Assembly (NCBI GenBank): GCA_020621985.1
Contig: JAHRYS010000001.1
Location: forward strand, 712,459-776,458
Direction: 5' to 3'
Origin: Candidatus Ferrigenium altingense
Lineage (GTDB): Bacteria; Pseudomonadota; Gammaproteobacteria; Burkholderiales; Gallionellaceae
DNA length: 64,000 bases
Shown here: one piece after another, positions 1-64,000 of the stretch
Layout of the letters: every line of letters begins with the position of its first letter
Position numbering within the stretch: the first letter of the stretch is position 1
The notes under the pieces: model-generated
What the model saw: only the letters and a program-made list of their open reading frames with translations
Database searches by the model: none
What the model was told of the DNA's origin: nothing
Made by a program: the position numbers and the translations under genes

Positions 1-3000
1 TTCCGGTGTCAATTTAAGCCACTCTGCCGCACTTTCGAGTTCTTTCGTGCAGGCCACAGATTCGCCGTGGTAGACGGCATAGGCGGTGTTAAGCGCAACG
101 CGCAGTGCATCCGCCGCACGATTGACCAGTGGCTCGATTTTATCCGGGTCATCAAGCAGCAATCTTCCGTGGAGAATGGCATCGCGTTCTGCGGCAATGA
201 TGTCGTGCTCCGGCAAACTGTCCAAGTGCCCGATCAATTCACCTAATTGCTTCCAGGCCGGCTCTCGCTTGGTAATTTTGCTGGCCTGAGCTTCAAGCGC
301 GTTAAACAGCTCGGACGCTGCCGTTTCTTCTTCTGCTAGGCGCTTGACGAGATCGCGCCCGGAAATCGAAGTTAGCTCGTCAATAAGACCGTTGGGCCTG
401 GCTTCCGGGCGGGGTGCGGTACCCGTGGCGCGAACCAGCGCGTCCTTGAGCTTGGCGACGAATTCCGGCGCGCGTGTCTCCGACTCATCCGGCCTGCATT
501 TCACCAAGCGGGCGATGGCACGTTTTTCTTCGTTGGAAAGCGGCGCATTTTCGCGCGAGAAAGCGCTGCTGGCGACATCGCGGCGATTGAATTTCCCCGC
601 AGGCCAGGGTGAGCCACTGGCACTGGTGGCACGCAACTGGCCGCAGGCAAACAACACCGCCAGCAATGCATCAACAGCATCTTGCGACCAGCCATAAGGA
701 GCGCCCATAAATTCTGTGCGGATTTTTCCGCCATTAAGCGCGCCGGAGCCAATACGGGTCAGGATTGCTTGCGCCGCCTGATGACTTTCCGCAGTGCCTG
801 CGTGCCCGACACTTCCCAAGGCATCGACCAAGCCTTTTTCGGCTGCGTTGAAGGCTTTGTCCCAGCCCGATGCATCGGCCTGATTGAATTTATGATAGAG
901 GCGTGCCGCACCGTCACTCCCCGCTTTTTTCAGGCGATCATCCAGGCTGGTACCTTCTTCGACGACCTGACCACCACCTTGAATAACTTGAGCTTGAGAC
1001 AGCGCTTCCTTGAGCAGGTCATTGACGCGACCATCCGCATCGTTTTTTTGTTTCAGCAGCGCATTGCGGGCTTCCTGGCCTTCAGGCGTTTGCGGTTCGC
1101 CAAAGTGCCCCAGCGTGCGTTCGGCAGCTTCGCGGCTGATGATGGCGCGCACCAGTTCATCTTTTTTCGGCAACGCCACATGGCCGAATACGATGGAGGA
1201 GTTAAGGCCGGCGCGCGCGGCGTCCGCCAACACCTCCTTGGCCTGTGTGCCATCCAGATCGGAGCGCAGCCAGACGGCCACGCCATCATCTTCCTTGGGT
1301 GCGGTGATGGGATCGGTATGCAATTTGAGTCGGCGGGGTTCGCGGCTGATGCCTTGCGGGATGGGTTGTTTGCGCACCTGTTCGCCAGCCAGTTGCATTA
1401 ACTGTTCGCGAATTTTGCTTTCATAAGCGGAAGGATCACTGCGCAACGCATCTTCTTCGCCGCGCTGATAGGCGAACCAGTCGGCACTCTCTTTCGTTTG
1501 CAGCCTGAATTCCTGGATTGCCCCGTTAGAAATGCGCATCAACAGGTGGTCATTTTCGACTAGGTCATCGAGCGCCGTGCGCACTTCACTGCGCAATGCC
1601 GAACTATGGCCGGTGAGGTCATCGACCAATACGTCAGCAACGGTTTGGGCATCGGTATGAAGGCCGGTATCCTGAGCCGAGTTGTTGGTGATGCGGGTGA
1701 GCAGGAAGACGGCTTTGAGCACCCGTGCCTTGAGCTTGGCATGGGGATCGTTCTTGCCATCGAGGCTGTCGATGGCGTTGGCAGTTTCGGCGCTGATTTG
1801 ACTGGATTGGCGCAGCCGCATGCGGATTTCGTCGTAAATGAAATCGCCGCCTACGATATGGCCCAGCGGGGCATCCTTGCTTTTACGCACTGCATCAAAG
1901 GCCAGACGGAGCTGGGAGCGCAACTGCACACCGGTGCCCGTGGTGTCGGTGGTGGCCAGCACTCTTTCCCACAAGCGCTGACGGGTAGGAAGCAGGGGAT
2001 AGCTTGGTGCGAGAATCGCTTCGTCTTCACGGCGATGCGCGAAGAGGCTGTTGTGCAGGTGCGCCGATACCTCGCCCAAGCAGCCGCCGGGACTAAATAA
2101 TGTAGACAACGCGGTGCTGGCGGAGGCTTTTTTCTTGAGGACAGTTTCGCGCAGGACTTCTTCCACATCGGAATCGGATAGTTGAACCGCGACAGGGAAG
2201 CGGCCTAACAACTTGGATAAGGTATTCAATCCTGACAATGCACTTTGTCCGGTGGCGATCACTAGAACACGAGCGTTCATATTCGCCGACAAACATTGCA
2301 ACACTTCCTGAACGCGCAACGCACGATCATTGCCTGCGGCATCCGTGCCGATGTATTGCTGCAATTCGTCGAGCACTAACAAGAACACCGGAAATTCGTC
2401 ATTGCCGCAAATTGCTTCGCGGAAATATTTGAGAAAGTGATCCTGGTCGATGTCGCCCTTGGAGGAAAACTGGCTTTCCAGCTTGTCACCCAACTCGAAG
2501 GCATCGCGCGCCAACGAGGGTTTGCTCGCCAGGATTGCGTCATGAAGATGCGAGGAAACATAGAGGTCCTGAAGTTCGCGCTCCAGGCCCCGTCCTTTGC
2601 TATGCAGGGTGTCACGCACGGCTTGCTCAACGCCCTCGTTGCGCAACCAGAGCAGCGCACGGGCTTCATCATATTTGGCTGGCAGCCCCATCGCCTTGAA
2701 TACGATCCCGAGCACGGCTTTACGGATACTGTCGCCTTCACCTTGGCTCAAGGTGCCGGAGGCGGCGCGGAGATTGGTTTTGCGCTGGCGCGCCAGGGTA
2801 TCGAGCTCTTTAAGCGCGTCAGCCACCGAGGCCGGAAGTCGGGCGATGTCGCGCGGGGTGCGGCCATCAGCAAATGGTTCATTGGTCCATAAGGCCCGCG
2901 CCATTTTGACCAGATGCGACTTACCGCTGCCGAAGAAGCCTGAAACCCAGGCGGCGGGGGCTTCTTGCCCTTTACGCAAGGTTTCGACAAAGGATTCGAG

Positions 3001-3168
3001 AATGCGGCGCAACCCTTCTTCGTAATGTCCCTTGCAAACGAAAGTTTCCAATTCGAAACGCAGTGTCTGGAGCTGCTGTTCGTCTAACGCCTCATCGACC
3101 TTGGCGACACCTTGGTTTTCGAGGGAGAAGGCATCAATATCCTTGTCGAATATTTCGCGGTTTTTCAT
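1..3168 (-). CDS. brxC: BREX P-loop ATPase BrxC (C-terminus off the left edge)
   Basis: Large cytoplasmic AAA-type ATPase of the BREX phage-defence system, the BrxC/PglY family (normally about 1200 residues). I read 1056 residues from the ATG at 3168 without a stop; the rest lies outside the window. Seen: the typical short N-terminus beginning MKNREIF, a Walker A motif GFFGSGKS at about residues 77-84, and a Walker B-like FLLVLDE at about 262-268. It follows brxA and brxB on the same strand, the standard type 1 BREX gene order, so pglX, pglZ and brxL are expected further left. In known systems BrxC acts with the methyltransferase PglX and with PglZ in host methylation and exclusion of unmethylated phage DNA. 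The Shine-Dalgarno sequence is weak. The family call is firm; the BREX subtype cannot be settled here. Confidence 0.93.
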   Translation of the reverse strand, partial: MKNREIFDKDIDAFSLENQGVAKVDEALDEQQLQTLRFELETFVCKGHYEEGLRRILESFVETLRKGQEAPAAWVSGFFGSGKSHLVKMARALWTNEPFADGRTPRDIARLPASVADALKELDTLARQRKTNLRAASGTLSQGEGDSIRKAVLGIVFKAMGLPAKYDEARALLWLRNEGVEQAVRDTLHSKGRGLERELQDLYVSSHLHDAILASKPSLARDAFELGDKLESQFSSKGDIDQDHFLKYFREAICGNDEFPVFLLVLDELQQYIGTDAAGNDRALRVQEVLQCLSANMNARVLVIATGQSALSGLNTLSKLLGRFPVAVQLSDSDVEEVLRETVLKKKASASTALSTLFSPGGCLGEVSAHLHNSLFAHRREDEAILAPSYPLLPTRQRLWERVLATTDTTGTGVQLRSQLRLAFDAVRKSKDAPLGHIVGGDFIYDEIRMRLRQSSQISAETANAIDSLDGKNDPHAKLKARVLKAVFLLTRITNNSAQDTGLHTDAQTVADVLVDDLTGHSSALRSEVRTALDDLVENDHLLMRISNGAIQEFRLQTKESADWFAYQRGEEDALRSDPSAYESKIREQLMQLAGEQVRKQPIPQGISREPRRLKLHTDPITAPKEDDGVAVWLRSDLDGTQAKEVLADAARAGLNSSIVFGHVALPKKDELVRAIISREAAERTLGHFGEPQTPEGQEARNALLKQKNDADGRVNDLLKEALSQAQVIQGGGQVVEEGTSLDDRLKKAGSDGAARLYHKFNQADASGWDKAFNAAEKGLVDALGSVGHAGTAESHQAAQAILTRIGSGALNGGKIRTEFMGAPYGWSQDAVDALLAVLFACGQLRATSASGSPWPAGKFNRRDVASSAFSRENAPLSNEEKRAIARLVKCRPDESETRAPEFVAKLKDALVRATGTAPRPEARPNGLIDELTSISGRDLVKRLAEEETAASELFNALEAQASKITKREPAWKQLGELIGHLDSLPEHDIIAAERDAILHGRLLLDDPDKIEPLVNRAADALRVALNTAYAVYHGESVACTKELESAAEWLKLTPE

Positions 3169-3214
3169 ATTTTTTGCGCCTATCCTTTAACGTTAACGTC
3201 GCGAAGCGACTCCT

Positions 3215-3252
3215 TATCCCTCTCTCCCTTTGGGGGAGAGCAGGAGAGGGGG
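3215..3252. repeat. CT/GA-rich imperfect palindrome between brxB and brxC
   Basis: The 100-bp gap between brxB and brxC holds an imperfect inverted repeat (CCCTCTCTCCC, short loop, GGGGGAGAG, then a second AGGAGAGGG). It could fold in RNA and tune brxC expression relative to brxAB, or be a dispersed intergenic palindrome. No run of T follows in the leftward direction, so it is not a classical terminator. Confidence 0.45.
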
Positions 3253-3268
3253 AACGGACAAGGTCCGT

Positions 3269-3823
3269 TTAGCAAGTAATGGGAACTGCCAGATAACCCC
3301 AGCCATCTTTGGCTCCGAGGAGCCGGTAACTATTATTTTTTGAGTCATGCTCACCTGGAAAGAAAATCACCAGACGACCGGGAATATGGCTTTCAATTTG
3401 TTCAACCAAGGATGAAACACTGAACAAACCAAATAAACCTCCACCACCGACCAGCGCCAGCACATCGTTTGAGGTCATCGATTTGCTCTTTTCAGCAACT
3501 TGGCTAATCAGGTGTTCTTCAAGCCCACGGACATTGCCCTTATCATCCCACAGCCTTTCGGGGCGTTGCAGATAACGTTCACCATATTCACTTCCAGCCA
3601 ACCACTTGGAAAATTCCGGCCCAAGGTCGAGTTCAGTCCATCCGTGACCGATGGTGGCAATCTCCCTTGAGAATTCGCCGGACTCCAGTAAACGCCTGAG
3701 CTTGCGTTCATCGCTTGGCGGATACACGACCATCACAACTCGCTCACGCGCCGAGACGTTCTCCGGCCATGGAAGCGACAGATACTCCTTCAGTTTTTCC
3801 AATATAGTTTGTGCCAGGTTCAT
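3269..3823 (-). CDS. brxB: BREX protein BrxB (DUF1788)
   Basis: A 184-residue protein of the DUF1788/BrxB family, a small conserved BREX component of unresolved biochemical role. Seen: the conserved central GGGGLFGLFSVSSLVE segment and the diagnostic C-terminus GRLVIFFPGEH followed by YRLLGAKDGWGYLAVPI, at the usual length for the family. Its ATG overlaps the brxA stop by 4 bp, indicating translational coupling, and brxC follows about 100 bp downstream. Nothing looks degraded. Confidence 0.9.
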   Translation of the reverse strand: MNLAQTILEKLKEYLSLPWPENVSARERVVMVVYPPSDERKLRRLLESGEFSREIATIGHGWTELDLGPEFSKWLAGSEYGERYLQRPERLWDDKGNVRGLEEHLISQVAEKSKSMTSNDVLALVGGGGLFGLFSVSSLVEQIESHIPGRLVIFFPGEHDSKNNSYRLLGAKDGWGYLAVPITC

Positions 3824-4605
3824 AGGGTGAGCCTCGATTCCGAATTTTTCATGAAACCAGGAAAAGCAAGATCAAGCACGCTGCCTGAATAGGCCACTTT
3901 CAGCAACCCTTGCCGTCCGGCTGACTGCAACAGCGCCAAGTGTTCATCGGTTGAAATATCCAAAGCCCTTGAGTATGTTCCCTGAAGCAATGCGATGCCG
4001 CTACTGCCTTCCAGCCAGTCCAGGAAAGCGGCATAAGTTGCGGATGCTATACCCGAAACTGGACGCACGCGAGTGCGTGCCTTGCCAATCGATTCACCAA
4101 GATAACCGAATTGGTAGAAAGATGCGTAGAGGTTATGGCTAAAGCTAACAAACATGGATTCGGAGTAGCGCCCAGGGGCATGTGCTCTGATCCATGCCTC
4201 GAATTCAGGGCGGGCCAAGCTTTTACCAACTGGGATATGCAGCACCATGGTCAGACATTCGCGCAATATTGGTTCACGCGCCATTGCAAGCAGCCCCATG
4301 AGCAACTTGGCATCGGTTCCAGCGTATTGCATGAGTCGGCGCATTTCCCGAAACAGGCATACCTCGGGATCAAGAGCGTACAGGCTGCGCAGGTATTTGT
4401 AAGTTTTTAAGCGATTCGAGGCGGTGGCTTTTTCAAGGACGTTGTGGTCAAGAATAGCGAGCTTGTAATCATCTGAAGAAGCATTGATCGGTTCAGATGC
4501 TAGTAAGACGGAGAATTCGTCCTGCATAGCGGTGCGTGAGCTTATGGCTCCACCAGATGAAAACCCGAGTCGGATTTGATTGATTGCAAACGTGTCTTGC
4601 TGCAT
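3820..4605 (-). CDS. brxA: BREX protein BrxA (DUF1819)
   Basis: A 261-residue protein of the DUF1819/BrxA family, a DNA-binding BREX component (NusB-like fold in characterised homologues). Supporting features are its length, its position as the first gene of brxA-brxB-brxC, and family-like segments such as KTYKYLRSLYALDP and the C-terminal LLQSAGRQGLLKVAYSGSVLDLAFP. It starts about 70 bp after the end of the mobilization operon on the same strand, so it may use a local promoter or read-through from the mob genes. No BrxR-type WYL regulator is present upstream in this window. Confidence 0.88.
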   Translation of the reverse strand: MQQDTFAINQIRLGFSSGGAISSRTAMQDEFSVLLASEPINASSDDYKLAILDHNVLEKATASNRLKTYKYLRSLYALDPEVCLFREMRRLMQYAGTDAKLLMGLLAMAREPILRECLTMVLHIPVGKSLARPEFEAWIRAHAPGRYSESMFVSFSHNLYASFYQFGYLGESIGKARTRVRPVSGIASATYAAFLDWLEGSSGIALLQGTYSRALDISTDEHLALLQSAGRQGLLKVAYSGSVLDLAFPGFMKNSESRLTL

Positions 4606-4678
4606 AACCCTTTGAGGCCACTTTGTTATGGCTTTTTATACATATCCCAGAATAGTTATGTTACTTCACAAGCGGGTC

Positions 4679-4906
4679 TTATGGCTCTGGCCTGTGGAAA
4701 AATAATGATTCACCGTCGGGGATGCTCACAATGTCATCAAGGACGTGGATTTCGCTTGAATTGTTTTTGCACTGGGGGTGAGGTTTTGCCTCATCCAACA
4801 ACCCCGCAAGCGCAGCGCGCAGCGAAGCGGAGGTCGGAGAGGTTATAGCGCAACTTGGTGGCGAATCGGGTGCGGCTGCACCCACGCCGAACGGATTGCT
4901 AGACAT
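4679..4906 (-). CDS. small uncharacterised protein, last gene of the mob operon
   Basis: A 75-residue reading frame starting MSSNPFGVG. Its ATG overlaps the stop of the upstream membrane-protein gene by 8 bp in the same operon, which favours a real, coupled gene. I recognise no domain; the middle is rich in Ser, Ala and Pro and the C-terminus is acidic. It may equally be a run-on frame, as it has no strong Shine-Dalgarno sequence of its own. Confidence 0.45.
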   Translation of the reverse strand: MSSNPFGVGAAAPDSPPSCAITSPTSASLRAALAGLLDEAKPHPQCKNNSSEIHVLDDIVSIPDGESLFFHRPEP

Positions 4907-5294
4907 ATCCGAGCAATACCGCTCCCAAGCCAGTCAAACCACCGGCGAAAAATATGAGCACATGTTTAGTCAATTGATTCTTACGCGACACTCGCTCTTT
5001 CGCCGCCATTATGATGTTATGCGATAGCGCCGCAATCAGTTCTTTGGCAATCAAGGTTGATTGTTCTTGCAACGTTTGTTGGTGCAACTCTATTGTCTCT
5101 ATCGCTTTTTGAAATATAAGGCCAGGCGCGGATTCCATCAGGATTTTGTGCGCGCCAATCATTGCCAAGACAGCGACAAGCGGATCATCATCACTGATCT
5201 CGTAAATTTCCTGGAATTTAATCAGGCTGTCCTTTTCTTCCACAGTCAGATCGCGACCTTGAAAAACTCGTACACTTTCAGCCAAGCTACTCAT
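4899..5294 (-). CDS. TraM-like small membrane-anchored mob accessory protein
   Basis: A 131-residue protein starting at MSSLAESVRVF, chosen because AAAGGAG lies just upstream of that ATG; a longer start at 5333 has no such site. Seen: a helical, charged body (about 1-105), a basic RVSRKNQLTKH stretch, and one C-terminal hydrophobic segment (LIFFAGGLTGLGAVLLGYV) that would anchor it in the inner membrane. Size, tail anchor and position after a TraL-like ATPase resemble TraM of IncP transfer regions, but I see no decisive motif. Likely role: accessory factor in DNA mobilization. Confidence 0.6.
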   Translation of the reverse strand: MSSLAESVRVFQGRDLTVEEKDSLIKFQEIYEISDDDPLVAVLAMIGAHKILMESAPGLIFQKAIETIELHQQTLQEQSTLIAKELIAALSHNIIMAAKERVSRKNQLTKHVLIFFAGGLTGLGAVLLGYV

Positions 5295-5369
5295 TGTTAT
5301 CTCCTTTAAAAATTGTTGCTGTAAATTCAGCACTAGGGCTGCCGTTATGCGGCAACCATGGTTATTGCC

Positions 5370-5954
5370 CTACTTGATTTTCCAACCCCAGCTAACTTGT
5401 TGCCCCCTCTCGTTTTTAGTCGGATAAGGCATGCAGTAATCCCCTTCAATTTTCCACCCGTATTTTTCTTCACAGTTGACCAACATTGAAATGTTGCCCG
5501 CCAGCGCAAGTCGATATGCTGATTTTCCGCTTGGTGTGTTCGCCCAACTTGCCGCAGCTTTCTCGTCTTTAGCCTCCTCGTAACCTTGTTCATGTCCTTC
5601 GGCAAATCCCGCTGCGCGTCCCTTGTAGTGCATCATCCATCCGAATAGACTGAATGTGAGGAATGCTACGGCGATGCTTCCGGCAATCCACTCTGCTTTT
5701 TCCCTTCCAGCAACATCCTTGGCAACTTTTCCCGCCACGTCAGCAGCCGCCTGCGCTAGCTCGGCTTTCATCCGTGCTGTTTCACCCATCACCGTCATGC
5801 CAGCCGTCTTCTTAAACTCACTCAAAACATTGTTGACTGCTATCTGTAAATTTTCAGTTTGAGGTACTTTTTCCGAAACGGCTTCGATCCTTTTTACAAG
5901 ATCATTTATTTCTCCCATGATTTGCTGCGCGACTGAATCTGATAGCTGGGCCAT
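5370..5954 (-). CDS. uncharacterised mob-operon membrane protein
   Basis: About 194 residues from MAQLSDSVAQQ; GAGG precedes this ATG, and a start four codons earlier at 5966 is possible. Seen: an N-terminal helical region likely to form a coiled coil (about 1-85, with Ala-rich AELAQAAADVAGKVAKDVAG), a single transmembrane segment (IAVAFLTFSLFGWMMHY, about 90-107), then a polar domain with two cysteines (NCEEKYGW, DYCMPYPT). It overlaps the end of the upstream ATPase gene by a few bases, so it is part of the mobilization operon. I do not recognise the family. Confidence 0.65.
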   Translation of the reverse strand: MAQLSDSVAQQIMGEINDLVKRIEAVSEKVPQTENLQIAVNNVLSEFKKTAGMTVMGETARMKAELAQAAADVAGKVAKDVAGREKAEWIAGSIAVAFLTFSLFGWMMHYKGRAAGFAEGHEQGYEEAKDEKAAASWANTPSGKSAYRLALAGNISMLVNCEEKYGWKIEGDYCMPYPTKNERGQQVSWGWKIK

Positions 5955-5955
5955 A

Positions 5956-6681
5956 TCAAGCCTCATACAGTGCTTGGTATGCAGAACAGAGTTCGCGTTC
6001 CAACATTCGTACAGTCCCTTGTGCCCGCACCCACTTCACCATTTCCATCCTTTCCTTCTCTTTTTCGAGCGGAATCTTGTTCAACTCTTGCCGATAATTT
6101 TTATCATCCAATAGCATTTCTATATACGATTTGTTGATCGCGCCTAATGCTGCGAACGCCTCCGTTTCATATACAAATGCATCCAAATTGAGAGAAAAAA
6201 TCGGTGATTTTTTATGAAAAAGTAGCAGCGGTTTGCATTCATCAGCGACCGTTGAATCCTTTGGCAGCCGATTGAAAATCACCTTGATGCGTTCAGGTTC
6301 GATCCCCATCTTTGACAATGCCGTTAGCGTGCTGATTGCTTCTCCCATTTCAATCTGTGCCGAAGCTCTTGCCAGTACAGGAACTACGAAATAGTCGAAG
6401 GCCTGGTGCGACTCAAATTGTGAATTCAAGGCAAGTAAAAATGCTTCAATGTTGCTTGCACCAACATCTACAATTGCATCTTCAACCTTCGCAAGTTCTG
6501 TTTCTAGCTTTCCGAGATCGCGCCCTTTTAATAAAATTTCCCTATTGCAGCCAGAGACACCAGAGTCGTTTATTGTCTCCAGCCGAATAATTGTTGCGTT
6601 TCGCATCCTGGGGAATTCCAGTGCATTTACTAACGAGCTTTTTCCACCTTTCCCAGTAATACCTGCATAAGCTTTTTTCAA
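5956..6681 (-). CDS. TraL/StbB-like P-loop ATPase of the mob operon
   Basis: A 241-residue MinD/ParA-fold protein. Seen: a deviant Walker A near the N-terminus (GITGKGGKSSL), a Walker B-like DAIVDVGAS, a hydrophobic strand YFVVPVLA and a C-terminal helical tail. RP4 TraL has the same length and fold class, and StbB proteins of mobilizable plasmids are similar; both are encoded next to relaxase genes. The gene is 17 bp downstream of a TraK/StbC-size gene, with AAGGAG upstream. Probable role: NTP-dependent positioning or stabilisation of element DNA, or help in transfer. Choosing between TraL and StbB needs a profile search. Confidence 0.7.
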   Translation of the reverse strand: MKKAYAGITGKGGKSSLVNALEFPRMRNATIIRLETINDSGVSGCNREILLKGRDLGKLETELAKVEDAIVDVGASNIEAFLLALNSQFESHQAFDYFVVPVLARASAQIEMGEAISTLTALSKMGIEPERIKVIFNRLPKDSTVADECKPLLLFHKKSPIFSLNLDAFVYETEAFAALGAINKSYIEMLLDDKNYRQELNKIPLEKEKERMEMVKWVRAQGTVRMLERELCSAYQALYEA

Positions 6682-6698
6682 TTTAATCTCCTTTAAAA

Positions 6699-7106
6699 TT
6701 AATCTTCCTCTAATCCATTTAGATCGACTTTCTCTCTGAGCGATGCTTTAAGCTCTTCCTGCGTCATTCCTCCTTTCTGTGTAAATGTTTCCGTTTTTTG
6801 TTTTGCGGGTATCGCCGATGCCCGCCCCAAAGATGAAGATTTTTCCTGCTTTGTTTTTTGCCATCCATTCCGCACCAAGAAGTCGTCATAAAATGCTTTG
6901 CCGAGCGTCCGTTTGACAAACCGTCTCAGGGCAGGCAGTGTTGTCCTGATTTTCTTTTTCTCGATTAACCACTCCAAAATCACGGGCAAGGAAACATCCA
7001 AATCCAACAGCTTTTTAATCGCAGTTTCGTGCTCAACCAGATTGGCTTTTCGCCGCTGGCGCAGCAAAGTCTGCTTTTTCAGTTCATCAAATTCTGAATT
7101 TGTCAT
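6699..7106 (-). CDS. TraK/StbC-like putative DNA-binding mob accessory protein
   Basis: A 135-residue, strongly basic protein. The N-terminal half looks like a helix-turn-helix bundle with the pattern LLDLDVSLPVILEWLIEKKKIRTTLPALRRFVKRTLG, which is what small KfrB/StbC/TraK-type DNA-binding proteins look like. The C-terminal half is a charged, probably flexible tail. It is the first gene of the block downstream of the relaxase and precedes the P-loop ATPase, matching traK-traL or stbC-stbB order. Likely role: binding near oriT or a partition-like site. Confidence 0.6.
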   Translation of the reverse strand: MTNSEFDELKKQTLLRQRRKANLVEHETAIKKLLDLDVSLPVILEWLIEKKKIRTTLPALRRFVKRTLGKAFYDDFLVRNGWQKTKQEKSSSLGRASAIPAKQKTETFTQKGGMTQEELKASLREKVDLNGLEED

Positions 7107-7324
7107 TTCTCATTCTTTCTGCGTTTTTGTGTGTTCTTGCACTGTTCTTTGTCGTTCTTTTCGTGTTCTATTACGTGCTTTGTTATTCTTTATGTGATTA
7201 GCTCCGCACTATGAAAATCAAGGGCAGGACGGAGGGCGGTGACACCGCCCTAAAAACACCCTCAACGCTTCGCTTATTCGGGATGTTTTGTCCTGCACCT
7301 GCGGTGGGCTGGTCATGGCTTCCA
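7107..7324. other. gap between relaxase and mob accessory genes, with a strong hairpin
   Basis: About 220 bp without a gene. It contains a perfect 9-bp inverted repeat with a one-base loop at 7233-7251 (AGGGCGGTG A CACCGCCCT). In the leftward direction no T-run follows it, so it is a poor intrinsic terminator; it could be a transcript-stabilising hairpin or a protein site. A homopyrimidine-rich stretch (TTCTTTCTGC-like) lies just upstream of the next gene. Confidence 0.5.
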
Positions 7325-9937
7325 CTAGCGTTCCACCTTTGAAACATCTAAAACCAGTCCTCGCCATATTTCCAAGCTTCCTAGCAAAGGCTTTCTGTCT
7401 TTTCCAGTTTTGAACTTGATGGCTTGGCTACACGTGCTGGCAGCTTGAACAGTTTCTTGCTCATCCACCGGGAAGTCGGTCAGCCGATGCGCAGTCCATT
7501 TCGACCTGCCCGATTTGTGAGTTACCCAATCTTCTCCACCCAATGAAACCAACGCCCATGGTTCTTTCCCACCGCATTCTTGTGATGGCTTTGGTGGCTC
7601 ATAATTTTCTGGAGTCTGGATCGTCATAGCCGATTCGGGTACGCTATTCGGGCTGATTGGATTGGATTGGATGAGGAGTTCCGGAGACTGATCAATGAGT
7701 ACCTTATCAATGGCTTTCAACTCGGGAATTGTCGGGGTGTAAATTTGATCCGTCTCAGGCTTCGCGCTCGCAAGCGCTGACAGCTCGCTGTCTTGTTGGG
7801 TTGTCAATACTGTCACTCTTGGATTGGAATGAAGCTCGGGCCTGGAGTTGCTGTTGCCTCGTTCTTGTCCTGAGACAATAGACCGTAGTTCTGCGCCTGA
7901 GGAAGTGGCGATGCGGCTTGTTGCAATTCCAGCGCTGGTTGATGAACGCTGATTTGTTCCGATTCGACCGGCTCTTGATCGGTCATGCTCAGCCCGTTGC
8001 AATCCAGAATACTGTCTTTGTGTTCGATGCCCATCCCGCTTTCCCAGACTATCAGGAACATCGCTTTGCAATAGCACTTGATGGCCCGAGGATTCTGAAA
8101 CCAAATTGAGTTCGGACAGGTGGTGCAGGCGATCCCTTCGGAGGGCAGGAGGCTTTCTTTGATCTGTGAATTTTTGAGGACGTTCTGCATGCTGTTTCTC
8201 CTTTTTTGTGAGTGAATTAAAGGTTTTTGCTGAAATATCCTTGCGGTATTGCTCAAGCGTTGGATCTGCGAATTTAATGAATAATCCTTTGGATACTGCT
8301 GTTTCAACGGCCAGACGCTGAAACTCAGTTGAGCCTGTCAACGTGAGAGTGTTGCCGAATTTAGAAGTGGCGAAGCGTAGAGCAATTGCAATCGCTTCTG
8401 GATCGTTTGCGGCGGCAGCATTAAGCTGTACTTGCTTTGCTATTGAGCTATCAGTGATAGTTCTGCCTTGTCCGAAGTCATAGACAACTGTTCCATTCCG
8501 CCCTACGTAAAAGCTGTAGTTGATGCGCAACGCGAATCTGTATTCATATCCAGTAATTGCGGCTACAGTTTTCAGTTGATCTGCTTCGCGTTTGCATAAC
8601 ACATCAGTTGCTTCATTGGCACCGTATCTTTGTGCAAGCTCAAGCGCTTCATCGTCCCCTTTCGCGGCTTCCTGCACCAAATAATCTCGAAAGGTGTTGC
8701 CAGGTTTCTGCTTAGCTAGCAGATCACGCAATGCCTGTCGCGCATGTGTAAATGATTCTGCTAACGCAGTAAGAGCAACTGCATGCTCCATCTTGGCAAT
8801 GGATACTGCGGCAAATCTCTCCTGCCCTTTTGTTTCTGCGCGTATCCTCACTATTACGGCTTCTTGCTGCGTACGAATATCCTTTCGGATTGTTTTATGA
8901 ATTTCCCGTAGTTCGTTAATTCGCTCTGTTCTGATGTGCAGGAAAGCCATTTTTGCCACACCCCACTTGATATAATGGCTCGCGCTCTTCGCTTGGGTCG
9001 GTTCGGGTTTGTATATAATTTCAGGCTGAACTTGCTGGTTGGGCTTCGCAGGTTCAAATGCGCCGAATTTTGCGGGTAGATTTTTCAGGCCAACCTTGGA
9101 AAGCTGGATGCTGCCTTTTCCGCCTGCTGGGCAAATCACGAAGCCTGCGGCTTTCTGCTTAACTTCACAGCCATACGCTGCGGCGGCGGCGTGAAGGTCT
9201 TGCCAATCTTTAGCGTGTTTCAGCCGGTCGCCTATGCGGATCTCGTTGCACCATGACTGGAAGGATTTTTCGCCTGAGTAGATTTCAGACGTTTTTGCTC
9301 GGTCGCTAATTCCTGTTGGCTTTGAGTCACGCCTTGTTCTGCGTACGTCGCGCGGAATTTCGACAATCAGATTTTGGTCATCTATCTGATGCAGCCCGTT
9401 GTCGCGCTGTAAGTTGTGGCGGATTTCCACTTCCCGGCAAACTTTGTCGCGGATTGTCCTGTCTTGCCAAAGAGGATTTCCCCGGTGCGGTTTTACCTGC
9501 TCAATCCTGCTGGCAAACATGTGAAGATGCCAATAGCCGCTGTCCGAATGCAAAAAAGTAGCAAAGTGGTTTTCATTCAATTTCATCGCTGACAGCATCG
9601 AGTCTTCGACATCTCGCAAAACGGCTTCACTCGGTTTGTCTTGATTGAACGAAACAACAAAGTGAGCCAGTTTTTTATCTGCACCAACTCGCGAATTAAG
9701 ATCGCAATTTGTCTGCATTTCCAGGCCTGCCAGTTCAATAAGTTCAAGCATCACAGCCGTGTCTTGGTTGAAATACACACCGTTTTCAATCAGCCCGAAT
9801 CCGCCTATGCGTGTTCTGTGTGATTTGTCGAGGTACTTACCAGTCGCACGGTCGATTTTTAGACCCGCGCCATATTTCAGCGCATCAATGGCGGATGATT
9901 TGCCATCCTTTCGACCAGCGATCCGCTTAGAAATCAT
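7325..9937 (-). CDS. MOBP-like conjugative relaxase
   Basis: An 870-residue DNA relaxase that would nick oriT and lead strand transfer. Seen in the N-terminal 200 residues: HFVVSF (92-97) and the three-histidine metal site pattern FLHSDSGYWHLHMFASRI (H130, H137, H139), typical of MOBP/Relaxase-family enzymes; an N-terminal tyrosine such as Y22 or Y35 is a candidate nucleophile. The middle has a long helical region and the C-terminal third is low-complexity and polar (Ser, Gln, Arg rich), so a primase or helicase domain is not evident. The start overlaps the upstream gene by 4 bp (ATGA). No type IV secretion genes are in the window, so the element is probably mobilizable rather than self-transmissible. 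Confidence 0.85.
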   Translation of the reverse strand: MISKRIAGRKDGKSSAIDALKYGAGLKIDRATGKYLDKSHRTRIGGFGLIENGVYFNQDTAVMLELIELAGLEMQTNCDLNSRVGADKKLAHFVVSFNQDKPSEAVLRDVEDSMLSAMKLNENHFATFLHSDSGYWHLHMFASRIEQVKPHRGNPLWQDRTIRDKVCREVEIRHNLQRDNGLHQIDDQNLIVEIPRDVRRTRRDSKPTGISDRAKTSEIYSGEKSFQSWCNEIRIGDRLKHAKDWQDLHAAAAAYGCEVKQKAAGFVICPAGGKGSIQLSKVGLKNLPAKFGAFEPAKPNQQVQPEIIYKPEPTQAKSASHYIKWGVAKMAFLHIRTERINELREIHKTIRKDIRTQQEAVIVRIRAETKGQERFAAVSIAKMEHAVALTALAESFTHARQALRDLLAKQKPGNTFRDYLVQEAAKGDDEALELAQRYGANEATDVLCKREADQLKTVAAITGYEYRFALRINYSFYVGRNGTVVYDFGQGRTITDSSIAKQVQLNAAAANDPEAIAIALRFATSKFGNTLTLTGSTEFQRLAVETAVSKGLFIKFADPTLEQYRKDISAKTFNSLTKKEKQHAERPQKFTDQRKPPALRRDRLHHLSELNLVSESSGHQVLLQSDVPDSLGKRDGHRTQRQYSGLQRAEHDRSRAGRIGTNQRSSTSAGIATSRIATSSGAELRSIVSGQERGNSNSRPELHSNPRVTVLTTQQDSELSALASAKPETDQIYTPTIPELKAIDKVLIDQSPELLIQSNPISPNSVPESAMTIQTPENYEPPKPSQECGGKEPWALVSLGGEDWVTHKSGRSKWTAHRLTDFPVDEQETVQAASTCSQAIKFKTGKDRKPLLGSLEIWRGLVLDVSKVER

Positions 9938-10293
9938 GCTTTGTCCACCAACTTTTTTACAGCAGCAAGAACTCCAGATTGAGCAATTTCAATTTTGTGC
10001 AGCAGAGCGCGAATTTGCATTTGATCTGGCGCAGGTGAATCTGGGAATGAACCAGCAAGCCAGCCTTTGAGCAAACCTCCAACTCTGCCAAGATCTGCGC
10101 GACTTGCAGCCAAAACTTGGATCGATTCCAAATCAGTTTTTGATTTTGGTTTTGTACTGAAAATTGTTTGTCTTACCAACTCGCCAACGGATATGCCAAA
10201 GGCATCAGCGCGTGATTTAAGTGATTCCTTTTCAGTAGGTGTGGCACGGACCTGTATGGTCTGCGTCTTTTTCCTGGATTCAGATTTGCTCAT
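9934..10293 (-). CDS. ribbon-helix-helix mobilization accessory protein (MobC/TraJ-like)
   Basis: About 119 residues from MSKSESRKKTQ; this ATG overlaps the upstream stop by 4 bp, which selects it over a longer frame. Seen: IQVRATPTEKESLKSRADAFGISVGELVRQTIF, a ribbon-helix-helix pattern as in plasmid MobC/TraJ proteins that bind oriT and help the relaxase melt DNA; the C-terminal half is helical with LGRVGGLLKGWL. It directly precedes the relaxase gene and overlaps it by 4 bp, the normal place for such an accessory factor. Confidence 0.78.
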   Translation of the reverse strand: MSKSESRKKTQTIQVRATPTEKESLKSRADAFGISVGELVRQTIFSTKPKSKTDLESIQVLAASRADLGRVGGLLKGWLAGSFPDSPAPDQMQIRALLHKIEIAQSGVLAAVKKLVDKA

Positions 10294-10532
10294 TTTTCTG
10301 GGTAATTCGCGCACGAGTTCAGGACTTTGCGCAGTTCGCCGACGTTCCATGTCGTGACGCGTTCTGATAATTTGCGAGGCGCTGGCAATGCGCCACGTTT
10401 GACCATGCGCCAAACGGTCGCAGGTGAGCAGCCAAAAAGTGCTTGGACTACCGGCTGACGAATATTTGCCGCGTCCGGGAGAGAATCAAAATATTTGAGT
10501 GCATCGGGAATTGCGCTGGAGTGTTGTGCCAT
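10290..10532 (-). CDS. AlpA/excisionase-like helix-turn-helix protein
   Basis: An 80-residue DNA-binding protein with a MerR/AlpA-like helix-turn-helix: QALFGCSPATVWRMVKRGALPAPRKLSERVTTWNVGELRKVL. Such proteins act as small regulators or excisionases in integrative elements. It is the first gene of the leftward mob operon, coupled by a 4-bp overlap to the ribbon-helix-helix gene, and lies just downstream of the candidate oriT. It may control the mob operon or promote excision with the integrase at 11856-13139. Confidence 0.7.
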   Translation of the reverse strand: MAQHSSAIPDALKYFDSLPDAANIRQPVVQALFGCSPATVWRMVKRGALPAPRKLSERVTTWNVGELRKVLNSCANYPEK

Positions 10533-10733
10533 TCTGTGTAACCTCTTGATGTTGGTTGAGACAGAATGGATTGTGGTGCAGGGTGTTTGAGCTAGGTGCC
10601 AGCTGGCAAAAAGTAATTGCCATGGCAGGCAGATTGTTGTCCCGTCTGCGAGTGGTCGCGTATAGTCCCCATAGAGGATCCGTAAACTCCCTCCCTTTAG
10701 GCTTGGGGTACATTGTTGTTTTAACGATAGACA

Positions 10734-10819
10734 CCACGTTCTGCGAACGTGGCATGTTTACTTTGCACTAGAATTAGGCAAAATGTCGCCTTTAACTACT
10801 GGGCGCATATAGTAGTTAA
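10734..10819. other. candidate oriT with two inverted repeats
   Basis: Between the divergent mob operon and the 10933 gene lie two perfect dyads: CCACGTTC-TGC-GAACGTGG (10734-10752) and TTAACTACT-10 nt-AGTAGTTAA (10792-10819). The spacer of the second contains GGGCGCAT, reading ATGCGCCC on the other strand, loosely like the nick region of IncQ-type origins. Placement upstream of the relaxase operon fits an origin of transfer, but dyads of this kind can also be operators for the HTH protein; no nick site can be proven by reading. Confidence 0.5.
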
Positions 10820-10932
10820 TTGATTTTCTGTACTTGGCTTGAGGCTGGTCGACCGGAAGCGAAACTGGGCCTCCCATCCTTTGCCAGTTGATGTAGCTCT
10901 TGATTTAATGGCGAAGTGTGAAATGGAGCGAT

Positions 10933-11700
10933 ATGAGTTTAATTGCAAAGGGATTCGAGCCTGACATAAATGTGCTGAAAGGCAAGCTTCTTCATTGGTT
11001 TAGTATTCGCCATATTCGACCTGAGCAGGGTATCGCCTTGTTGATTGGCTTAGATCCTGACGATAAATGCATAGAAGCTATTGTTGATTGGGGCAAAGAT
11101 AAATACAACGATGATTGCTTTCTCGGTTGGGGTGCTTCGCTTCTTGATGGCGGCGAAATATCCCTTCACCCACATCCAGATGAAGTCTCTGACCGTGAAT
11201 GCATCCACCAGTTTGAGAGGGATCATTTTACGGAGCTGGCCCGTACCCGTTTTGCGGTTTTTGTTCTGAAATATAGCCAGCTACATCAATGTTGGGATTC
11301 AGACCACCACCCTAAACCTACACCCCTATCTCATTTCGTTGAATGGGCGAGATTGAATGGTTTTAGCCCATATTGGAAGTATGTTGCAATAGAGTTGGAA
11401 AAAATTTCAGAAGAAGCTTCGGTTAACGATAACGAGCCACCTGTAAATCAGAGCAACCTAGATTCAGACCGCGAACACCTACTGCTAAAACACATTGGCG
11501 CACTAGCGCTAGTGCTTGCCGAGAAATCAAAACTCTACAAATGTGGCGACAAACCGAATGCGCTTCAGATAGCAATAAAAGCTGAAGAGATTCTCAAAGA
11601 TTTGCCGGATGCAAATTCGTACGGTGTTGGTAAGTCTAAAATTCGTGAAAGTATTAGTGCCGGGCTTGATCTTTTGACGACGATTAAAATAAAAAAGTGA
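10933..11700 (+). CDS. uncharacterised cytoplasmic protein
   Basis: About 255 residues from MSLIAKGFEPD, chosen because GGAG stands just before this ATG; a GTG five codons upstream is possible. Seen: an N-terminal segment (LLHWFSIRHIRPEQGIALLIGLDPDD) resembling small island proteins that often lie beside integrases, a Trp-rich middle (DNA or protein binding unknown) and a helical, charged C-terminus. It is divergent from the mob operon and convergent with the integrase. I do not recognise a catalytic motif. Confidence 0.6.
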   Translation: MSLIAKGFEPDINVLKGKLLHWFSIRHIRPEQGIALLIGLDPDDKCIEAIVDWGKDKYNDDCFLGWGASLLDGGEISLHPHPDEVSDRECIHQFERDHFTELARTRFAVFVLKYSQLHQCWDSDHHPKPTPLSHFVEWARLNGFSPYWKYVAIELEKISEEASVNDNEPPVNQSNLDSDREHLLLKHIGALALVLAEKSKLYKCGDKPNALQIAIKAEEILKDLPDANSYGVGKSKIRESISAGLDLLTTIKIKK

Positions 11701-11855
11701 ACATTGCTCACCTATGTTTGTAGGCTATCTGGAATTCCGCGTTACGAGTGAAAGTTACATGGCGATTAAAATCCTACAATTATCGACGGATGTTGTTTCA
11801 AAAAACAGAGACTAGCTCTCGGTCAATTCATTCGGCGGCATTGTTTTGCTCACTT

Positions 11856-13139
11856 TCATGCCGCGCAACTTAGCAAAGCGATGTTTGTAGCATCATCTCG
11901 CAACAGCAATTCTAGCCGCTCACCCAGCAAGCGCCATGCTTCAGCTTGTTCAGCTTCGAGTTTTTGGCGCTGGTATATACGGATAATTTTGTTTTTCTCA
12001 ACATGGTTAAGGCATTTTTCAATTACGTCCGGCCTGACGCCAAGCATCCCCATCGTCGTTGCCCCGGTGCGCCGTAGATCGTGAGGAGTCCACTTCCCAC
12101 CCGGCAATTCCAATGCGTTGATATGCAGGCTGCGACATTTCATGGGTGGTTTGTCTCCGCGTTGCCGATCGCCAATTTGCTTTGCCAATGACTTCACACA
12201 AACATGCTGGTCAGTCAACCTTGCCGGCAATACCCAAGGACTCTCTTCCGCCAATGCCTTCAAAGTTTTGAACTGACGAACAGCAAAGGGAGATAGATAA
12301 ACAGTATGCGCTTTCGTGTTTTTCGCATTCTCAGATGGTATGCGCCATGTGCAACCCTCCAGGTCAACGTCTTTCCATTCCGCTTGGCTGATTTCTCCAA
12401 CGCGGCAGCAAGTGGAGAGCATAATCCAGATTGCGGCGGTACTCGATTCGGCCATGCGAGCAGCTTTTAGCTTGTCAGGTAGCGTCTTGATTTCCGCCTC
12501 AGATAATATGCGATCACGCTCGACCTTTTTGCCAAAATCATCGCGTTTGAGGCGGTTTGTCGGGTCATGCTCAACTATTTCGCGCACGATGGCAAAACCG
12601 AACATCTGGCGAATGTCTCCAAGCAGGTTACGCGCAACAATACGCGCGCCACGCTCCACGACGCTATCAAGCACTGCAACTACCATTGCTCGTGTTACGT
12701 CCTCAGCAGGTACAGCGCCGAGCATAGGGAATACATCTTTCGCGAAACTGCGTCTAACTTCCGCGCCATTATCCTTTCGTCCATTGAGTTCCTTTTTCTC
12801 CCAGGACTCAAATAACTCTTGAATAGTCATGCGAGCTTGTTGAGTCGCTTTCTCAACCGTTTTGCGTTTGGATTCCTGCCGCTTTTCCTCCGCCGGGTCA
12901 ATGCCGTCCTTGCGCTTAACCTTTAGCTCAGCTGCTTTCAGGCGTACGTCATTCAAGGAAAGGGTAGGGTATAGCCCTAGGTCAAACCACTGGGTTTTGT
13001 TGTCTGGAGTTTTGTAGCGGTATAACCAAGTCTTGCTGCCCGATGCGCGGACTCGAAGGTATAACCCCTTTCCGTCATTGAGAAACAAGTCAGCATTGCC
13101 TGTCTTGGCTAGTTGAATCTGTCGGGCTGTCAAAGCCAT
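11856..13139 (-). CDS. tyrosine integrase, DUF4102/P4 type (island A)
   Basis: A 427-residue site-specific recombinase. Seen: an N-terminal DUF4102 arm-binding domain (LTARQIQLAKTGNADLFLNDGKGLYLRVRASGSKTW split over about 1-40), a core-binding domain, and the catalytic set: Arg in TCCRVGEI, HDLRR, the NHVEK box replacing the usual GH, and Tyr in IRIYQRQ. P4-type integrases commonly target tRNA genes, and this one starts 172 bp from the tRNA-Arg half-repeat at 13311-13355, so it is the likely integrase of island A. The start codon faces the att site. It appears intact. Confidence 0.9.
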   Translation of the reverse strand: MALTARQIQLAKTGNADLFLNDGKGLYLRVRASGSKTWLYRYKTPDNKTQWFDLGLYPTLSLNDVRLKAAELKVKRKDGIDPAEEKRQESKRKTVEKATQQARMTIQELFESWEKKELNGRKDNGAEVRRSFAKDVFPMLGAVPAEDVTRAMVVAVLDSVVERGARIVARNLLGDIRQMFGFAIVREIVEHDPTNRLKRDDFGKKVERDRILSEAEIKTLPDKLKAARMAESSTAAIWIMLSTCCRVGEISQAEWKDVDLEGCTWRIPSENAKNTKAHTVYLSPFAVRQFKTLKALAEESPWVLPARLTDQHVCVKSLAKQIGDRQRGDKPPMKCRSLHINALELPGGKWTPHDLRRTGATTMGMLGVRPDVIEKCLNHVEKNKIIRIYQRQKLEAEQAEAWRLLGERLELLLRDDATNIALLSCAA

Positions 13140-13157
13140 GATTGCACCCTCTCAAAA

Positions 13158-13181
13158 TTGGTGACACTTTTGGTGACACTT
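13158..13181. promoter_or_regulatory. tandem 12-bp repeats upstream of the integrase
   Basis: Two abutting exact copies of TTGGTGACACTT start 19 bp upstream of the integrase ATG and lie between it and the att core. This is the right place for integrase arm-type binding sites or an autorepression operator. Confidence 0.55.
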
Positions 13182-13310
13182 TTGCATAAGATTGGGTAAC
13201 ATTCTATGCTTCTGTATGAGACTATGCAATAGTAAACATTTAAATAAAACAATGCGTTATGCGATTGCTGTGAGATGTGCTGATATGGCTTGAGACGACT
13301 AAATACCTAA

Positions 13311-13355
13311 CTACGAACCAAGGGGTCGGGCGTTCGAATCGCTCCGGGCGCACCA
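13311..13355 (+). repeat. att site: tRNA-Arg(ACG) 3' half, copy 1
   Basis: A 45-bp sequence identical to 61509-61553. It corresponds to positions 32-76 of a tRNA: anticodon loop CTACGAA (anticodon ACG), variable loop, a T arm with TTCGAAT loop, acceptor strand CGGGCGC, then ACCA. The upstream sequence does not supply a matching 5' half (expected to begin GCGCCCG), so it is an integration scar, not a working tRNA gene. It marks the junction between island A (left) and island B (right). Confidence 0.9.
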
Positions 13356-13359
13356 TTTT

Positions 13360-13391
13360 AAAAGGCTTCCAGCGATGGAAGCCTTTTTTTT
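13360..13391 (+). terminator. intrinsic terminator after the att repeat
   Basis: A stem AAAGGCTTCC/GGAAGCCTTT with a 6-nt loop followed by a run of T. It would stop rightward transcription crossing the att site. Confidence 0.75.
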
Positions 13392-13448
13392 GTACTATTC
13401 AAACTGGTTTGTACTATTCAATTGGATTATTAAGAGCTACTTTCTTGC

Positions 13449-14543
13449 TTAACTAACCCCGCCTAGTGGCTTAACTCGCTCTGGCTTGCGTCGATAAATT
13501 GCATCGGTTGTTCTTGCATCCGCATGTGAAAGTAATGCGCGGGCATGCTCTAACGTCGTAGCATCACTCGCACACTTGGCACGCAAGTCATGCTCGGTAA
13601 ATCGAATCACTACCTTAGTATCTTTCAATACGCGATCCATGAATCGCTGCCACATTGAATCCCAGCTGTGTGATTCTCCAGTTTCTTCATTGATGTATCC
13701 ATCACCTTTACGAGTGCAGAATAGAAAAGGAGAGAGCGCTGGTCTTGACGCTTTAGCCATATCAATTGCGGCACGTAATTCAGGTGTCCACTCATAAATT
13801 GTGCGCTTTCCTGTGCTGTTGATGGTCTTATGGCGTTGGATATGAATGCCATCATCCTTGCAGTGTGATGCGGTCAGGCGCAACATATCCGAACGAGACA
13901 TGCCAGTCATCAGTTTGAGGCGTATATAAGCTTGAATGGCAAGCACGCTGCCCTTTTTACGGGTAGATGTGAGGGATAGGCATTCGAGTACCTCCCAATC
14001 CTCAACATAGCGATCTCGCGGTTTCTCACCTTCAAGACGCACCTCCCCCTTAAATGGGTGGCGGTCGATGTAGCCCCATTCAACCGCTTTTGTGAATGCG
14101 TGACTCAGTACTTCAATCTCACGATGCGCGGCAGTCTTTCCGCCTGTCACTCGCCCGTCTGGCTGTACCTTCTTTTGACTGCGTTTGTCCACATACTGAT
14201 ATATGTGGGTGGGCTTGATGCTGTTGAGCGTTACTTCGCCAAAAACACTGCGCAGTTGCTTGATCCAGATTGTGTTCAAGGTTTGGTTCTTTGGAGCCTT
14301 GCTGGGCACGACATCCATCAAATAGCGGTCAAGGAGCTGCGCGATTGTCTTGACGTCTTCTTCCCACTCAATTCGCGTTGACCATGTTCGGTAAGATTCT
14401 GAGAGCGTTTTACCCAAGCGGAACATTTTCTTGCCATCCCATTGGGGTTCAAGTCCGGGAGGCACCTGGAAATAATAGGCACCGTGCGCGAGACGCCACC
14501 GCGCGGGCAAGCCTTTATTTTCGGGTTTCCGTTTGCGTGACAT
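13449..14543 (-). CDS. tyrosine integrase, phage type (island B)
   Basis: A 364-residue tyrosine recombinase. Seen: an N-terminal SAM-like core-binding region (about 60-160), then the catalytic domain with an Arg-containing MTGMSRSDMLRL segment, a Lys in the RHKTINSTGKR hairpin, a C-terminal HDLRAK box, an LLSHADARTTDAIYRRK segment and the nucleophile Tyr in it. It ends about 95 bp from the tRNA-Arg half-repeat, so it probably integrated island B. A decayed relative of the same family survives at 59094-59556. Its start abuts the DUF4224 gene, suggesting an int/xis pair. Confidence 0.88.
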   Translation of the reverse strand: MSRKRKPENKGLPARWRLAHGAYYFQVPPGLEPQWDGKKMFRLGKTLSESYRTWSTRIEWEEDVKTIAQLLDRYLMDVVPSKAPKNQTLNTIWIKQLRSVFGEVTLNSIKPTHIYQYVDKRSQKKVQPDGRVTGGKTAAHREIEVLSHAFTKAVEWGYIDRHPFKGEVRLEGEKPRDRYVEDWEVLECLSLTSTRKKGSVLAIQAYIRLKLMTGMSRSDMLRLTASHCKDDGIHIQRHKTINSTGKRTIYEWTPELRAAIDMAKASRPALSPFLFCTRKGDGYINEETGESHSWDSMWQRFMDRVLKDTKVVIRFTEHDLRAKCASDATTLEHARALLSHADARTTDAIYRRKPERVKPLGGVS

Positions 14544-14779
14544 TAGAGGGCACTCCAGTTAGGTTCAACGCTATTTTTCTTCAGTATATCAGTGGGTTGG
14601 CCAGATAGTATACGTTCGACGTGGGTGCGCGATACTGCAACACTGCCATCTGGGCGCAGTCGATGATCGATGCCCATGAAGCGAAGTGCACGAACCTGCG
14701 CATCACTACGGGTGCGACTTGTTAGTTCGATGAGATCTTGTTGACTTAGTATCATGAGTGAGAATCTCTGATGCCTCAT
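14543..14779 (-). CDS. DUF4224-like protein, putative excisionase or regulator
   Basis: A 78-residue protein with LSQQDLIELTSRTRSDAQVRALRFMGIDHRLRPDGSVAVSRTHVERIL, the characteristic pattern of DUF4224 proteins found next to phage-type integrases. It precedes the integrase gene on the same strand and shares the terminal base with its start. Likely role: recombination directionality or regulation; this is inferred from position and size. Confidence 0.8.
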   Translation of the reverse strand: MRHQRFSLMILSQQDLIELTSRTRSDAQVRALRFMGIDHRLRPDGSVAVSRTHVERILSGQPTDILKKNSVEPNWSAL

Positions 14780-14987
14780 TATTTAAATTCAGTCCAGTGA
14801 ATTTGCAAAACACTCTAATGACCAATTACTTTAATTGCGCCTACATCGCGAGTTATTTCAAAACTTTGTATATTGTCAGGTTAGAAAGCGAAAATAGTTA
14901 GTGTTTAAATATGCAGTTAAGTTTAGTTTGAAAATCACTTCAGAAATGGTAGCGTGTGAGTCATTGATATCTGCTTAAGGATAGTAA

Positions 14988-16235
14988 ATGTCTAAACTCG
15001 ATGAATATAAATGGAGTGAAATGTTCGAAAACTCGAACAAAATTATGCGTCAAATGATTGCCCTAAATCTCCAAGCAGACAGGATATTTGATGGCAGATC
15101 AAAAGGGGTCACAAGTGAAAGGATTTGCAGAAATAGATTATTACTGAATGTCCATGAAACGGAATATGAATCTATCGTCAAGGAGGTAATCAGGGAGTCG
15201 CGGGATCGCCCATGGATTTTGGCTGAATACGTTAAAAAACAGCTTCAAACAATTGCAAAAATAATTCCAAATGGCGAAGTGGATATTTCTGAACTGACGA
15301 AGCTGACCGCCGAAGTTAAAAAGAAATTAAGGGATAATGAAGAACTCCAGATGGTATCTGATTTGGGACTGCGATATTTCGAGTCTGGTATAAAGATATT
15401 ATCTTGGTTTGAAAGATCTTTGCCAGAGCAGTTAAAGCAAGATGGAAAAAATACGAGATCAAACGGTTTAGTCCAAAAATTAGTTATATCAAGATTCAAG
15501 CAAATTCAGATTTATTCTTCCTTACTGGGCTATGCCGGGATTCGATTTACATCATATGGGTATTCTTCTGTCAAAAGAACTCCTAGAAGATGGTGTCGAA
15601 TATGTTTTAGAAGAACAGCTACAAATACAAGAAAGTATTGTGAATATCATAATTCTAGCAATGGCAATGTAAGTGCTTTACGTTTCGGAAAAAAAATACA
15701 CCGTACTTTATTAGAACACCCTCAAAATATTAGTACTTGGAGAAATCACAGAAAATGTATTTTGGAAAGTGAAGAGGAGGAACGAGAGTTAAATGGTTTA
15801 GCAGATTCACCATGGATTAATTGGAAACAGCTGCTGATTAATTTCATTAATAAGCGTCAAAGCTTGGCAGAACGCATATCTGTTAAGCATCTTCAGTCAG
15901 TTAGTAGTTGGGTAGAGGTAGTAAAGTATTTACGAGTGCTATTCGACAATAAGGAAGAAAAGTCATATCACGTAAAAGCAGTATTTAGTTGGCTTGCTAT
16001 GGCAGCGGATTGGTTTGAGATTGAGGACATGCATTATTCGTCTGACGGAAAAATACTTAAGTCATCTAGATCGCCCAATTCAAAAATACCAACGGCAAAT
16101 TTGATTTCAACTCTGTGTGAACGAGAGCCTGGAATAAAAAAAGCAGAAATCGCCAGAAGACTAGCTATTTCAGAATCCGCTGTCGGCCAATGCATCAGAA
16201 AACACAAAGAATTGCACAAACATTTCCCCGCCTAA
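14988..16235 (+). CDS. uncharacterised protein with Cys cluster and C-terminal winged helix
   Basis: A 415-residue protein of AT-rich composition, with AAGGA five bases before the ATG. Seen: a long helical N-terminal part, a possible zinc-binding patch RRWCRICFRRTATNTRKYCEYH (two CxxC-like Cys pairs and a His; about residues 202-223), and a C-terminal winged-helix-like tail (LISTLCEREPGIKKAEIARRLAISESAVGQCIRKH). It heads a rightward group that ends in a tyrosine recombinase at 17296-18204. I do not recognise the family; DNA binding is likely. Confidence 0.6.
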   Translation: MSKLDEYKWSEMFENSNKIMRQMIALNLQADRIFDGRSKGVTSERICRNRLLLNVHETEYESIVKEVIRESRDRPWILAEYVKKQLQTIAKIIPNGEVDISELTKLTAEVKKKLRDNEELQMVSDLGLRYFESGIKILSWFERSLPEQLKQDGKNTRSNGLVQKLVISRFKQIQIYSSLLGYAGIRFTSYGYSSVKRTPRRWCRICFRRTATNTRKYCEYHNSSNGNVSALRFGKKIHRTLLEHPQNISTWRNHRKCILESEEEERELNGLADSPWINWKQLLINFINKRQSLAERISVKHLQSVSSWVEVVKYLRVLFDNKEEKSYHVKAVFSWLAMAADWFEIEDMHYSSDGKILKSSRSPNSKIPTANLISTLCEREPGIKKAEIARRLAISESAVGQCIRKHKELHKHFPA

Positions 16236-16452
16236 GCCTTCCTTCGCTTGAGAATAGTTGTTGTGCAGATGCCTGAAATAATCGTCGGTTATCCGCACAA
16301 ACGATATCAATTATCTTTAAATAATTTCCAGCTTCACGTATCGATATGACCCAACAAACATCGAAATTAACTTAACTGCATATTGAGGTGGTTACAAATA
16401 ACAAGTCAGACGTTTAAATTGCACTCATTCACCCTTTAACTGGAGAGAAGAA

Positions 16453-17046
16453 ATGCAACTTATGAACACTGATGATTTTCTACTTGGTTATTCACAACCA
16501 ATCAGGCCTTCAAGTCCATTCATGAATGAACTCATTCTCCGAGGAATCTCCCAAAAGGAAATAAACGATTTCCTACAAAAGGGAATTTGTGAAGAGACGG
16601 GCAGTCCGTTTGTACCATATTCCAATGCGCACGGGTACCTGTATGAGTGGGGCCACATTATCGAAAATAATTATTACTCATATGCAAATGAAAAATTATC
16701 GCACTTTGCAAGTTGGAGCTTTTGCTTGGATGAGCTCCTTTCGCATTGCCAGACGAAGGGGATTTGTTCGCATGACTTAACTGATTTACTCGTAGATGTT
16801 TTGCGAAATCCAAAAAGGCGCCCCAACATTAGCCTGGAAATCCCAAACTATATTCAGGTCGTACCGGATAGAACAATTTCTGCATTTTGTTTTGTCGTGG
16901 GGGGCGCAGGCGCAAATGGGCTCGAAGAAATTCATATTGCGCGCGAATGGATTGCATGTTGTTTCTTGGATCACATTCTGTACCGAGTCATTCACGTAAC
17001 AAAGAAATCTCTTCGCAAATCTCGGAATAAGGTGACTTATGGATAA
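16453..17046 (+). CDS. uncharacterised protein, recombinase-linked block
   Basis: A 197-residue protein; GGAGAG precedes the ATG. Sequence is mixed alpha/beta with a hydrophobic FCFVVGGAGA stretch and a basic C-terminus. It overlaps the next gene by 8 bp and is therefore co-translated with it. No known domain is visible. The 217-bp gap before it is AT-rich and probably holds a promoter. Confidence 0.6.
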   Translation: MQLMNTDDFLLGYSQPIRPSSPFMNELILRGISQKEINDFLQKGICEETGSPFVPYSNAHGYLYEWGHIIENNYYSYANEKLSHFASWSFCLDELLSHCQTKGICSHDLTDLLVDVLRNPKRRPNISLEIPNYIQVVPDRTISAFCFVVGGAGANGLEEIHIAREWIACCFLDHILYRVIHVTKKSLRKSRNKVTYG

Positions 17047-17293
17047 GATATTTGTGCCTGAACAAATTTTGTCCAAGGTTAGAGATGATCTTGCCGTGCG
17101 CCGCAAGCGGAGCACTTGGGGGAAATCGAAGATAAACAAATATTTGGTGGAGCTGATGAAACTTAGAGAATCTGGTGGCAGCTATGATCAACTTAAGTAT
17201 TGGCTGCGAAAAGAAAAACGCATAAAGATTCATAAGTCCAGTATCAAGCGCGCTCTGGACAAGTTTAAGCAAATTGCAAAGCAACAGGCTTAA
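17039..17293 (+). CDS. small basic HTH-like protein, recombinase-linked block
   Basis: An 84-residue strongly basic protein. The pattern KYLVELMKLRESGGSYDQLKYWLRKEKRIKIHKSSIKRALDKF looks like the small helix-turn-helix proteins of plasmid stability and transfer loci, and resembles in style the 135-aa protein at 6699-7106. It sits between an unknown gene (8-bp overlap) and a tyrosine recombinase 2 bp downstream, so it may be an accessory or directionality factor for that recombinase. Confidence 0.6.
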   Translation: MDKIFVPEQILSKVRDDLAVRRKRSTWGKSKINKYLVELMKLRESGGSYDQLKYWLRKEKRIKIHKSSIKRALDKFKQIAKQQA

Positions 17294-17295
17294 CT

Positions 17296-18204
17296 ATGGG
17301 CAGATTTCGATCACCTCAAAGTCAAGCCAATTTTGCAATCAGGAAGAAATTAGCGATTGGCAAACCCAGCCATACCAAAAAAGGTGGGGATGGTCTTATT
17401 CATAGCCTAGGCACCGCTAGGACTTTTGAGGATTCACTTAAAATCGTAGCCACCTACATTGCTGATCAAAAAATAGATTCATGTGGGAAAGGTCTCACAA
17501 GCCTTACTTCTGAAACTGCTCAGATTTATCTTGAAAAACGCGCTCAAGAAGTCGGTCAGAAGCAGCTCGACAAAGATCGACAGGCGATGCAGATGATCCT
17601 CGGAGAAAAGCTCGCCGTTGTCAAAAGCGAACTCGATGAAGTCTTGGAAAGTCGCGCTTATACACAACAACAAATCGATTTGATCTCGAAAGCTCAGTCC
17701 AAGAAACATGCGCTAGCAACGATCATCGCGGCCGATGGTGGTCTGCGTGCCCACGAACTACTGACACTCTTGCCGGTAGAAGAACGGCTACCTTCTAGTC
17801 ATCGTTCATGGATAAGTGAAAGATTTGCAGGAAGAAGAGATGTGACGAGATTTACAGTTCAAGGTAAGGGGGGACTCATTCGGGAAATTGCAATCCGGAA
17901 TGAACTTGCAGACCAGTTGGCAAAGTTGCGTCTCAGTGAGTCACGCGTAGTTACGGATCGAGATATTTTCTACACTCAGTATTACGACATCGGCGGAGGT
18001 CATAGATGGAGTGACTCATTTTCTAAAGCATCTAAGCGTGAACTGGGTTGGTCAAGTGGCGCACACGGGGTTCGACACACCTATGCACAAACGCGCATGC
18101 GATCGTTGCAATTACTTGGATTCAACTACGAACAAGCATTGGGGATTGTCAGTCAAGAAATGGGGCACTTCCGGCAAGACATTACCGAGGTGTACCTGCG
18201 TTAA
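17296..18204 (+). CDS. divergent tyrosine recombinase
   Basis: A 302-residue putative integrase. Seen: a catalytic-domain Arg in ADGGLRAHELLTL, a Lys in the VQGKGGLIREI hairpin, the HGVRHTYAQTRM box (H-x-x-R-H), then MGHFRQDITEVYLR with the terminal Tyr nucleophile. The N-terminal 130 residues are a helical core-binding domain. It is the last gene of the 14988-18204 block, and unlike the other integrases here it is not beside the tRNA scar. It may serve a separate element nested in island B. Confidence 0.72.
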   Translation: MGRFRSPQSQANFAIRKKLAIGKPSHTKKGGDGLIHSLGTARTFEDSLKIVATYIADQKIDSCGKGLTSLTSETAQIYLEKRAQEVGQKQLDKDRQAMQMILGEKLAVVKSELDEVLESRAYTQQQIDLISKAQSKKHALATIIAADGGLRAHELLTLLPVEERLPSSHRSWISERFAGRRDVTRFTVQGKGGLIREIAIRNELADQLAKLRLSESRVVTDRDIFYTQYYDIGGGHRWSDSFSKASKRELGWSSGAHGVRHTYAQTRMRSLQLLGFNYEQALGIVSQEMGHFRQDITEVYLR

Positions 18205-19030
18205 AAGTGTTTGATTGAATCAATTCGAAATATTCCAGCGTAGCTGGACTTACGAGTGGCGCCCGGTAAAGACGCTGCGTTCCTTTGGTTCCCGACGCGA
18301 CTGCAAAGTCACAACCAAAGATTTCAAACAGTAACAAGCGACGAAAGTCGTGTTAACAAAAGAGCATGTTGTACGCTCATTCGGCTTGCATCTACAAGCA
18401 AATTGTCGGGCATTCAGATCATCGATGCTAGACGTTCGCCCGTGTCGGGCCGGATGCTAGTTCGTTTGAATAAGCTTTCAGTAGAGTCACAGTATGTCGT
18501 CCGATGAGGGCGCCCATCTTTAGAGTTGCTTTGTTCAACGCTGCCACAGCCATCGCGCCGGCGGCCGGTGACAAATGCAATGCGCAAGATTGGGTCGATC
18601 TTCGTCCTTCTGGGCAATAGCCTAGGGAAAAAGGCGTAGGACACAAGTGGTATCGATGAAGGGATTATTTGGATGAACGGCATCAAGAAAGACGACTGGT
18701 ACTGTACCAGGTCACGCATGTGGCAAAACAGACGGCAGCGGAGCCGAGATTTGGAATTTCCGCGATGATTCAGAGCGAGACCGGTCCGAGCTCTTTACCT
18801 CTAAGGGGGTGATAAACAGGGGCGAAACGGGGATGGGAAACCTACCTCGCGCTAATTGTTGTGACAGCGGCAGTTGTTCTTACGGGGCATTAGATTTATC
18901 TGGTTTGGAGAGAGTGGGAAGCATCAGGCTTTTCAGCTTGTGGAACATTACCCCATCGGTCTTTCGTCGGTGGAAAGCTTATTGCCATATTCAAGAACAA
19001 TATGTGGGTGATAAAAAATAAGGAGTAAGT
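18205..19030. other. 826-bp stretch without a convincing gene
   Basis: I find only short frames without good start signals. The composition is more GC-rich than the block on its left, which suggests a junction between segments of different origin. Near the right end, AAGGAG at about 19020 is the ribosome binding site of the next gene. Confidence 0.5.
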
Positions 19031-19858
19031 ATGAATGTGTCAGTAGCGCGAGTAATGGCGATATTTGTTACGGGAGTTGCGCTAGTAATGTCGGGAGTGG
19101 CGGGCTGGCATCGTGGTAGTTCACTACTTGATTGCATGCTCTTGATTTCAATTTCAATGGTTATATGTTCTGGTTGCCATCTTATTCCATCCATTTCAAA
19201 AAGTCCGTTTGCCTGGTCTCTCTGGGTTTGTTGTTTCATTGGGGCAATGTATAGCCACCTGACCTTTTTCAGCTATATCAGTTTGCGCGCAGGGGAAAAT
19301 CGTTTAGAACATTCTATGCAAGTGGCAAGAGTGGAGCAGCAAATTTCGGCTGCACGTGACGCATCCAAATTAATAATTGCACGACCTTTGGCTACAGTAG
19401 CGAGTGAGTTGGCTATTACCAAAAATTGGCGGAAGCGTAATGCGCTAACGGTTGAATTGTCTGAAGCTAAGCGATCCGCTGCTTTGCAGGATGAGATTGT
19501 CCGATTACTCGCCGCTACGAGAGTCGCGGAAGTAACGAGCGCTACTGACCCAGTAACAGCAGGAATAGCAAAAGTCATGGGCACTACTGAGCAAGGTGTT
19601 GCTATCTTTTCGGCACTCTGGTTTTCCGCTTTGATTGAGATATTCGGGGCATTTCTGTGGTATCAAAGTTTTAAGGGTGATCATGAAAAAACCAGATTGC
19701 TAAGTATTTCACCAGCCGAAAATAAATCCGTCGTAACTCTTAAACACGAAATTGCGGCAGGAAAGATCAAGCCAACCGTGAAGGCCATTCGCGCATCCTT
19801 ACGCTGTTCGCAAGTCAAGGCTATGGAAGTACGGCGAATAATTGTGAACGAATGTTAG
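19031..19858 (+). CDS. uncharacterised membrane protein with cytoplasmic HTH-like tail
   Basis: A 275-residue protein with AAGGAG just upstream. Seen: three hydrophobic segments in the first 90 residues (MAIFVTGVALVMSGVAGW; CMLLISISMVICSGC; LWVCCFIGAMYSHLTFFSYI), a long charged helical region (about 90-180), a fourth hydrophobic segment (IFSALWFSALIEIFGAFLWY, about 195-214), and a soluble C-terminus in which VKAIRASLRCSQVKAMEVRRII could be a helix-turn-helix. Similar proteins occur as cargo in integrative elements; the function is unknown. Confidence 0.55.
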   Translation: MNVSVARVMAIFVTGVALVMSGVAGWHRGSSLLDCMLLISISMVICSGCHLIPSISKSPFAWSLWVCCFIGAMYSHLTFFSYISLRAGENRLEHSMQVARVEQQISAARDASKLIIARPLATVASELAITKNWRKRNALTVELSEAKRSAALQDEIVRLLAATRVAEVTSATDPVTAGIAKVMGTTEQGVAIFSALWFSALIEIFGAFLWYQSFKGDHEKTRLLSISPAENKSVVTLKHEIAAGKIKPTVKAIRASLRCSQVKAMEVRRIIVNEC

Positions 19859-20525
19859 TGAAATGACTACTCTGCGTTACTCACTGCCGATTTGAGAACT
19901 AATCATCGTTGCAAGGGCATTTTTGTGCTTGAATATTTCAAACTACTCTCAAAAAAGCTGCACCTGGCGGATAGGTTGTAGAAGAGTTACCCAATTTGAC
20001 ATTGGCTTGGCTCCAACAAAAATACCTTGCTTATGCTTAACCCCCGCCTGATAAACTCCACGCTACCACATCAAACCCATGGTATTGCTGTCCAAGCGAT
20101 AGGCAACAAGGTTATGGGCTATATCGTCGAAAGAAATGTTGCATCAAAATTGTTGCGCGAAAGCTGAATCAGTCCAATGATATCGTGGTGTGAGGTAGGT
20201 ATTGAGAGTGCTACAGAGCGGGGGTGAATAAATACATCACGCAACAGTCTTGGTGTTGGGCGTGACCGCCCAAAACGTTCAGTGACTCGCATTATTTGTA
20301 GTTTACCTATGCATTCCCCCTCCCAAACGCTTAGTGATACGCCACCCGCATCTGATGCATAAAATTCAATCAGCGTTTTGGGATCATTCTGAACCCTGCA
20401 GGCTTGGCCGGTGAGTAGGGAGGCGAATAGGGTGGGGCTGAGGGATGATGTAGGGCTAATTGAACAGGTATGACTGTCTCAATCTCGGTGCCATAGCGGA
20501 CTGTGGAGGTTTTCTGAAGAGTCTA
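19859..20525. other. 667-bp gap with degraded sequence
   Basis: No intact gene. Short minus-strand frames around 20130-20300 read like a decayed coding segment but I cannot assign it. The right end is the broken boundary of the integrase remnant at 20526. Confidence 0.4.
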
Positions 20526-21008
20526 TTAAACAGACACCCGCATCCGGTCCGCATCAATATCCCCGATTTGCAAGCGCAACCCTTCGCCCAGCCGCAAACC
20601 CAGGCTGTACAGCGTGAAGAAAAACACGCGATAACTGAGCACCCGCGTCGCCATGAAAATCTGTTGGGCCTGTGGCACGGTAATGATATCCGGCAACGTA
20701 AATGACTTTGGCGGTTTGACCAAATCTGCGCCCGGCCAAGGTTTATCCAGCACCTTGGCGTAATAAAACTTCAACCCGTACAGGTCATGTTTGAGCGAAC
20801 TCCAGGATAGCGAATTGACGATATGCACGAAATAATCGGTCAACTGAAGCTTGGTCAAATCATCGATCCGATAATCAAAATATACTCCGGCCCGACGTAC
20901 GCCGTGCGAATACAGTGCGATGGTTTTTGGCTGCATCCCGTGCAGCTTCAAACGGTTGAGCAGACATTGATAATTGCACGCAAAATGCGCTGGAAATTCT
21001 GATGTCAT
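20526..21008 (-). pseudogene. truncated IS91-associated-type tyrosine integrase
   Basis: 160 residues that match the N-terminal SAM-like domain and the start of the catalytic domain of XerCD-like integrases of the kind that accompany IS91-family transposases (PKTIALYSHGVRRAGVYFDY, KFYYAKVLDKPWPGADLVKPPKS, YSLGLRLGEGLRLQIGDIDADRMRV). The first catalytic Arg is present but the sequence stops right after, so the Lys, HxxR, H/W and Tyr residues are missing. The break is at its left end; the start at 21008 is followed upstream by an integron attC site. Confidence 0.75.
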
Positions 21009-21114
21009 TACGATTCATCCTCATGGTAAAGTACAAAAAATCCCTTTCGGGGCGAGGATGAATTATGTTATTTAAGCTGGCTGCTGAGGGGCGTTTCTCC
21101 GCGATAGCGGCTTC

Positions 21115-21177
21115 GTTCAACCATACGTTCGAGCGGGACTGCGCAAAAGCGCGCAGCCCCTCAACATCACGTTAGAC
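21115..21177 (+). other. integron attC site, left boundary of the caspase cassette
   Basis: A 63-bp site with 5' core GTTCAAC (RYYYAAC) and 3' core GTTAGAC (GTTRRRY). Between them lie imperfect complementary arms (TTCGAGCGGGA and CCCTCAAC) around a central stem CTGCGC-AAAA-GCGCGCAG. This is the canonical layout of a folded attC recombination site. It would belong to the preceding cassette, now lost or replaced by the integrase remnant. Confidence 0.82.
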
Positions 21178-21194
21178 CTTAGGCCCCTCGATCT

Positions 21195-22943
21195 ATGCGC
21201 GACGTACGATTTCTTCTCAAGACCCACTACACCCGTAGCCGGGCACTGGTGATTGGGATTGATCAATATACCCAAACCTCTCCGCTCGAATATGCTGTAA
21301 GTGATGCTCACGAGTTCCGCCAAACGCTTGTTGATTCCCTTGGGTTTGAGGTTGACGACATCACATACCTAGCCAACGAGGCAGCAACTCGACAAGCAAT
21401 CCTGAAGGCATTTCTTCGGTTCTCACGAGAAGACATCGATGTAGACGAGCGATTAATTGTCTTTTACGCAGGCCATGGACATACGCGAACAGGATCGCGC
21501 GGTGAAATTGGATACCTTGTCCCTCACGACGCGGATATGTCGGATTTTTCGACATTTATCCGCTGGGATGAATTCACCAGAAACTCCGAGCTTGTCCGTG
21601 CTAAGCACATTCTGTTCATCATGGATGCCTGCTACGGTGGCTTGGCATTGACTAGAAGCATTGGACCTGGCGGTGCCCGGTTCTTGAAAGACATGATGCT
21701 TCGCCACTCCCGCCAGGTGCTTACTGCTGGGAAAGCTGACGAAGTTGTCGCGGACTCTGGCGGCCCTCTTCCAAATCACTCGGTTTTCACTGGCCATCTC
21801 CTTGAGGGGATGAGAGGCAAAGCCGCCACCGAAGATGGCGTGATTACGGCGGCTAGTCTAATGGCCTATGTGTATAACCGAGTTGCTACAGACAAGAATT
21901 CAAATCAAACGCCGCACTACGGTCACTTCGACGGTGATGGAGACCTTATTCTGGTGGCACCCGGCCTCTCGGCATTGGAAGCTGCAGAGGTCCGAGACGA
22001 CGATCGCTTAGTAAGCATCCCCTTTGCAATAGATGAGCCGGTGGAAGTGGGAACCTTTGAAAAAGTGAAGCGAGCGAAGGCCCTTCTTTCGAGTGATTCA
22101 AACTCAATTGAACTACATGACTTGCTTGCTACCGAAGTTCGGCGGTTTCTTTCAATCACGTCCGAAGATAGTTTCCCCACATCAGGGCAATTCACGAAGG
22201 ATGAAATGCTTGATCGGATCAGTAGGTACGAAGATGCGGTGGCTGACTTATCCTTGCTGCTCGCGTGCATCGCGCATTGGGGGAAGACGATTCATACCAG
22301 CACAATGCAGAAATGTATTGCTCGCTCTAGTGATCGCCTTGAGTCCCGCGGGGGGCTGACGATTTGGTTAGAGCTTCGCTGGTATCCGTTGATTGTGGAA
22401 CTTTACACAGCGGGAATCGCCGCGATAGATGCACAACGCTACGACAATCTTGCAACCCTCTTCTACACTCAACTGCCTAGTAGCGAGTATCGCAACAATA
22501 ATGGCACATTCGTCGAAGCTGTTTCTAATGGACTCCTCGAACTAATTCGCACGAATGCATTCAAGCAAATTCCTGGGCACGAGCAACATTACACGCCACT
22601 CAGTGAGTACCTATTCAAAATCCTTCAACCAAAACTAGATGACACCTTCTTTCTTGGAAAGAACTACGAAACTGCCTTTGATGAGTTTGAGGTTTTCTTC
22701 GCTCTTGCAATTGCCGATATCGAAATGGCGAAAAACAATAGAGTTTGGGGGCCGGTCGGTCGCTTTGGCTGGAAACAGCGTAGCCGAGACAACGGCCCAC
22801 TTAATAGGATCATCAACGATGCAAGGGCTCGGAAAGACTCATGGCCTCCATTTAGGGCTGGAATGTTCGGCGGAGATTTTGAGCGTTTTGATAAGGTGGC
22901 AACAGAGTACTTGCAGCTTGTAGGGCGCCTAAATTGGTTCTAA
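21195..22943 (+). CDS. caspase-like (C14) protease in an integron cassette
   Basis: A 582-residue protein. Residues 1-255 form a caspase/metacaspase-fold domain: RALVIGIDQY (16-25), the catalytic His in LIVFYAGHGH (H94), a substrate-pocket segment after EIGYLVPHDA, and the catalytic Cys in FIMDACYGG (C146). Residues 260-582 are a helical domain I do not recognise, plausibly for sensing or protein interaction. The gene fills the space between two attC sites almost exactly, with the start 18 bp after one and the stop 2 bp before the other, as in integron cassettes, and it has no clear Shine-Dalgarno. Bacterial caspase-like proteases often act as cell-killing effectors in phage defence; that role is inferred here. 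Confidence 0.85.
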   Translation: MRDVRFLLKTHYTRSRALVIGIDQYTQTSPLEYAVSDAHEFRQTLVDSLGFEVDDITYLANEAATRQAILKAFLRFSREDIDVDERLIVFYAGHGHTRTGSRGEIGYLVPHDADMSDFSTFIRWDEFTRNSELVRAKHILFIMDACYGGLALTRSIGPGGARFLKDMMLRHSRQVLTAGKADEVVADSGGPLPNHSVFTGHLLEGMRGKAATEDGVITAASLMAYVYNRVATDKNSNQTPHYGHFDGDGDLILVAPGLSALEAAEVRDDDRLVSIPFAIDEPVEVGTFEKVKRAKALLSSDSNSIELHDLLATEVRRFLSITSEDSFPTSGQFTKDEMLDRISRYEDAVADLSLLLACIAHWGKTIHTSTMQKCIARSSDRLESRGGLTIWLELRWYPLIVELYTAGIAAIDAQRYDNLATLFYTQLPSSEYRNNNGTFVEAVSNGLLELIRTNAFKQIPGHEQHYTPLSEYLFKILQPKLDDTFFLGKNYETAFDEFEVFFALAIADIEMAKNNRVWGPVGRFGWKQRSRDNGPLNRIINDARARKDSWPPFRAGMFGGDFERFDKVATEYLQLVGRLNWF

Positions 22944-22944
22944 G

Positions 22945-23010
22945 GTCTAACCAATCATTCCACCTGCTCTGCGCGAAAATCCGCGCAGGCGCCTTAATTC
23001 CACGTTGAAT
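22945..23010 (+). other. integron attC site of the caspase cassette
   Basis: A 66-bp site with 5' core GTCTAAC and 3' core GTTGAAT, both fitting the attC consensus, arms ATTCCACCTGC and GCGCCTTAATTCC, and a central hairpin CTGCGCG-AAAATC-CGCGCAG. It begins 2 bp after the caspase stop codon. With the site at 21115-21177 it defines a complete gene cassette. No intI gene is visible within the window. Confidence 0.82.
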
Positions 23011-23191
23011 GCCCGCTTTCCTGAATCTTATAGACCGCTTCGTGTCGGGAACGGCAAGTCAGAGTTGTAAAATGTCTGCCGTGAAGTGGATGCTCGCCAA
23101 TTCTAATTTTGGTTGCACGGAACCGGCTATTCACCAACAACCGTAAGTGCCAGGAACGGACTGTCAGGGAGACCACTACGGCCATCCGGTT

Positions 23192-23225
23192 ATCGGCCTT
23201 ATGCAAAGCTTTGCATAAGGCCGAT
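23192..23225. repeat. 34-bp perfect palindrome at the outer end of RIT copy 1
   Basis: Half-sites ATCGGCCTTATGCAAAG and its exact complement abut without a spacer. The right end overlaps the first bases of the RIT terminal repeat. A matching palindrome lies at the outer (right) end of RIT copy 2 at 39630-39661, but none lies at the inner ends. Confidence 0.85.
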
Positions 23226-23373
23226 TATGCAAAGTCATTGATTATGGAAAGTAGCTGGGCTAATAGGCGGCAAGGCCCAGGCAGCAAGGGGGTTAGCAGC
23301 AGGTAACAGTGCTGTGAACTAGACATAATCTCAGCGATGATCTGAAGTAACGGCTCCACTTTAGGAGACCGTT

Positions 23374-24333
23374 ATGAAACCTACCACTTCGCACCAGGCC
23401 AAACCGAAGGCCCGGATACCTACATCATTTTCGGTGCACATTGCCGACGAGCTACGCCTTTACGATGCACATCTACGTGACGTGCGAGGACTGGCAACCA
23501 GTACACGCAAGGGACGTCTTCACGTTGTCGGCTTGCTGCTGCAAGAGAAATTCAAGGGGCGCGCTATCGAGATCGGTAAGCTGCATCCCGACGATATTCG
23601 CCAATTCCTGGCAGCCCAGCAGAATGGAAAGCAGTCAGCTTCTTATTCATCTCACCTGGCAGCGACCTTGCGTAGCTACCTGCGTTACCGAGCCACTTGT
23701 GGTGACCAGGTCGGCAAGCTGACAGCAGTCATCCTGAATCCCGTTCATTGGAAGCTGGCATCGCTCCCGCGTGCGCTCAATCCAGAGCAGGTCGAGCGTT
23801 TGTTGAGCAGCATTTCCACCGCTCGCCGATGGCCAAAGCGCGGGTATGCCATTGTTCGCTGCGCACTGGACATGGGGTTACGTGCTGGCGAAATCGCCCA
23901 TCTCATGATCAGTGACATCGACTGGCGTGCCGGCATCGTGACGTTGCGTGGCACGAAGTCACTGCGGCAGGACGTCCTGCCCTTGCCGATGGAAACTGGA
24001 CAAGCACTGGCTGACTATCTGCAACACGAACGTCCGTCCACCAATCACCCTGCCATCTTCGTCCGAAAGATGGCGGGGCAAGAGCAGCCCATCACCTCTG
24101 CAGCGATCCAGAAGTTAATCAAACGAGCCTGCCGTCGCATTGGTTTGCCACATTCCAGTGCACATGCACTCCGGCACACTGTCGCGTGTCGCCTGGTCGA
24201 GAACGGCAGTTCGCTCAAGGAGGTTGCCGATCTGCTGCGCCACCGCTCTCTGAATACCGCTCTGATATATGCCAAGCTAGACACGCCAAAGCTGGCAGCC
24301 GTTGCCCTGCCGTGGCCGGGGAGCAAATCATGA
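23374..24333 (+). CDS. RIT recombinase 1 (tyrosine recombinase)
   Basis: A 319-residue tyrosine recombinase, first of the trio; AGGAGA precedes the ATG. Seen: N-terminal core-binding domain with YDAHLRDVRGLATSTRKGRLH, catalytic Arg in DMGLRAGEIAHL, a Lys in RGTKSLRQDVLPL, SAHALRHTVACRL (H-x-L-R-H), and LLRHRSLNTALIYAKLD with the Tyr nucleophile. It overlaps the next gene by 4 bp (ATGA). In RIT elements the three proteins are thought to act together in transposition. Confidence 0.92.
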   Translation: MKPTTSHQAKPKARIPTSFSVHIADELRLYDAHLRDVRGLATSTRKGRLHVVGLLLQEKFKGRAIEIGKLHPDDIRQFLAAQQNGKQSASYSSHLAATLRSYLRYRATCGDQVGKLTAVILNPVHWKLASLPRALNPEQVERLLSSISTARRWPKRGYAIVRCALDMGLRAGEIAHLMISDIDWRAGIVTLRGTKSLRQDVLPLPMETGQALADYLQHERPSTNHPAIFVRKMAGQEQPITSAAIQKLIKRACRRIGLPHSSAHALRHTVACRLVENGSSLKEVADLLRHRSLNTALIYAKLDTPKLAAVALPWPGSKS

Positions 24334-25304
24334 GTGCGCACATCAGCTTGCAAAGAAGGGTCGACGATTATCTTGCGGAACGCCGTCGTCTTGGGTTCGC
24401 ATTGCGATCACGAGATACATTCCTGGCAGGATTTGCCGACTATGTGGCCAAATGCCATCATCGTGGGCCACTGACAGTCGAACTCATGACCGACTGGATA
24501 CGCCAAGGCAAAGATGGGCAAGGCTCGCCAGGAACGTGGGCTCGCCGTCTGGGGAAGTTGCGGTCATTTGTCCGCTACCTTAAACAGTTCGAGCCGGATA
24601 CCGAGGTACCAGACGAGTCGATCTTTGGGCCGGAACCTGGTCGCGTGGCGCCGCATATTTACCGTGAAGAGGAGATCGTCGAGTTGCTGGCGGCTGCTCG
24701 TCAGCTTGGGCCACACGGTAGTTTGCGTCCGATGACCTTCGAAACTTTGTTCGGCCTGATGGCATCAACCGGACTGAGGGTCTCTGAGGCGATTAACTTG
24801 CGTGATGATGATGTCGATCTCAAGCATGGGATGCTGACCATCCGGCAAACCAAATTCGCCAAGTCTCGTCAGTTGCCCTTGCATCCGAGTACCGTCGCGG
24901 CGTTGAGTCATTACCGCCGACAGCGTGTGCGGCATATTCCCACTACAGCTGACAGCCCGTTTCTTATTGGCAGTCGTGGCCGGTGTCTTGGGCAATCGAT
25001 CGGGGAACGTCAAGCGCATCGCGTCTTCAATGCAATACGTGACAGCTTGGGCTGGGCCAATCGCGGTGCTCATGCGGCACCACGGCTTCATGATCTGCGC
25101 CACACCTTTGCCGTCAGGCGCATGTTGCTCTGGCATGCCGATGGCACCGACATCGACCAAATGATGCTGGCGCTATCGACCTACATGGGGCACGCCGAGA
25201 TCTTCTACACCTACTGGTACCTCACGGCTGTCCCGGAATTGATGGCCTTGGCCGGAGGGAAGTTCGAGCGTTTCGCTGATATCGCAGGAGGCAACGATGC
25301 GTAG
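24330..25304 (+). CDS. RIT recombinase 2 (tyrosine recombinase)
   Basis: A 324-residue tyrosine recombinase starting MSAHISLQRR at the ATGA overlap with recombinase 1. Seen: catalytic Arg in ASTGLRVSEAINL, a Lys in RQTKFAKSRQLPL, RLHDLRHTFAVRR, and YMGHAEIFYTYWYL with the terminal Tyr. All catalytic positions are present. It overlaps the third gene by 8 bp. Confidence 0.92.
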   Translation: MSAHISLQRRVDDYLAERRRLGFALRSRDTFLAGFADYVAKCHHRGPLTVELMTDWIRQGKDGQGSPGTWARRLGKLRSFVRYLKQFEPDTEVPDESIFGPEPGRVAPHIYREEEIVELLAAARQLGPHGSLRPMTFETLFGLMASTGLRVSEAINLRDDDVDLKHGMLTIRQTKFAKSRQLPLHPSTVAALSHYRRQRVRHIPTTADSPFLIGSRGRCLGQSIGERQAHRVFNAIRDSLGWANRGAHAAPRLHDLRHTFAVRRMLLWHADGTDIDQMMLALSTYMGHAEIFYTYWYLTAVPELMALAGGKFERFADIAGGNDA

Positions 25305-26310
25305 GCAAACAAAGTCACCACCCTCATTTGCCGCGCTTGTCCAAGCGTACTTTGCCGAGTACCTGACTCAACAGCGGGCGCTCAGCGCACAGACCATCGC
25401 CGCCTATCGGGATGGCTTTGTGCTCTTTCTCGACTTTGCCGAAGCGCGGCTGGGTAAATCGCCGTCCGCGATGGCGCTGGCCGACATTACGCCGGAACTC
25501 ATCATAGCCTTCCTCGATCATCTGGAACGCCAGCGGCACAATTCCGTGCGCAGTCGCAATGCACGCCTGGCGGCACTGCGATCCTTCTTGAAGTTCGCTG
25601 CACACCGGGACGTGGCATCGTTGCAGGTGATCGAACGCGCGTTGGGAGTTCCGGTGAAACGGTTCGAGCGCCCAATGTTCGGCTATCTGTCACGCGAGGA
25701 AATGCTGGCGGTAATTGGTACGCCGGATGATTCCTGGCTGAGCCAGCGTGATCATGTCCTGTTTCTGCTCATGTACAACACCGGGGCGCGCGTGTCGGAG
25801 ATCATCGGGATCAAGGTCGGCGATGTGGTTCTCAACGACCGTGCTGCCTGCGTCCATCTGCGCGGCAAGGGGCGTAAGCAGCGCAGTGTGCCACTGTGGA
25901 GTTCGACCGTGAAGGCGGTGCGTGCCTGGCTGCGGGTGAATCCGGAAGTCCAGCCAGCATCGCCATTGCTGCCCAGCCGGAATGATCGCGTGATGACCAG
26001 AACCAATGTTGCGCTCAGGTTGGCATTGGCGGTCAAACGTGCAACCGATTCATGCCCCGCTTTGGCAAAGCGGCGAGTGTCACCACACACCATCCGCCAC
26101 ACTACGGCGATGCATCTGTTGCAGGCCGGCGTCGACATCAGCGTCATCGCCCTTTGGCTCGGTCATGAGAGCCCAGTCACTACCCATCATTACGTCGAAG
26201 CCGATCTGAGTATGAAGGAGCGCGCCTTGGCCAAACTCCATGAGCCAGAGGCAAAAATCCAGCGCTATCGGGCACCTGACTCGCTGATCAGCTTCCTCAA
26301 GACGCTTTGA
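25297..26310 (+). CDS. RIT recombinase 3 (tyrosine recombinase)
   Basis: A 337-residue tyrosine recombinase and last of the trio; AGGAGGCA lies upstream inside recombinase 2. Seen: YNTGARVSEIIGI with the catalytic Arg, RGKGRKQRSVPL with the Lys, SPHTIRHTTAMHL, and WLGHESPVTTHHYVEAD with the Tyr. It ends about 60 bp before the right inverted repeat. Confidence 0.92.
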   Translation: MRRQTKSPPSFAALVQAYFAEYLTQQRALSAQTIAAYRDGFVLFLDFAEARLGKSPSAMALADITPELIIAFLDHLERQRHNSVRSRNARLAALRSFLKFAAHRDVASLQVIERALGVPVKRFERPMFGYLSREEMLAVIGTPDDSWLSQRDHVLFLLMYNTGARVSEIIGIKVGDVVLNDRAACVHLRGKGRKQRSVPLWSSTVKAVRAWLRVNPEVQPASPLLPSRNDRVMTRTNVALRLALAVKRATDSCPALAKRRVSPHTIRHTTAMHLLQAGVDISVIALWLGHESPVTTHHYVEADLSMKERALAKLHEPEAKIQRYRAPDSLISFLKTL

Positions 26311-26606
26311 TTATGCAAAGCTCGGAATTCGCGCCGGGCGCTGCCAAGCAGCTCTTGGTGCGTGTTCCGATCTGCTACTTTCCATAATCAATGACTTTGC
26401 ATAATCGGCCAAAGCCGACGCTGAAGTTTTCATGAAAAACCAGATTATTCATCCTACCTGAGAGTCCGCTTCTTAAAACTGCCAATGCCTAGTGCTCCGA
26501 AGCTACCCTCCAATGCCGCAAGTCAAAGGGCCACTTTGGCAGCGAAATCAGTCGTTCAGCTCTAATGTCCCTAGACTTGGGGCTATGCTGGAGATAGACT
26601 GATCCA

Positions 26607-28082
26607 ATGAGCGACGACCCCCATTCGGTTTTGATCACAAAGGACAATCCCAAACTCGCATCGCTGAAGAAGTCTTGGGTAACTGCGGTTTTCACCGCAG
26701 AGGATGGAATGGGTTCGATGGATTCACTTCACCAAGCCGGGGATTCAATCGTTGCGATGGCCACAATGACACCCGAAGGGTCTATGGTGATTGGTAGCGG
26801 GGTCATGGTTGGGCCTGGATTGATACTGTGCGCCACCCACGTCTTGGACGAATTCCCCAAGGAAGGTGCGGGCCCAGTTTGCCTCACATTCCTACCCGGC
26901 AGAGCTAGGGCATGGCTTTCACGCGGCCGAACTACTTTAACTGGGCCGAGCGACTTTGATCCGAATCGAAGTCGGGTCTCTGATCTCACTCTTATGAGCT
27001 GCAGTCTGAACTCTGAGGCTCACGAGGACTTTCCGTTGATGCTCGCCCCCATAAAGCTGGCTTTGCCTTTGATCGGGGAGAGGCTGTGGGCTTTTGGCTA
27101 TCGCCATGGTGATATTGTCGTAGGCACTTCGTCGCTCACACCTTGCGTTACTTCGGGTCTCGTGACCGCTTGCTTTCCTCAAGGTCGAGGTGAGCGTATG
27201 CCAGCAACGTGCATTGAAGTGGCGATGGATTCGATTGGAGGCATGAGCGGTGGTCCCGTGGTGAATGACGATGGCTGGCTTGTAGGGATCATCTCATCTT
27301 CATTTGAAGGTGGCCCCACCTATGTCACCTTACTCTGGGATGCACTCCGTTTGTCGGTCAGTGGCGCACCGCAAAGCGTTTGGCCCGAAGGTGATGTGAA
27401 CCTATTCATGGGCCGCGAACTCGGTTTGGTCTTTATCAAGGGGGACGGAACACTCGACGAAAAGGGAAACGTCACCATTACCCTGTCAACCCCTGAAATG
27501 GAGCAGTTGGCCAAGTTTAGTGATCCGATACACGTCACGCGGCGTGACGCCCTCTCCTGCACGAGAAAATTCCTCGATGACGCTCAACTTGAAAGCTTCG
27601 AAGAGAAGTGGTCGCGCGAAATGGAGGAGGCAGCTTCCACCGCCGCCCTTGAGCATCTCGGGAGGCTAACGCTGCCGTCAGTATGTGAGTTTTTGGCCGC
27701 TGCCGACATTCACGCAAACTGCCTTACGTCGATTCGGCACTTCTCTGTGGAAGATTTCGAAGGGTTGGAGGATCCGGCAGTGATCTCTGTTGAAGAAAGA
27801 GAAGGCACAACGCTCACTGTATCGTATTCCTTCGATCTGCTATCCGTTATTTGGACGGTGGAGATCTCCAGCACAGACTATTTTTCGAGAGCTGCGGATT
27901 TCGAAGAACACTTTCTGAACGTTGCAGTTGATGGCGAGACTACGAGCATGGAGGTGATCCAGCGCTGCTTCTTCGAGGCAGAACTGCTGTTCAACCCGGT
28001 GAGCGAGGAATTCACACGTGCCTCAATTACTCGCTCGGGCGTCAAACACCGCAGAAGGCGGGATCAAGCAAGAAGCAAGTGA
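26607..28082 (+). CDS. trypsin-like serine protease with unknown C-terminal domain
   Basis: A 491-residue protein. Residues about 45-245 are a trypsin/S1-fold protease: catalytic His in LILCATHVL (H78), Asp in RVSDLTL (D126) and Ser in IGGMSGGPVV (S214), the last typical of HtrA-like and conflict-system trypsins. No signal peptide, so it is probably cytoplasmic, which is unusual for trypsin folds and common in defence or regulated-cell-death systems. Residues about 290-491 are an alpha/beta domain I cannot name. It opens the RIT-enclosed cargo, about 250 bp upstream of the ATPase operon and on the same strand. Confidence 0.82.
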   Translation: MSDDPHSVLITKDNPKLASLKKSWVTAVFTAEDGMGSMDSLHQAGDSIVAMATMTPEGSMVIGSGVMVGPGLILCATHVLDEFPKEGAGPVCLTFLPGRARAWLSRGRTTLTGPSDFDPNRSRVSDLTLMSCSLNSEAHEDFPLMLAPIKLALPLIGERLWAFGYRHGDIVVGTSSLTPCVTSGLVTACFPQGRGERMPATCIEVAMDSIGGMSGGPVVNDDGWLVGIISSSFEGGPTYVTLLWDALRLSVSGAPQSVWPEGDVNLFMGRELGLVFIKGDGTLDEKGNVTITLSTPEMEQLAKFSDPIHVTRRDALSCTRKFLDDAQLESFEEKWSREMEEAASTAALEHLGRLTLPSVCEFLAAADIHANCLTSIRHFSVEDFEGLEDPAVISVEEREGTTLTVSYSFDLLSVIWTVEISSTDYFSRAADFEEHFLNVAVDGETTSMEVIQRCFFEAELLFNPVSEEFTRASITRSGVKHRRRRDQARSK

Positions 28083-28333
28083 CCGAGCACCATGTTACGT
28101 TTATTGTCCGCTTCGGGTTGTGAAGCAGTTGTCGCAGCAGACATGCCGAGCAGCAGCTCCTGGACAAGTATCTGTTCATGCAGACAGGACGCCCGCTTTT
28201 CAACTTATTTGAAAGTCACTTTGCGCCAAATGGAGATATTCGCAACATGTTCGAATTATTAACGAATATACTTATATTAGAATCATTGAGTTACAAATGA
28301 TCATTTGATTGTCGTTGGCTCGTAAGGGGTGGC

Positions 28334-28477
28334 ATGGAGATCATAGGAATATTCATAGGCATCAATAAGCGCATTGGCGAGAGGATTTTCGTTTTGTGTG
28401 AGGCCAGTGGTGATGTCACGCCACTGTGGGCGCGGTTCACCGATATGGTCGAAGGCGAAGGATCGCAGCTGGCATGA
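28334..28477 (+). CDS. 47-aa peptide coupled to the ATPase operon
   Basis: A short frame (MEIIGIFIGINKR...) with TAAGGGG 8 bases before the ATG and an ATGA overlap with the next gene. The signals suggest it is translated. It may be a leader peptide or the shrunken N-terminus of a larger lost protein; FIGINK recalls the first strand of caspase-like domains, but this is too short to rely on. Confidence 0.45.
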   Translation: MEIIGIFIGINKRIGERIFVLCEASGDVTPLWARFTDMVEGEGSQLA

Positions 28478-29388
28478 GCGACTACTTCAGCGATCGAGAG
28501 AATGGTACACGTGCACGCACTGAACAAGTGATATCGCCAACCGTATGGGCCGGTTTGGTGGCAACGGTACAGGCGTTGAACAATAGCGGTGCATTCGGCT
28601 TACGCTTTCCCGAGCGCTGCACAGATGGGCAAGTAATTTGTGGCAGCGATTCCGATGCATTGGCAGCTTCCGTGATCGCAGAAATGCCCGGTTTGGCGTG
28701 GCCTCTTGCAACCACTGCCACTGTGGGGGAAGGGTACTTTTCAGAGCACCAGCCGTTCGCACCGGATACGCTGCTTATTCTTGATTTCATTGAATTCGTT
28801 CATGCTTCAGTGGCGAAGGCAATTCCGGGAAAGTACCACGACTACCTCAACCACTACCATCTGACGTTCGATCAAGAAGTTGGGCGGGAGGAGTTCCGTT
28901 CAATCATCAATCGCATGTTCGCGCGTAACGGCGTTGCATTCGAGATGCTGCCAAATGGCCGAATTGTGCGACTGCTTCCGCCTGTGCTTGGTGAGGATAT
29001 GAAGCGGGCGGTGTTCAATACTGGAGATCGAACGCTCGACAACATGCTGGATGAATGCCGAGCGAAATTTTCTGACCGCAATCCTCTGTTGCGCAGAGAA
29101 GCTCTGGAGCGTTTGTGGGACGCTTGGGAGCGGCTCAAGTCCCTTGCAGACCCAAGCGACAAAAAGAAATCGATCAAGATCATCCTCGACGCTGTTACTT
29201 CGGAGCCATCGCTGCGGGCAAGAATAGAAGTGGAAGCGACGGAGTTGAATTCCATTGGAAACAGCCACCTGATTCGTCACTCCGAGGTCAGTCAGGTGCC
29301 AGTCATTGATGTTGATCACATCGACTACTTATTCTATCGTCTATTCGCGATGATCCAACTAATGCTTAGAAAAAAGGGGAACGTGTGA
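28474..29388 (+). CDS. abortive-infection-like protein, first main gene of the ATPase operon
   Basis: About 304 residues from MSDYFSDREN, chosen by the ATGA overlap with the small upstream frame; a GTG at 28426 would add 16 residues. Seen: a C-terminal segment IRHSEVSQVPVIDVDHIDYLFYRLFAMIQLMLRK that resembles the C-terminal helical domain of AbiJ-like proteins, and a middle helical domain (RDPLLRREALERLWDAWERLKSL-like). The N-terminal part is unassigned. Its end overlaps the next gene by 4 bp (GTGA). Probable role: sensor or effector of a defence operon; AbiJ relatedness is my reading and not proven. Confidence 0.6.
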   Translation: MSDYFSDRENGTRARTEQVISPTVWAGLVATVQALNNSGAFGLRFPERCTDGQVICGSDSDALAASVIAEMPGLAWPLATTATVGEGYFSEHQPFAPDTLLILDFIEFVHASVAKAIPGKYHDYLNHYHLTFDQEVGREEFRSIINRMFARNGVAFEMLPNGRIVRLLPPVLGEDMKRAVFNTGDRTLDNMLDECRAKFSDRNPLLRREALERLWDAWERLKSLADPSDKKKSIKIILDAVTSEPSLRARIEVEATELNSIGNSHLIRHSEVSQVPVIDVDHIDYLFYRLFAMIQLMLRKKGNV

Positions 29389-30017
29389 AAGCTCGTACGC
29401 CACACCGTGACGCAATCCGGATACTTTTCATCCTGAACGCTGGTGGAACGCCATTAACCGATCCGAACGATGCCATGGTAGCCAAAATTTTCAAAGGGGA
29501 AGCACGATTGCATGCATTTGATTTCTGGATGCGCAACCCGGACTACTTGGCTAGCGAACTGTTAGATACCTTTGAGACCACAGGCAATGTCAAGCATCGC
29601 CAAGCCGCTGAAGCGATCTTCGAGAACGATGAGCCTGACCTGCGGCGCGTTCCGATGATCCGCTATCTGTTTGGTGCCTATGAACGCCTAGACGATGCGC
29701 TTTCTTTACTTCGGTCGCGTGACTTGGTGCGTATAACCGGAATCAAAGGGCAAATAAAGGTTCATGAGACCGATTTTATTTTGACTGTTCGCGGGATGGA
29801 TGTTTGTTCGAATGCAGTTGTACAGGAGCCAGTTCTTGAGTGGTATGCCAACCGGGCGGCCTTGGTTGCGGATATCGCAGGTGCACGCGGTGGCGGCGCT
29901 CTCAAGAAGAAGCAATATGAACAGGCAACGTACGCCCAAACTCAGCTCGGCGGAATCATTCCTCCTATTGGGCAGTCGGTGCAAAGAAGACTGATTCAAC
30001 TCAAACAAGCAGCCTGA
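29385..30017 (+). CDS. winged-helix 'middle component'-like protein
   Basis: A 210-residue protein with a GTG start preceded by AGGGG. The segment about 95-140 (ALSLLRSRDLVRITGIKGQIKVHETDFILTVRGMDV) reads as a winged helix-turn-helix; the rest is helical with a Tyr/Gln-rich tail. Size, fold and position directly before an ABC/SMC-like ATPase match the middle components of ABC-three-component (ABC-3C) conflict systems. It would bridge the ATPase to an effector. No catalytic motif is seen. Confidence 0.6.
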   Translation: MKARTPHRDAIRILFILNAGGTPLTDPNDAMVAKIFKGEARLHAFDFWMRNPDYLASELLDTFETTGNVKHRQAAEAIFENDEPDLRRVPMIRYLFGAYERLDDALSLLRSRDLVRITGIKGQIKVHETDFILTVRGMDVCSNAVVQEPVLEWYANRAALVADIAGARGGGALKKKQYEQATYAQTQLGGIIPPIGQSVQRRLIQLKQAA

Positions 30018-30027
30018 AGGAGGATAT

Positions 30028-31983
30028 ATGGCAAAAGAGAGCATGGAGTGGCTGGATGCCATCGCCAGTCGAGCAAAGGTAGATATAAATCGCGTAGAGT
30101 CGGTGTTGACCGCGCGCCATATAGTGCCGACCCCAGTTCTGCCGGCTCCACGCAGGATGAAGCTTCTGAGCATTTCTTTCGGTGGAGAGAAGCAGGGGGT
30201 AGAGGACGACGGCCCTTACACTTTCGAGTGGAAAAACCTCAGTGAAGGGCTATGGGGAATGATGTCAGACCGAAACCTACGGGGAAAATCGTCGGTCATT
30301 GAAATCGTACGCTGGCTGATGCGCGGGAGCCCATCATCGAATCTCCAAGATGATGTCAAGGCATGGATACACAATGCTAGCCTTCGCTTCGATCTTGATG
30401 GATTCGAATACGAAGTGAGAGTCGACTGTAGCAATGGCTCTGCCGGTGTTCTGACTCGGAAATCTTCGCCGACTGAAAATGCAACGGTGCTAGCTTCTTT
30501 TAGTAGCGAAAAGCAATTCGAGATGGTTATGTCGGATTTTTTTCTGCGCACGTTTTCAATGGAAGGACTTGCAACATGGCGTGAGAGCGATACAGAAGAG
30601 AAGACTGGTCATGCGGTAATTCATGGCTGGCCGGCGTTGTCGGGGGCAATGTTCATTGGCACCAACTATGACGTAGTGTTAGGTGATCTGCCAGCCACAT
30701 CAGGAACGCAGGCGCGTCTTATTCAGATGTATCTTGGGGTTCCATGGATCTCTACTTTGGCCACGGCATTAGCGGCGCAGAAACTAGTGACGTCAAGCAA
30801 TGAACTGGAGGCACGCCGACGCAGTCAAGGTGCCCAAGCTAAGCAGGCTAGAGTCAAAGAGATAGAGTTATCGCTCGCAGAAAAACGAGAAGCATTGAAA
30901 ATGAAACCCTCGGATGAAGTCATTCAGAATGAGCTATCACAACTGAGCGGCAAGTACTCGGAGACCAAACGCCGAGAGAAGGCAATGCAAGAACGCCTTG
31001 ATCGCGAAATACTTGCCGAGCAACAATCAAATGCTGCTTACCTGCAAGACCGTCGCGACATACAAGCCCACAAGGATTCGACTGCGGCTGGTTCGATCTT
31101 TCGTTTACTCGATCCGACTTGTTGCCCCCGTTGCGATCATGAGATCGACCAGATAAAGAAAAAAAAGGAGGCGATCAATCATTCATGTTCGGTATGTGGA
31201 GAAAGCATTTCGAGCAGCGAGGATGCTGATATCTTACTGAAAGAGTTAGAGGCAAGGATAAAAGCGTCGAAATCGGCATTTGACAAAGCCAGTAAAGACC
31301 GAAAGTTGGCTGAAGAGAGCCTAGATATATTGCAAACGGAACTGGAAAGCATTCAAACAAAGACACAAGCATTGACGGAGCAGCTTGGTTCGTTCGAGAG
31401 TCGGAGACTCCTCTCAAACGAGATTGCAATTCTCGAAGGCCGCCTTGAAGAGGCAAGTTTTGATTCTGGTACTGATGTTGTTGTGGACGATGAAGCAGTT
31501 GTACTCAAAGCCATTGTCACAGAGACTGATTTACGATCCAAAGCAGTCCGCGACGAATATCTCGAAGAAGTATCTACCAGCCTTTTGCGCTTTGCCAAGA
31601 GCTTCGGGATGCACAGCTTGTCGAAGGCTCAGCTACGTGGAAATGCAAACCTGATGTTGGTTAAAGGTGGAGCTGACACATCGTTTAGCAAGGTGACGAA
31701 GGGCGAACGCCTCCGCTTGAAAGTTGCTACTGTTCTCGCCATGATTGAGGTTGGCGAACGCAGAGGTGTTGGAAGACACCCTGGTCTAATTATGATTGAT
31801 TCACCCGCTGCACAGGAAGTCGCACCAGAGGATCTGCGTGAACTGTTCTCCGGTTTAATGAGCATTCGCGGGGAAATTCCTCATCTTCAGATTTTTGTGG
31901 CGGGCATGACATCGAAAGCCATGTGCGATCACATTCCACCTAGCAATCGTAAGGAAGCCCTCAACGGAGGCTATCTTTGGTAG
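30028..31983 (+). CDS. ABC/SMC-like ATPase with zinc-finger hinge
   Basis: A 651-residue protein with AAGGAGG before the ATG. Seen: an N-terminal nucleotide-binding half with a short Walker A variant NLRGKSSVIE (about 83-92); two long coiled-coil arms (about 255-350 and 395-470); between them a zinc-hook-like hinge with two CxxC pairs (CPRC and CSVC, about 364-390); then a signature-like VTKGERLRLK (about 553) and Walker B GLIMIDSPA (about 585). This is the Rad50/SMC architecture with a zinc hinge in place of a hook. The Walker B acidic residue is followed by Ser-Pro rather than Glu. Likely the DNA-sensing ATPase of the operon. Confidence 0.8.
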   Translation: MAKESMEWLDAIASRAKVDINRVESVLTARHIVPTPVLPAPRRMKLLSISFGGEKQGVEDDGPYTFEWKNLSEGLWGMMSDRNLRGKSSVIEIVRWLMRGSPSSNLQDDVKAWIHNASLRFDLDGFEYEVRVDCSNGSAGVLTRKSSPTENATVLASFSSEKQFEMVMSDFFLRTFSMEGLATWRESDTEEKTGHAVIHGWPALSGAMFIGTNYDVVLGDLPATSGTQARLIQMYLGVPWISTLATALAAQKLVTSSNELEARRRSQGAQAKQARVKEIELSLAEKREALKMKPSDEVIQNELSQLSGKYSETKRREKAMQERLDREILAEQQSNAAYLQDRRDIQAHKDSTAAGSIFRLLDPTCCPRCDHEIDQIKKKKEAINHSCSVCGESISSSEDADILLKELEARIKASKSAFDKASKDRKLAEESLDILQTELESIQTKTQALTEQLGSFESRRLLSNEIAILEGRLEEASFDSGTDVVVDDEAVVLKAIVTETDLRSKAVRDEYLEEVSTSLLRFAKSFGMHSLSKAQLRGNANLMLVKGGADTSFSKVTKGERLRLKVATVLAMIEVGERRGVGRHPGLIMIDSPAAQEVAPEDLRELFSGLMSIRGEIPHLQIFVAGMTSKAMCDHIPPSNRKEALNGGYLW

Positions 31984-34007
31984 CTGTCGCCCCAAGACCG
32001 CAGTTTCATTCGGTGGAAACTAAGCTGCATGCATTGCTGCGCGAAGGGAAAATACCCCACGTTGAGGATATAGGGGGGCGCGATGTGATTGCTGAGGCGA
32101 TTCCCTCGCTGGCGACATCCCCATTGGCCAGCGAGATTCTCTCCGCTGTTCTACGAGACGTGGGACGCATATCTGCCGATGATGCGACCCCATGGAAGGA
32201 GCTAATCAAACGATTGGTGCAAGGCGCCACAAGCGACTTCGTGCTGATCGAAATGGTGGATGCCATCGATGCTTGCCAGCAACTACCCGATGGAGCCGCT
32301 AGCGACGTTTTCATGGTTTTCCTGCAAAAGGCAGGCGATGCTTCGGGCGTCCTTGCAGGCTATGCGCGCGCTGTCGCACTTGAAGGCGCTTTTCGCTTGG
32401 CGGTGACGGATCGTCGAATGCAGCTACGCCTCCTTGATACCCTACTGGGGATTCAAGTATCCGACGATCCGCAGTTCCTTCGCTACGCCGCAAAAATCAT
32501 GGGAGTTGCGCATTCTCATTGGCGCGAAGCGGAATTGGTAAATATGCTGCGCACCCTGTCTGAATGTGAAGGGGTGGCTTATGAGGCAAGCTTTGAGCTG
32601 GGGATGGCAGGGTTGGCTTTGGCTCTGAATGAAGCCAAGAGAGATGTGGCGACCACGTTCTTCATGGATTCGTTGCTTTGGTTCAAGAAGGCTGAGTCAA
32701 TGCCAGGGGCAACACCAGAGGCTGCACTGTACGGAGAGTGCCTCACGCTGCTGACTGATTTCGAAGAACATAAGACTGAGCAAGAGTTAAGAAAACGCAG
32801 TACAGTCATTCAGAAATCGGCCTTCGAACTGCTCGCTTGGTATGCCGATCCAAACTCGCCGACTTGGCTGGGCGCTCGACATTTTCAGGCAGCATGCTGG
32901 AACGATCTCGCTTACACCCTAGTGTCGCTTGCCGACAGTCTGCAAAAAGTAAGCTGGTGGGAGCCTCGTGTCGTGATCGAAAGGCAGGTTCTTGCTGCCT
33001 ATAGCGCGGGACGAGCAATCCTGAAACGGAGTGGCGACGGATACATTGAGACTTTGATTCGCCCTAGAATCGAGTCTTCTATAGCGCAGCGCGAAGGACA
33101 AGCCTACCTCTTGAAGCACTGGCTGCAACAGTACCAAGATCACGAATTGGTTCCTGAAGCCAAAGCCATCTTGAATGGTATCGATCATATGATGGCAGAT
33201 CGACCAGAGGTGCAGCGCAACCCCATTGAGGCAGCCACCGTTTGGGCACCGGTCGCTGCCGTACTTTCACAAGTCCACGCAAGCAATGAAACCACACGTA
33301 GGGTTGGCGAACTCGTCGCAAATGCATTTGCATCTAGTCTTGAAAACCTCAGTGGGGGAGAGATTGAAATCTTCAACCAATGTCGTACTTCAGTTGAGCA
33401 TCATCCAGATCATCGCGACAGCGTTCGTGGTGCCAAGTTGTTTGATACCGTCTTATTGTGGACTGTGCGGTTTCTCGGGAACCGGCTTGAAATGACTAAA
33501 AAAGACGATCCATCTGTAGCCTATCTTTTTGAAAAAACTGACGGCACCTTGCCACCAGAGAGCGCACTTCAGGACGACTATTTTTGTTGGCTTAACACCC
33601 TATCTGCATCGGGCGAAATTGAATCGACAAATATTGGTGGCGGGCGTGCTGACGTGGTACTGAAGACTACCGGAGAGCGTATCGTCATAGAAATCAAACG
33701 TGAGATGAAGGATGCAACATTTGATTCTTTGGCGAAGAGCTACGCTGGTCAAACCACCGATTATCAAAATGTCAGTATTCGATTAGGTTTTTTGTTGGTA
33801 CTTGATCTCACAGAAGCTAAGCGTGAAGGCACGCCGCACATTCGTTCTCTGGTGCAATGCCGATCTATACAAAGGACAGGTGAAACAGAATCACGACAGG
33901 TTGTGATCATAAAGGTACCGGGTCGGCGCTACTTGCCAAGCGAGATCAGCAGGGGCGCAAAACGCTTAACCACTTTGGGCAATCATGCGGCGCCCCAGTC
34001 TAAGTAG
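31977..34007 (+). CDS. large protein with C-terminal PD-(D/E)XK nuclease
   Basis: A 676-residue protein starting with TTG, well supported by GGAGG six bases upstream and by a 7-bp overlap with the ATPase gene. Residues 1 to about 530 are helical, possibly repeat-like. The C-terminus carries GGGRADVVL followed by RIVIEIKRE (about 553-580), the D...ExK core of PD-(D/E)XK nucleases. It is likely the DNA-cutting effector of the operon. I do not recognise the N-terminal part. Confidence 0.72.
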   Translation: MVAVAPRPQFHSVETKLHALLREGKIPHVEDIGGRDVIAEAIPSLATSPLASEILSAVLRDVGRISADDATPWKELIKRLVQGATSDFVLIEMVDAIDACQQLPDGAASDVFMVFLQKAGDASGVLAGYARAVALEGAFRLAVTDRRMQLRLLDTLLGIQVSDDPQFLRYAAKIMGVAHSHWREAELVNMLRTLSECEGVAYEASFELGMAGLALALNEAKRDVATTFFMDSLLWFKKAESMPGATPEAALYGECLTLLTDFEEHKTEQELRKRSTVIQKSAFELLAWYADPNSPTWLGARHFQAACWNDLAYTLVSLADSLQKVSWWEPRVVIERQVLAAYSAGRAILKRSGDGYIETLIRPRIESSIAQREGQAYLLKHWLQQYQDHELVPEAKAILNGIDHMMADRPEVQRNPIEAATVWAPVAAVLSQVHASNETTRRVGELVANAFASSLENLSGGEIEIFNQCRTSVEHHPDHRDSVRGAKLFDTVLLWTVRFLGNRLEMTKKDDPSVAYLFEKTDGTLPPESALQDDYFCWLNTLSASGEIESTNIGGGRADVVLKTTGERIVIEIKREMKDATFDSLAKSYAGQTTDYQNVSIRLGFLLVLDLTEAKREGTPHIRSLVQCRSIQRTGETESRQVVIIKVPGRRYLPSEISRGAKRLTTLGNHAAPQSK

Positions 34008-34585
34008 TATATTCAGTCTGCCGTTAACCTCCATGGAGCAGCAATGAAAAAAGCTATCGATGCTTACGACCAACTGGGCAAGATAATCGAAGTTGAATCA
34101 TGGCTTGAAGAGCATGGATTGAAAGTTCATAACACTAGATATACAGGCGCGAAGAAGTTATTAAGTCAAGGTGTACAGGCGGGAGAAATTGACGAAGACC
34201 AAATGGTGCCGTTTCAATGGGCTCTTCTGGAGTTAGACGATTACTTACAAATTTATGAGTATCTGCGCAACGTCACGCATCGCCGGTTCCTTGATACGCT
34301 AGCAAAATCTCTCAAGGGGCCACATCAAAATAAATTTGAAGGCAAAGGGGCAGATACGGCGGGAAGAAATTTTATGTTTGAGTTGGTGATAGCAGCCAAG
34401 CTGGCGCAACTTGGCTTTGATGTTAGTTTTGATGGTGACGCTGACGCAACACTAAAGATTGATAAATACATTATTCACGTTGAGTGCAAACAACCGCTGG
34501 GAGCAAATATGAACGCGTTGTTGATAGATGCGTTTAAACAAATACGCAATCGATGTGAACAGGCAGTTGTAATGAAAAACGAATA

Positions 34586-35937
34586 GGGGGTGTCCTGCAT
34601 TTTGTGTAAACGGGGTTTCGTCTAACTCGGTGAAATCCGCTCTTCAAACTGGATAGTGAAGCGGTTCAGAGCGGCTTTCCAGTCCCGGATTGGCATTGTC
34701 CATTTCTTGCTGATGTTTCTTAGCGCCAGGTAAAACAGCTTGGTCACCGCATCGTCGGTCGGGAATGAACTGCGAGTTTTGATGACTTTGCGCAAGCTCA
34801 TGTTAATCGATTCGATGGCGTTTGTCGTATAGATTACTTTTCGGATTTCCGGTGGATAGTCGAAAAACGGGATGATCCGCGCCCAGTTCCGCCGCCAGCT
34901 CAGCCCGATAGATTGGTAGTCCTTGTCCCATTTCTTCTCGAAGTCGGTCAGCCTTTGTTCGGCGAGTTCGACGGTCGATGAGGTGTAAATCAGCTTCAGA
35001 TCGGCGGCGACTTCCTTCTGCATTTTCCACGGCACAAAGTTCAGGCTGTTGCGTACCATGTGCACGATACACAGCTGCACAGCCGCTTTCGGATAGACTG
35101 CTTCGATGGCTTCAGGGAAGCCTTTGAGCCCGTCGACACAGGCGATAAAGATGTCTTGCACGCCGCGCGTCTTCAGCTCAGTGACCACCTGCAGCCAGAA
35201 CTTGGCGCCCTCGGTTTGGGCGATCCACAGCCCCAATACTTCCTTGTGCCCATCCATGTTCACGCCGATCGCCAAATACACCGCTTTGGTTCGTACCGCA
35301 CCGGCGTCGCGCACTTTGACGTGGATGCAGTCCAGATAAAGAATCGGGTACAGCGGATCGAGCGGGCGGGCCTGCCATATCTTCACATCCTCGCTCACAG
35401 CGTCCGTGACCGCCGAGATGAGGCTCGGTGACACCTCGGTGCCATACATCTCTTCCAGGTGCCCTTGGATCTCCCGCACGCTCAGGCCGCGTGCATACAG
35501 CGAGATGATCTTGTCGTCGAAACCGGACCAGCGGGTCTGGTGCTTGGCAACAAGTTGCGGCTCGAACGCGCCTTGGCGGTCGCGCGGAATGTCCAGCGGC
35601 AACTCGCCAAAATCACCCTGCAAGGTCTTGGCGCTGTGGCCGTTGCGGGTATTGCCGGTGCGGTTGGTCACGGCGCCGCTTTTGCCGTGGCCGAGGTGTT
35701 CGGACATCTCGGTTTCGAGCGCCCGCTCAACCAGCATCTTGGTCAACTGCTTGAGCAGGCCGTTCTCGCCAATCAGGTCTTCGGGTTTCTGGTAGTTGGC
35801 CAGCAGGGCGTCGGCCAGTTTTACTAGTTCGGGGTCGGGTTTAACTCGTTTGCTACGCTTTGGTTCGGTCATTGTTGCTCCTTTATGCCGGCAGTCTCCT
35901 GCCAAATGACCGTTTACACAAAACTAATTACACCCTC
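34586..35937 (-). mobile_element. IS256-family insertion sequence
   Basis: A 1352-bp element. Its imperfect terminal inverted repeats share a TTTTGTGTAAACGG inner core and begin G(G/A)GGGTGT. It is flanked by an exact 8-bp direct repeat AACGAATA (34578-34585 and 35938-35945), which is the duplication size expected for IS256-type transposition. It has one transposase gene and sits inside a cargo gene. Confidence 0.93.
34622..35872 (-). CDS. IS256-family transposase (mutator type)
   Basis: A 416-residue DDE transposase; start MTEPKRSKRV chosen because AAGGAG precedes it. Seen: the family blocks ILYLDCIHVKVRD (first Asp), IACVDGLKGFPEAI (second Asp), QLCIVHMVRNSL, and YTTNAIESINMSLRK with the catalytic Glu. 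Length is normal for the family and no damage is visible, so the element may still be active. Confidence 0.94.
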   Translation of the reverse strand: MTEPKRSKRVKPDPELVKLADALLANYQKPEDLIGENGLLKQLTKMLVERALETEMSEHLGHGKSGAVTNRTGNTRNGHSAKTLQGDFGELPLDIPRDRQGAFEPQLVAKHQTRWSGFDDKIISLYARGLSVREIQGHLEEMYGTEVSPSLISAVTDAVSEDVKIWQARPLDPLYPILYLDCIHVKVRDAGAVRTKAVYLAIGVNMDGHKEVLGLWIAQTEGAKFWLQVVTELKTRGVQDIFIACVDGLKGFPEAIEAVYPKAAVQLCIVHMVRNSLNFVPWKMQKEVAADLKLIYTSSTVELAEQRLTDFEKKWDKDYQSIGLSWRRNWARIIPFFDYPPEIRKVIYTTNAIESINMSLRKVIKTRSSFPTDDAVTKLFYLALRNISKKWTMPIRDWKAALNRFTIQFEERISPS

Positions 35938-36598
35938 AACGAATATGGTATTGCCGCAATTTGCCTGACCCGTTATATCGCCAAAGAGTCTCATCGGAAT
36001 GGGCCTTTGATCGCCGAACAAGATGCAATTGAGGCTGAAATGAAAGATACCGTCTCGAAATTTGATTTTTCAAATCTACGTGAGAAATTTCCACAAGGGA
36101 TTGGTGTGATCACACATTTTGCATTGCCGTTCTGGACGCCTGACGACATGAGGTTGAACATGCTTCGACGGTTTGACTTTCATCAACTGCTTCCGAATAA
36201 TCACGAAGCAGTGCAGACAATTCAAAAGCAATGGTGTGCCTGACGACTTCAACACCTGCTTCGCGCCCAGAGTAACTCCGTCAAGTCAATTTCGTAGATT
36301 CTATTATGATTGTCAGCAATAGCTGATATAGGATAAATCGAACTTCCTGAATGTGTTGGAATGGAAGCTTTAAAAACTTGAAACCCGGACGTTCCCGTAA
36401 GCTGATCCGTCAGCCATTTCACAAAAACGTCACAGTCCGCTTAGGCCGATTATGCAAAGTCATTGATTATGGAAAGTAGCTGGGCTAATAGGCGGCAAGG
36501 CCCAGGCAGCAAGGGGGTTAGCAGCAGGTAACAGTGCTGTGAACTAGACATAATCTCAGCGATGATCTGAAGTAACGGCTCCACTTTAGGAGACCGTT

Positions 36599-37558
36599 AT
36601 GAAACCTACCACTTCGCACCAGGCCAAACCGAAGGCCCGGATACCTACATCATTTTCGGTGCACATTGCCGACGAGCTACGCCTTTACGATGCACATCTA
36701 CGTGACGTGCGAGGACTGGCAACCAGTACACGCAAGGGACGTCTTCACGTTGTCGGCTTGCTGCTGCAAGAGAAATTCAAGGGGCGCGCTATCGAGATCG
36801 GTAAGCTGCATCCCGACGATATTCGCCAATTCCTGGCAGCCCAGCAGAATGGAAAGCAGTCAGCTTCTTATTCATCTCACCTGGCAGCGACCTTGCGTAG
36901 CTACCTGCGTTACCGAGCCACTTGTGGTGACCAGGTCGGCAAGCTGACAGCAGTCATCCTGAATCCCGTTCATTGGAAGCTGGCATCGCTCCCGCGTGCG
37001 CTCAATCCAGAGCAGGTCGAGCGTTTGTTGAGCAGCATTTCCACCGCTCGCCGATGGCCAAAGCGCGGGTATGCCATTGTTCGCTGCGCACTGGACATGG
37101 GGTTACGTGCTGGCGAAATCGCCCATCTCATGATCAGTGACATCGACTGGCGTGCCGGCATCGTGACGTTGCGTGGCACGAAGTCACTGCGGCAGGACGT
37201 CCTGCCCTTGCCGATGGAAACTGGACAAGCACTGGCTGACTATCTGCAACACGAACGTCCGTCCACCAATCACCCTGCCATCTTCGTCCGAAAGATGGCG
37301 GGGCAAGAGCAGCCCATCACCTCTGCAGCGATCCAGAAGTTAATCAAACGAGCCTGCCGTCGCATTGGTTTGCCACATTCCAGTGCACATGCACTCCGGC
37401 ACACTGTCGCGTGTCGCCTGGTCGAGAACGGCAGTTCGCTCAAGGAGGTTGCCGATCTGCTGCGCCACCGCTCTCTGAATACCGCTCTGATATATGCCAA
37501 GCTAGACACGCCAAAGCTGGCAGCCGTTGCCCTGCCGTGGCCGGGGAGCAAATCATGA
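36599..37558 (+). CDS. RIT recombinase 1, copy 2
   Basis: A 319-residue tyrosine recombinase identical in sequence to the product of 23374-24333, with all catalytic residues (R in GLRAGE, K in GTKSLR, HxLRH, Tyr in ALIYAK). Coupled to recombinase 2 by a 4-bp overlap. Confidence 0.92.
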   Translation: MKPTTSHQAKPKARIPTSFSVHIADELRLYDAHLRDVRGLATSTRKGRLHVVGLLLQEKFKGRAIEIGKLHPDDIRQFLAAQQNGKQSASYSSHLAATLRSYLRYRATCGDQVGKLTAVILNPVHWKLASLPRALNPEQVERLLSSISTARRWPKRGYAIVRCALDMGLRAGEIAHLMISDIDWRAGIVTLRGTKSLRQDVLPLPMETGQALADYLQHERPSTNHPAIFVRKMAGQEQPITSAAIQKLIKRACRRIGLPHSSAHALRHTVACRLVENGSSLKEVADLLRHRSLNTALIYAKLDTPKLAAVALPWPGSKS

Positions 37559-38529
37559 GTGCGCACATCAGCTTGCAAAGAAGGGTCGACGATTATCTTG
37601 CGGAACGCCGTCGTCTTGGGTTCGCATTGCGATCACGAGATACATTCCTGGCAGGATTTGCCGACTATGTGGCCAAATGCCATCATCGTGGGCCACTGAC
37701 AGTCGAACTCATGACCGACTGGATACGCCAAGGCAAAGATGGGCAAGGCTCGCCAGGAACGTGGGCTCGCCGTCTGGGGAAGTTGCGGTCATTTGTCCGC
37801 TACCTTAAACAGTTCGAGCCGGATACCGAGGTACCAGACGAGTCGATCTTTGGGCCGGAACCTGGTCGCGTGGCGCCGCATATTTACCGTGAAGAGGAGA
37901 TCGTCGAGTTGCTGGCGGCTGCTCGTCAGCTTGGGCCACACGGTAGTTTGCGTCCGATGACCTTCGAAACTTTGTTCGGCCTGATGGCATCAACCGGACT
38001 GAGGGTCTCTGAGGCGATTAACTTGCGTGATGATGATGTCGATCTCAAGCATGGGATGCTGACCATCCGGCAAACCAAATTCGCCAAGTCTCGTCAGTTG
38101 CCCTTGCATCCGAGTACCGTCGCGGCGTTGAGTCATTACCGCCGACAGCGTGTGCGGCATATTCCCACTACAGCTGACAGCCCGTTTCTTATTGGCAGTC
38201 GTGGCCGGTGTCTTGGGCAATCGATCGGGGAACGTCAAGCGCATCGCGTCTTCAATGCAATACGTGACAGCTTGGGCTGGGCCAATCGCGGTGCTCATGC
38301 GGCACCACGGCTTCATGATCTGCGCCACACCTTTGCCGTCAGGCGCATGTTGCTCTGGCATGCCGATGGCACCGACATCGACCAAATGATGCTGGCGCTA
38401 TCGACCTACATGGGGCACGCCGAGATCTTCTACACCTACTGGTACCTCACGGCTGTCCCGGAATTGATGGCCTTGGCCGGAGGGAAGTTCGAGCGTTTCG
38501 CTGATATCGCAGGAGGCAACGATGCGTAG
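37555..38529 (+). CDS. RIT recombinase 2, copy 2
   Basis: A 324-residue tyrosine recombinase identical to the product of 24330-25304. Start at the ATGA overlap; overlaps recombinase 3 by 8 bp. Confidence 0.92.
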   Translation: MSAHISLQRRVDDYLAERRRLGFALRSRDTFLAGFADYVAKCHHRGPLTVELMTDWIRQGKDGQGSPGTWARRLGKLRSFVRYLKQFEPDTEVPDESIFGPEPGRVAPHIYREEEIVELLAAARQLGPHGSLRPMTFETLFGLMASTGLRVSEAINLRDDDVDLKHGMLTIRQTKFAKSRQLPLHPSTVAALSHYRRQRVRHIPTTADSPFLIGSRGRCLGQSIGERQAHRVFNAIRDSLGWANRGAHAAPRLHDLRHTFAVRRMLLWHADGTDIDQMMLALSTYMGHAEIFYTYWYLTAVPELMALAGGKFERFADIAGGNDA

Positions 38530-39535
38530 GCAAACAAAGTCACCACCCTCATTTGCCGCGCTTGTCCAAGCGTACTTTGCCGAGTACCTGACTCAACAGC
38601 GGGCGCTCAGCGCACAGACCATCGCCGCCTATCGGGATGGCTTTGTGCTCTTTCTCGACTTTGCCGAAGCGCGGCTGGGTAAATCGCCGTCCGCGATGGC
38701 GCTGGCCGACATTACGCCGGAACTCATCATAGCCTTCCTCGATCATCTGGAACGCCAGCGGCACAATTCCGTGCGCAGTCGCAATGCACGCCTGGCGGCA
38801 CTGCGATCCTTCTTGAAGTTCGCTGCACACCGGGACGTGGCATCGTTGCAGGTGATCGAACGCGCGTTGGGAGTTCCGGTGAAACGGTTCGAGCGCCCAA
38901 TGTTCGGCTATCTGTCACGCGAGGAAATGCTGGCGGTAATTGGTACGCCGGATGATTCCTGGCTGAGCCAGCGTGATCATGTCCTGTTTCTGCTCATGTA
39001 CAACACCGGGGCGCGCGTGTCGGAGATCATCGGGATCAAGGTCGGCGATGTGGTTCTCAACGACCGTGCTGCCTGCGTCCATCTGCGCGGCAAGGGGCGT
39101 AAGCAGCGCAGTGTGCCACTGTGGAGTTCGACCGTGAAGGCGGTGCGTGCCTGGCTGCGGGTGAATCCGGAAGTCCAGCCAGCATCGCCATTGCTGCCCA
39201 GCCGGAATGATCGCGTGATGACCAGAACCAATGTTGCGCTCAGGTTGGCATTGGCGGTCAAACGTGCAACCGATTCATGCCCCGCTTTGGCAAAGCGGCG
39301 AGTGTCACCACACACCATCCGCCACACTACGGCGATGCATCTGTTGCAGGCCGGCGTCGACATCAGCGTCATCGCCCTTTGGCTCGGTCATGAGAGCCCA
39401 GTCACTACCCATCATTACGTCGAAGCCGATCTGAGTATGAAGGAGCGCGCCTTGGCCAAACTCCATGAGCCAGAGGCAAAAATCCAGCGCTATCGGGCAC
39501 CTGACTCGCTGATCAGCTTCCTCAAGACGCTTTGA
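38522..39535 (+). CDS. RIT recombinase 3, copy 2
   Basis: A 337-residue tyrosine recombinase identical to the product of 25297-26310. All catalytic positions are retained. Confidence 0.92.
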   Translation: MRRQTKSPPSFAALVQAYFAEYLTQQRALSAQTIAAYRDGFVLFLDFAEARLGKSPSAMALADITPELIIAFLDHLERQRHNSVRSRNARLAALRSFLKFAAHRDVASLQVIERALGVPVKRFERPMFGYLSREEMLAVIGTPDDSWLSQRDHVLFLLMYNTGARVSEIIGIKVGDVVLNDRAACVHLRGKGRKQRSVPLWSSTVKAVRAWLRVNPEVQPASPLLPSRNDRVMTRTNVALRLALAVKRATDSCPALAKRRVSPHTIRHTTAMHLLQAGVDISVIALWLGHESPVTTHHYVEADLSMKERALAKLHEPEAKIQRYRAPDSLISFLKTL

Positions 39536-39629
39536 TTATGCAAAGCTCGGAATTCGCGCCGGGCGCTGCCAAGCAGCTCTTGGTGCGTGTTCCGATCTGC
39601 TACTTTCCATAATCAATGACTTTGCATAA

Positions 39630-39661
39630 TCGGCCTTATGCAAAGCTTTGCATAAGGCCGA
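39630..39661. repeat. 32-bp perfect palindrome at the outer end of RIT copy 2
   Basis: Half-site CGGCCTTATGCAAAG joined to its exact complement, extended by one complementary base each side. It shares its central 32 bp with the palindrome at 23192-23225 on the far side of copy 1. Together they bracket the RIT-cargo-RIT unit symmetrically. Confidence 0.85.
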
Positions 39662-39848
39662 AGAGCAGCCTTTAGCGACAAACGCGCTGACCGTCTCCAA
39701 TGTCTAACATATGCCGCCAGTGGCCACTGTCTGCTTCAAGGCAATGCCAATTTTTAATGCCAGCAGCAGCTTTCGGGCAAGCAGTTAGCAAGGATGAATA
39801 ACCTCTTCGTGCCAGTGGCCATAGAAAAAGTTTCTCTAAAGCAGACAG

Positions 39849-40267
39849 TCAGTAGCTGGGATTCAATATCAGGTAGGGATGGTGACATTGTTTAGCTCTC
39901 GGTATATGCCCTTGTCCAACATGATCTTGTGCGCAATAGACCCAAGCGTCTCGCCAATAAATCCTTTGAACATCGCCATCAAGCTCAATTTCTACCCCTC
40001 CATAACTGAGACGGCAATCTACCAGTAATAATTCAGCAAAACCATATGCTGGTTTATCTATGTAGTTTTCCCACCACTTTGTTGCCTGTTCTGACAGGAT
40101 ATTCCTGATTTGATGGAGAGAAGTAACAAATCAATTTGTTCTTTGGAAATTTTTGCACTTCGGTATATTCGACTAGAACGCATCTTGTTTCGAACAGCCA
40201 ACTGTGGATTGAAACAGTTTAGGTGTCGTGAAGACCGAAGGAATAAATGACTAAAAAAATAAATCAA
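39849..40267 (-). pseudogene. frameshifted remnant of an unidentified gene
   Basis: Minus-strand sequence reads as protein in two frames: ...SAKISKEQIDLL (about 40267-40120), then after a shift SLHQIRNILSEQATKWWENYIDKP...LDGDVQRIYWRDAW up to a TGA at 39849. The two pieces look like one gene broken by a frameshift near 40115. I do not recognise the protein. It occupies most of the gene-poor stretch between RIT copy 2 and the next operon. Confidence 0.45.
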
Positions 40268-40320
40268 GGTGTCTTACTCAAGCAACATTCGAGGGGAGAG
40301 CCAGAGCAATTGGCCAAACC

Positions 40321-40716
40321 ATGGAAAAAATGACTTTGGCCGATGGCTTCATTCTTTCTGCCGTGATCATGTGCATCGGCTGCATTGCTATGGTTAGCTT
40401 CATGCTGTGGGTTCGTTCGCGCTGTAGTGACGAAACCGTGACGAAAACCGAACACGTCACCCCTGCGGACGGGAACATATTCGAGGATATGGGTTTTGAG
40501 CCAGAGGAGGCGGCCAGGCTGCTTGAGGATTCCCAAGGCCGCATAGCTGAAAAACTGATTAGGGAGAACGAAACCTGGAACAAGGAAGCCCGAAAGATCA
40601 TCGAGGACAAGCTCGGCATCACCGAAATAGAAACGGTCACACTTACCAAGCGCGAATCTTTGAGGTTGCTTGAGCTACTGGAAAATCTATCTAAAAAAAT
40701 TGGAGAGAATATATGA
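40321..40716 (+). CDS. small membrane protein, head of a four-gene peptide operon
   Basis: A 131-residue protein (or 128 from the ATG at 40330). Seen: one N-terminal transmembrane segment (FILSAVIMCIGCIAMVSFMLW), then a soluble part with NIFEDMGFEPEEAARLL, which resembles the N-terminal motif of HigA2-like XRE antitoxins although no full HTH follows. The C-terminus is a charged helix. It overlaps the next gene by 4 bp. Confidence 0.55.
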   Translation: MEKMTLADGFILSAVIMCIGCIAMVSFMLWVRSRCSDETVTKTEHVTPADGNIFEDMGFEPEEAARLLEDSQGRIAEKLIRENETWNKEARKIIEDKLGITEIETVTLTKRESLRLLELLENLSKKIGENI

Positions 40717-40886
40717 AAGGTCTTGTTGCACTGGCGTTAGCCGCTATTTTTCTCTGGGCGCTAGCCTTGATCCCTGTGCGAAACGACAAAGGACCGCGTC
40801 ACGACCAGCGGAAAACAGCTCGTCCGAAGCGGCATCATTGGGTGTCTGGATCTGGCAAGCGTTGGCGGAAGGCAGGGAAAGCATGA
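40713..40886 (+). CDS. 57-aa membrane peptide
   Basis: A short frame with TGGAGAG upstream and 4-bp overlaps on both sides. Seen: one hydrophobic N-terminal helix (GLVALALAAIFLWALALIPV) and a very basic tail. The coupling supports translation; function unknown. Confidence 0.55.
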   Translation: MKGLVALALAAIFLWALALIPVRNDKGPRHDQRKTARPKRHHWVSGSGKRWRKAGKA

Positions 40887-41017
40887 ACGCTTTTATTCGT
40901 GGTTTCATCAAGGGGGCAAAAGAAACTCCACGCGGCTTCTTCGCGCCGGCAATCGCGATCTGGCGGCTTTTGTTGGATACCACCGAGTCGCTGGTAAATG
41001 GCAAGGGTAAAGAATAG
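40883..41017 (+). CDS. 44-aa peptide
   Basis: MNAFIRGFIKGAKETPRGFFAPAIAIWRLLL..., an amphipathic to hydrophobic peptide. Starts in a 4-bp overlap with the preceding peptide and ends just before the next ATG. Probably membrane-associated; I do not recognise it. Confidence 0.55.
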   Translation: MNAFIRGFIKGAKETPRGFFAPAIAIWRLLLDTTESLVNGKGKE

Positions 41018-41143
41018 ATGCCAATCGATTATGTGATCTTTTTGATTGTAGCGGCGCTGGGGATTGGCGGTGGTTTGTTTCTGCTTTTGGAAGCCAGGAA
41101 ACTTCGTGCTTCCAGGAGGGCCAAGAATAAAGACCGGGAGTAG
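41018..41143 (+). CDS. 41-aa single-pass membrane peptide
   Basis: Begins directly after the preceding stop (TAGATG). Seen: one transmembrane helix (YVIFLIVAALGIGGGLFLLL) and a basic tail (RKLRASRRAKNK). It resembles in design small phage or plasmid membrane peptides. Function unknown. Confidence 0.5.
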   Translation: MPIDYVIFLIVAALGIGGGLFLLLEARKLRASRRAKNKDRE

Positions 41144-41212
41144 TAATCCAGCCTTTTGTCATTCAAATCGACTCGACACAGCAGCAAGGTCAAAGATTGA
41201 TCATGGTTGGAC

Positions 41213-41371
41213 TCATCTGCCGAGCGTATAGCGGTACACCACCCGCAGCTGCCGGGCATAGTTCCAGCCCGGCTTCTTCCTGAGCCTGCAAGCCGCAACC
41301 ACTGGCGCAAAATAGCCGACCACGCTACGACGGATGAAATGTTTGAATCTGAGGCGAGGTTCGAATGACAT
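41213..41371 (-). CDS. small basic uncharacterised protein
   Basis: 52 residues (MSFEPRLRFKHFIRRSVVGYF...), with a strong AGGAG six bases before the ATG, which selects this start over longer frames. Highly basic. It is divergent from the IHF-like gene. No known domain. Confidence 0.5.
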   Translation of the reverse strand: MSFEPRLRFKHFIRRSVVGYFAPVVAACRLRKKPGWNYARQLRVVYRYTLGR

Positions 41372-41454
41372 ATGATCTCCTGTATAATTTTCCGCTAATA
41401 TATTGTCTGAATTAAATAAACAGACCGGACAAACCGGCTTGCCAAACTCCTGAC

Positions 41455-41736
41455 ATGACCCGCGCAGAACTGATCCAGCAGCTTGCCTCAAGCCAACCCA
41501 AGCTCACCGCTAAAGACATCGAGCTAACCGTCCGCACGATTCTGGATGCGATGTCGCACACCCTGGCAAAGGGCGGGCGGGTCGAAGTTCGTGGATTCGG
41601 CAGCTTTGGTATCAACCATCGGCCAGCGCGCAAGGGACGCAATCCCAAGACTGGCGTGAGCGTCATGGTGCCGGCCAAGTATGTCCCGCACTTCAAGCCG
41701 GGCAAGGAACTGCGCGAGCGTGCCGACATCAGCTGA
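41455..41736 (+). CDS. ihfB: IHF beta/HU-like DNA-bending protein
   Basis: A 93-residue member of the HU/IHF family. Seen: [11 protein letters not shown] at the N-terminus, [25 protein letters not shown] with the beta-arm and the conserved RNP(K)TG tip, and a C-terminal [14 protein letters not shown] that is typical of the IHF beta subunit. An island-borne copy is likely to be extra to the chromosomal one, and could assist integrase or replication complexes. Whether it is a true IhfB needs a tree. Confidence 0.85.
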
Positions 41737-41739
41737 ATC

Positions 41740-42360
41740 TCAGTGCAGATATCCGCTTCCGGTGGATACGCCGTCGATCAAAGACTTGATCCGTTCTGCG
41801 GCAGTATCAAACAGCGCGTAACACTCCGCCGTCACCGGATGTGCCTGACACACCTCCAGCGGCATGAACTCATCCTTGAACTGTTCGATGCTTTTCGAGC
41901 GCGCGCGATGGATCGCCGTCAGCGCATCGCACGCATTTGCCTGTATCAAGCATATCCTGCTTTCGCCGACCATCCCGAACACCAGGTATTCGTTGTCGTC
42001 GCATCTGGACAGATCATCCCTGATTCCCAAGGTGATGTTCTGAGCGTTGGCTGAAGCCACCATCTCAGGGTCACATGCCATCAGATTACGCACAAACACC
42101 AGCGAGATATCATTAAACGAGATCGCCGTTGATTGACCACGAATCGCGTTGAATTCCCCCGCGACCCCGTCTAAAAAGGTGCCGTAGTCATCAGCCAGAA
42201 TCAACGCATGGTGGTAACGCTCATCACTATCAGCCAAGATACGGAAGCCGACGTAATAGACGTGCGCCCATTTCACTTCGGGCATCTGCTCTCGGCGTAC
42301 ATCCCGCAGCACACGGGTGTGGTCGGCGTGCGTATAACGTAACTGCAATGATGGGTTCAT
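41740..42360 (-). CDS. uncharacterised protein, last gene of an XRE-adjacent operon
   Basis: A 206-residue soluble protein. Its ATG overlaps the stop of the upstream 72-aa gene by 4 bp, and it faces the IHF gene tail to tail. Mixed alpha/beta composition with Cys in CDDNEYLVFGMVGESRICLIQANACDAL. I recognise no motif. Confidence 0.55.
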   Translation of the reverse strand: MNPSLQLRYTHADHTRVLRDVRREQMPEVKWAHVYYVGFRILADSDERYHHALILADDYGTFLDGVAGEFNAIRGQSTAISFNDISLVFVRNLMACDPEMVASANAQNITLGIRDDLSRCDDNEYLVFGMVGESRICLIQANACDALTAIHRARSKSIEQFKDEFMPLEVCQAHPVTAECYALFDTAAERIKSLIDGVSTGSGYLH

Positions 42361-42575
42361 TCGTTCTCTCCTTGCTGGTTGTTGCCTGTATCGGGCGTGC
42401 TGTCCTGTCCACCCTGTACCACTGTCAAATCTCCGCGCCGTTCCAGTATCGCCGTCAGCCGGATAATCTCGTCCTGATTGTCATCCCACGGCGCCATAAG
42501 CAACTTGAAAATCTTGCGCGCCAGTATTTCGTCAAAGCCACCATCGATAATCTGCAGCTTTGATTTGTCAGCCAT
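42357..42575 (-). CDS. small acidic uncharacterised protein
   Basis: 72 residues (MADKSKLQIIDGGFDEIL...), polar and acidic C-terminus with Gln/Asn/Glu. Coupled to the next gene by an ATGA overlap. No domain recognised. Confidence 0.5.
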   Translation of the reverse strand: MADKSKLQIIDGGFDEILARKIFKLLMAPWDDNQDEIIRLTAILERRGDLTVVQGGQDSTPDTGNNQQGENE

Positions 42576-42658
42576 GGCGATTCCTCATGCCATCTGGCAA
42601 CAGTTGTTTTTCTGCGGGGCAGGGTGTCACCGGATTGGCTTGTTCCGGTTCATCATCG

Positions 42659-42907
42659 TTACGCCCACATGTGATGCAGCAAATCATCGAAACCGCTGAA
42701 ATAGGCCATTGTCAGGATTGGCCACACTGCCAGCCCGTCCGCCAGTAACCCCATCGCCTCTTTGCCGATGCGCCACGGCGATACGTGCTGCGGCGGCTTG
42801 GCTGCCGGAATGGTTGCCTGGCTCATGATCTCTTCCACCTGCGGCTTGGAGAGCGCTGGTTTGCGTAGCGCTGCCAGCAGGGCGGCCTTGTCGTGTTGGA
42901 TGACCAT
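42659..42907 (-). CDS. small uncharacterised protein with C-terminal hydrophobic helix
   Basis: 82 residues from MVIQHDKAAL; GAGGAGG stands before this ATG. A helical N-terminus, then ALWPILTMAYF-like hydrophobic region suggesting membrane contact. Follows the 249-aa gene by 10 bp in the same operon. Confidence 0.5.
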   Translation of the reverse strand: MVIQHDKAALLAALRKPALSKPQVEEIMSQATIPAAKPPQHVSPWRIGKEAMGLLADGLAVWPILTMAYFSGFDDLLHHMWA

Positions 42908-42917
42908 GTCAACCTCC

Positions 42918-43667
42918 TCACGCCGCCTTGGGCAGTTCATGGAATTGTCCGTTGGCCGGATACGCCGTCACCAGCCGTTTCCCTTCGCCAATGTTGTTGG
43001 TCACCACCAGCACCAAATTGCGTCTGGCATTCAGGAAATACCGCCCTTCCTGCTTGCCGTGATGAGCGTATTGCGCCGCTGCCCACAGGGAATGACGGAT
43101 CACTTCACGAACCGAGGAATCTGAGGACAGCTCGCGCAGCTTCTTCCAGGCCGCTTGTGCGGATCGCTCTGCAGCGGACAGGAACCGGTCGGCGATGCGT
43201 TCCAGCACATGGTGGGTAACAGATACTTCCCCGAATCCGGCGACCGTCACCGTCTCCCTGTGCGGTGCGCTGACCAGCAGGTCTTCGGAAGATTCCAGCG
43301 GGAAGTCATCGAACCAGTCAGCATCCTTGCCCACGCTGACCGGACAACCGGCAAAGCGGGTGGTGAGGAAATTGGCGTAGGGTGCTAAGTGAGCTTTGTC
43401 CGACTTCATGGCTTGCAGTTTGCGGATGGCGCCTAGCGATACGACCAGCTTGGTGTTGGCATTGCCAATGACAGTGTTGCCGACCACGCCCTTGTCTTCC
43501 AGCAGATACCGCATGGCGGCAAGCTCTGCTGCGATCTGGCGGTCTTCAATCTGTGGCAAGACGCGGACTCTCAGCAATCCCTTGGGACGCATGGGGGTGT
43601 TGGTCCAGTACACCAGGAAGGTATCTGGCTGTTCGGTTGCGATGGTGAAGGTTTTTAGAATGTTCAT
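42918..43667 (-). CDS. uncharacterised protein of an island operon
   Basis: About 249 residues from MNILKTFTIATEQ, the ATG preceded by a G-rich stretch; a longer frame to 43721 looks untranslated. Seen: two possible structural halves, an N-terminal mixed region (VGNTVIGNANTKLVVSLGAI) and a helical C-terminal half (HHVLERIADRFLSAAERSAQAAWKKLREL). Homologues, if any, would be island proteins; I cannot assign a role. Confidence 0.55.
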   Translation of the reverse strand: MNILKTFTIATEQPDTFLVYWTNTPMRPKGLLRVRVLPQIEDRQIAAELAAMRYLLEDKGVVGNTVIGNANTKLVVSLGAIRKLQAMKSDKAHLAPYANFLTTRFAGCPVSVGKDADWFDDFPLESSEDLLVSAPHRETVTVAGFGEVSVTHHVLERIADRFLSAAERSAQAAWKKLRELSSDSSVREVIRHSLWAAAQYAHHGKQEGRYFLNARRNLVLVVTNNIGEGKRLVTAYPANGQFHELPKAA

Positions 43668-43677
43668 GTCGCCCCCC

Positions 43678-43830
43678 CTAATTCCAGAACAGGCGGTAGG
43701 CGATGAATACCGGAACCGCAATCACGAAGATGGCGGCGATCCAGTCGAGGGCGTCGAAGCGATAGCGGCGCGTAGGGATGGCCTCAGGTGTCGCCGGGGT
43801 GGTTGGTGGTAAATGTTTCTGACAGTGCAT
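43678..43830 (-). CDS. small single-pass membrane protein
   Basis: 50 residues from MHCQKHLPPT; AAAGGAG lies upstream. One C-terminal transmembrane helix (WIAAIFVIAVPVFIAYRLFW). First gene of the leftward five-gene operon. Confidence 0.5.
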   Translation of the reverse strand: MHCQKHLPPTTPATPEAIPTRRYRFDALDWIAAIFVIAVPVFIAYRLFWN

Positions 43831-43987
43831 TTTGTTGCTCCTTTCTCGTGTGAGTGGAGCAAATCTACCAAGGTCGAAAAATTCCCAAAGCACTATTTGC
43901 AAAAATGGTGCGCAGGCCGCGCACTAAGTCCGTTACGGACAAAGGAGAGGTGGAAACAGGGTGATCTACGATGAGGGAGGAAATGGC

Positions 43988-44067
43988 ACTTCTATAAAAC
44001 TACACCATTCACGCAATCACAAGGCCGTGGATATTGGCTTTGCGGTGGACTTCTATAAAACTACACC
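43988..44067. repeat. 19-bp direct repeat pair
   Basis: ACTTCTATAAAACTACACC occurs exactly at 43988-44006 and 44049-44067, 61 bp apart. The second copy overlaps the end of the XRE regulator gene and the pair lies upstream of the leftward operon that begins at 43830. Candidate regulator or initiator binding sites. Confidence 0.6.
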
Positions 44068-44438
44068 TTAGGCGCGCGCTTGGCTGTGGCGGACAGATGT
44101 ACGCACAGCTGCTTGAGTGTGTTCATGGCGAATTCCCGATCCTTGGGAGTTAATTCGGATATCCACTCGTTGAGGATGTGCGACTGATCATCAGCTCTGG
44201 GCGAGGAGGCTGCGACCAGACGATAGAGCGGGATATTGAGTGCATCGGCCAGCTTTTCTAATCGCTGGATGGAGGGCAGGTTGCTGCCGCGCTCGAAGCG
44301 CGAAACTGTTTCCGTATCCACGCCGATGCGTTCGGCCAGTTCGGCCTGCGTCCAGCCCAGCTTCTTGCGGCGCTCGGAGATGTTGGCTCCCAGCATCACG
44401 CCCAGCTTGCTGCCCTGATTCTTCTTTGTCGCTGCCAT
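44061..44438 (-). CDS. XRE-family transcriptional regulator
   Basis: A 125-residue DNA-binding protein. The canonical HTH_3 domain is at about 12-72 (LGANISERRKKLGWTQAELAERIGVDTETVSRFERGSNLPSIQRLEKLADAL); the C-terminal region is helical. Four copies of a CGACAAAT/ATTTGTCG-type motif surround its start, suggesting autoregulation, and it probably controls the leftward operon downstream and perhaps the rightward secreted-protein genes. Confidence 0.85.
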   Translation of the reverse strand: MAATKKNQGSKLGVMLGANISERRKKLGWTQAELAERIGVDTETVSRFERGSNLPSIQRLEKLADALNIPLYRLVAASSPRADDQSHILNEWISELTPKDREFAMNTLKQLCVHLSATAKRAPKV

Positions 44439-44510
44439 ATTTGTCGTCTCAGATGTGCCGACAAATATTGTTGTGCTTCGACAATCAATGAAGAATGATA
44501 TTATTTGTCG
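44439..44510. promoter_or_regulatory. operator array of the XRE regulator
   Basis: ATTTGTCG at 44439-44446 and 44503-44510, CGACAAAT at 44459-44466 and CGACAAT at 44479-44485. The alternating orientations and position between the XRE start and the rightward genes are those of an operator region. Confidence 0.65.
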
Positions 44511-44598
44511 AGTACCGTAAATATTTGTTGTTCGTCGGCCTGAAACATTCGGTCAGATGTGGTCAATCGCATTATTTCAATATCAGGGAGAAAACGGG

Positions 44599-45267
44599 AT
44601 GAAGAAAGCATTGGGTTGGTTGCTGTTGAGTTTTGCGGTGTATTCGAGTCAGTCATCAGCAGGATTTATGGGAGATTTGTTCGATGTGTCCGGAAACAGG
44701 CTGAAGAAGTATGAAACCGTGCTGGATAAGGAGCTCGTCGATGTCTTCTATACATTAACCCCGGACGGCAAGACGGAAGGTGTGGCGTCGGATATCGGCA
44801 AAGAAGGATTTGTACTGGAGGCGCTGAGCAAGAGTTCGCTGTCTATTCAAAGGTCGATGTTTCGCGAATCTAATATGAACTACATCGTCAACGATATGAA
44901 TGGATATTCTTATGATTCCACCTCCGATATTTTGACTCAAAAATACGTCACCTTTGTTAAGGCGCGCGGCAACGTGGTGAAGCTGTACAAACCAAAGATG
45001 GGGAAAATTATCAATTCCCTGTTTGCGGTGCCATTCCAACCGATGCAGAAAACTGCTGAGTGGTACGACCTCGATAATGCACTGATCGAATACGATAAGA
45101 CAGGTAGTCCGGTTTCGTTTATGGCGCGCGCACATCAGGCCAGAACCACTTTTGGCGTTGATGATTATCAGTACACCACGATTTATTTCGGCAAGGGAAA
45201 TTGCCGGTATCTGGAGAACAATACCAAGAACTCGGACTTTCAAGAATATGTGATTCGTGATCTTTAA
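44599..45267 (+). CDS. uncharacterised secreted protein
   Basis: About 222 residues from MKKALGWLLLSFAVYSSQSSAG, an apparent Sec signal peptide; GGGAGAAA precedes this ATG. The mature part is mixed alpha/beta. It heads a rightward group of three exported proteins after the XRE operator region. Family unknown. Confidence 0.6.
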   Translation: MKKALGWLLLSFAVYSSQSSAGFMGDLFDVSGNRLKKYETVLDKELVDVFYTLTPDGKTEGVASDIGKEGFVLEALSKSSLSIQRSMFRESNMNYIVNDMNGYSYDSTSDILTQKYVTFVKARGNVVKLYKPKMGKIINSLFAVPFQPMQKTAEWYDLDNALIEYDKTGSPVSFMARAHQARTTFGVDDYQYTTIYFGKGNCRYLENNTKNSDFQEYVIRDL

Positions 45268-45300
45268 TCAGTCACTTAACAAGAAAAGGAAAACGCGAGA

Positions 45301-45657
45301 ATGAAAAAATTACTGGCTGCAATAGTGGTTTCCATTGCTGTTTTTTATAGTGTGTCAGTGAAGGCCGATATTCCGATATTTGGTATGGATGCTGCCAACC
45401 AAGCGGCACATGACCAGATTTACGGCGAGGGTATGTATGGCCAAGCAATAGCCGAAAGAGAGCGTGACAGGATTCGTGCAGAAGAGTGGCAAGCGCAAAT
45501 GTGGCGTGAACGAGTAGCCGAAGAAGAAAGGCAAAAAGCTCTGGCGTTGGAAAAAAAGAAAGCAGAAGAGCAGATGCGTGCGGACAGCGAGAAAGTGGCC
45601 CACAAAAAAGCACACATGCATCCGAAAAAATCGGTAGGAAATAACCAGTCTAAATAG
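45301..45657 (+). CDS. small exported, charged helical protein
   Basis: 118 residues with a signal peptide (MKKLLAAIVVSIAVFYSVSVKA) and a long Glu/Arg/Lys-rich helix (AERERDRIRAEEWQAQMWRERVAEEERQK). Periplasmic location is likely. No known family. Confidence 0.6.
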   Translation: MKKLLAAIVVSIAVFYSVSVKADIPIFGMDAANQAAHDQIYGEGMYGQAIAERERDRIRAEEWQAQMWRERVAEEERQKALALEKKKAEEQMRADSEKVAHKKAHMHPKKSVGNNQSK

Positions 45658-45725
45658 AACACTTTCTTCATGCCCATTCAGGGCAAAGGAGTGGATATAC
45701 ATAAATTTTATAAGGGAAAACTGCA

Positions 45726-46337
45726 ATGAAGAAACTAATCCGATCGTTTGCGCTTGTTGTTGCTGTTATCTTGTTGACTGGCTGTGCAAACAGCAGCAAC
45801 TTTGTCCGTCCAGCCAAAGATTCGTTGGTATTTGGAAAGTCAACCCGCGCTGATGTGGTCAGCTTGGTAGGCAAGCCGGCCTCGCAACAGGAAAGTGTTC
45901 CATTTAACGGCGAGAAATTTCAGGTGGTGTCGTATTCCTACATTGGGATAGCCAGCTTTTTGGGTAAAGTGATTCCGCAGCGCAATCTATCCTACTGGTT
46001 GTATAACGATAAGCTGGTCGGCGAGGCATTCAACAGCTCTGTTGACGGCGAGACAACTGAGTTCGATGGAAGCAAAGTGGCGTCCATCGAGAAAGGGAAA
46101 AGCACTCGGGCGGACGTTATCGCGCTGATCGGCCAGCCCTCAGGTCAATTCTTTTATCCGCTAGTGAAGGATAAGGATGGGGTTGGGTTGGTCTATGAAT
46201 ACTCGATCAATAGGGATGCTGGCATGTTCAACCTCTTCCTCCAGAATAACGCTCTACTGATCGTCACCCTCAACGCAAGCGGTGTGGTCACGGATGTGTA
46301 CTACAAGAAAAACGGGGTTGAGCAAGTTAAATCATGA
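45726..46337 (+). CDS. lipoprotein with two BamE/SmpA-like repeats
   Basis: A 203-residue protein with a lipoprotein signal peptide (LLTGCANS lipobox, Cys about 20). Seen: an internal repeat, FGKSTRADVVSLVGKPAS (about 36-53) and KGKSTRADVIALIGQPSG (about 124-141). This is the G-x-(T/S)-R-x-(E/D)-V-x-x-x-x-G-x-P signature of SmpA/OmlA/BamE-like domains, here present twice. Outer-membrane location is likely. Confidence 0.75.
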   Translation: MKKLIRSFALVVAVILLTGCANSSNFVRPAKDSLVFGKSTRADVVSLVGKPASQQESVPFNGEKFQVVSYSYIGIASFLGKVIPQRNLSYWLYNDKLVGEAFNSSVDGETTEFDGSKVASIEKGKSTRADVIALIGQPSGQFFYPLVKDKDGVGLVYEYSINRDAGMFNLFLQNNALLIVTLNASGVVTDVYYKKNGVEQVKS

Positions 46338-46578
46338 GGTTTGGAAGCTCGATTTATTAGCCTGAGTTATGGGAGGCAAGGAGGAGCGGCATAATCGAGT
46401 TCGATATGCTGACCAAGGGCGCGTGCTACAGGAACTAATAAGTACGGTGGGGGTAAGCGAGGCCAAGGCGACAGAGGCTCGCTCCATCGACAGCGTTGAG
46501 GAAAAGAAAAGTACCTGACCAAGTGGCAACGCTGTTGTACCTGACCTATTGGTGGCTGCCTTATTTGAAAGGAGTGTT
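46338..46578. other. gap with a possible 49-aa frame
   Basis: About 240 bp. A short frame (46369-46518, MGGKEERHNRVRYADQ...) exists, with weak start signals. No terminator is evident. Confidence 0.3.
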
Positions 46579-47001
46579 ATGAAAACTCTGCTTAAAGAAC
46601 TTTGGGGGCAGGCCAACTCGCCATACCAGTTTAAACTGCCTACCCTGAAAGAAATCTTGATCCCGGCAGCCGTAGCGGGGGCGTTCCTGATTCTCAAGCA
46701 CAACCCAGCATTCATCGTACCGGCATTTATCTTGTTGTTCGGAGTATTCTTCTTCTGGTTGCTCGTGCAAGCACGGAATGGCGAGCTTATGCAGAGGGCA
46801 TCCGGAGGTGAAGGTGCGGAACACGACCTCGGAGGTAATCTATCTGAAGGCACCCACTGCTTTGATGATGACTTTGATTTCACCCTCTTGTCAGATGATC
46901 CAATTTGCAACATTGATGGCACACCGATGATCGGCATGATGGACATCAATGGAAATCCCTATGGCATTACTTCCAGTTCACACATGCTCGATAACGATTA
47001 A
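46579..47001 (+). CDS. uncharacterised membrane protein
   Basis: About 140 residues from MKTLLKELWGQ, with GGAG before the ATG. Two adjacent hydrophobic segments (IPAAVAGAFLILKHNPAFIVPAFILLFGVFFFWLLV split over about 28-62), then an acidic C-terminus. Function unknown. Confidence 0.55.
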   Translation: MKTLLKELWGQANSPYQFKLPTLKEILIPAAVAGAFLILKHNPAFIVPAFILLFGVFFFWLLVQARNGELMQRASGGEGAEHDLGGNLSEGTHCFDDDFDFTLLSDDPICNIDGTPMIGMMDINGNPYGITSSSHMLDND

Positions 47002-47110
47002 AAACCGCTTTGGAAATTTTCCGACCTAGGTAAATTGAGTGAACAGCTGATTGCGGAGGGCGTGCTTCAAAACTTTCCGTAAAAAGCCCCTTATACGGAG
47101 AGTTCACACT

Positions 47111-47749
47111 ATGCCCCCTAGCAGCAATGCGGTTTTGCAGTTCCCTGTGAGGAATGCGCCAAACATCGTAAACCGGAAAGTTCCGCTGCGCCTCAAGAAC
47201 GCGGACTACCGCAGCCGCGAATATCTCACCGAACAGGAAGTCGATCAGCTCATCGATGCGGCCGGCAGAGTAGGGCGGCACGGCCACCGCGATGCGACTT
47301 TAATCCTGCTGTCTTATCGTCACGGCCTGCGTGTCACCGAATTGGTCAGCCTGCGCTGGGAGCAGGTCGATCTCAGGCAAGGCCTGATGCATGTCAATCG
47401 CCTCAAGCACGGCAACCCCAGCGTCCATCCAGTGCGCGGCCCCGAGTTGCGCGCACTGCGCCGCCTGCAGCGCGACTATCCCATGATGCCCTATGTGTTC
47501 AGCAGCGAGCGCAAAGCGCCGCTCACCGATGATGCCATCCGCAAGATCGTCGGCCGGGCAGGGAAGGAGGCCAAGCTGCCGTTCAGCGTCCACCCGCACA
47601 TGCTGCGCCATGCCTGCGGCTACAAGCTGGCACAGGCCGGACAGGACACCCGTGCCATCCAGCACTACTTGGGACACAAGAACATCCAACACACCGTCCG
47701 TTACACCCAGCTGTCGCCGGATCGGTTCAAGGACTTCTGGAAGGACTAG
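47111..47749 (+). CDS. short tyrosine recombinase (FimB/XerC-like)
   Basis: A 212-residue protein consisting almost only of a catalytic domain: Arg in SYRHGLRVTELV, HPHMLRHACGYKL, LGHKNIQHTVRYTQLS with the Tyr. It lacks the N-terminal core-binding domain, as in FimB/FimE-type invertases. ATG chosen at 47111 because GGAGAG is 11 nt upstream. It may control inversion or be an independent element. Confidence 0.85.
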   Translation: MPPSSNAVLQFPVRNAPNIVNRKVPLRLKNADYRSREYLTEQEVDQLIDAAGRVGRHGHRDATLILLSYRHGLRVTELVSLRWEQVDLRQGLMHVNRLKHGNPSVHPVRGPELRALRRLQRDYPMMPYVFSSERKAPLTDDAIRKIVGRAGKEAKLPFSVHPHMLRHACGYKLAQAGQDTRAIQHYLGHKNIQHTVRYTQLSPDRFKDFWKD

Positions 47750-47754
47750 TGTAG

Positions 47755-48075
47755 ATGCGCATACAAGACGAAGAGATACTCAAGCGGCTGGATAGTCTGT
47801 TTCCCATTCGCGCCAGGCTGGTGAGCATGCATAGCGGCGACAAAGGCCGGTTCGAGTTGACTGATCATCAAGGCAACGAGGTTGGAATTGAGGGTGTCTC
47901 GCCATTGCGCATCATCGCGGTGCTTAGAAGTCACGATTATCCAGAGGTATTCGAAGAGATTGCCGCCTTTGACGGCGAGATCGTGTTCAGTAAACCTGCT
48001 GTGCCTCCCGCAAAAACAAGAAAACGTCCACTTCATCCTCTGGACGACCATCCTACCGTCCGTAACTTCTTTTGA
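47755..48075 (+). CDS. uncharacterised small protein
   Basis: 106 residues, starting 6 bp after the recombinase stop. Soluble alpha/beta with a basic C-terminus. Close spacing suggests co-transcription with the recombinase. No known domain. Confidence 0.5.
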   Translation: MRIQDEEILKRLDSLFPIRARLVSMHSGDKGRFELTDHQGNEVGIEGVSPLRIIAVLRSHDYPEVFEEIAAFDGEIVFSKPAVPPAKTRKRPLHPLDDHPTVRNFF

Positions 48076-48187
48076 TGACACCTGAAAGAATGACAGGACA
48101 ACACAGATGCACACTGTTCATTACAGACACTGTGCGCGCACTGCGTCTGTAATGGCAATTAACCACTTCACCACCTACAATCCAAGC

Positions 48188-49648
48188 ATGACAAGCTACA
48201 TCACCAAATCCCGCGTCCTGTCAGGACTCAGATGCCCCAAGCGGCTCTGGCTGCAAACTAACAAGCCGGAACTGGCCAAACCGTCATCCACATCCCAGCT
48301 GACCATTGCCAATGGCATCGAGGTAGGCAGCATGGCTCGACTGAATTATCTGGGCGGGATACTGATCGGACACATCGAGCAGCCCGATCTCGCGGTAACT
48401 GAGACCGCGCAACTGATTGCACGCATTCCGCCTGTGCCATTGTTCGAGGCAGCCTTCGTTCATGCTGGCGCACTGGTGCGTACCGATATTCTCGTGCCGA
48501 CAGATAGTGGCTGGCGTATGGTCGAAGTCAAATCCTCCGGCAGCGTCAAAGACCATCACCTGATCGACTGCGCAATGCAGCTATGGGTGCTGGAAGGCGC
48601 AGGTGTAAATGTTCCGCAGGTCAGCGTTGCGCATGTCGATACCGGCTTTGTATATGCGGGCGATGGCAACTACGATCAATTGCTCCTTGAGGAGGATGTC
48701 ACCGAGCAGGTGAGGGCGCTGTTGCCCGAAGTGCCTGCATGGCTGGCATCTCATCGCGCCATCCTAGGCAACCTCATGCCCTGTATCCGGATGGGATCTC
48801 AATGCAAGCCGGACTGTCAGTTCAAAGCTTATTGTGAACAGGAGCTGCCTGAATACCCAGTGTCCATTCTGCCTAATGGACGCAAGCTCATCACCGATCT
48901 GCAAGATGCCGGCATAGAGGATGTGCGCGACATCCCGGACGGCATGCTCACCCATGAAAAACATATCAGGGTCTGGCAGGCCACTCGCACCAACCAGCCG
49001 TTCATCTCGGATGAGCTGCGGGACGAATTGGCCAAGCTGCCGTATCCGCGCTTCTATCTGGATTTCGAGACCATCAACTTCGTCATCCCACGCTGGGTCG
49101 ATACACGTCCGCACCAGCAGTTGCCGTTCCAGTGGTCATGCCACATTGAACGGCAGGGCGGGGCGCTGGTGCATCGCGAGTTTCTGGATACCAGTGGCAC
49201 CGCACCCATGCGAGCCTTCGCTGAAAGTCTGATTGATGCCGTCGAGGATGACGGGCCTATCATTGTCTACGGCAGCTTTGAAAGTACCGTACTCAAGGGA
49301 CTCATCAACTTCTGCCCTGATCTTGAATGTAACTTGAACGACATTATTGATCGATTGGTGAACCTGCTGCCGTGGCTGCAGAACCACTATTACCATCCAG
49401 CCATGAAAGGATCGTGGTCGATCAAGGCGGTACTCCCAACCGTCGCTCCGCATCTAGATTACTCGCAACTGGAAGATGTGCAGAACGGCACGCTGGCGCA
49501 GCTTGCCTACATGGATATCATCAATCCCGAAACTGATGCGACTGAACGCGATCAGAAAATCCATAACCTGCTTAAATACTGCGAGCTTGATACGCAGGCG
49601 ATGGTGGAGGTGGTGAGGTTTTTTGTTGGTGTGTTACCAGTGCGGTAG
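48188..49648 (+). CDS. DUF2779 nuclease: PD-(D/E)XK plus DEDD-like domains
   Basis: About 486 residues from MTSYITKSRVLSG; upstream ATGs at 48107 and nearby lack the conserved start. Seen: N-terminal CPKRLWLQ, a D...ExK core (ALVRTDILV...MVEVKSS, about 94-120) as in Cas4-like nucleases, a Cys cluster (C-x6-C-x3-C-x6-C, about 197-215) for an Fe-S or Zn site, and in the C-terminal half an RNase H-fold 3'-5' exonuclease-like start FYLDFETINF (about 287-296) with ETDATERDQ and CELDT downstream. DUF2779 proteins occur near defence and mobile genes. Function predicted, not established. Confidence 0.78.
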   Translation: MTSYITKSRVLSGLRCPKRLWLQTNKPELAKPSSTSQLTIANGIEVGSMARLNYLGGILIGHIEQPDLAVTETAQLIARIPPVPLFEAAFVHAGALVRTDILVPTDSGWRMVEVKSSGSVKDHHLIDCAMQLWVLEGAGVNVPQVSVAHVDTGFVYAGDGNYDQLLLEEDVTEQVRALLPEVPAWLASHRAILGNLMPCIRMGSQCKPDCQFKAYCEQELPEYPVSILPNGRKLITDLQDAGIEDVRDIPDGMLTHEKHIRVWQATRTNQPFISDELRDELAKLPYPRFYLDFETINFVIPRWVDTRPHQQLPFQWSCHIERQGGALVHREFLDTSGTAPMRAFAESLIDAVEDDGPIIVYGSFESTVLKGLINFCPDLECNLNDIIDRLVNLLPWLQNHYYHPAMKGSWSIKAVLPTVAPHLDYSQLEDVQNGTLAQLAYMDIINPETDATERDQKIHNLLKYCELDTQAMVEVVRFFVGVLPVR

Positions 49649-49843
49649 ATCATTACCAGTAATTATTTACGGCCCGAAACCTGCACTTCACCAAGTTCGG
49701 TTTTCGACACATTGCCACCCTTCGACTTTCTCAATAGCAGTCGTTCAATGCAGTCATTTACACAAAATTCCGCACACCCTCGGATTTTGCAGTATGGAGA
49801 ACACCCATAAGAGCCACGTACACACTTCAACCATCTTTAATAG

Positions 49844-50467
49844 CTAGCCTTTAATTTCCCTAACTGCTGTGACAGCCCCACGCAATACAAATATTGCGGA
49901 GCGCAGAAAGAGGATGGCGAGTGCCAAACCTACCAATATATCTGGCCAACCTGAATGGGTGTACCACACGCCTGCGGCAGCAAATAATACAGAGACATTT
50001 GCAATAACGTCGTTGCGAGAACACAACCAGACTGAACTCATGTTTATGTCATCAGATCGGTGCCGCCAGAGCAGAAAAAAACATAAGCTGTTCGCAGCAA
50101 GCGCGAGCAACCCAATAACACCAATGGCCTCGAATGCTGGAACATAAGGGAAGAGTATCCTGTAAACCGCCTGACCTAGAACAAAAAGGCCAAGCATCGC
50201 CATAAGGCCGCCCTTAAACAGTGCTGCAATGGCTTTCAACCTCTCGCTACGTGCAACAACGTATAGGCTGAAACCGTAAACCAGAGCGTCGCCAAGCATA
50301 TCCAGAGAATCGGCCACTAATGAGACGGAGCCAGAGATCAGTCCTGCCGTAAGTTCCACCAAAAACATAACGGCATTGATGGCCAATACTATTTTTAGCG
50401 TCGAGCTTTGGCGGGCACGAAGCGCTTCAATCTCACAAGATTTGTCGTTGCAACAATCTGCCATCAT
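49844..50467 (-). CDS. CDF-family metal cation efflux protein
   Basis: A 207-residue inner-membrane cation diffusion facilitator. Seen: a Cys-rich N-terminus (CCNDKSC), about six transmembrane segments, and the metal-site motifs in TM2 (VADSLDMLGDA) and TM5 (SRNDVIANVS). It lacks the long C-terminal cytoplasmic domain of many CDF proteins, as in short members near RND operons. Likely substrates are divalent metals such as Co, Zn or Cd. It closes the leftward metal-resistance operon. Confidence 0.85.
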   Translation of the reverse strand: MMADCCNDKSCEIEALRARQSSTLKIVLAINAVMFLVELTAGLISGSVSLVADSLDMLGDALVYGFSLYVVARSERLKAIAALFKGGLMAMLGLFVLGQAVYRILFPYVPAFEAIGVIGLLALAANSLCFFLLWRHRSDDINMSSVWLCSRNDVIANVSVLFAAAGVWYTHSGWPDILVGLALAILFLRSAIFVLRGAVTAVREIKG

Positions 50468-50558
50468 CTATGTCCAGAAGCTATTCGAAACACACCGTGG
50501 CAGATGCATGATCCAGTAAACACCCTATGCAGATATTTTAGCTTCATGACCCTCTCAA

Positions 50559-51815
50559 CTAGAGATTGATTTCAACGCGCGCACCTATGATCCATACGTT
50601 CTGTCGCGCGGGATTCATATTTGGGTGAGTAACATATTGCACGGTGGGTTGAAACGCGAGCCACGGATTAACTTGCATGCGGTAGGTCGCTTCAGTGCTT
50701 GTTTCGCTACTCAGGCTCACGTTGAGGCGCTGATAAGTGGCGCTGGCATGACTGACGGTAACTCCAATGGCCGAAATATCGTCGTCACGTCCGGCAATCA
50801 GGCCGTGGTAGCGCAAGCCAATACTTCCCGTCCAATCCGACTGATGGATATCTTTACTAGCTACGCCGTAACGAATGAAACCGGACAGCCCCTGCGCAGG
50901 ATGGTCCTTTTCATTCATCAGGGTGCGTTCCGCCAGGAAATAGGCACCCTGACTTGGGTGAAGTACGGGATTGAGAGGATCCAGGTCGTTAAAACGTGTG
51001 GAGTAACGCCAAAAACCGATTGCTGTTTTGTTGAAGTATTCCCTTTCCTCGGGCAGTATGGTACCGGTTTGGTCGGGCTGCGGAGTAAGTCCGAGTTCCA
51101 CAATGGAAAGCGTCCCGTCGCCCTTGTTCAACTGAATATGTGTGCCGCGCGGGTTATTAGGGTCTCCCGGCACACCATCAGTCAGCGCATATTGAGCATA
51201 AAAGTTTTTGCTAGGCGTGGTGTACTTCACACGTAGCGCTAACGCGCCAACTGGGAAGATAGGCGGGGCGTTCATGCCTGACTGCCCCAAGTCATTTGCC
51301 ATGCCATAAGGAGTCTGGGTAAACACACTGGATGTGTCGTTGACGTAAAACTCGGAATCTATCGCATATAGGCCGAACAGCACCGACAGGGTTTCGTCAG
51401 AGAAGCCCTTTTGTACCCAGGCTTGAAAAAACTTTGCAGTGTTGTTCGACTCAATGTTGTCCACGATGACGAAGCTATCAACGTAATCGCGGTTAAATTT
51501 GCTGCCGAGTTGGCTGTGATATTGAATGTAGGCAGAGGTGGCGTCCCATCCCAGCAATTTTTCTAGGTTCATCTTGACCCTGGCTTCGGTGTTGCCCATC
51601 CATGCTGTGCCACGCTTGACGCCACCCGACAGGTTAGACAGAACATCGCTCTTGTGGGTAAATCCCAGATCAACACCCTCTTTATACAAATCAGAACGCA
51701 TCCCGCCCCAATCACCGGAAAGCGTCTCGGCATTCCAGTCTGGCCCCTTATCTTCTTCGGCTAAAACAGAACCAACGCAACCAATAGCCATAACAAATGC
51801 CAATACATACCGCAT
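50559..51815 (-). CDS. OprB-family carbohydrate-selective porin
   Basis: About 418 residues with a signal peptide (MRYVLAFVMAIGCVGSVLA); start chosen at the ATG 7 nt after AGGGAG. Seen: GDWGGMRSDLYKEGVDLGFTHKSDVLSN near the N-terminus, the family's hallmark, then beta-strand rich sequence ending VWIIGARVEINL. Outer-membrane porin. Lying inside a metal-efflux operon is unusual; it may act in metal passage or be accidental cargo. Confidence 0.85.
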   Translation of the reverse strand: MRYVLAFVMAIGCVGSVLAEEDKGPDWNAETLSGDWGGMRSDLYKEGVDLGFTHKSDVLSNLSGGVKRGTAWMGNTEARVKMNLEKLLGWDATSAYIQYHSQLGSKFNRDYVDSFVIVDNIESNNTAKFFQAWVQKGFSDETLSVLFGLYAIDSEFYVNDTSSVFTQTPYGMANDLGQSGMNAPPIFPVGALALRVKYTTPSKNFYAQYALTDGVPGDPNNPRGTHIQLNKGDGTLSIVELGLTPQPDQTGTILPEEREYFNKTAIGFWRYSTRFNDLDPLNPVLHPSQGAYFLAERTLMNEKDHPAQGLSGFIRYGVASKDIHQSDWTGSIGLRYHGLIAGRDDDISAIGVTVSHASATYQRLNVSLSSETSTEATYRMQVNPWLAFQPTVQYVTHPNMNPARQNVWIIGARVEINL

Positions 51816-51984
51816 AACCATCTCCCTTTTTCACGCACATTATCCAACGACAACGCATGGCTTGGCTGTCGAAAGTTGGGCCAAGCTGCTCAGAATATCT
51901 CCTTACCCAAATCTCATAATCCCTTCACAAAACATGCAACGACTTGGCTAGCACAGAGACACCTCCACCATTTATTCTTAAGCG

Positions 51985-52410
51985 TTAATCAAAATGTACC
52001 GGGAATGCGGCCCCGGCCTGTTCCTTACAAACGCCCGCTGGTTTCACGCCAAATTTCCACATCAAACGGCACGCGACTTCATGTCCATCAGCGGATTTAG
52101 CAGTTGTCTCAACGGAGTAAACCACATGATCGGTGTCTTGGCCGGAAAAAATCCGATTCCAGTGCTTCGGGTTGGAGCCATGATAGCGTTTACGCAACTC
52201 CGCTAAATTAGCCTGGCGATCGACAACAAAGCCACGAGCCTCATAACGACGATCCGGCGCCTCCAGCACTAGAAGGTTGTCCTCCCCTCGGTCATGCACC
52301 AGCTCCCCAGTAACAAACGGTGCACTGCCTTCCTTGACTAACAGGTGAGTTGGACCAGCGCAACCAGTCAGCCACAAAATTGCCAGTATGCCCAAGTAAA
52401 ATGTTTTCAT
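51985..52410 (-). CDS. small lipoprotein of the metal-efflux operon
   Basis: About 141 residues from MKTFYLGILAILWLTGCAG, with a clear lipobox (LTGC) and AAAGGAAA upstream. Mature part alpha/beta. Sits between the porin and the outer-membrane efflux gene. Role unknown. Confidence 0.6.
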   Translation of the reverse strand: MKTFYLGILAILWLTGCAGPTHLLVKEGSAPFVTGELVHDRGEDNLLVLEAPDRRYEARGFVVDRQANLAELRKRYHGSNPKHWNRIFSGQDTDHVVYSVETTAKSADGHEVACRLMWKFGVKPAGVCKEQAGAAFPVHFD

Positions 52411-52508
52411 GGTATTTCCTTTCATTATTAAAAATCGGTAGTGTGGTGGCGCGAAGTTTGAGCAGTATCGAGCGCACGCCGGATAGCGCCGAACCGTAAG
52501 TGGTTTGA

Positions 52509-53801
52509 TCAGTAGTGATTAGCATGATGTATGTCTTCCTCATTACCTAACGGCCATAGTTGGTGGGCATCCAGCAGCAGGCGATAGCGCGCTTCGTTGG
52601 CATCGAGTTGCGCGAGGTTTTCCGCTATTGAAGATTCCAGCGCGAAGCGGCGTGCGACGAGGCTGACCGACAAGCTGCTTTCTCCCAGGCTATATGCCTT
52701 GCCGACCAGTTCGGTATTGCTGCGGATCGCCTGTGCCGCCTCGTGCGCTTGTTGCCAAGTGGCGAAGCTGCTCACTGCTTGAGCATGTGCGGCGTAGATG
52801 TCGCCTTCCAGACGGCGTTTGACAAATGCTTCCTGATCGGCGGCGATGGCGGCTTGTTGTGCGACCCCATCAGCCGTCGCGCTGCGTTGCCCAAAAGAGA
52901 GCGGCACGCTGAGATATACGCCGGTCACTTTTTCGTTGCCGCTCGCTTCATTTGCGTAGCGTACACCGACAGTGGGGTCGGGCAGTTGGTCGGCGCGACT
53001 GCGTCGTGCCAGCAGTTGTTGCACATGGCTTTGCTCCTGCACCATGCCGAGTTCGTGGTTGTGTTCGAGTATGCGCGACTTCCAAAACGCGAAGTCATGC
53101 TCGACGGTTTGAGGTATCGCGGGCGGCAATTTTTCCGGCAAATGGATGGCGGGGAACTGGCGCGTCAGATCATTGCCCGCGAGTTGTGCGCGCAATTGGG
53201 CTTGATGCCATGACACGCTGGCTTGTGCGGCGGCAGCTTGTGCCTGATTCAATTCCAGCTTCGGCGCATCGCCTGCCTTGACGCGCTTCTCGGTCATTTG
53301 CGCTTGCTGCTTGAGAATGTCTACTTGCTGTTGCCACAGGTTGACCTGTGCCTGCTCGCGTTGCCATGCGAACCACAGTTGTAGCAGCGTGCGCACGGCT
53401 TCATGGCGCGTACCGCCGAGCGCGTATTCGGCGCGTGCGACACTGGCAGCGCCAATGTCTTCATCAATGCCCACCTTGTTGAACAGGCGCAACGGACGTT
53501 CCAGTGCGACATCCCATTCCTTCAGGTTCTGCCCTGCATCAACAATCTTGCGTTGCCCCGTACCGGCGCGCAGATTGAACTCATAATTTCCGCTGTTCCA
53601 CTTGCGCTGATTGGCGTGTTCCATTCTTAACTCGTTGGTAGCGTTCAGCACCGTGAGGTGTTGGTTCAAGGCGCTTTCAATTTGCACTGGTGATGGCAGA
53701 TCGGGGCGGTTGATTTCTCCAGCATTGGCGAGGCTGCTGAACAAAGTCAGACCTAATAGACCGCTTCCCACCCCCCACTTTTTACTCCCGCTCCGTTTCA
53801 T
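52509..53801 (-). CDS. outer-membrane efflux protein (TolC/CzcC family)
   Basis: About 430 residues from MKRSGSKKWGVG with a signal peptide; ATG selected as it overlaps the DUF3240 stop by 4 bp. Seen: two OEP-type helical repeats, VRTLLQLWFAWQREQAQVNLWQQQVDILKQQAQMTEKRVKAGDAPKLELNQAQ and a second half ending NEARYRLLLDAHQL. Forms the exit duct of the RND tripartite pump with the genes upstream in the operon. Confidence 0.88.
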   Translation of the reverse strand: MKRSGSKKWGVGSGLLGLTLFSSLANAGEINRPDLPSPVQIESALNQHLTVLNATNELRMEHANQRKWNSGNYEFNLRAGTGQRKIVDAGQNLKEWDVALERPLRLFNKVGIDEDIGAASVARAEYALGGTRHEAVRTLLQLWFAWQREQAQVNLWQQQVDILKQQAQMTEKRVKAGDAPKLELNQAQAAAAQASVSWHQAQLRAQLAGNDLTRQFPAIHLPEKLPPAIPQTVEHDFAFWKSRILEHNHELGMVQEQSHVQQLLARRSRADQLPDPTVGVRYANEASGNEKVTGVYLSVPLSFGQRSATADGVAQQAAIAADQEAFVKRRLEGDIYAAHAQAVSSFATWQQAHEAAQAIRSNTELVGKAYSLGESSLSVSLVARRFALESSIAENLAQLDANEARYRLLLDAHQLWPLGNEEDIHHANHY

Positions 53802-54109
53802 ATCAACCTCCCGAACTCGATCACCGGCGTGATCCAATAGTTCATTTCTGGATTGTTTTCTTCACGCTTGAGATGAGCAACTAGCGCGTGCGCATCGTCC
53901 AGATTCATCACGGTCTGGAGGGCGACGCGCTGTGAGCGTCCGCGTACTTGTTCGATCATGCTCGACAATGCTTCTTTTTGGCTGCCGCCTTCCATCTTGA
54001 ACATAGTGAAGCCACGCACCCATTCGGGATGTTCCAGCAGGTGATCTATCAGCCGTTCTTCCAGTGAGTGATGGCAGACCAGCGTCAAACAGCAATTCAT
54101 ATCTTTCAT
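53798..54109 (-). CDS. DUF3240 protein of the metal-efflux operon
   Basis: A 103-residue protein of the DUF3240 family (CLTLVCHHSLEERLIDHLLEHPEWVRGFTMF), found in czc-type operons and distantly related to PII-like metal sensors. Overlaps the permease and efflux genes by 4 bp on either side. Likely senses metal or regulates the pump. Confidence 0.8.
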   Translation of the reverse strand: MKDMNCCLTLVCHHSLEERLIDHLLEHPEWVRGFTMFKMEGGSQKEALSSMIEQVRGRSQRVALQTVMNLDDAHALVAHLKREENNPEMNYWITPVIEFGRLI

Positions 54110-57100
54110 GATGATTTCTCCACACGTTTAAGGCCAAAGCGGCGGTACAGGATGGGCAGCATGATGAGCGTCAATAGCGTCGAGCTAATCAGGCCGCCGA
54201 TGACGACGATGGCAAGCGGTTTTTGAATTTCGGAGCCGGGGCCAGTGGCAAACAGCAGCGGCAACAGTCCGAAAGCGGTAATGCTGGCCGTCATCAGCAC
54301 CGGGCGCAGACGACGCTTCGCGCCTTCAAACACGACTTGTGCAATGTCTATGCCCTCGGCGTGCAACTGGTTGAAGTAGGACACCATCACCACGCCGTTA
54401 AGCACCGCAATTCCTAATAGCGCGATGAAGCCGACCGAGGCGGGAACCGACATGTATGCGCCGCTGACCCACAGGGCCAGCACGCCACCGATCAAGGCAA
54501 ACGGGATGTTGGTCAGCACCAAAGCGGCTTGCCTCACCGAGCCGAACGTGGCGAACAGCAGCATGAAAATCATACCGAGTGCCACCGGAATGACTATGGT
54601 GAGCCGTGCCGCCGCGCGTTGTTGGTTCTCAAATTCTCCGCCCCAGGTCAGTCGGTAACCTTCCGGCAACGTCACTTGTGCGGCGACGGCAGCCTTGGCT
54701 TCATCGACAAAACCCACCAGATCGCGCTCATGCACATTGCTTCGCACCACCACCATGCGTTGGCCGTTTTCCCGATCCACTTTGACCGGGCCATCAACTC
54801 GCTCCAACTTGGCGACCGCCGACAGCGGCACGCTTTGTCCGTTTTGCAAGGGCAGGGTGAGTGCGGCAAACAGTGCGGGAGAGCGTTGAATATCGTTTGC
54901 GCCACGCATGACCAGCGGGGTACGTCGCCCGTCTTCAATCACGATGCCGAGCTGTTGGCCTTCAATCTGGCTGCGCAGGGTGTTGCCGATGTCCTCCACG
55001 TTCAGACCCAAACGACCCGCAGCAAGGCGATCTATCGCCACGCGGTAATACTGCACACCGCTATTCTCCGTGGTGTACACATCCTCGCTGCCCTTGATGC
55101 CTTTCAGCACCCCGACCATTTTCTCGGCGGTTTCATTGAGCTTATTCAAGTCTGTGCCGAAAATCTTGATCGCCACATCACCTCGTGCGCCGGTCAGCAT
55201 TTCCGAAACACGCATGGCAATGGGTTGGCTGAAGCTGTAAGAAATTCCCGGCATCTGATCCAGCACCTTGCGCAACTCCTCTAGCAGCCATTCCTTGCTT
55301 GGCTCACGCCATTCTTTCATGGGTTTTAGCACCAGGAAGGAATCGGTCTGGTTAAGTCCCATCGGGTCCAGGCCAATTTCATCGGAACCGGCGCGCGCCA
55401 CGATGCTTTTGACTTCAGGCACCTGCCCCATGATGGCCTGCTGAATTTTCAGATCGAGTGCCGCCGTTTGCTCCAGGCTGACGGAGGGTAATTTTTCGAT
55501 GCCGACGATGATGTCTCCCTCGTCCATTTCCGGCATGAAAGTCTTGCCGATCTGTGTGTACACGGCAGCGGTAACGACCAGCATGAGCAGCGCGCCGATG
55601 ATAACTAAGCGCTCCTTGTTTAAGGCGCGTTGCAGCAGCGGAGCGTACATCCCCATCGCCTTGCGCACCAGCCACGGCTCCTGATGGCTGACCCGCTTGA
55701 GCAGGAAGGAAGCCAGCATCGGCACCACGGTCAGCGACAGCAGCAGCGATGCGGCCAGCGCAAACACGATGGTCAGGGCGACCGGAATGAACAGCTTGCC
55801 TTCCAGCCCTTGCAAGGTGAGCAGCGGCAAAAATACGATGATGATGATGGCGACCCCGGCGGCGACTGGCGTGATAACTTCTTTCACCGCGCGGAAAACG
55901 ATATGCAGATGCGATAATTTCTTATTTTTATCATGCGCAAGATGCGACTCGATGTTTTCTACCACCACGACCGCCGCATCCACCAACATGCCGATGGCGA
56001 TTGCCAAGCCACCCAAACTCATCAGGTTGGCGGACATGCCGAACTGCTGCATGAGAATGAAAGTACACAGCATCGCGAGCGGCAAGGTGATCGCCACCAC
56101 AATGGCGCCGCGCAGATTGCCGAGGAACAGCACCAGCAGAATGACGACCAGCACGATGGCTTCGGCGATGGCTGTAGAGACGGTGCCGACGGCGCGTTCC
56201 ACCAGGCTGCCACGATCATAAAATACCTTGGTGGTGATGCCTTGCGGCAGCGCGGGCGCGAGTTCCTGCAATTTGGCTTTCACTGCGGCGACGACTTTTT
56301 GCGCATTCGCGCCGCGCAGGCCGACCACTATTCCTTCCACTGCCTCGTCTTGCCCGTCCTTGGTCACGACACCCAGGCGAGTCAGGCTGCCGATGCGCAC
56401 TTGCGCGACATCGCTGACGCGGACCGGGTTGCCGCCCGGACTGGCGACGACGATGTCGCGCACGTCCTGTAGATTGTTGATGTTGCCTTCGGTGCGCACC
56501 AACAGCGCTTCATCACCATCGCTGAGCGTTCCCGCGCCATCGTTGTGATTGTTGGCTTGTATCGCCTGTTGCAGCACGGCAAAAGAAATGCCGTGCGCAG
56601 CGAGTGCATGGTGGTCGGGCACCACTTCAAAGGTGCGCACCAGACCGCCCATCGTATTGACATCGGCCACGCCGGGCAGGGTGCGCAAGACGGGCCGTAT
56701 CACCCAATCCAGAATGGTGCGGCGCTCTTGCAGGGAGAAATGCTCGCCTTCCACGGTGAACATGAACATATCGCCCAGCGGCGTGGTGATCGGCGCGAGT
56801 CCGCCGGTGACATTGGCGGGCAAGTTGCTTTGCGCGTTATTCAGCCGTTCCGCGACTTGCTGGCGCGCCCAGTAAATGTCGGTGCCCTCATTAAAATTGA
56901 TGGTGATGTCGGCGATCGCATACTTTGAGGTGGAGCGCAGAATGTCTTGTCTAGGGATACCGAGCATCTCCAGTTCGATGGGGGCGACGATGCGCGTCTC
57001 GATTTCCTCGGGTGTCATGCCCGGAGCCTTCATGATGATCTTTACCTGCGTCGGGGAAACATCGGGAAATGCATCAATCGGCAAGTCGCGGTACGACGAG

Positions 57101-57183
57101 ATGCCCACGCCGATCAGCAGCAGCGTTAGTGCCACCACCAACAGCCGTTGTGTCAGGGCGAATTCAACCAGTTTGGTAAACAT
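54106..57183 (-). CDS. heavy-metal efflux RND permease (CzcA/CusA family)
   Basis: A 1025-residue HME-RND inner-membrane proton/cation antiporter. Seen: N-terminal TM1 (LVVALTLLLIGVGISSYRDLPIDAFPDVSPTQVKI), TM4 (GGLAIAIGMLVDAAVVVVENIESH), the C-terminal TM bundle and two large periplasmic loops. In TM4 the first Asp of the CzcA set (DFG) is replaced by AIG, as in CusA-like and related subfamilies, while the second Asp and Glu-Asn remain. Substrate cannot be fixed from sequence reading; Cu/Ag or Co/Ni/Cd types are open. Overlaps the membrane-fusion gene by 1 bp. Confidence 0.93.
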   Translation of the reverse strand: MFTKLVEFALTQRLLVVALTLLLIGVGISSYRDLPIDAFPDVSPTQVKIIMKAPGMTPEEIETRIVAPIELEMLGIPRQDILRSTSKYAIADITINFNEGTDIYWARQQVAERLNNAQSNLPANVTGGLAPITTPLGDMFMFTVEGEHFSLQERRTILDWVIRPVLRTLPGVADVNTMGGLVRTFEVVPDHHALAAHGISFAVLQQAIQANNHNDGAGTLSDGDEALLVRTEGNINNLQDVRDIVVASPGGNPVRVSDVAQVRIGSLTRLGVVTKDGQDEAVEGIVVGLRGANAQKVVAAVKAKLQELAPALPQGITTKVFYDRGSLVERAVGTVSTAIAEAIVLVVILLVLFLGNLRGAIVVAITLPLAMLCTFILMQQFGMSANLMSLGGLAIAIGMLVDAAVVVVENIESHLAHDKNKKLSHLHIVFRAVKEVITPVAAGVAIIIIVFLPLLTLQGLEGKLFIPVALTIVFALAASLLLSLTVVPMLASFLLKRVSHQEPWLVRKAMGMYAPLLQRALNKERLVIIGALLMLVVTAAVYTQIGKTFMPEMDEGDIIVGIEKLPSVSLEQTAALDLKIQQAIMGQVPEVKSIVARAGSDEIGLDPMGLNQTDSFLVLKPMKEWREPSKEWLLEELRKVLDQMPGISYSFSQPIAMRVSEMLTGARGDVAIKIFGTDLNKLNETAEKMVGVLKGIKGSEDVYTTENSGVQYYRVAIDRLAAGRLGLNVEDIGNTLRSQIEGQQLGIVIEDGRRTPLVMRGANDIQRSPALFAALTLPLQNGQSVPLSAVAKLERVDGPVKVDRENGQRMVVVRSNVHERDLVGFVDEAKAAVAAQVTLPEGYRLTWGGEFENQQRAAARLTIVIPVALGMIFMLLFATFGSVRQAALVLTNIPFALIGGVLALWVSGAYMSVPASVGFIALLGIAVLNGVVMVSYFNQLHAEGIDIAQVVFEGAKRRLRPVLMTASITAFGLLPLLFATGPGSEIQKPLAIVVIGGLISSTLLTLIMLPILYRRFGLKRVEKSS

Positions 57184-58283
57184 TATTCACCCCCGCCTAT
57201 GCCCATCAGGCTGGACTTGAGAGTGGAGATGCCGCGCACGGCGATTTTTTCATCGCCGACGAGTTCGCCGCTGATCACGCTGTTTTGTGCGCCTTCATTC
57301 AGCACGTTGATGGTTTGTGCGTGAAACCCTTGGGGGGTTTCTACAAACACCACTGTTTTACCCGCGATGCGCGCAATCGCGCTGTTGGGAATATTCCACT
57401 GCGCGCCGCTATTCGCGCTGGTGCTGATACTGGCCTCGACAAACTGACCGGGGCGCAGATTCTCTGAGCCTTGTTGGATCATGGCACGCAACAAGATAGT
57501 TTGATTGGTGCCGGACAGGCTGCGCCCAATCGCGGTGAGCCTGCCGCTTGCAGCATAAACAGGGACAGTAACCGTCGCGCCTATCTTAAGATCGCGGGTG
57601 TAAGCCAGCGGCGCCTGAATTTCCAGAGCAAGCGGATTGAGCTTGGCAATCTGGAACATCGGGACCGCAGCGTCGAGGCGTTGCCCCGCGCTGGCTGATT
57701 TTTCCAGCACCACGCCATCAATCGGCGCGGTCATGGTAAGCAGGCTGCTCAAGTTGTTGCCGGATTGCAACTGTGCAATCGCAGCATCGGACATGCCTGC
57801 AAGATGCAACATCTGCTTGCGCTCCGATAATGCCGCCTGAGCTTCGAGTGCCAAGCCCTTGGTGGCGAGAAAGCGGCTTTCGGCGATAATGCCATCTTTC
57901 CATAACGCTTCATCGCGGGCGAGATTCTCTTTGGCGAGTTGGCTTTGCACGCTGGCCTGCAACAAACCACGTTGCGCCTCGGCCAATGCAGGGCTTTGTA
58001 ATCGGGCAATCGGCTGGCCTTTCTTGACGCTATCTCCCACGCCTACCAATATTTGTTCAACCATAGCCGGAAGCGGGGTGCTGATGACAAAGAGTTGATT
58101 GGGGGGAATGACCACTTGCGCAGGCAGCCCGGATACTTCACCGGATTGTTTGCTGGGCAATGAGGCTGTTGTGATGCCGAGGGCTTGCGCTTGCTTTGCA
58201 CTGAGTGCGACGTCATCGCCCGCCCATGCGCATGGAGTAATAGACAGGACGATAAACCCGAAAACGAGGGGTGCTTTTTTCAT
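57183..58283 (-). CDS. membrane-fusion protein of metal efflux (CzcB/CusB family)
   Basis: A 366-residue periplasmic adaptor with a signal peptide (MKKAPLVFGFIVLSITPCAWAG). Seen: HlyD-type lipoyl segments (VVIPPNQLFVISTPLPAMVEQILVGVGDSVKKGQPIARLQSP and LLTMTAPIDGVVLEKSASAGQRL) and helical hairpin between. Bridges the RND permease and the outer-membrane channel. Confidence 0.9.
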   Translation of the reverse strand: MKKAPLVFGFIVLSITPCAWAGDDVALSAKQAQALGITTASLPSKQSGEVSGLPAQVVIPPNQLFVISTPLPAMVEQILVGVGDSVKKGQPIARLQSPALAEAQRGLLQASVQSQLAKENLARDEALWKDGIIAESRFLATKGLALEAQAALSERKQMLHLAGMSDAAIAQLQSGNNLSSLLTMTAPIDGVVLEKSASAGQRLDAAVPMFQIAKLNPLALEIQAPLAYTRDLKIGATVTVPVYAASGRLTAIGRSLSGTNQTILLRAMIQQGSENLRPGQFVEASISTSANSGAQWNIPNSAIARIAGKTVVFVETPQGFHAQTINVLNEGAQNSVISGELVGDEKIAVRGISTLKSSLMGIGGGE

Positions 58284-58474
58284 GATGGACTCCAGAGGGT
58301 GAAAATATTTTGCTCAATCTTGGCGTGTTGCGAAGGAATAACAGTGTGAATGATGCGTGGAGGCGCTTGTAACCCAAGCGATAAATGGCTGGTGTTCGGG
58401 ATGTAAGGGCTAAATGCGCTCAATGCCGCAGTAACGACAGAAGCGAATAAAAATTTTTGCAGATGCAAGATCAT
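58280..58474 (-). CDS. small exported protein upstream of the adaptor
   Basis: About 64 residues with an N-terminal hydrophobic segment (LFASVVTAALSAFS). The stop overlaps the adaptor ATG by 4 bp, suggesting coupling. Function unknown. Confidence 0.5.
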   Translation of the reverse strand: MILHLQKFLFASVVTAALSAFSPYIPNTSHLSLGLQAPPRIIHTVIPSQHAKIEQNIFTLWSPS

Positions 58475-58577
58475 CGAAACCCTCAACGAAAAAGTTGAAT
58501 TTCGACGGGACGCGGCCAAACCCATTCATGGGGTCAGGCGCAGGGTATTACAGGGAGAAAGGGGGCGTCCCGCCGGC

Positions 58578-58952
58578 TCAGGCGAGAACTGCTCTGGGTG
58601 GATGCTCGATGAGAGTTTGTGGTGCAGAGACAAAAATGCTGGATGGGGTTGCCATCAGGGTGCTGCATCCATCAAGCGGCGTCACACCAATGACGTTCGA
58701 CAAGAGGCAGGAAAAGGCTGCATGCACATGAGCATGGTGGTGGTCGCTGACAGCAGGAACGTTACTTCCCCCATCAGCATCAACTGCTGGTTCATCGTGA
58801 ACGTAATCGTCGCTATGCTCGTGGCTGTGATGCCCGAAATGTGCAGTGTGGCTCTTTGTTTGTTCCAGTGCATCGCAAACACCCACCGATGCAGCGTAAG
58901 CAGCGTTCAGTGAGAGCATGATAGCAAGCAGAAAAGCGAGATAAATGCGCAT
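58578..58952 (-). CDS. His-rich periplasmic protein (CzcI-like)
   Basis: 124 residues with a signal peptide (MRIYLAFLLAIMLSLNAAYA) and a His-rich stretch (HFGHHSHEHSDDYVHDE and DHHHAHVHAA), typical of CzcI-type metal-binding proteins encoded at the head of czc operons. Probably binds the exported metal in the periplasm. Confidence 0.72.
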   Translation of the reverse strand: MRIYLAFLLAIMLSLNAAYAASVGVCDALEQTKSHTAHFGHHSHEHSDDYVHDEPAVDADGGSNVPAVSDHHHAHVHAAFSCLLSNVIGVTPLDGCSTLMATPSSIFVSAPQTLIEHPPRAVLA

Positions 58953-59093
58953 ATGTTTTAACTATATCACTAATAGTGATTAGTTGCTGGATCAGCCTAT
59001 CAGCTGAAAATAGATTTGCCTGAAAATTCAGAATCTCATGTGAGTGTCAGCAATTGGCACATTGTACTCGGTCAACTTCTCGAATTGGCTGCC

Positions 59094-59556
59094 CCGAAGC
59101 GGTCGCTCAAAGTTAATTGTGACATCTCGACGGATGAACGCAGTTCCGGTGTCCATGTGTAAATCGTACGTTTCCCGCTAGAGTTCTGGGTTTTATGTCG
59201 TTGGATGTGGATGCCGTCTTCCCCTCATGGCACTCGGTTAAGCAATCGTTGATCGTAAATGAATCGTAGGGCGGATGAGGCCGCAGGCCGTTATCCGCCG
59301 AATGGAAGTTGTGCGAGAAGCCAGCATACGGCGGATAACGCTACGCTCATCCGCCCTACATGCTATCGTGCCACAGCAGTAGGCCACTCCATCGTTACAG
59401 AGCCGTAATACCTTAACCGAGTGCCATGACCGTCTTCCCCAATATCTGACATCGTTAGTCGGAGCATGTCACCGCGCGCCATCCCTGTCATCAATTTCAG
59501 GCGTACATAGGCTTGAATCATCTTGACGCTGCCTTTTTCGCGTTTTTAGTGGGGAC
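59094..59556 (-). pseudogene. remnant of a phage-type integrase, split by a MITE-like element
   Basis: Minus-strand pieces match the intact integrase at 13449-14543: GSVKMIQAYVRLKLMTGMARGDMLRLTMSDI and EDGIHIQRHKTQNSSGKRTIYTWTPELRSS. They correspond to about residues 195-275 of that protein. Between them is a 205-bp insertion; removing it with one target copy restores a continuous frame. Both ends of the gene are missing. It records an earlier, related island at this locus. Confidence 0.82.
59225..59429. mobile_element. 205-bp MITE-like element
   Basis: Perfect 17-bp terminal inverted repeats (TCATGGCACTCGGTTAA), flanked by an exact 11-bp direct repeat CCGTCTTCCCC (59214-59224 and 59430-59440). 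Inside lies a 94-bp palindromic unit (59266-59359) with GTAGGGCGGATGAG at one end and its complement at the other. No coding capacity. It inserted into the integrase remnant after that gene arrived. Confidence 0.82.
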
Positions 59557-59681
59557 TGCGTCAGAGCAGTCTGAACTAACTACCTGAGCGCAATCGATAC
59601 TAAATCGACTACGAACCCAAGTATTGACCGTTTATGTTTCATAAGGCATCATTATGTAACGTAAAAGTACAGATATTGGTT

Positions 59682-60017
59682 ATGACAAAGGCATCTAACA
59701 GGATACGCTCCCGCTACACAGACGAAGCTCTCTTGCTGCTGGGCAAGATGGTTAGGGCTGCTCGTATTGAACGGAAATGGAGCTCTCAAGAATTGGCAAC
59801 GCGAACAGATATCTCCCGCCCGTTATTGAAGCGCATAGAGGAAGGTGATCCTGGATGTTCAATCGGTGCAGTATTCGAAGTTGCTGCCATTTTAGGGATT
59901 AAACTGTTCAATGCCGATATGCTGGCCTTGTCTGAAATGCGTCGCCAAGTCGATCAGAAGCTGGCACTTTTACCTAGCTCAGTTCGCAAACCAGTAAAGG
60001 TGAAGGATGATTTCTAA
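59682..60017 (+). CDS. hipB: HipB-like antitoxin/regulator
   Basis: About 111 residues from MTKASNRIRSR; an in-frame ATG at 59634 is possible. Seen: an XRE-type HTH (LGKMVRAARIERKWSSQELATRTDISRPLLKRIEEGDPGCSIGAVFEVAAIL). Overlaps hipA by 11 bp, as in hipBA modules. Represses the operon and neutralises HipA in known systems. Confidence 0.8.
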   Translation: MTKASNRIRSRYTDEALLLLGKMVRAARIERKWSSQELATRTDISRPLLKRIEEGDPGCSIGAVFEVAAILGIKLFNADMLALSEMRRQVDQKLALLPSSVRKPVKVKDDF

Positions 60018-61248
60018 AGCTCCGCCGCAAGAGGTCTATGTCTGGATATGGCTGCCTAGCGCAATCATACCGGTTGTGGCTGGGCGTCTAAGCAGGAGAG
60101 ATGGCACACTGATATTCAACTATGGCAAAAGCTATCTCGAACGCGATAACGCGATTCCGATTTACACTCCAGAGCTTCCGCTGAATCCAGGCGAATTGCC
60201 ATTATTGAATGGATTGGACATGCCAAACTGTATCCGCGATGCATCGCCGGATGCGTGGGGGCGTCGTGTATTGATGTACCGTACTAGCAGAGATGATGGA
60301 TCGGGAGCATTTGATCTTGACGAAATGACCTGCCTGCTGGAATCAGGTTCGGATCGCATCGGTGCGCTTGACTTCCAACTGTCTCCGACAGAATACATAC
60401 CGCGCATGGGCGCTTATGCGTCATTGGAAGAGTTGATGGAATCAGCCGAAATGGTGCAAAAAGGAATGCCAATCAATATGGCGCTTGATCAAGCCCTACA
60501 GCACGGTACATCAATAGGTGGTGCGCGTCCTAAGGTTATGCTCGAATCCGGCAATAAGAAGTACATCGCCAAATTCTCGTCTAGCACTGACGTATATAAC
60601 GTGGTGAAGGCGGAGTACATTGCAATGCGCTTAGCCAAGTTAGTCGGGGTTGATGCCGCAGTCGTAAAGCTGGAACAGACGATGGGCAAGGATGTGCTTC
60701 TCATCGAACGGTTTGATCGCGTAAAAACTGATCAAGGATGGCAGCGCAAGTCGATGGTATCGGCGTTGACTATTCTCGGACTTTGGGAGATGCAGGCGCG
60801 TTATGCGAGCTATGAAGACTTGGGCGAGATTGTTCGTGGCAGATTCACGGACTCTGTGAATACCTTACATGAGCTGTTCGGACGAATCGTGTTCAACATT
60901 CTCTGTGGAAACACGGACGATCACGCGCGTAATCATGCTGCATTCTGGGATGGGGACTATCTTACGCTAACCCAAGCGTATGACATCTGCCCACAAGGAC
61001 GAACCGGTAATGAGGCTTCTCAAGCCATGCTAATCAGCGGCAACAATCGCATGAGCAAACTGAGCGTTTGCCTTGATGCCGCAAAAAAATTCCAATTGAG
61101 AACCCATGAAGCTCAGGAAATAATTGAGAAACAAAAACAGGGAATTAAGGACAACTGGAATCTCGTGTGCGACGAAGCGCAATTGACTGATATGCAAAGG
61201 AATATGTTCTGGGGGCGTCAGTTTTTTAATCCATACGTTTTTGAGTAA
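60007..61248 (+). CDS. hipA: HipA-like serine/threonine kinase toxin
   Basis: A 413-residue protein. Seen: the N-terminal HipA domain, the ATP-binding loop GTSIGGARPKVML (about 166-178), catalytic NTDDHARNH (about 302-310) and YDICP (DFG-like, about 325). In characterised homologues HipA phosphorylates glutamyl-tRNA synthetase and causes growth arrest. Located 260 bp from the right att site, it could stabilise island B as an addiction module. Confidence 0.85.
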   Translation: MISKAPPQEVYVWIWLPSAIIPVVAGRLSRRDGTLIFNYGKSYLERDNAIPIYTPELPLNPGELPLLNGLDMPNCIRDASPDAWGRRVLMYRTSRDDGSGAFDLDEMTCLLESGSDRIGALDFQLSPTEYIPRMGAYASLEELMESAEMVQKGMPINMALDQALQHGTSIGGARPKVMLESGNKKYIAKFSSSTDVYNVVKAEYIAMRLAKLVGVDAAVVKLEQTMGKDVLLIERFDRVKTDQGWQRKSMVSALTILGLWEMQARYASYEDLGEIVRGRFTDSVNTLHELFGRIVFNILCGNTDDHARNHAAFWDGDYLTLTQAYDICPQGRTGNEASQAMLISGNNRMSKLSVCLDAAKKFQLRTHEAQEIIEKQKQGIKDNWNLVCDEAQLTDMQRNMFWGRQFFNPYVFE

Positions 61249-61508
61249 GAGAGCCGATATAATTAACTGTGAGAAACAGCTAAGAGAAGACTCAAGTTAT
61301 AGGATTTTTTGGCAGATGACGCGAGTCAATTTATGCGTAATATAACTTGTTTTGATTCGTGTTTTGAATCGTTTAAACCGTATTATTGGAGCAAGTCGGT
61401 TCTAATAAAAACAATACGTTAGCTGCCCCACTATACATTTTTGATAGTACAAATCTAATCATCTAACTATATGAATAATAGTCTTTGTTTCGTTATTTGC
61501 ATAATTGG

Positions 61509-61553
61509 CTACGAACCAAGGGGTCGGGCGTTCGAATCGCTCCGGGCGCACCA
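61509..61553 (+). repeat. att site: tRNA-Arg(ACG) 3' half, copy 2 (right end of island B)
   Basis: Identical over 45 bp to 13311-13355. The upstream AT-rich sequence supplies no tRNA 5' half. Right of it come a terminator and the core genes, so this is the island/chromosome boundary. Confidence 0.9.
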
Positions 61554-61560
61554 GTAATTC

Positions 61561-61592
61561 AAAGGGTTAGGCAGAAATGCTTAGCCCTTTTT
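61561..61592 (+). terminator. intrinsic terminator, probably of the ancestral tRNA-Arg gene
   Basis: A 12-bp stem with two possible G-T pairs (AAAGGGTTAGGC / GCTTAGCCCTTT) followed by a T-run, 8 bp after the att repeat. It lies on the core side and is likely the original tRNA terminator. Sequence from here to 61800 holds no convincing gene. Confidence 0.7.
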
Positions 61593-61804
61593 TCTTTTCT
61601 GCGCGACTATTTCGGGGGCTTTTATTCCCAAGCTGTTCCCGCCGGATCATGGCAAGGCTGCGATTTGCCCGACCCCTTTCATTCGTGATGCGGTGTTCCT
61701 GCTTGGGGTGCTGGCCTTCGGCTTCGTTGGTGTTTTCATTGAACCGATGCTGCGGTGGGGTTCAGACTGTTACAGGAGTGAATAGCCCGCGATAGCATGG
61801 GTTG

Positions 61805-61833
61805 AAAAAAAGCCGGGATCATTCCCGGCTTTT
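61805..61833 (-). terminator. intrinsic terminator of folD
   Basis: Stem AGCCGGGA/TCCCGGCT with a 4-nt loop. Read leftward it ends in TTTTTTT, 69 bp past the folD stop. Confidence 0.8.
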
Positions 61834-61901
61834 GATTGGAACGAATATTGAGCTTCTTCCGGAATCCTGTCTTAAACAATCACGAGACTCCAATATTCAA
61901 T

Positions 61902-62762
61902 TTACTTGCCGAGACCGGATAAGCGTTCCGCTGCGCGCACGGCGTTCGCCACCAGCATGGTGATGGTCATCGGGCCGACACCGCCGGGAACCGGGGTGAT
62001 CCAGCCGGCGACTTCCTTCGCGGAATCGAAATCCACGTCGCCGCACAGCTTGCCGTCGGGCATGCGGTTGATGCCGACGTCGATCACCGCCGCGCCGGGT
62101 TTGATCATGCTGCCGGTGATCATCTTCGCCTTGCCGGTGGCGACGACGAGAATGTCGGCGTCGCGGGTGTATTTGGCGAGGTCGACGGTCTTGGAGGTGC
62201 AGATGGTGACGGTGGCGTTATGTTGCAGCAGCATCAGCGCCATCGGTTTTCCGACGATGTTGCTGCGCCCGACCACCACGGCATGCTTGCCTTCGATGCT
62301 CACGCCGCATTTTTCCAGCAGCTTCATCGCGCCGTAAGGGGTGCAGGGGGCGAAGCGCATGTTGCCGGTGACCAGCGCGCCGACGTTCATCGGGTGGAAG
62401 CCGTCCACGTCCTTGTCCGGGCTGATGGCCTCGAGCACCTTGCTGGTGTCGATGTGTTTGGGCACGGGCAGTTGCACGAGGATGCCGTGGATCTTCGGGT
62501 CGCTGTTCAGCTCGGCGATCTTCTTCAGCAGTGCGGCTTCCGGTGTGTCGGCTGCCATGACGACGTGCTCGGAATGCAGGCCCAGTTCGGCGCAGGCCTT
62601 CACCTTGTTGGCGACGTACACCTTGGAGGCGGGGTCTTCGCCGACGATGATGACCGCCAGCCCCGGTGTGACGCCGCGTATTTTCAGTGCATTGGCGCGT
62701 TCCTTCCACTCGGCGCGCACCTGCTGGGCGATGGTTTTGCCGTCGATAATCTGTGCCGTCAT
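61902..62762 (-). CDS. folD: bifunctional methylenetetrahydrofolate dehydrogenase/cyclohydrolase
   Basis: A 286-residue cytosolic enzyme that converts 5,10-methylene-THF to 10-formyl-THF in one-carbon metabolism. Start [10 protein letters not shown] chosen by GGAGC upstream. Seen: [16 protein letters not shown] with the catalytic Tyr and Lys, [30 protein letters not shown] (NADP loop) and [15 protein letters not shown]. All family signatures are present. Confidence 0.96.
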
Positions 62763-62787
62763 GATTTGCTCCCGTTTGTTAAGTGAG

Positions 62788-63330
62788 TTACTTGCCTGAG
62801 GATTTATTCTGGTACGCCTTGATGCCATTCATGATTTCCGCATGAGCCGCTTCAATCCCTTCCCAGCCGTTGATCTTGACCCACTTGCCCGGCTCCAGGG
62901 CTTTGTAGAGTTCGAAGAAATGCTTGATTTGCTCCAGCGTGATCTTCGGCAAATCCTCATAAGACAGAACTTCATGGTAAAGCGGCGTCAGCTTGTCGGT
63001 GGGCACAGCGATGATCTTGGCATCGCCGCCGCCTTCATCCGACATGCTTAACATGCCGACCGGGCGGCAGGGGATGATAGCACCATGAATGATGGGAAAC
63101 GGGGTGACCACCAGCACATCCACCGGGTCGCCGTCGTCGGCGATGGTTTCCGGGATGAAGCCATAGTTGCACGGATAGCGCATCAGCGATCCGATGAAGC
63201 GATCCACCACCAGCACGCCGGAAACCTTGTCGACTTCGTACTTTACCGGGTCGGCGTGCTTGGGGATTTCAATGATGACATTGCATTCGTAGGGAAGATT
63301 GTCGCCGGGGCGCACATTTAACAAACTCAT
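62788..63330 (-). CDS. ppa: inorganic pyrophosphatase (family I)
   Basis: A 180-residue cytosolic pyrophosphatase. Seen: [26 protein letters not shown], the signature [10 protein letters not shown] with the metal-binding Asp residues, and [16 protein letters not shown]. Divergent from the phosphofructokinase gene and 25 bp upstream of folD on the same strand, so likely co-transcribed with it. Confidence 0.96.
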
Positions 63331-63445
63331 ACTGCTCCTTAAGGTTAGCGAAATAAAAAACGCGTAATTATAAGCGAATCAGGGCGGTGCCGCAGGGCCG
63401 TATTCGGTTTAGAATGATTGCTCTTTATCACGGGGAGGTGATGTC

Positions 63446-64000
63446 ATGGCAACGCAAGCGAAGCTAACCGGCAAAATGGTGATCGGCCAATCGGGCGGCC
63501 CCACCGTTGTCATCAACCAATCGTTGGTCGGCGCGGTGCTGGCGGCGCGCCGGCAGCCCAATATCACCGGCATCCTAGGCGCGCGTCACGGCATCGCCGG
63601 GATCATGAAAGAGGATTTCATCGATCTGACCGCGCAGAGCGTCGAGCAGCTCGAACTGGTCGCCACCACCCCGGCGGCGGCGCTGGGTTCGGTGCGCCTC
63701 AAGCCCGGCAAGGCCGAATGCGAAAAGGTGTTCGAGGTGTTCAGGAAGAACGACGTGCGCTATTTCTTCTACATCGGCGGCAACGATTCCGCCGAGACCG
63801 CGCATATCATCGCCGAGATGGCGAAAGAAGCGAATTACGATTTCTGCACCGTGCATATTCCCAAGACTATCGACAACGACCTGAAGGTCACAGACCACTG
63901 CCCCGGCTTCGCTTCGGCGGCGCGCTTCGTCGCGCTGGCCTTCATGGGCGACGACCGCGACAACCGCGCGCTGCAAGGCATCAAGGTCAACGTGGTGATG
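63446..64000 (+). CDS. pfp: 6-phosphofructokinase, probably PPi-dependent (C-terminus off the edge)
   Basis: 185 residues are visible from MATQAKLTGK, with GGGGAGG upstream. Seen: IGQSGGPTVVINQSLVGAV (nucleotide/PPi loop), YIGGNDSAET and PKTIDNDL with the catalytic Asp pair. The GGNDS loop, in place of the GGDGS of ATP enzymes, and a GG.D pattern are typical of pyrophosphate-using enzymes of methylotrophs and nitrifier relatives. It is divergent from ppa, an intriguing pairing since ppa destroys its presumed substrate. Confidence 0.88.
   Translation, partial: MATQAKLTGKMVIGQSGGPTVVINQSLVGAVLAARRQPNITGILGARHGIAGIMKEDFIDLTAQSVEQLELVATTPAAALGSVRLKPGKAECEKVFEVFRKNDVRYFFYIGGNDSAETAHIIAEMAKEANYDFCTVHIPKTIDNDLKVTDHCPGFASAARFVALAFMGDDRDNRALQGIKVNVVM

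Follow-up and report, generated by a model that had tools for sequence, protein, structure and literature searches.

A probable Lamassu (ABC-three-component) operon preceded by a co-inherited AbiJ-like gene in Candidatus Ferrigenium altingense

Introduction

The described systems closest to the locus presented here belong to the Lamassu superfamily (Lamassu, DdmABC and ABC-three-component systems), which acts against phages and plasmids. According to the passages of one review (PMC10586767) from which all our comparisons with known Lamassu systems were drawn, this superfamily includes the ABC-three-component (ABC-3C) systems, and its effectors act by abortive infection. In the same passages LmuB is described as possessing zinc hooks and, generally, a Glu-to-Gln substitution at the Walker B position. 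LmuA is described there as carrying an N-terminal effector domain followed by a variable C-terminal docking domain, a layout worded as likely and not as a definition.

Two other families are relevant to this study: the AbiJ proteins of the HEPN superfamily, whose AbiJ-NTD4 domain is alpha+beta according to the consulted part of its description (PMC3710099), and the AbiE type IV toxin-antitoxin systems. The literature passages considered on Lamassu/AbiE and AbiJ-NTD4 describe no linkage of AbiE or AbiJ with a Lamassu operon, and our literature search found no paper pairing Lamassu with a PDDEXK nuclease.

In the present study we analysed a 64,000-nt stretch of the genome of Candidatus Ferrigenium altingense (referred to as the window), in which a first-pass annotation, made by reading the sequence, had proposed an undescribed four-gene defence system. 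We consider it likely that the locus is a Lamassu (ABC-3C) abortive-infection operon, lmuC-lmuB-lmuA, with a co-inherited accessory gene in front.

Results

The locus comprises four ORFs, all on the + strand: gene A (28474..29388; 304 aa), gene B (29385..30017; 210 aa, GTG start), gene C (30028..31983; 651 aa) and gene D (31977..34007; 676 aa). Their coordinates give a 4-nt overlap between A and B, a 10-nt gap between B and C and a 7-nt overlap between C and D, in agreement with the initial description of genes that overlap or nearly do so. The scan for promoters and terminators gave counts no higher than in shuffled sequences. Homology with related loci begins on the left with 28458..28473 (+ strand), as determined by blastn, tblastn and DNA alignment. 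The adjacent trypsin-like gene (26607-28082) and interrupted gene (34044-34586) were rejected as operon members, since neither had a relative in the 20 loci obtained by the genome scan (tblastn, E 1e-3).

PADLOC profiles matched three of the four genes end to end, identifying (i) gene B as the small middle component LmuC (PDLC03872, 2.2e-80), (ii) gene C as the ATPase LmuB (PDLC03864, 1e-213), and (iii) gene D as the effector LmuA (PDLC03853, 4.6e-209). LmuB was also matched by two other LmuB models (PDLC03859, 4.7e-17; PDLC03863, 9.7e-14) and by PHROG 77 (SbcC-like; 3.4e-6). For genes B and D, each matched by a single PADLOC model, the designations LmuC and LmuA therefore depend on gene order and on PADLOC curation. 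At curated cut-offs none of the three proteins, LmuC included, had a match in Pfam or NCBIfam (a weak AAA_23 match was seen in 2 of 21 LmuB sequences only), and a sequence search of solved structures with the alignments of all four proteins found no relative of LmuA, LmuB or LmuC. For these three genes the first-pass annotation was therefore wrong in calling the system undescribed and in finding no match to Lamassu; its remark that the layout resembles ABC-three-component systems was well founded, given the PADLOC matches and the placement of ABC-3C in the review (PMC10586767, in the passages available). A match of all four proteins to one named system in the same order, which it had named as evidence against novelty, was obtained for three genes, gene A matching only the candidate family PDC-S32.

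Analysis of the relatives revealed the B-C-D order to be collinear in all 20 loci of the genome scan and in 5/5 further loci (four on plasmids and one on a viral contig, the latter carrying LmuB), with lmuC adjoining lmuB in every case (20/20 and 5/5). Because the three genes recur collinearly in 20/20 genome-scan relatives, the operon is not a chance arrangement. Among 369 sampled genomes of the class, LmuC was found in the window's own genome only, and PDC-S32 in 5. Comparison with a near relative (L004) gave dN/dS values of 0.07, 0.08, 0.08 and 0.13 for A, B, C and D, respectively (dS 0.8 to 1.4).

As in described Lamassu systems, the operon is compact, and other defence genes lie close by in some relatives. 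Neighbouring genes were scanned in 19 of the 20 loci (L017 was left out), and from each locus the nearest ORFs of 200-1100 aa, six at most, were taken. This gave 100 ORFs, 75 of which were scanned; the 25 dropped comprised 13 ORFs for AbiE or A that belong to the operons and 12 judged likely spurious. The scan matched 33 families (counts made without a random-locus baseline); among the 25 of these that were listed are Gabija and genes of type III restriction-modification. On the enrichment in defence islands, whose absence the first-pass annotation had named as a refutation, these counts are therefore descriptive.

The features of LmuB (30028..31983) confirmed the proposed Rad50/SMC-like ATPase, which the PADLOC and SbcC-like PHROG matches also support. 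The Walker A motif (NxRGK[ST]) is conserved, with K87 invariant in the 21-sequence alignment. The predicted CxxC...CxxC hinge was found as a zinc-hook motif, CPRC...CSVC, in which C369, C387 and C390 are invariant in 21/21 aligned sequences and C366 is present in all but L020. Like the LmuB proteins of the review passages, this protein lacks the catalytic Glu of Walker B; unlike the Glu-to-Gln change generally reported there (PMC10586767), the residue is replaced by Ser (IDSP). The DS pair occurs in 26/26 LmuB sequences (21 aligned and 5 further homologues), and such a Walker B is probably non-hydrolysing.

In LmuA (31977..34007) the nuclease effector, predicted from the sequence, is represented by a GRAD...ExKRE motif of the PD-(D/E)xK type, which is invariant in 21/21 aligned proteins. 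D...ExK was also found in 5/5 further homologues (26/26 overall). The putative nuclease residues D559, E572 and K574 place the motifs at residues 559-574 of 676, and the AF2 model (mean pLDDT 78.8) shows an alpha-beta-beta-beta-alpha-beta order in this region, which agrees with the large protein ending in a PD-(D/E)XK nuclease that had been proposed. About 500 aa at the N-terminus are helical (helices 12-503 in the model). The nuclease of the window's lineage is thus located at the C-terminus, behind the helices, and not in the N-terminal position given for the effector in the review passages (PMC10586767); PADLOC nevertheless gives the name LmuA to this layout. A Foldseek search with the LmuA model gave nothing below E 0.001 in either library, the top matches being mostly helical proteins.

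The canonical catalytic motif of HEPN proteins is Rx4-6H. Gene A (28474..29388) matches AbiJ_NTD4 in its N-terminal domain (PF18863; 53.6 bits against a cut-off of 34, 4.4e-14) and the PADLOC candidate family PDC-S32 end to end (PDLC04995, 6.6e-46). Its C-terminal region carries a GN...IRHxE signature that is invariant in the 21-sequence alignment. It differs from the AbiJ family in the absence of the canonical HEPN motif and in adjoining Lamassu: in none of the 21 aligned proteins is the invariant His preceded by an Arg at a distance of 4-6 residues, which makes RNase activity doubtful. The original description as an AbiJ-like helical protein holds as regards AbiJ; its helical nature is doubtful, since the domain is described as alpha+beta (PMC3710099, in the part consulted) and the AF2 model is unreliable (mean pLDDT 38.6). 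The three weak matches to solved structures (E 0.054) look like chance. No relative was found on viral contigs in one scan made from the alignment, in which two peptide patterns were used.

In each of the nine closest operons lmuC is immediately preceded by gene A, which is intact in six of them and reduced to a 3' remnant in the other three (one of these being weak); two of the nine operons (L003, of Uliginosibacterium gangwonense, and L007) have kept LmuCBA and retain A only as remnants. It is absent from the 17/17 more distant LmuCBA operons (12 of the genome scan and 5 further, judged on the fetched stretches, some of which are short). Conversely, in all 15 other neighbourhoods inspected (4 genome regions and 11 plasmid regions) relatives of A occur without Lamassu. 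Across seven loci, the protein distances of A correlate with the distances of B (r 0.94), C (r 0.89) and D (r 0.90); 3, 2 and 16 of 5040 orderings, respectively, the true one included, were as high. The extra abortive-infection-like protein noticed initially is thus real, and it is confined to one clade of Lamassu operons. These data indicate that gene A is a clade-specific, co-inherited accessory of the operon.

A pair of genes, abiEi-abiEii, is located directly upstream of A in 6/6 relatives with intact A, which account for all its occurrences among the 20 genome-scan relatives (AbiE family profiles were run for L004 and L009); the operon of Zoogloea oleivorans (L005) is an example of the resulting six-gene form. 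The pair is absent from the window, where tblastn gave no match better than E 2.7; the 16 nt preceding the ATG of A (28458..28473) correspond to the 3' end of abiEii in the relatives. In L009 the trio AbiEi-AbiEii-A is placed downstream of lmuA, and only a remnant of A precedes lmuC. AbiE may have been either lost from the window or acquired by its sisters, as the node at which L009 parts from the window and the remaining close operons has a bootstrap value of 44. The distances of AbiEi and AbiEii track those of A (r 0.85, 3 of 720 orderings; r 0.93, 10 of 120) and those of LmuB no less (r 0.97, 2 of 720; r 0.93, 4 of 120).

On plasmids, the accessions of the best 40 among 410 AbiEii records do not overlap with those of the 30 A-holding records, and two plasmid regions with close AbiE carry no A; on a Comamonas plasmid a close AbiE pair occurs on its own, next to genes for replication and partition. 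In the 11 plasmid regions with A, relatives of these AbiE proteins were lacking throughout; L038, one of the 11, carries an AbiEi/AbiEii pair of different annotation on the opposite strand, at a distance of about 1.9 kb.

Discussion

That the operon represents an entirely new kind of defence system, without relation to Lamassu, seems extremely improbable. The lack of curated Pfam or NCBIfam matches and the reversed effector layout would fit such a reading, but the full-length PADLOC matches, the two further LmuB families, and the three-gene make-up and altered Walker B position shared with the Lamassu systems of the review passages (PMC10586767) reject it at the family level, unless the PADLOC naming of the three models is mistaken. 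The position of gene A is a separate question. Its place directly before lmuC in the nine closest operons (as a remnant in three), the stop/start overlap with lmuC, its co-inheritance with B, C and D, its low dN/dS and its preservation as an intact gene in the window, which has no AbiE, would all suit an integral fourth component, i.e. a machine built from four genes, with A as an additional sensor or effector under the control of LmuB-LmuC. We regard this as unlikely, considering the two operons that retain LmuCBA with remnants of A, the 17 distant operons without A in the fetched stretches (some short), and the relatives of A found without B, C or D in 4/4 genome and 11/11 plasmid regions.

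It is also conceivable, if rather doubtful, that AbiEi-AbiEii-A was a three-gene unit that settled before Lamassu, the window retaining its last gene as a leftover. The constant position of AbiE before intact A, the displaced trio of L009 and the correlated distances (shared with LmuB) point in this direction; against it stand the close AbiE pairs without A (in the best 40 of 410 plasmid records and in two regions), the A-bearing plasmid regions without relatives of these AbiE proteins (one of them, L038, with a differently annotated pair), and gene A of the window, which shows no sign of decay. Only a small chance is given to a further reading, in which AbiE, AbiJ-NTD4 and the nuclease Lamassu would form one co-inherited, overlapping six-gene operon under shared control, A being a dedicated partner or a second effector that the LmuB sensor sets free, and the window a reduced four-gene form. 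Most likely, gene A, the accessory of a Lamassu operon, acts as a separate defence factor on the same, presumed transcript.

For the Lamassu core we infer a mechanism modelled on the studied systems. LmuB would form a dimer joined by its zinc hook and kept ATP-bound by the DS Walker B, and would bind DNA ends or hairpins arising as a phage or plasmid replicates. LmuC may couple LmuB to LmuA, so that, upon binding, the helical N-terminal domain of LmuA would release the C-terminal nuclease; the freed nuclease would degrade DNA, leading to cell death or arrest before the invader spreads. In the sister operons the first gene encodes AbiEi, a predicted DNA-binding antitoxin, which may repress the whole operon.

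The call of a new system is hereby corrected to the known family Lamassu, within which a distinct lineage is defined by its reversed effector and the Ser-for-Glu Walker B. Its relatives constitute a natural series of six-gene operons, four-gene operons and three-gene operons with remnants, in which it can be examined whether the toxin-antitoxin and Abi genes situated ahead of Lamassu lend it regulation or additional effectors.

Identity of the operon

Genes A (28474-29388), B (29385-30017), C (30028-31983) and D (31977-34007) lie on the same strand, in the tightly packed arrangement reported in the first-pass annotation. The accompanying suggestion of a possibly undescribed system, made without a match to Lamassu from reading alone, does not hold for three of the four genes: PADLOC names B as LmuC (2.2e-80, profile positions 8-216 of 220), C as LmuB (1e-213, 1-657 of 657) and D as LmuA (4.6e-209, 2-654 of 655). 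Two more LmuB models also match C (4.7e-17 and 9.7e-14), and no second PADLOC model was matched by B or D. Gene A was assigned to the PADLOC candidate family PDC-S32 (6.6e-46) and to Pfam AbiJ_NTD4 (4.4e-14). The operon can look unknown because no Pfam or NCBIfam model recognises B, C or D at the curated cut-off. According to a review, the ABC-three-component systems belong to the Lamassu superfamily (PMC10586767).

Relatives of the Lamassu operon

When a collection of 84,980 species genomes was scanned with C, 20 loci (L002-L021) were recovered, all with B, C and D collinear; the scan relied on a small number of exact peptides and was therefore not exhaustive. In a 21-row alignment, identity of C to the window protein was 80-82% for L002-L009, 48-49% for L010-L015 and L018, 41% for L016-L017 and 31-32% for L019-L021. 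LmuB relatives were also present in 36 plasmid records (25 of them from Streptomyces), and one further operon is carried by the viral contig L036. The B-C-D succession was seen again on that contig and on each of four plasmids examined (5/5).

Known defence genes are located near some of these relatives. A scan of 75 proteins encoded close to the operons (E 1e-20, no baseline) gave three matches to GajB and two to GajA, and single matches to families that include a type III methyltransferase, a type III restriction enzyme and ThsB. Gabija-type gajA/gajB genes appear near the operon in L005 (13858-16420), L006 (13905-17100) and L013 (14552-16084); we infer these assignments from the ORF sequences, the family counts being those of the neighbour scan.

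Conserved motifs and predicted mechanism

Every LmuB of the 21-row alignment has the Walker A residues N83 and R85-G86-K87, the Walker B residues D591-S592-P593 and three hook cysteines, C369, C387 and C390; C366 is missing in L020 only. The DS pair is retained in all five further homologues, L035, L036 and L045-L047 (DSP in three, DSA and DSV in one each). According to the review, LmuB proteins generally carry a Glu-to-Gln replacement at the Walker B position, and their ATP hydrolysis may be slow or lacking altogether (PMC10586767). The protein studied here differs in having Ser where Gln is the general case, a residue that would fit the reading of slow or no hydrolysis.

In LmuA, G556-R557-A558-D559 and E572-x-K574 are invariant in 21/21 proteins, and D...ExK is kept in the five further homologues (GRAD in four, GRTD in one). 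The AF2 model (mean pLDDT 78.8, pTM 0.59) is helical over residues 12-503 and continues with a helix (528-543), three strands (548-554, 557-562, 568-576), a helix (582-590) and a strand (603-610), an order that we take to be the PD-(D/E)xK fold; D559 and E572/K574 fall in the strands where this fold would place them. A Foldseek search with this model gave no match below E 0.001. The nuclease motif is C-terminal, whereas the Lamassu effector domain is described as N-terminal in the review (PMC10586767), so the layout is reversed here.

By analogy with Lamassu, LmuB-LmuC would recognise ends or hairpins in the DNA of an invader as it replicates; this recognition would switch on LmuA, whose nuclease would then degrade DNA, aborting infection. 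Membership of the Lamassu family and this general abortive-infection mechanism are, taken jointly, very probable.

Flanking elements in the window

The operon lies in a 10-kb segment between two 100% identical 3,193-nt blocks in direct orientation (23218-26410 and 36443-39635), each composed of three tyrosine recombinase genes. On the outside, the arrangement ends in perfect 63-nt inverted repeats (23193-23255 and 39599-39661), and the whole looks like a composite of two recombinase-in-trio (RIT) elements. A search with the 2,937-nt block core revealed no other copy in the 81% complete genome. The left trio is located between a caspase-domain gene (21195-22943; Peptidase_C14, 1.5e-20; PDC-S65, 3.8e-50) and a trypsin-like protease gene (26607-28082; Trypsin_2, 3.9e-12), and these two genes may both belong to a further defence locus that the trio has divided. 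Just downstream of lmuA lies a 180-aa ORF (34044-34586) for which neither Pfam nor PADLOC gave a family with a useful score. It extends as far as a Mutator/IS256-type insertion sequence (34588-35935; 26-nt inverted repeats 34588-34613 and 35910-35935, 81% complementary) and appears to be interrupted.

Gene A and the AbiE pair

In the C-terminal region of 21 aligned A-family proteins, W, ERxK and GN...IRHxE positions are invariant. An Arg 4-6 residues before the His belongs to the canonical HEPN RNase motif, and no such Arg precedes the invariant His in any of the 21 proteins; A may therefore be non-catalytic, acting as a sensor or scaffold. AbiJ-NTD4 has been described in fusion with heat repeats and with HEPN domains of the AbiJ type (PMC3710099).

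Six of the nine closest operons (the window, L002, L004, L005, L006 and L008) have an intact gene A immediately before lmuC. L003 retains a 51-residue C-terminal remnant; genes that we take to be TniQ/transposition-like (L003:5019-8074) end just before it, which suggests that a mobile element cut off the 5' part of this operon. The 48 nt preceding lmuC match the 3' end of A at 30 positions in L007 and 33 in L009, versus at best 26 and 27 elsewhere in the same loci and 17-24 in nine outgroup loci, so the L007 remnant is weak evidence. L009 holds an intact A at a second position, 2 kb downstream of lmuA. By tblastn, A was absent from the inspected stretches (some short) of all 12 more distant genome operons (L010-L021) and from those of the five further loci. 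It is unlikely that A is an integral subunit of the operon's machine.

AbiEi and AbiEii directly precede A in all six genome-scan relatives with intact A, mostly with 4-nt overlaps at the junctions (profile searches covered L004 and L009: DUF6088, PF08843; PADLOC AbiEi, AbiEii). The order is AbiEi-AbiEii-A-LmuC-LmuB-LmuA in five, and in L009 the trio follows lmuA instead; AbiEii of L008 is frameshifted. No AbiE was detected in the window (best tblastn E 2.7), whose DNA homology to the relatives begins at 28458, 16 nt before A; the tree node bearing on AbiE loss in the window versus gain elsewhere has a support of 44. A role of A as a partner of AbiE seems rather unlikely. Protein distances of A track those measured for B, C and D (r 0.94, 0.89 and 0.90; this value was reached by 3, 2 and 16 of 5040 orderings, counting the true one) and also those of AbiEi (r 0.85, 3 of 720) and AbiEii (0.93, 10 of 120), and since these correlations rest on 5 to 7 loci, of which three are close, they point to shared descent, not to a specific partner. 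The dN/dS of A (0.074 versus L004, 0.069 versus L008) is near that of the other genes; the ratios of the remaining four comparisons mean little, because dS is 3 or more, and infinite in two.

PDC-S32 occurs in 5/369 genomes of the class, including the window's own; in the other four, the 10-16 kb inspected held no lmuC, lmuB or lmuA relative. Relatives of A are present in 30 plasmid records, which share no accession with the 30 of 36 LmuB matches listed or with the best 40 of 410 AbiEii records. In eleven plasmid A regions inspected, neither B, C and D nor these AbiE proteins had a relative; one of the regions, L038, carries a differently annotated AbiEi/AbiEii pair about 1.9 kb from A on the opposite strand. 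A close AbiE pair stands alone beside replication and partition genes in a Comamonas plasmid. LmuCBA, A and AbiE are thus each found without the others, and in this clade they are joined. In a Pseudomonas plasmid (L032:4046-5918) the A relative directly follows an Abi_2 protein, and in L030 (6740-8573) a DUF6602 protein with PADLOC NucC/PD-DExK matches. Overall, A is most likely an independent accessory, and one that may associate promiscuously with abortive-infection genes.
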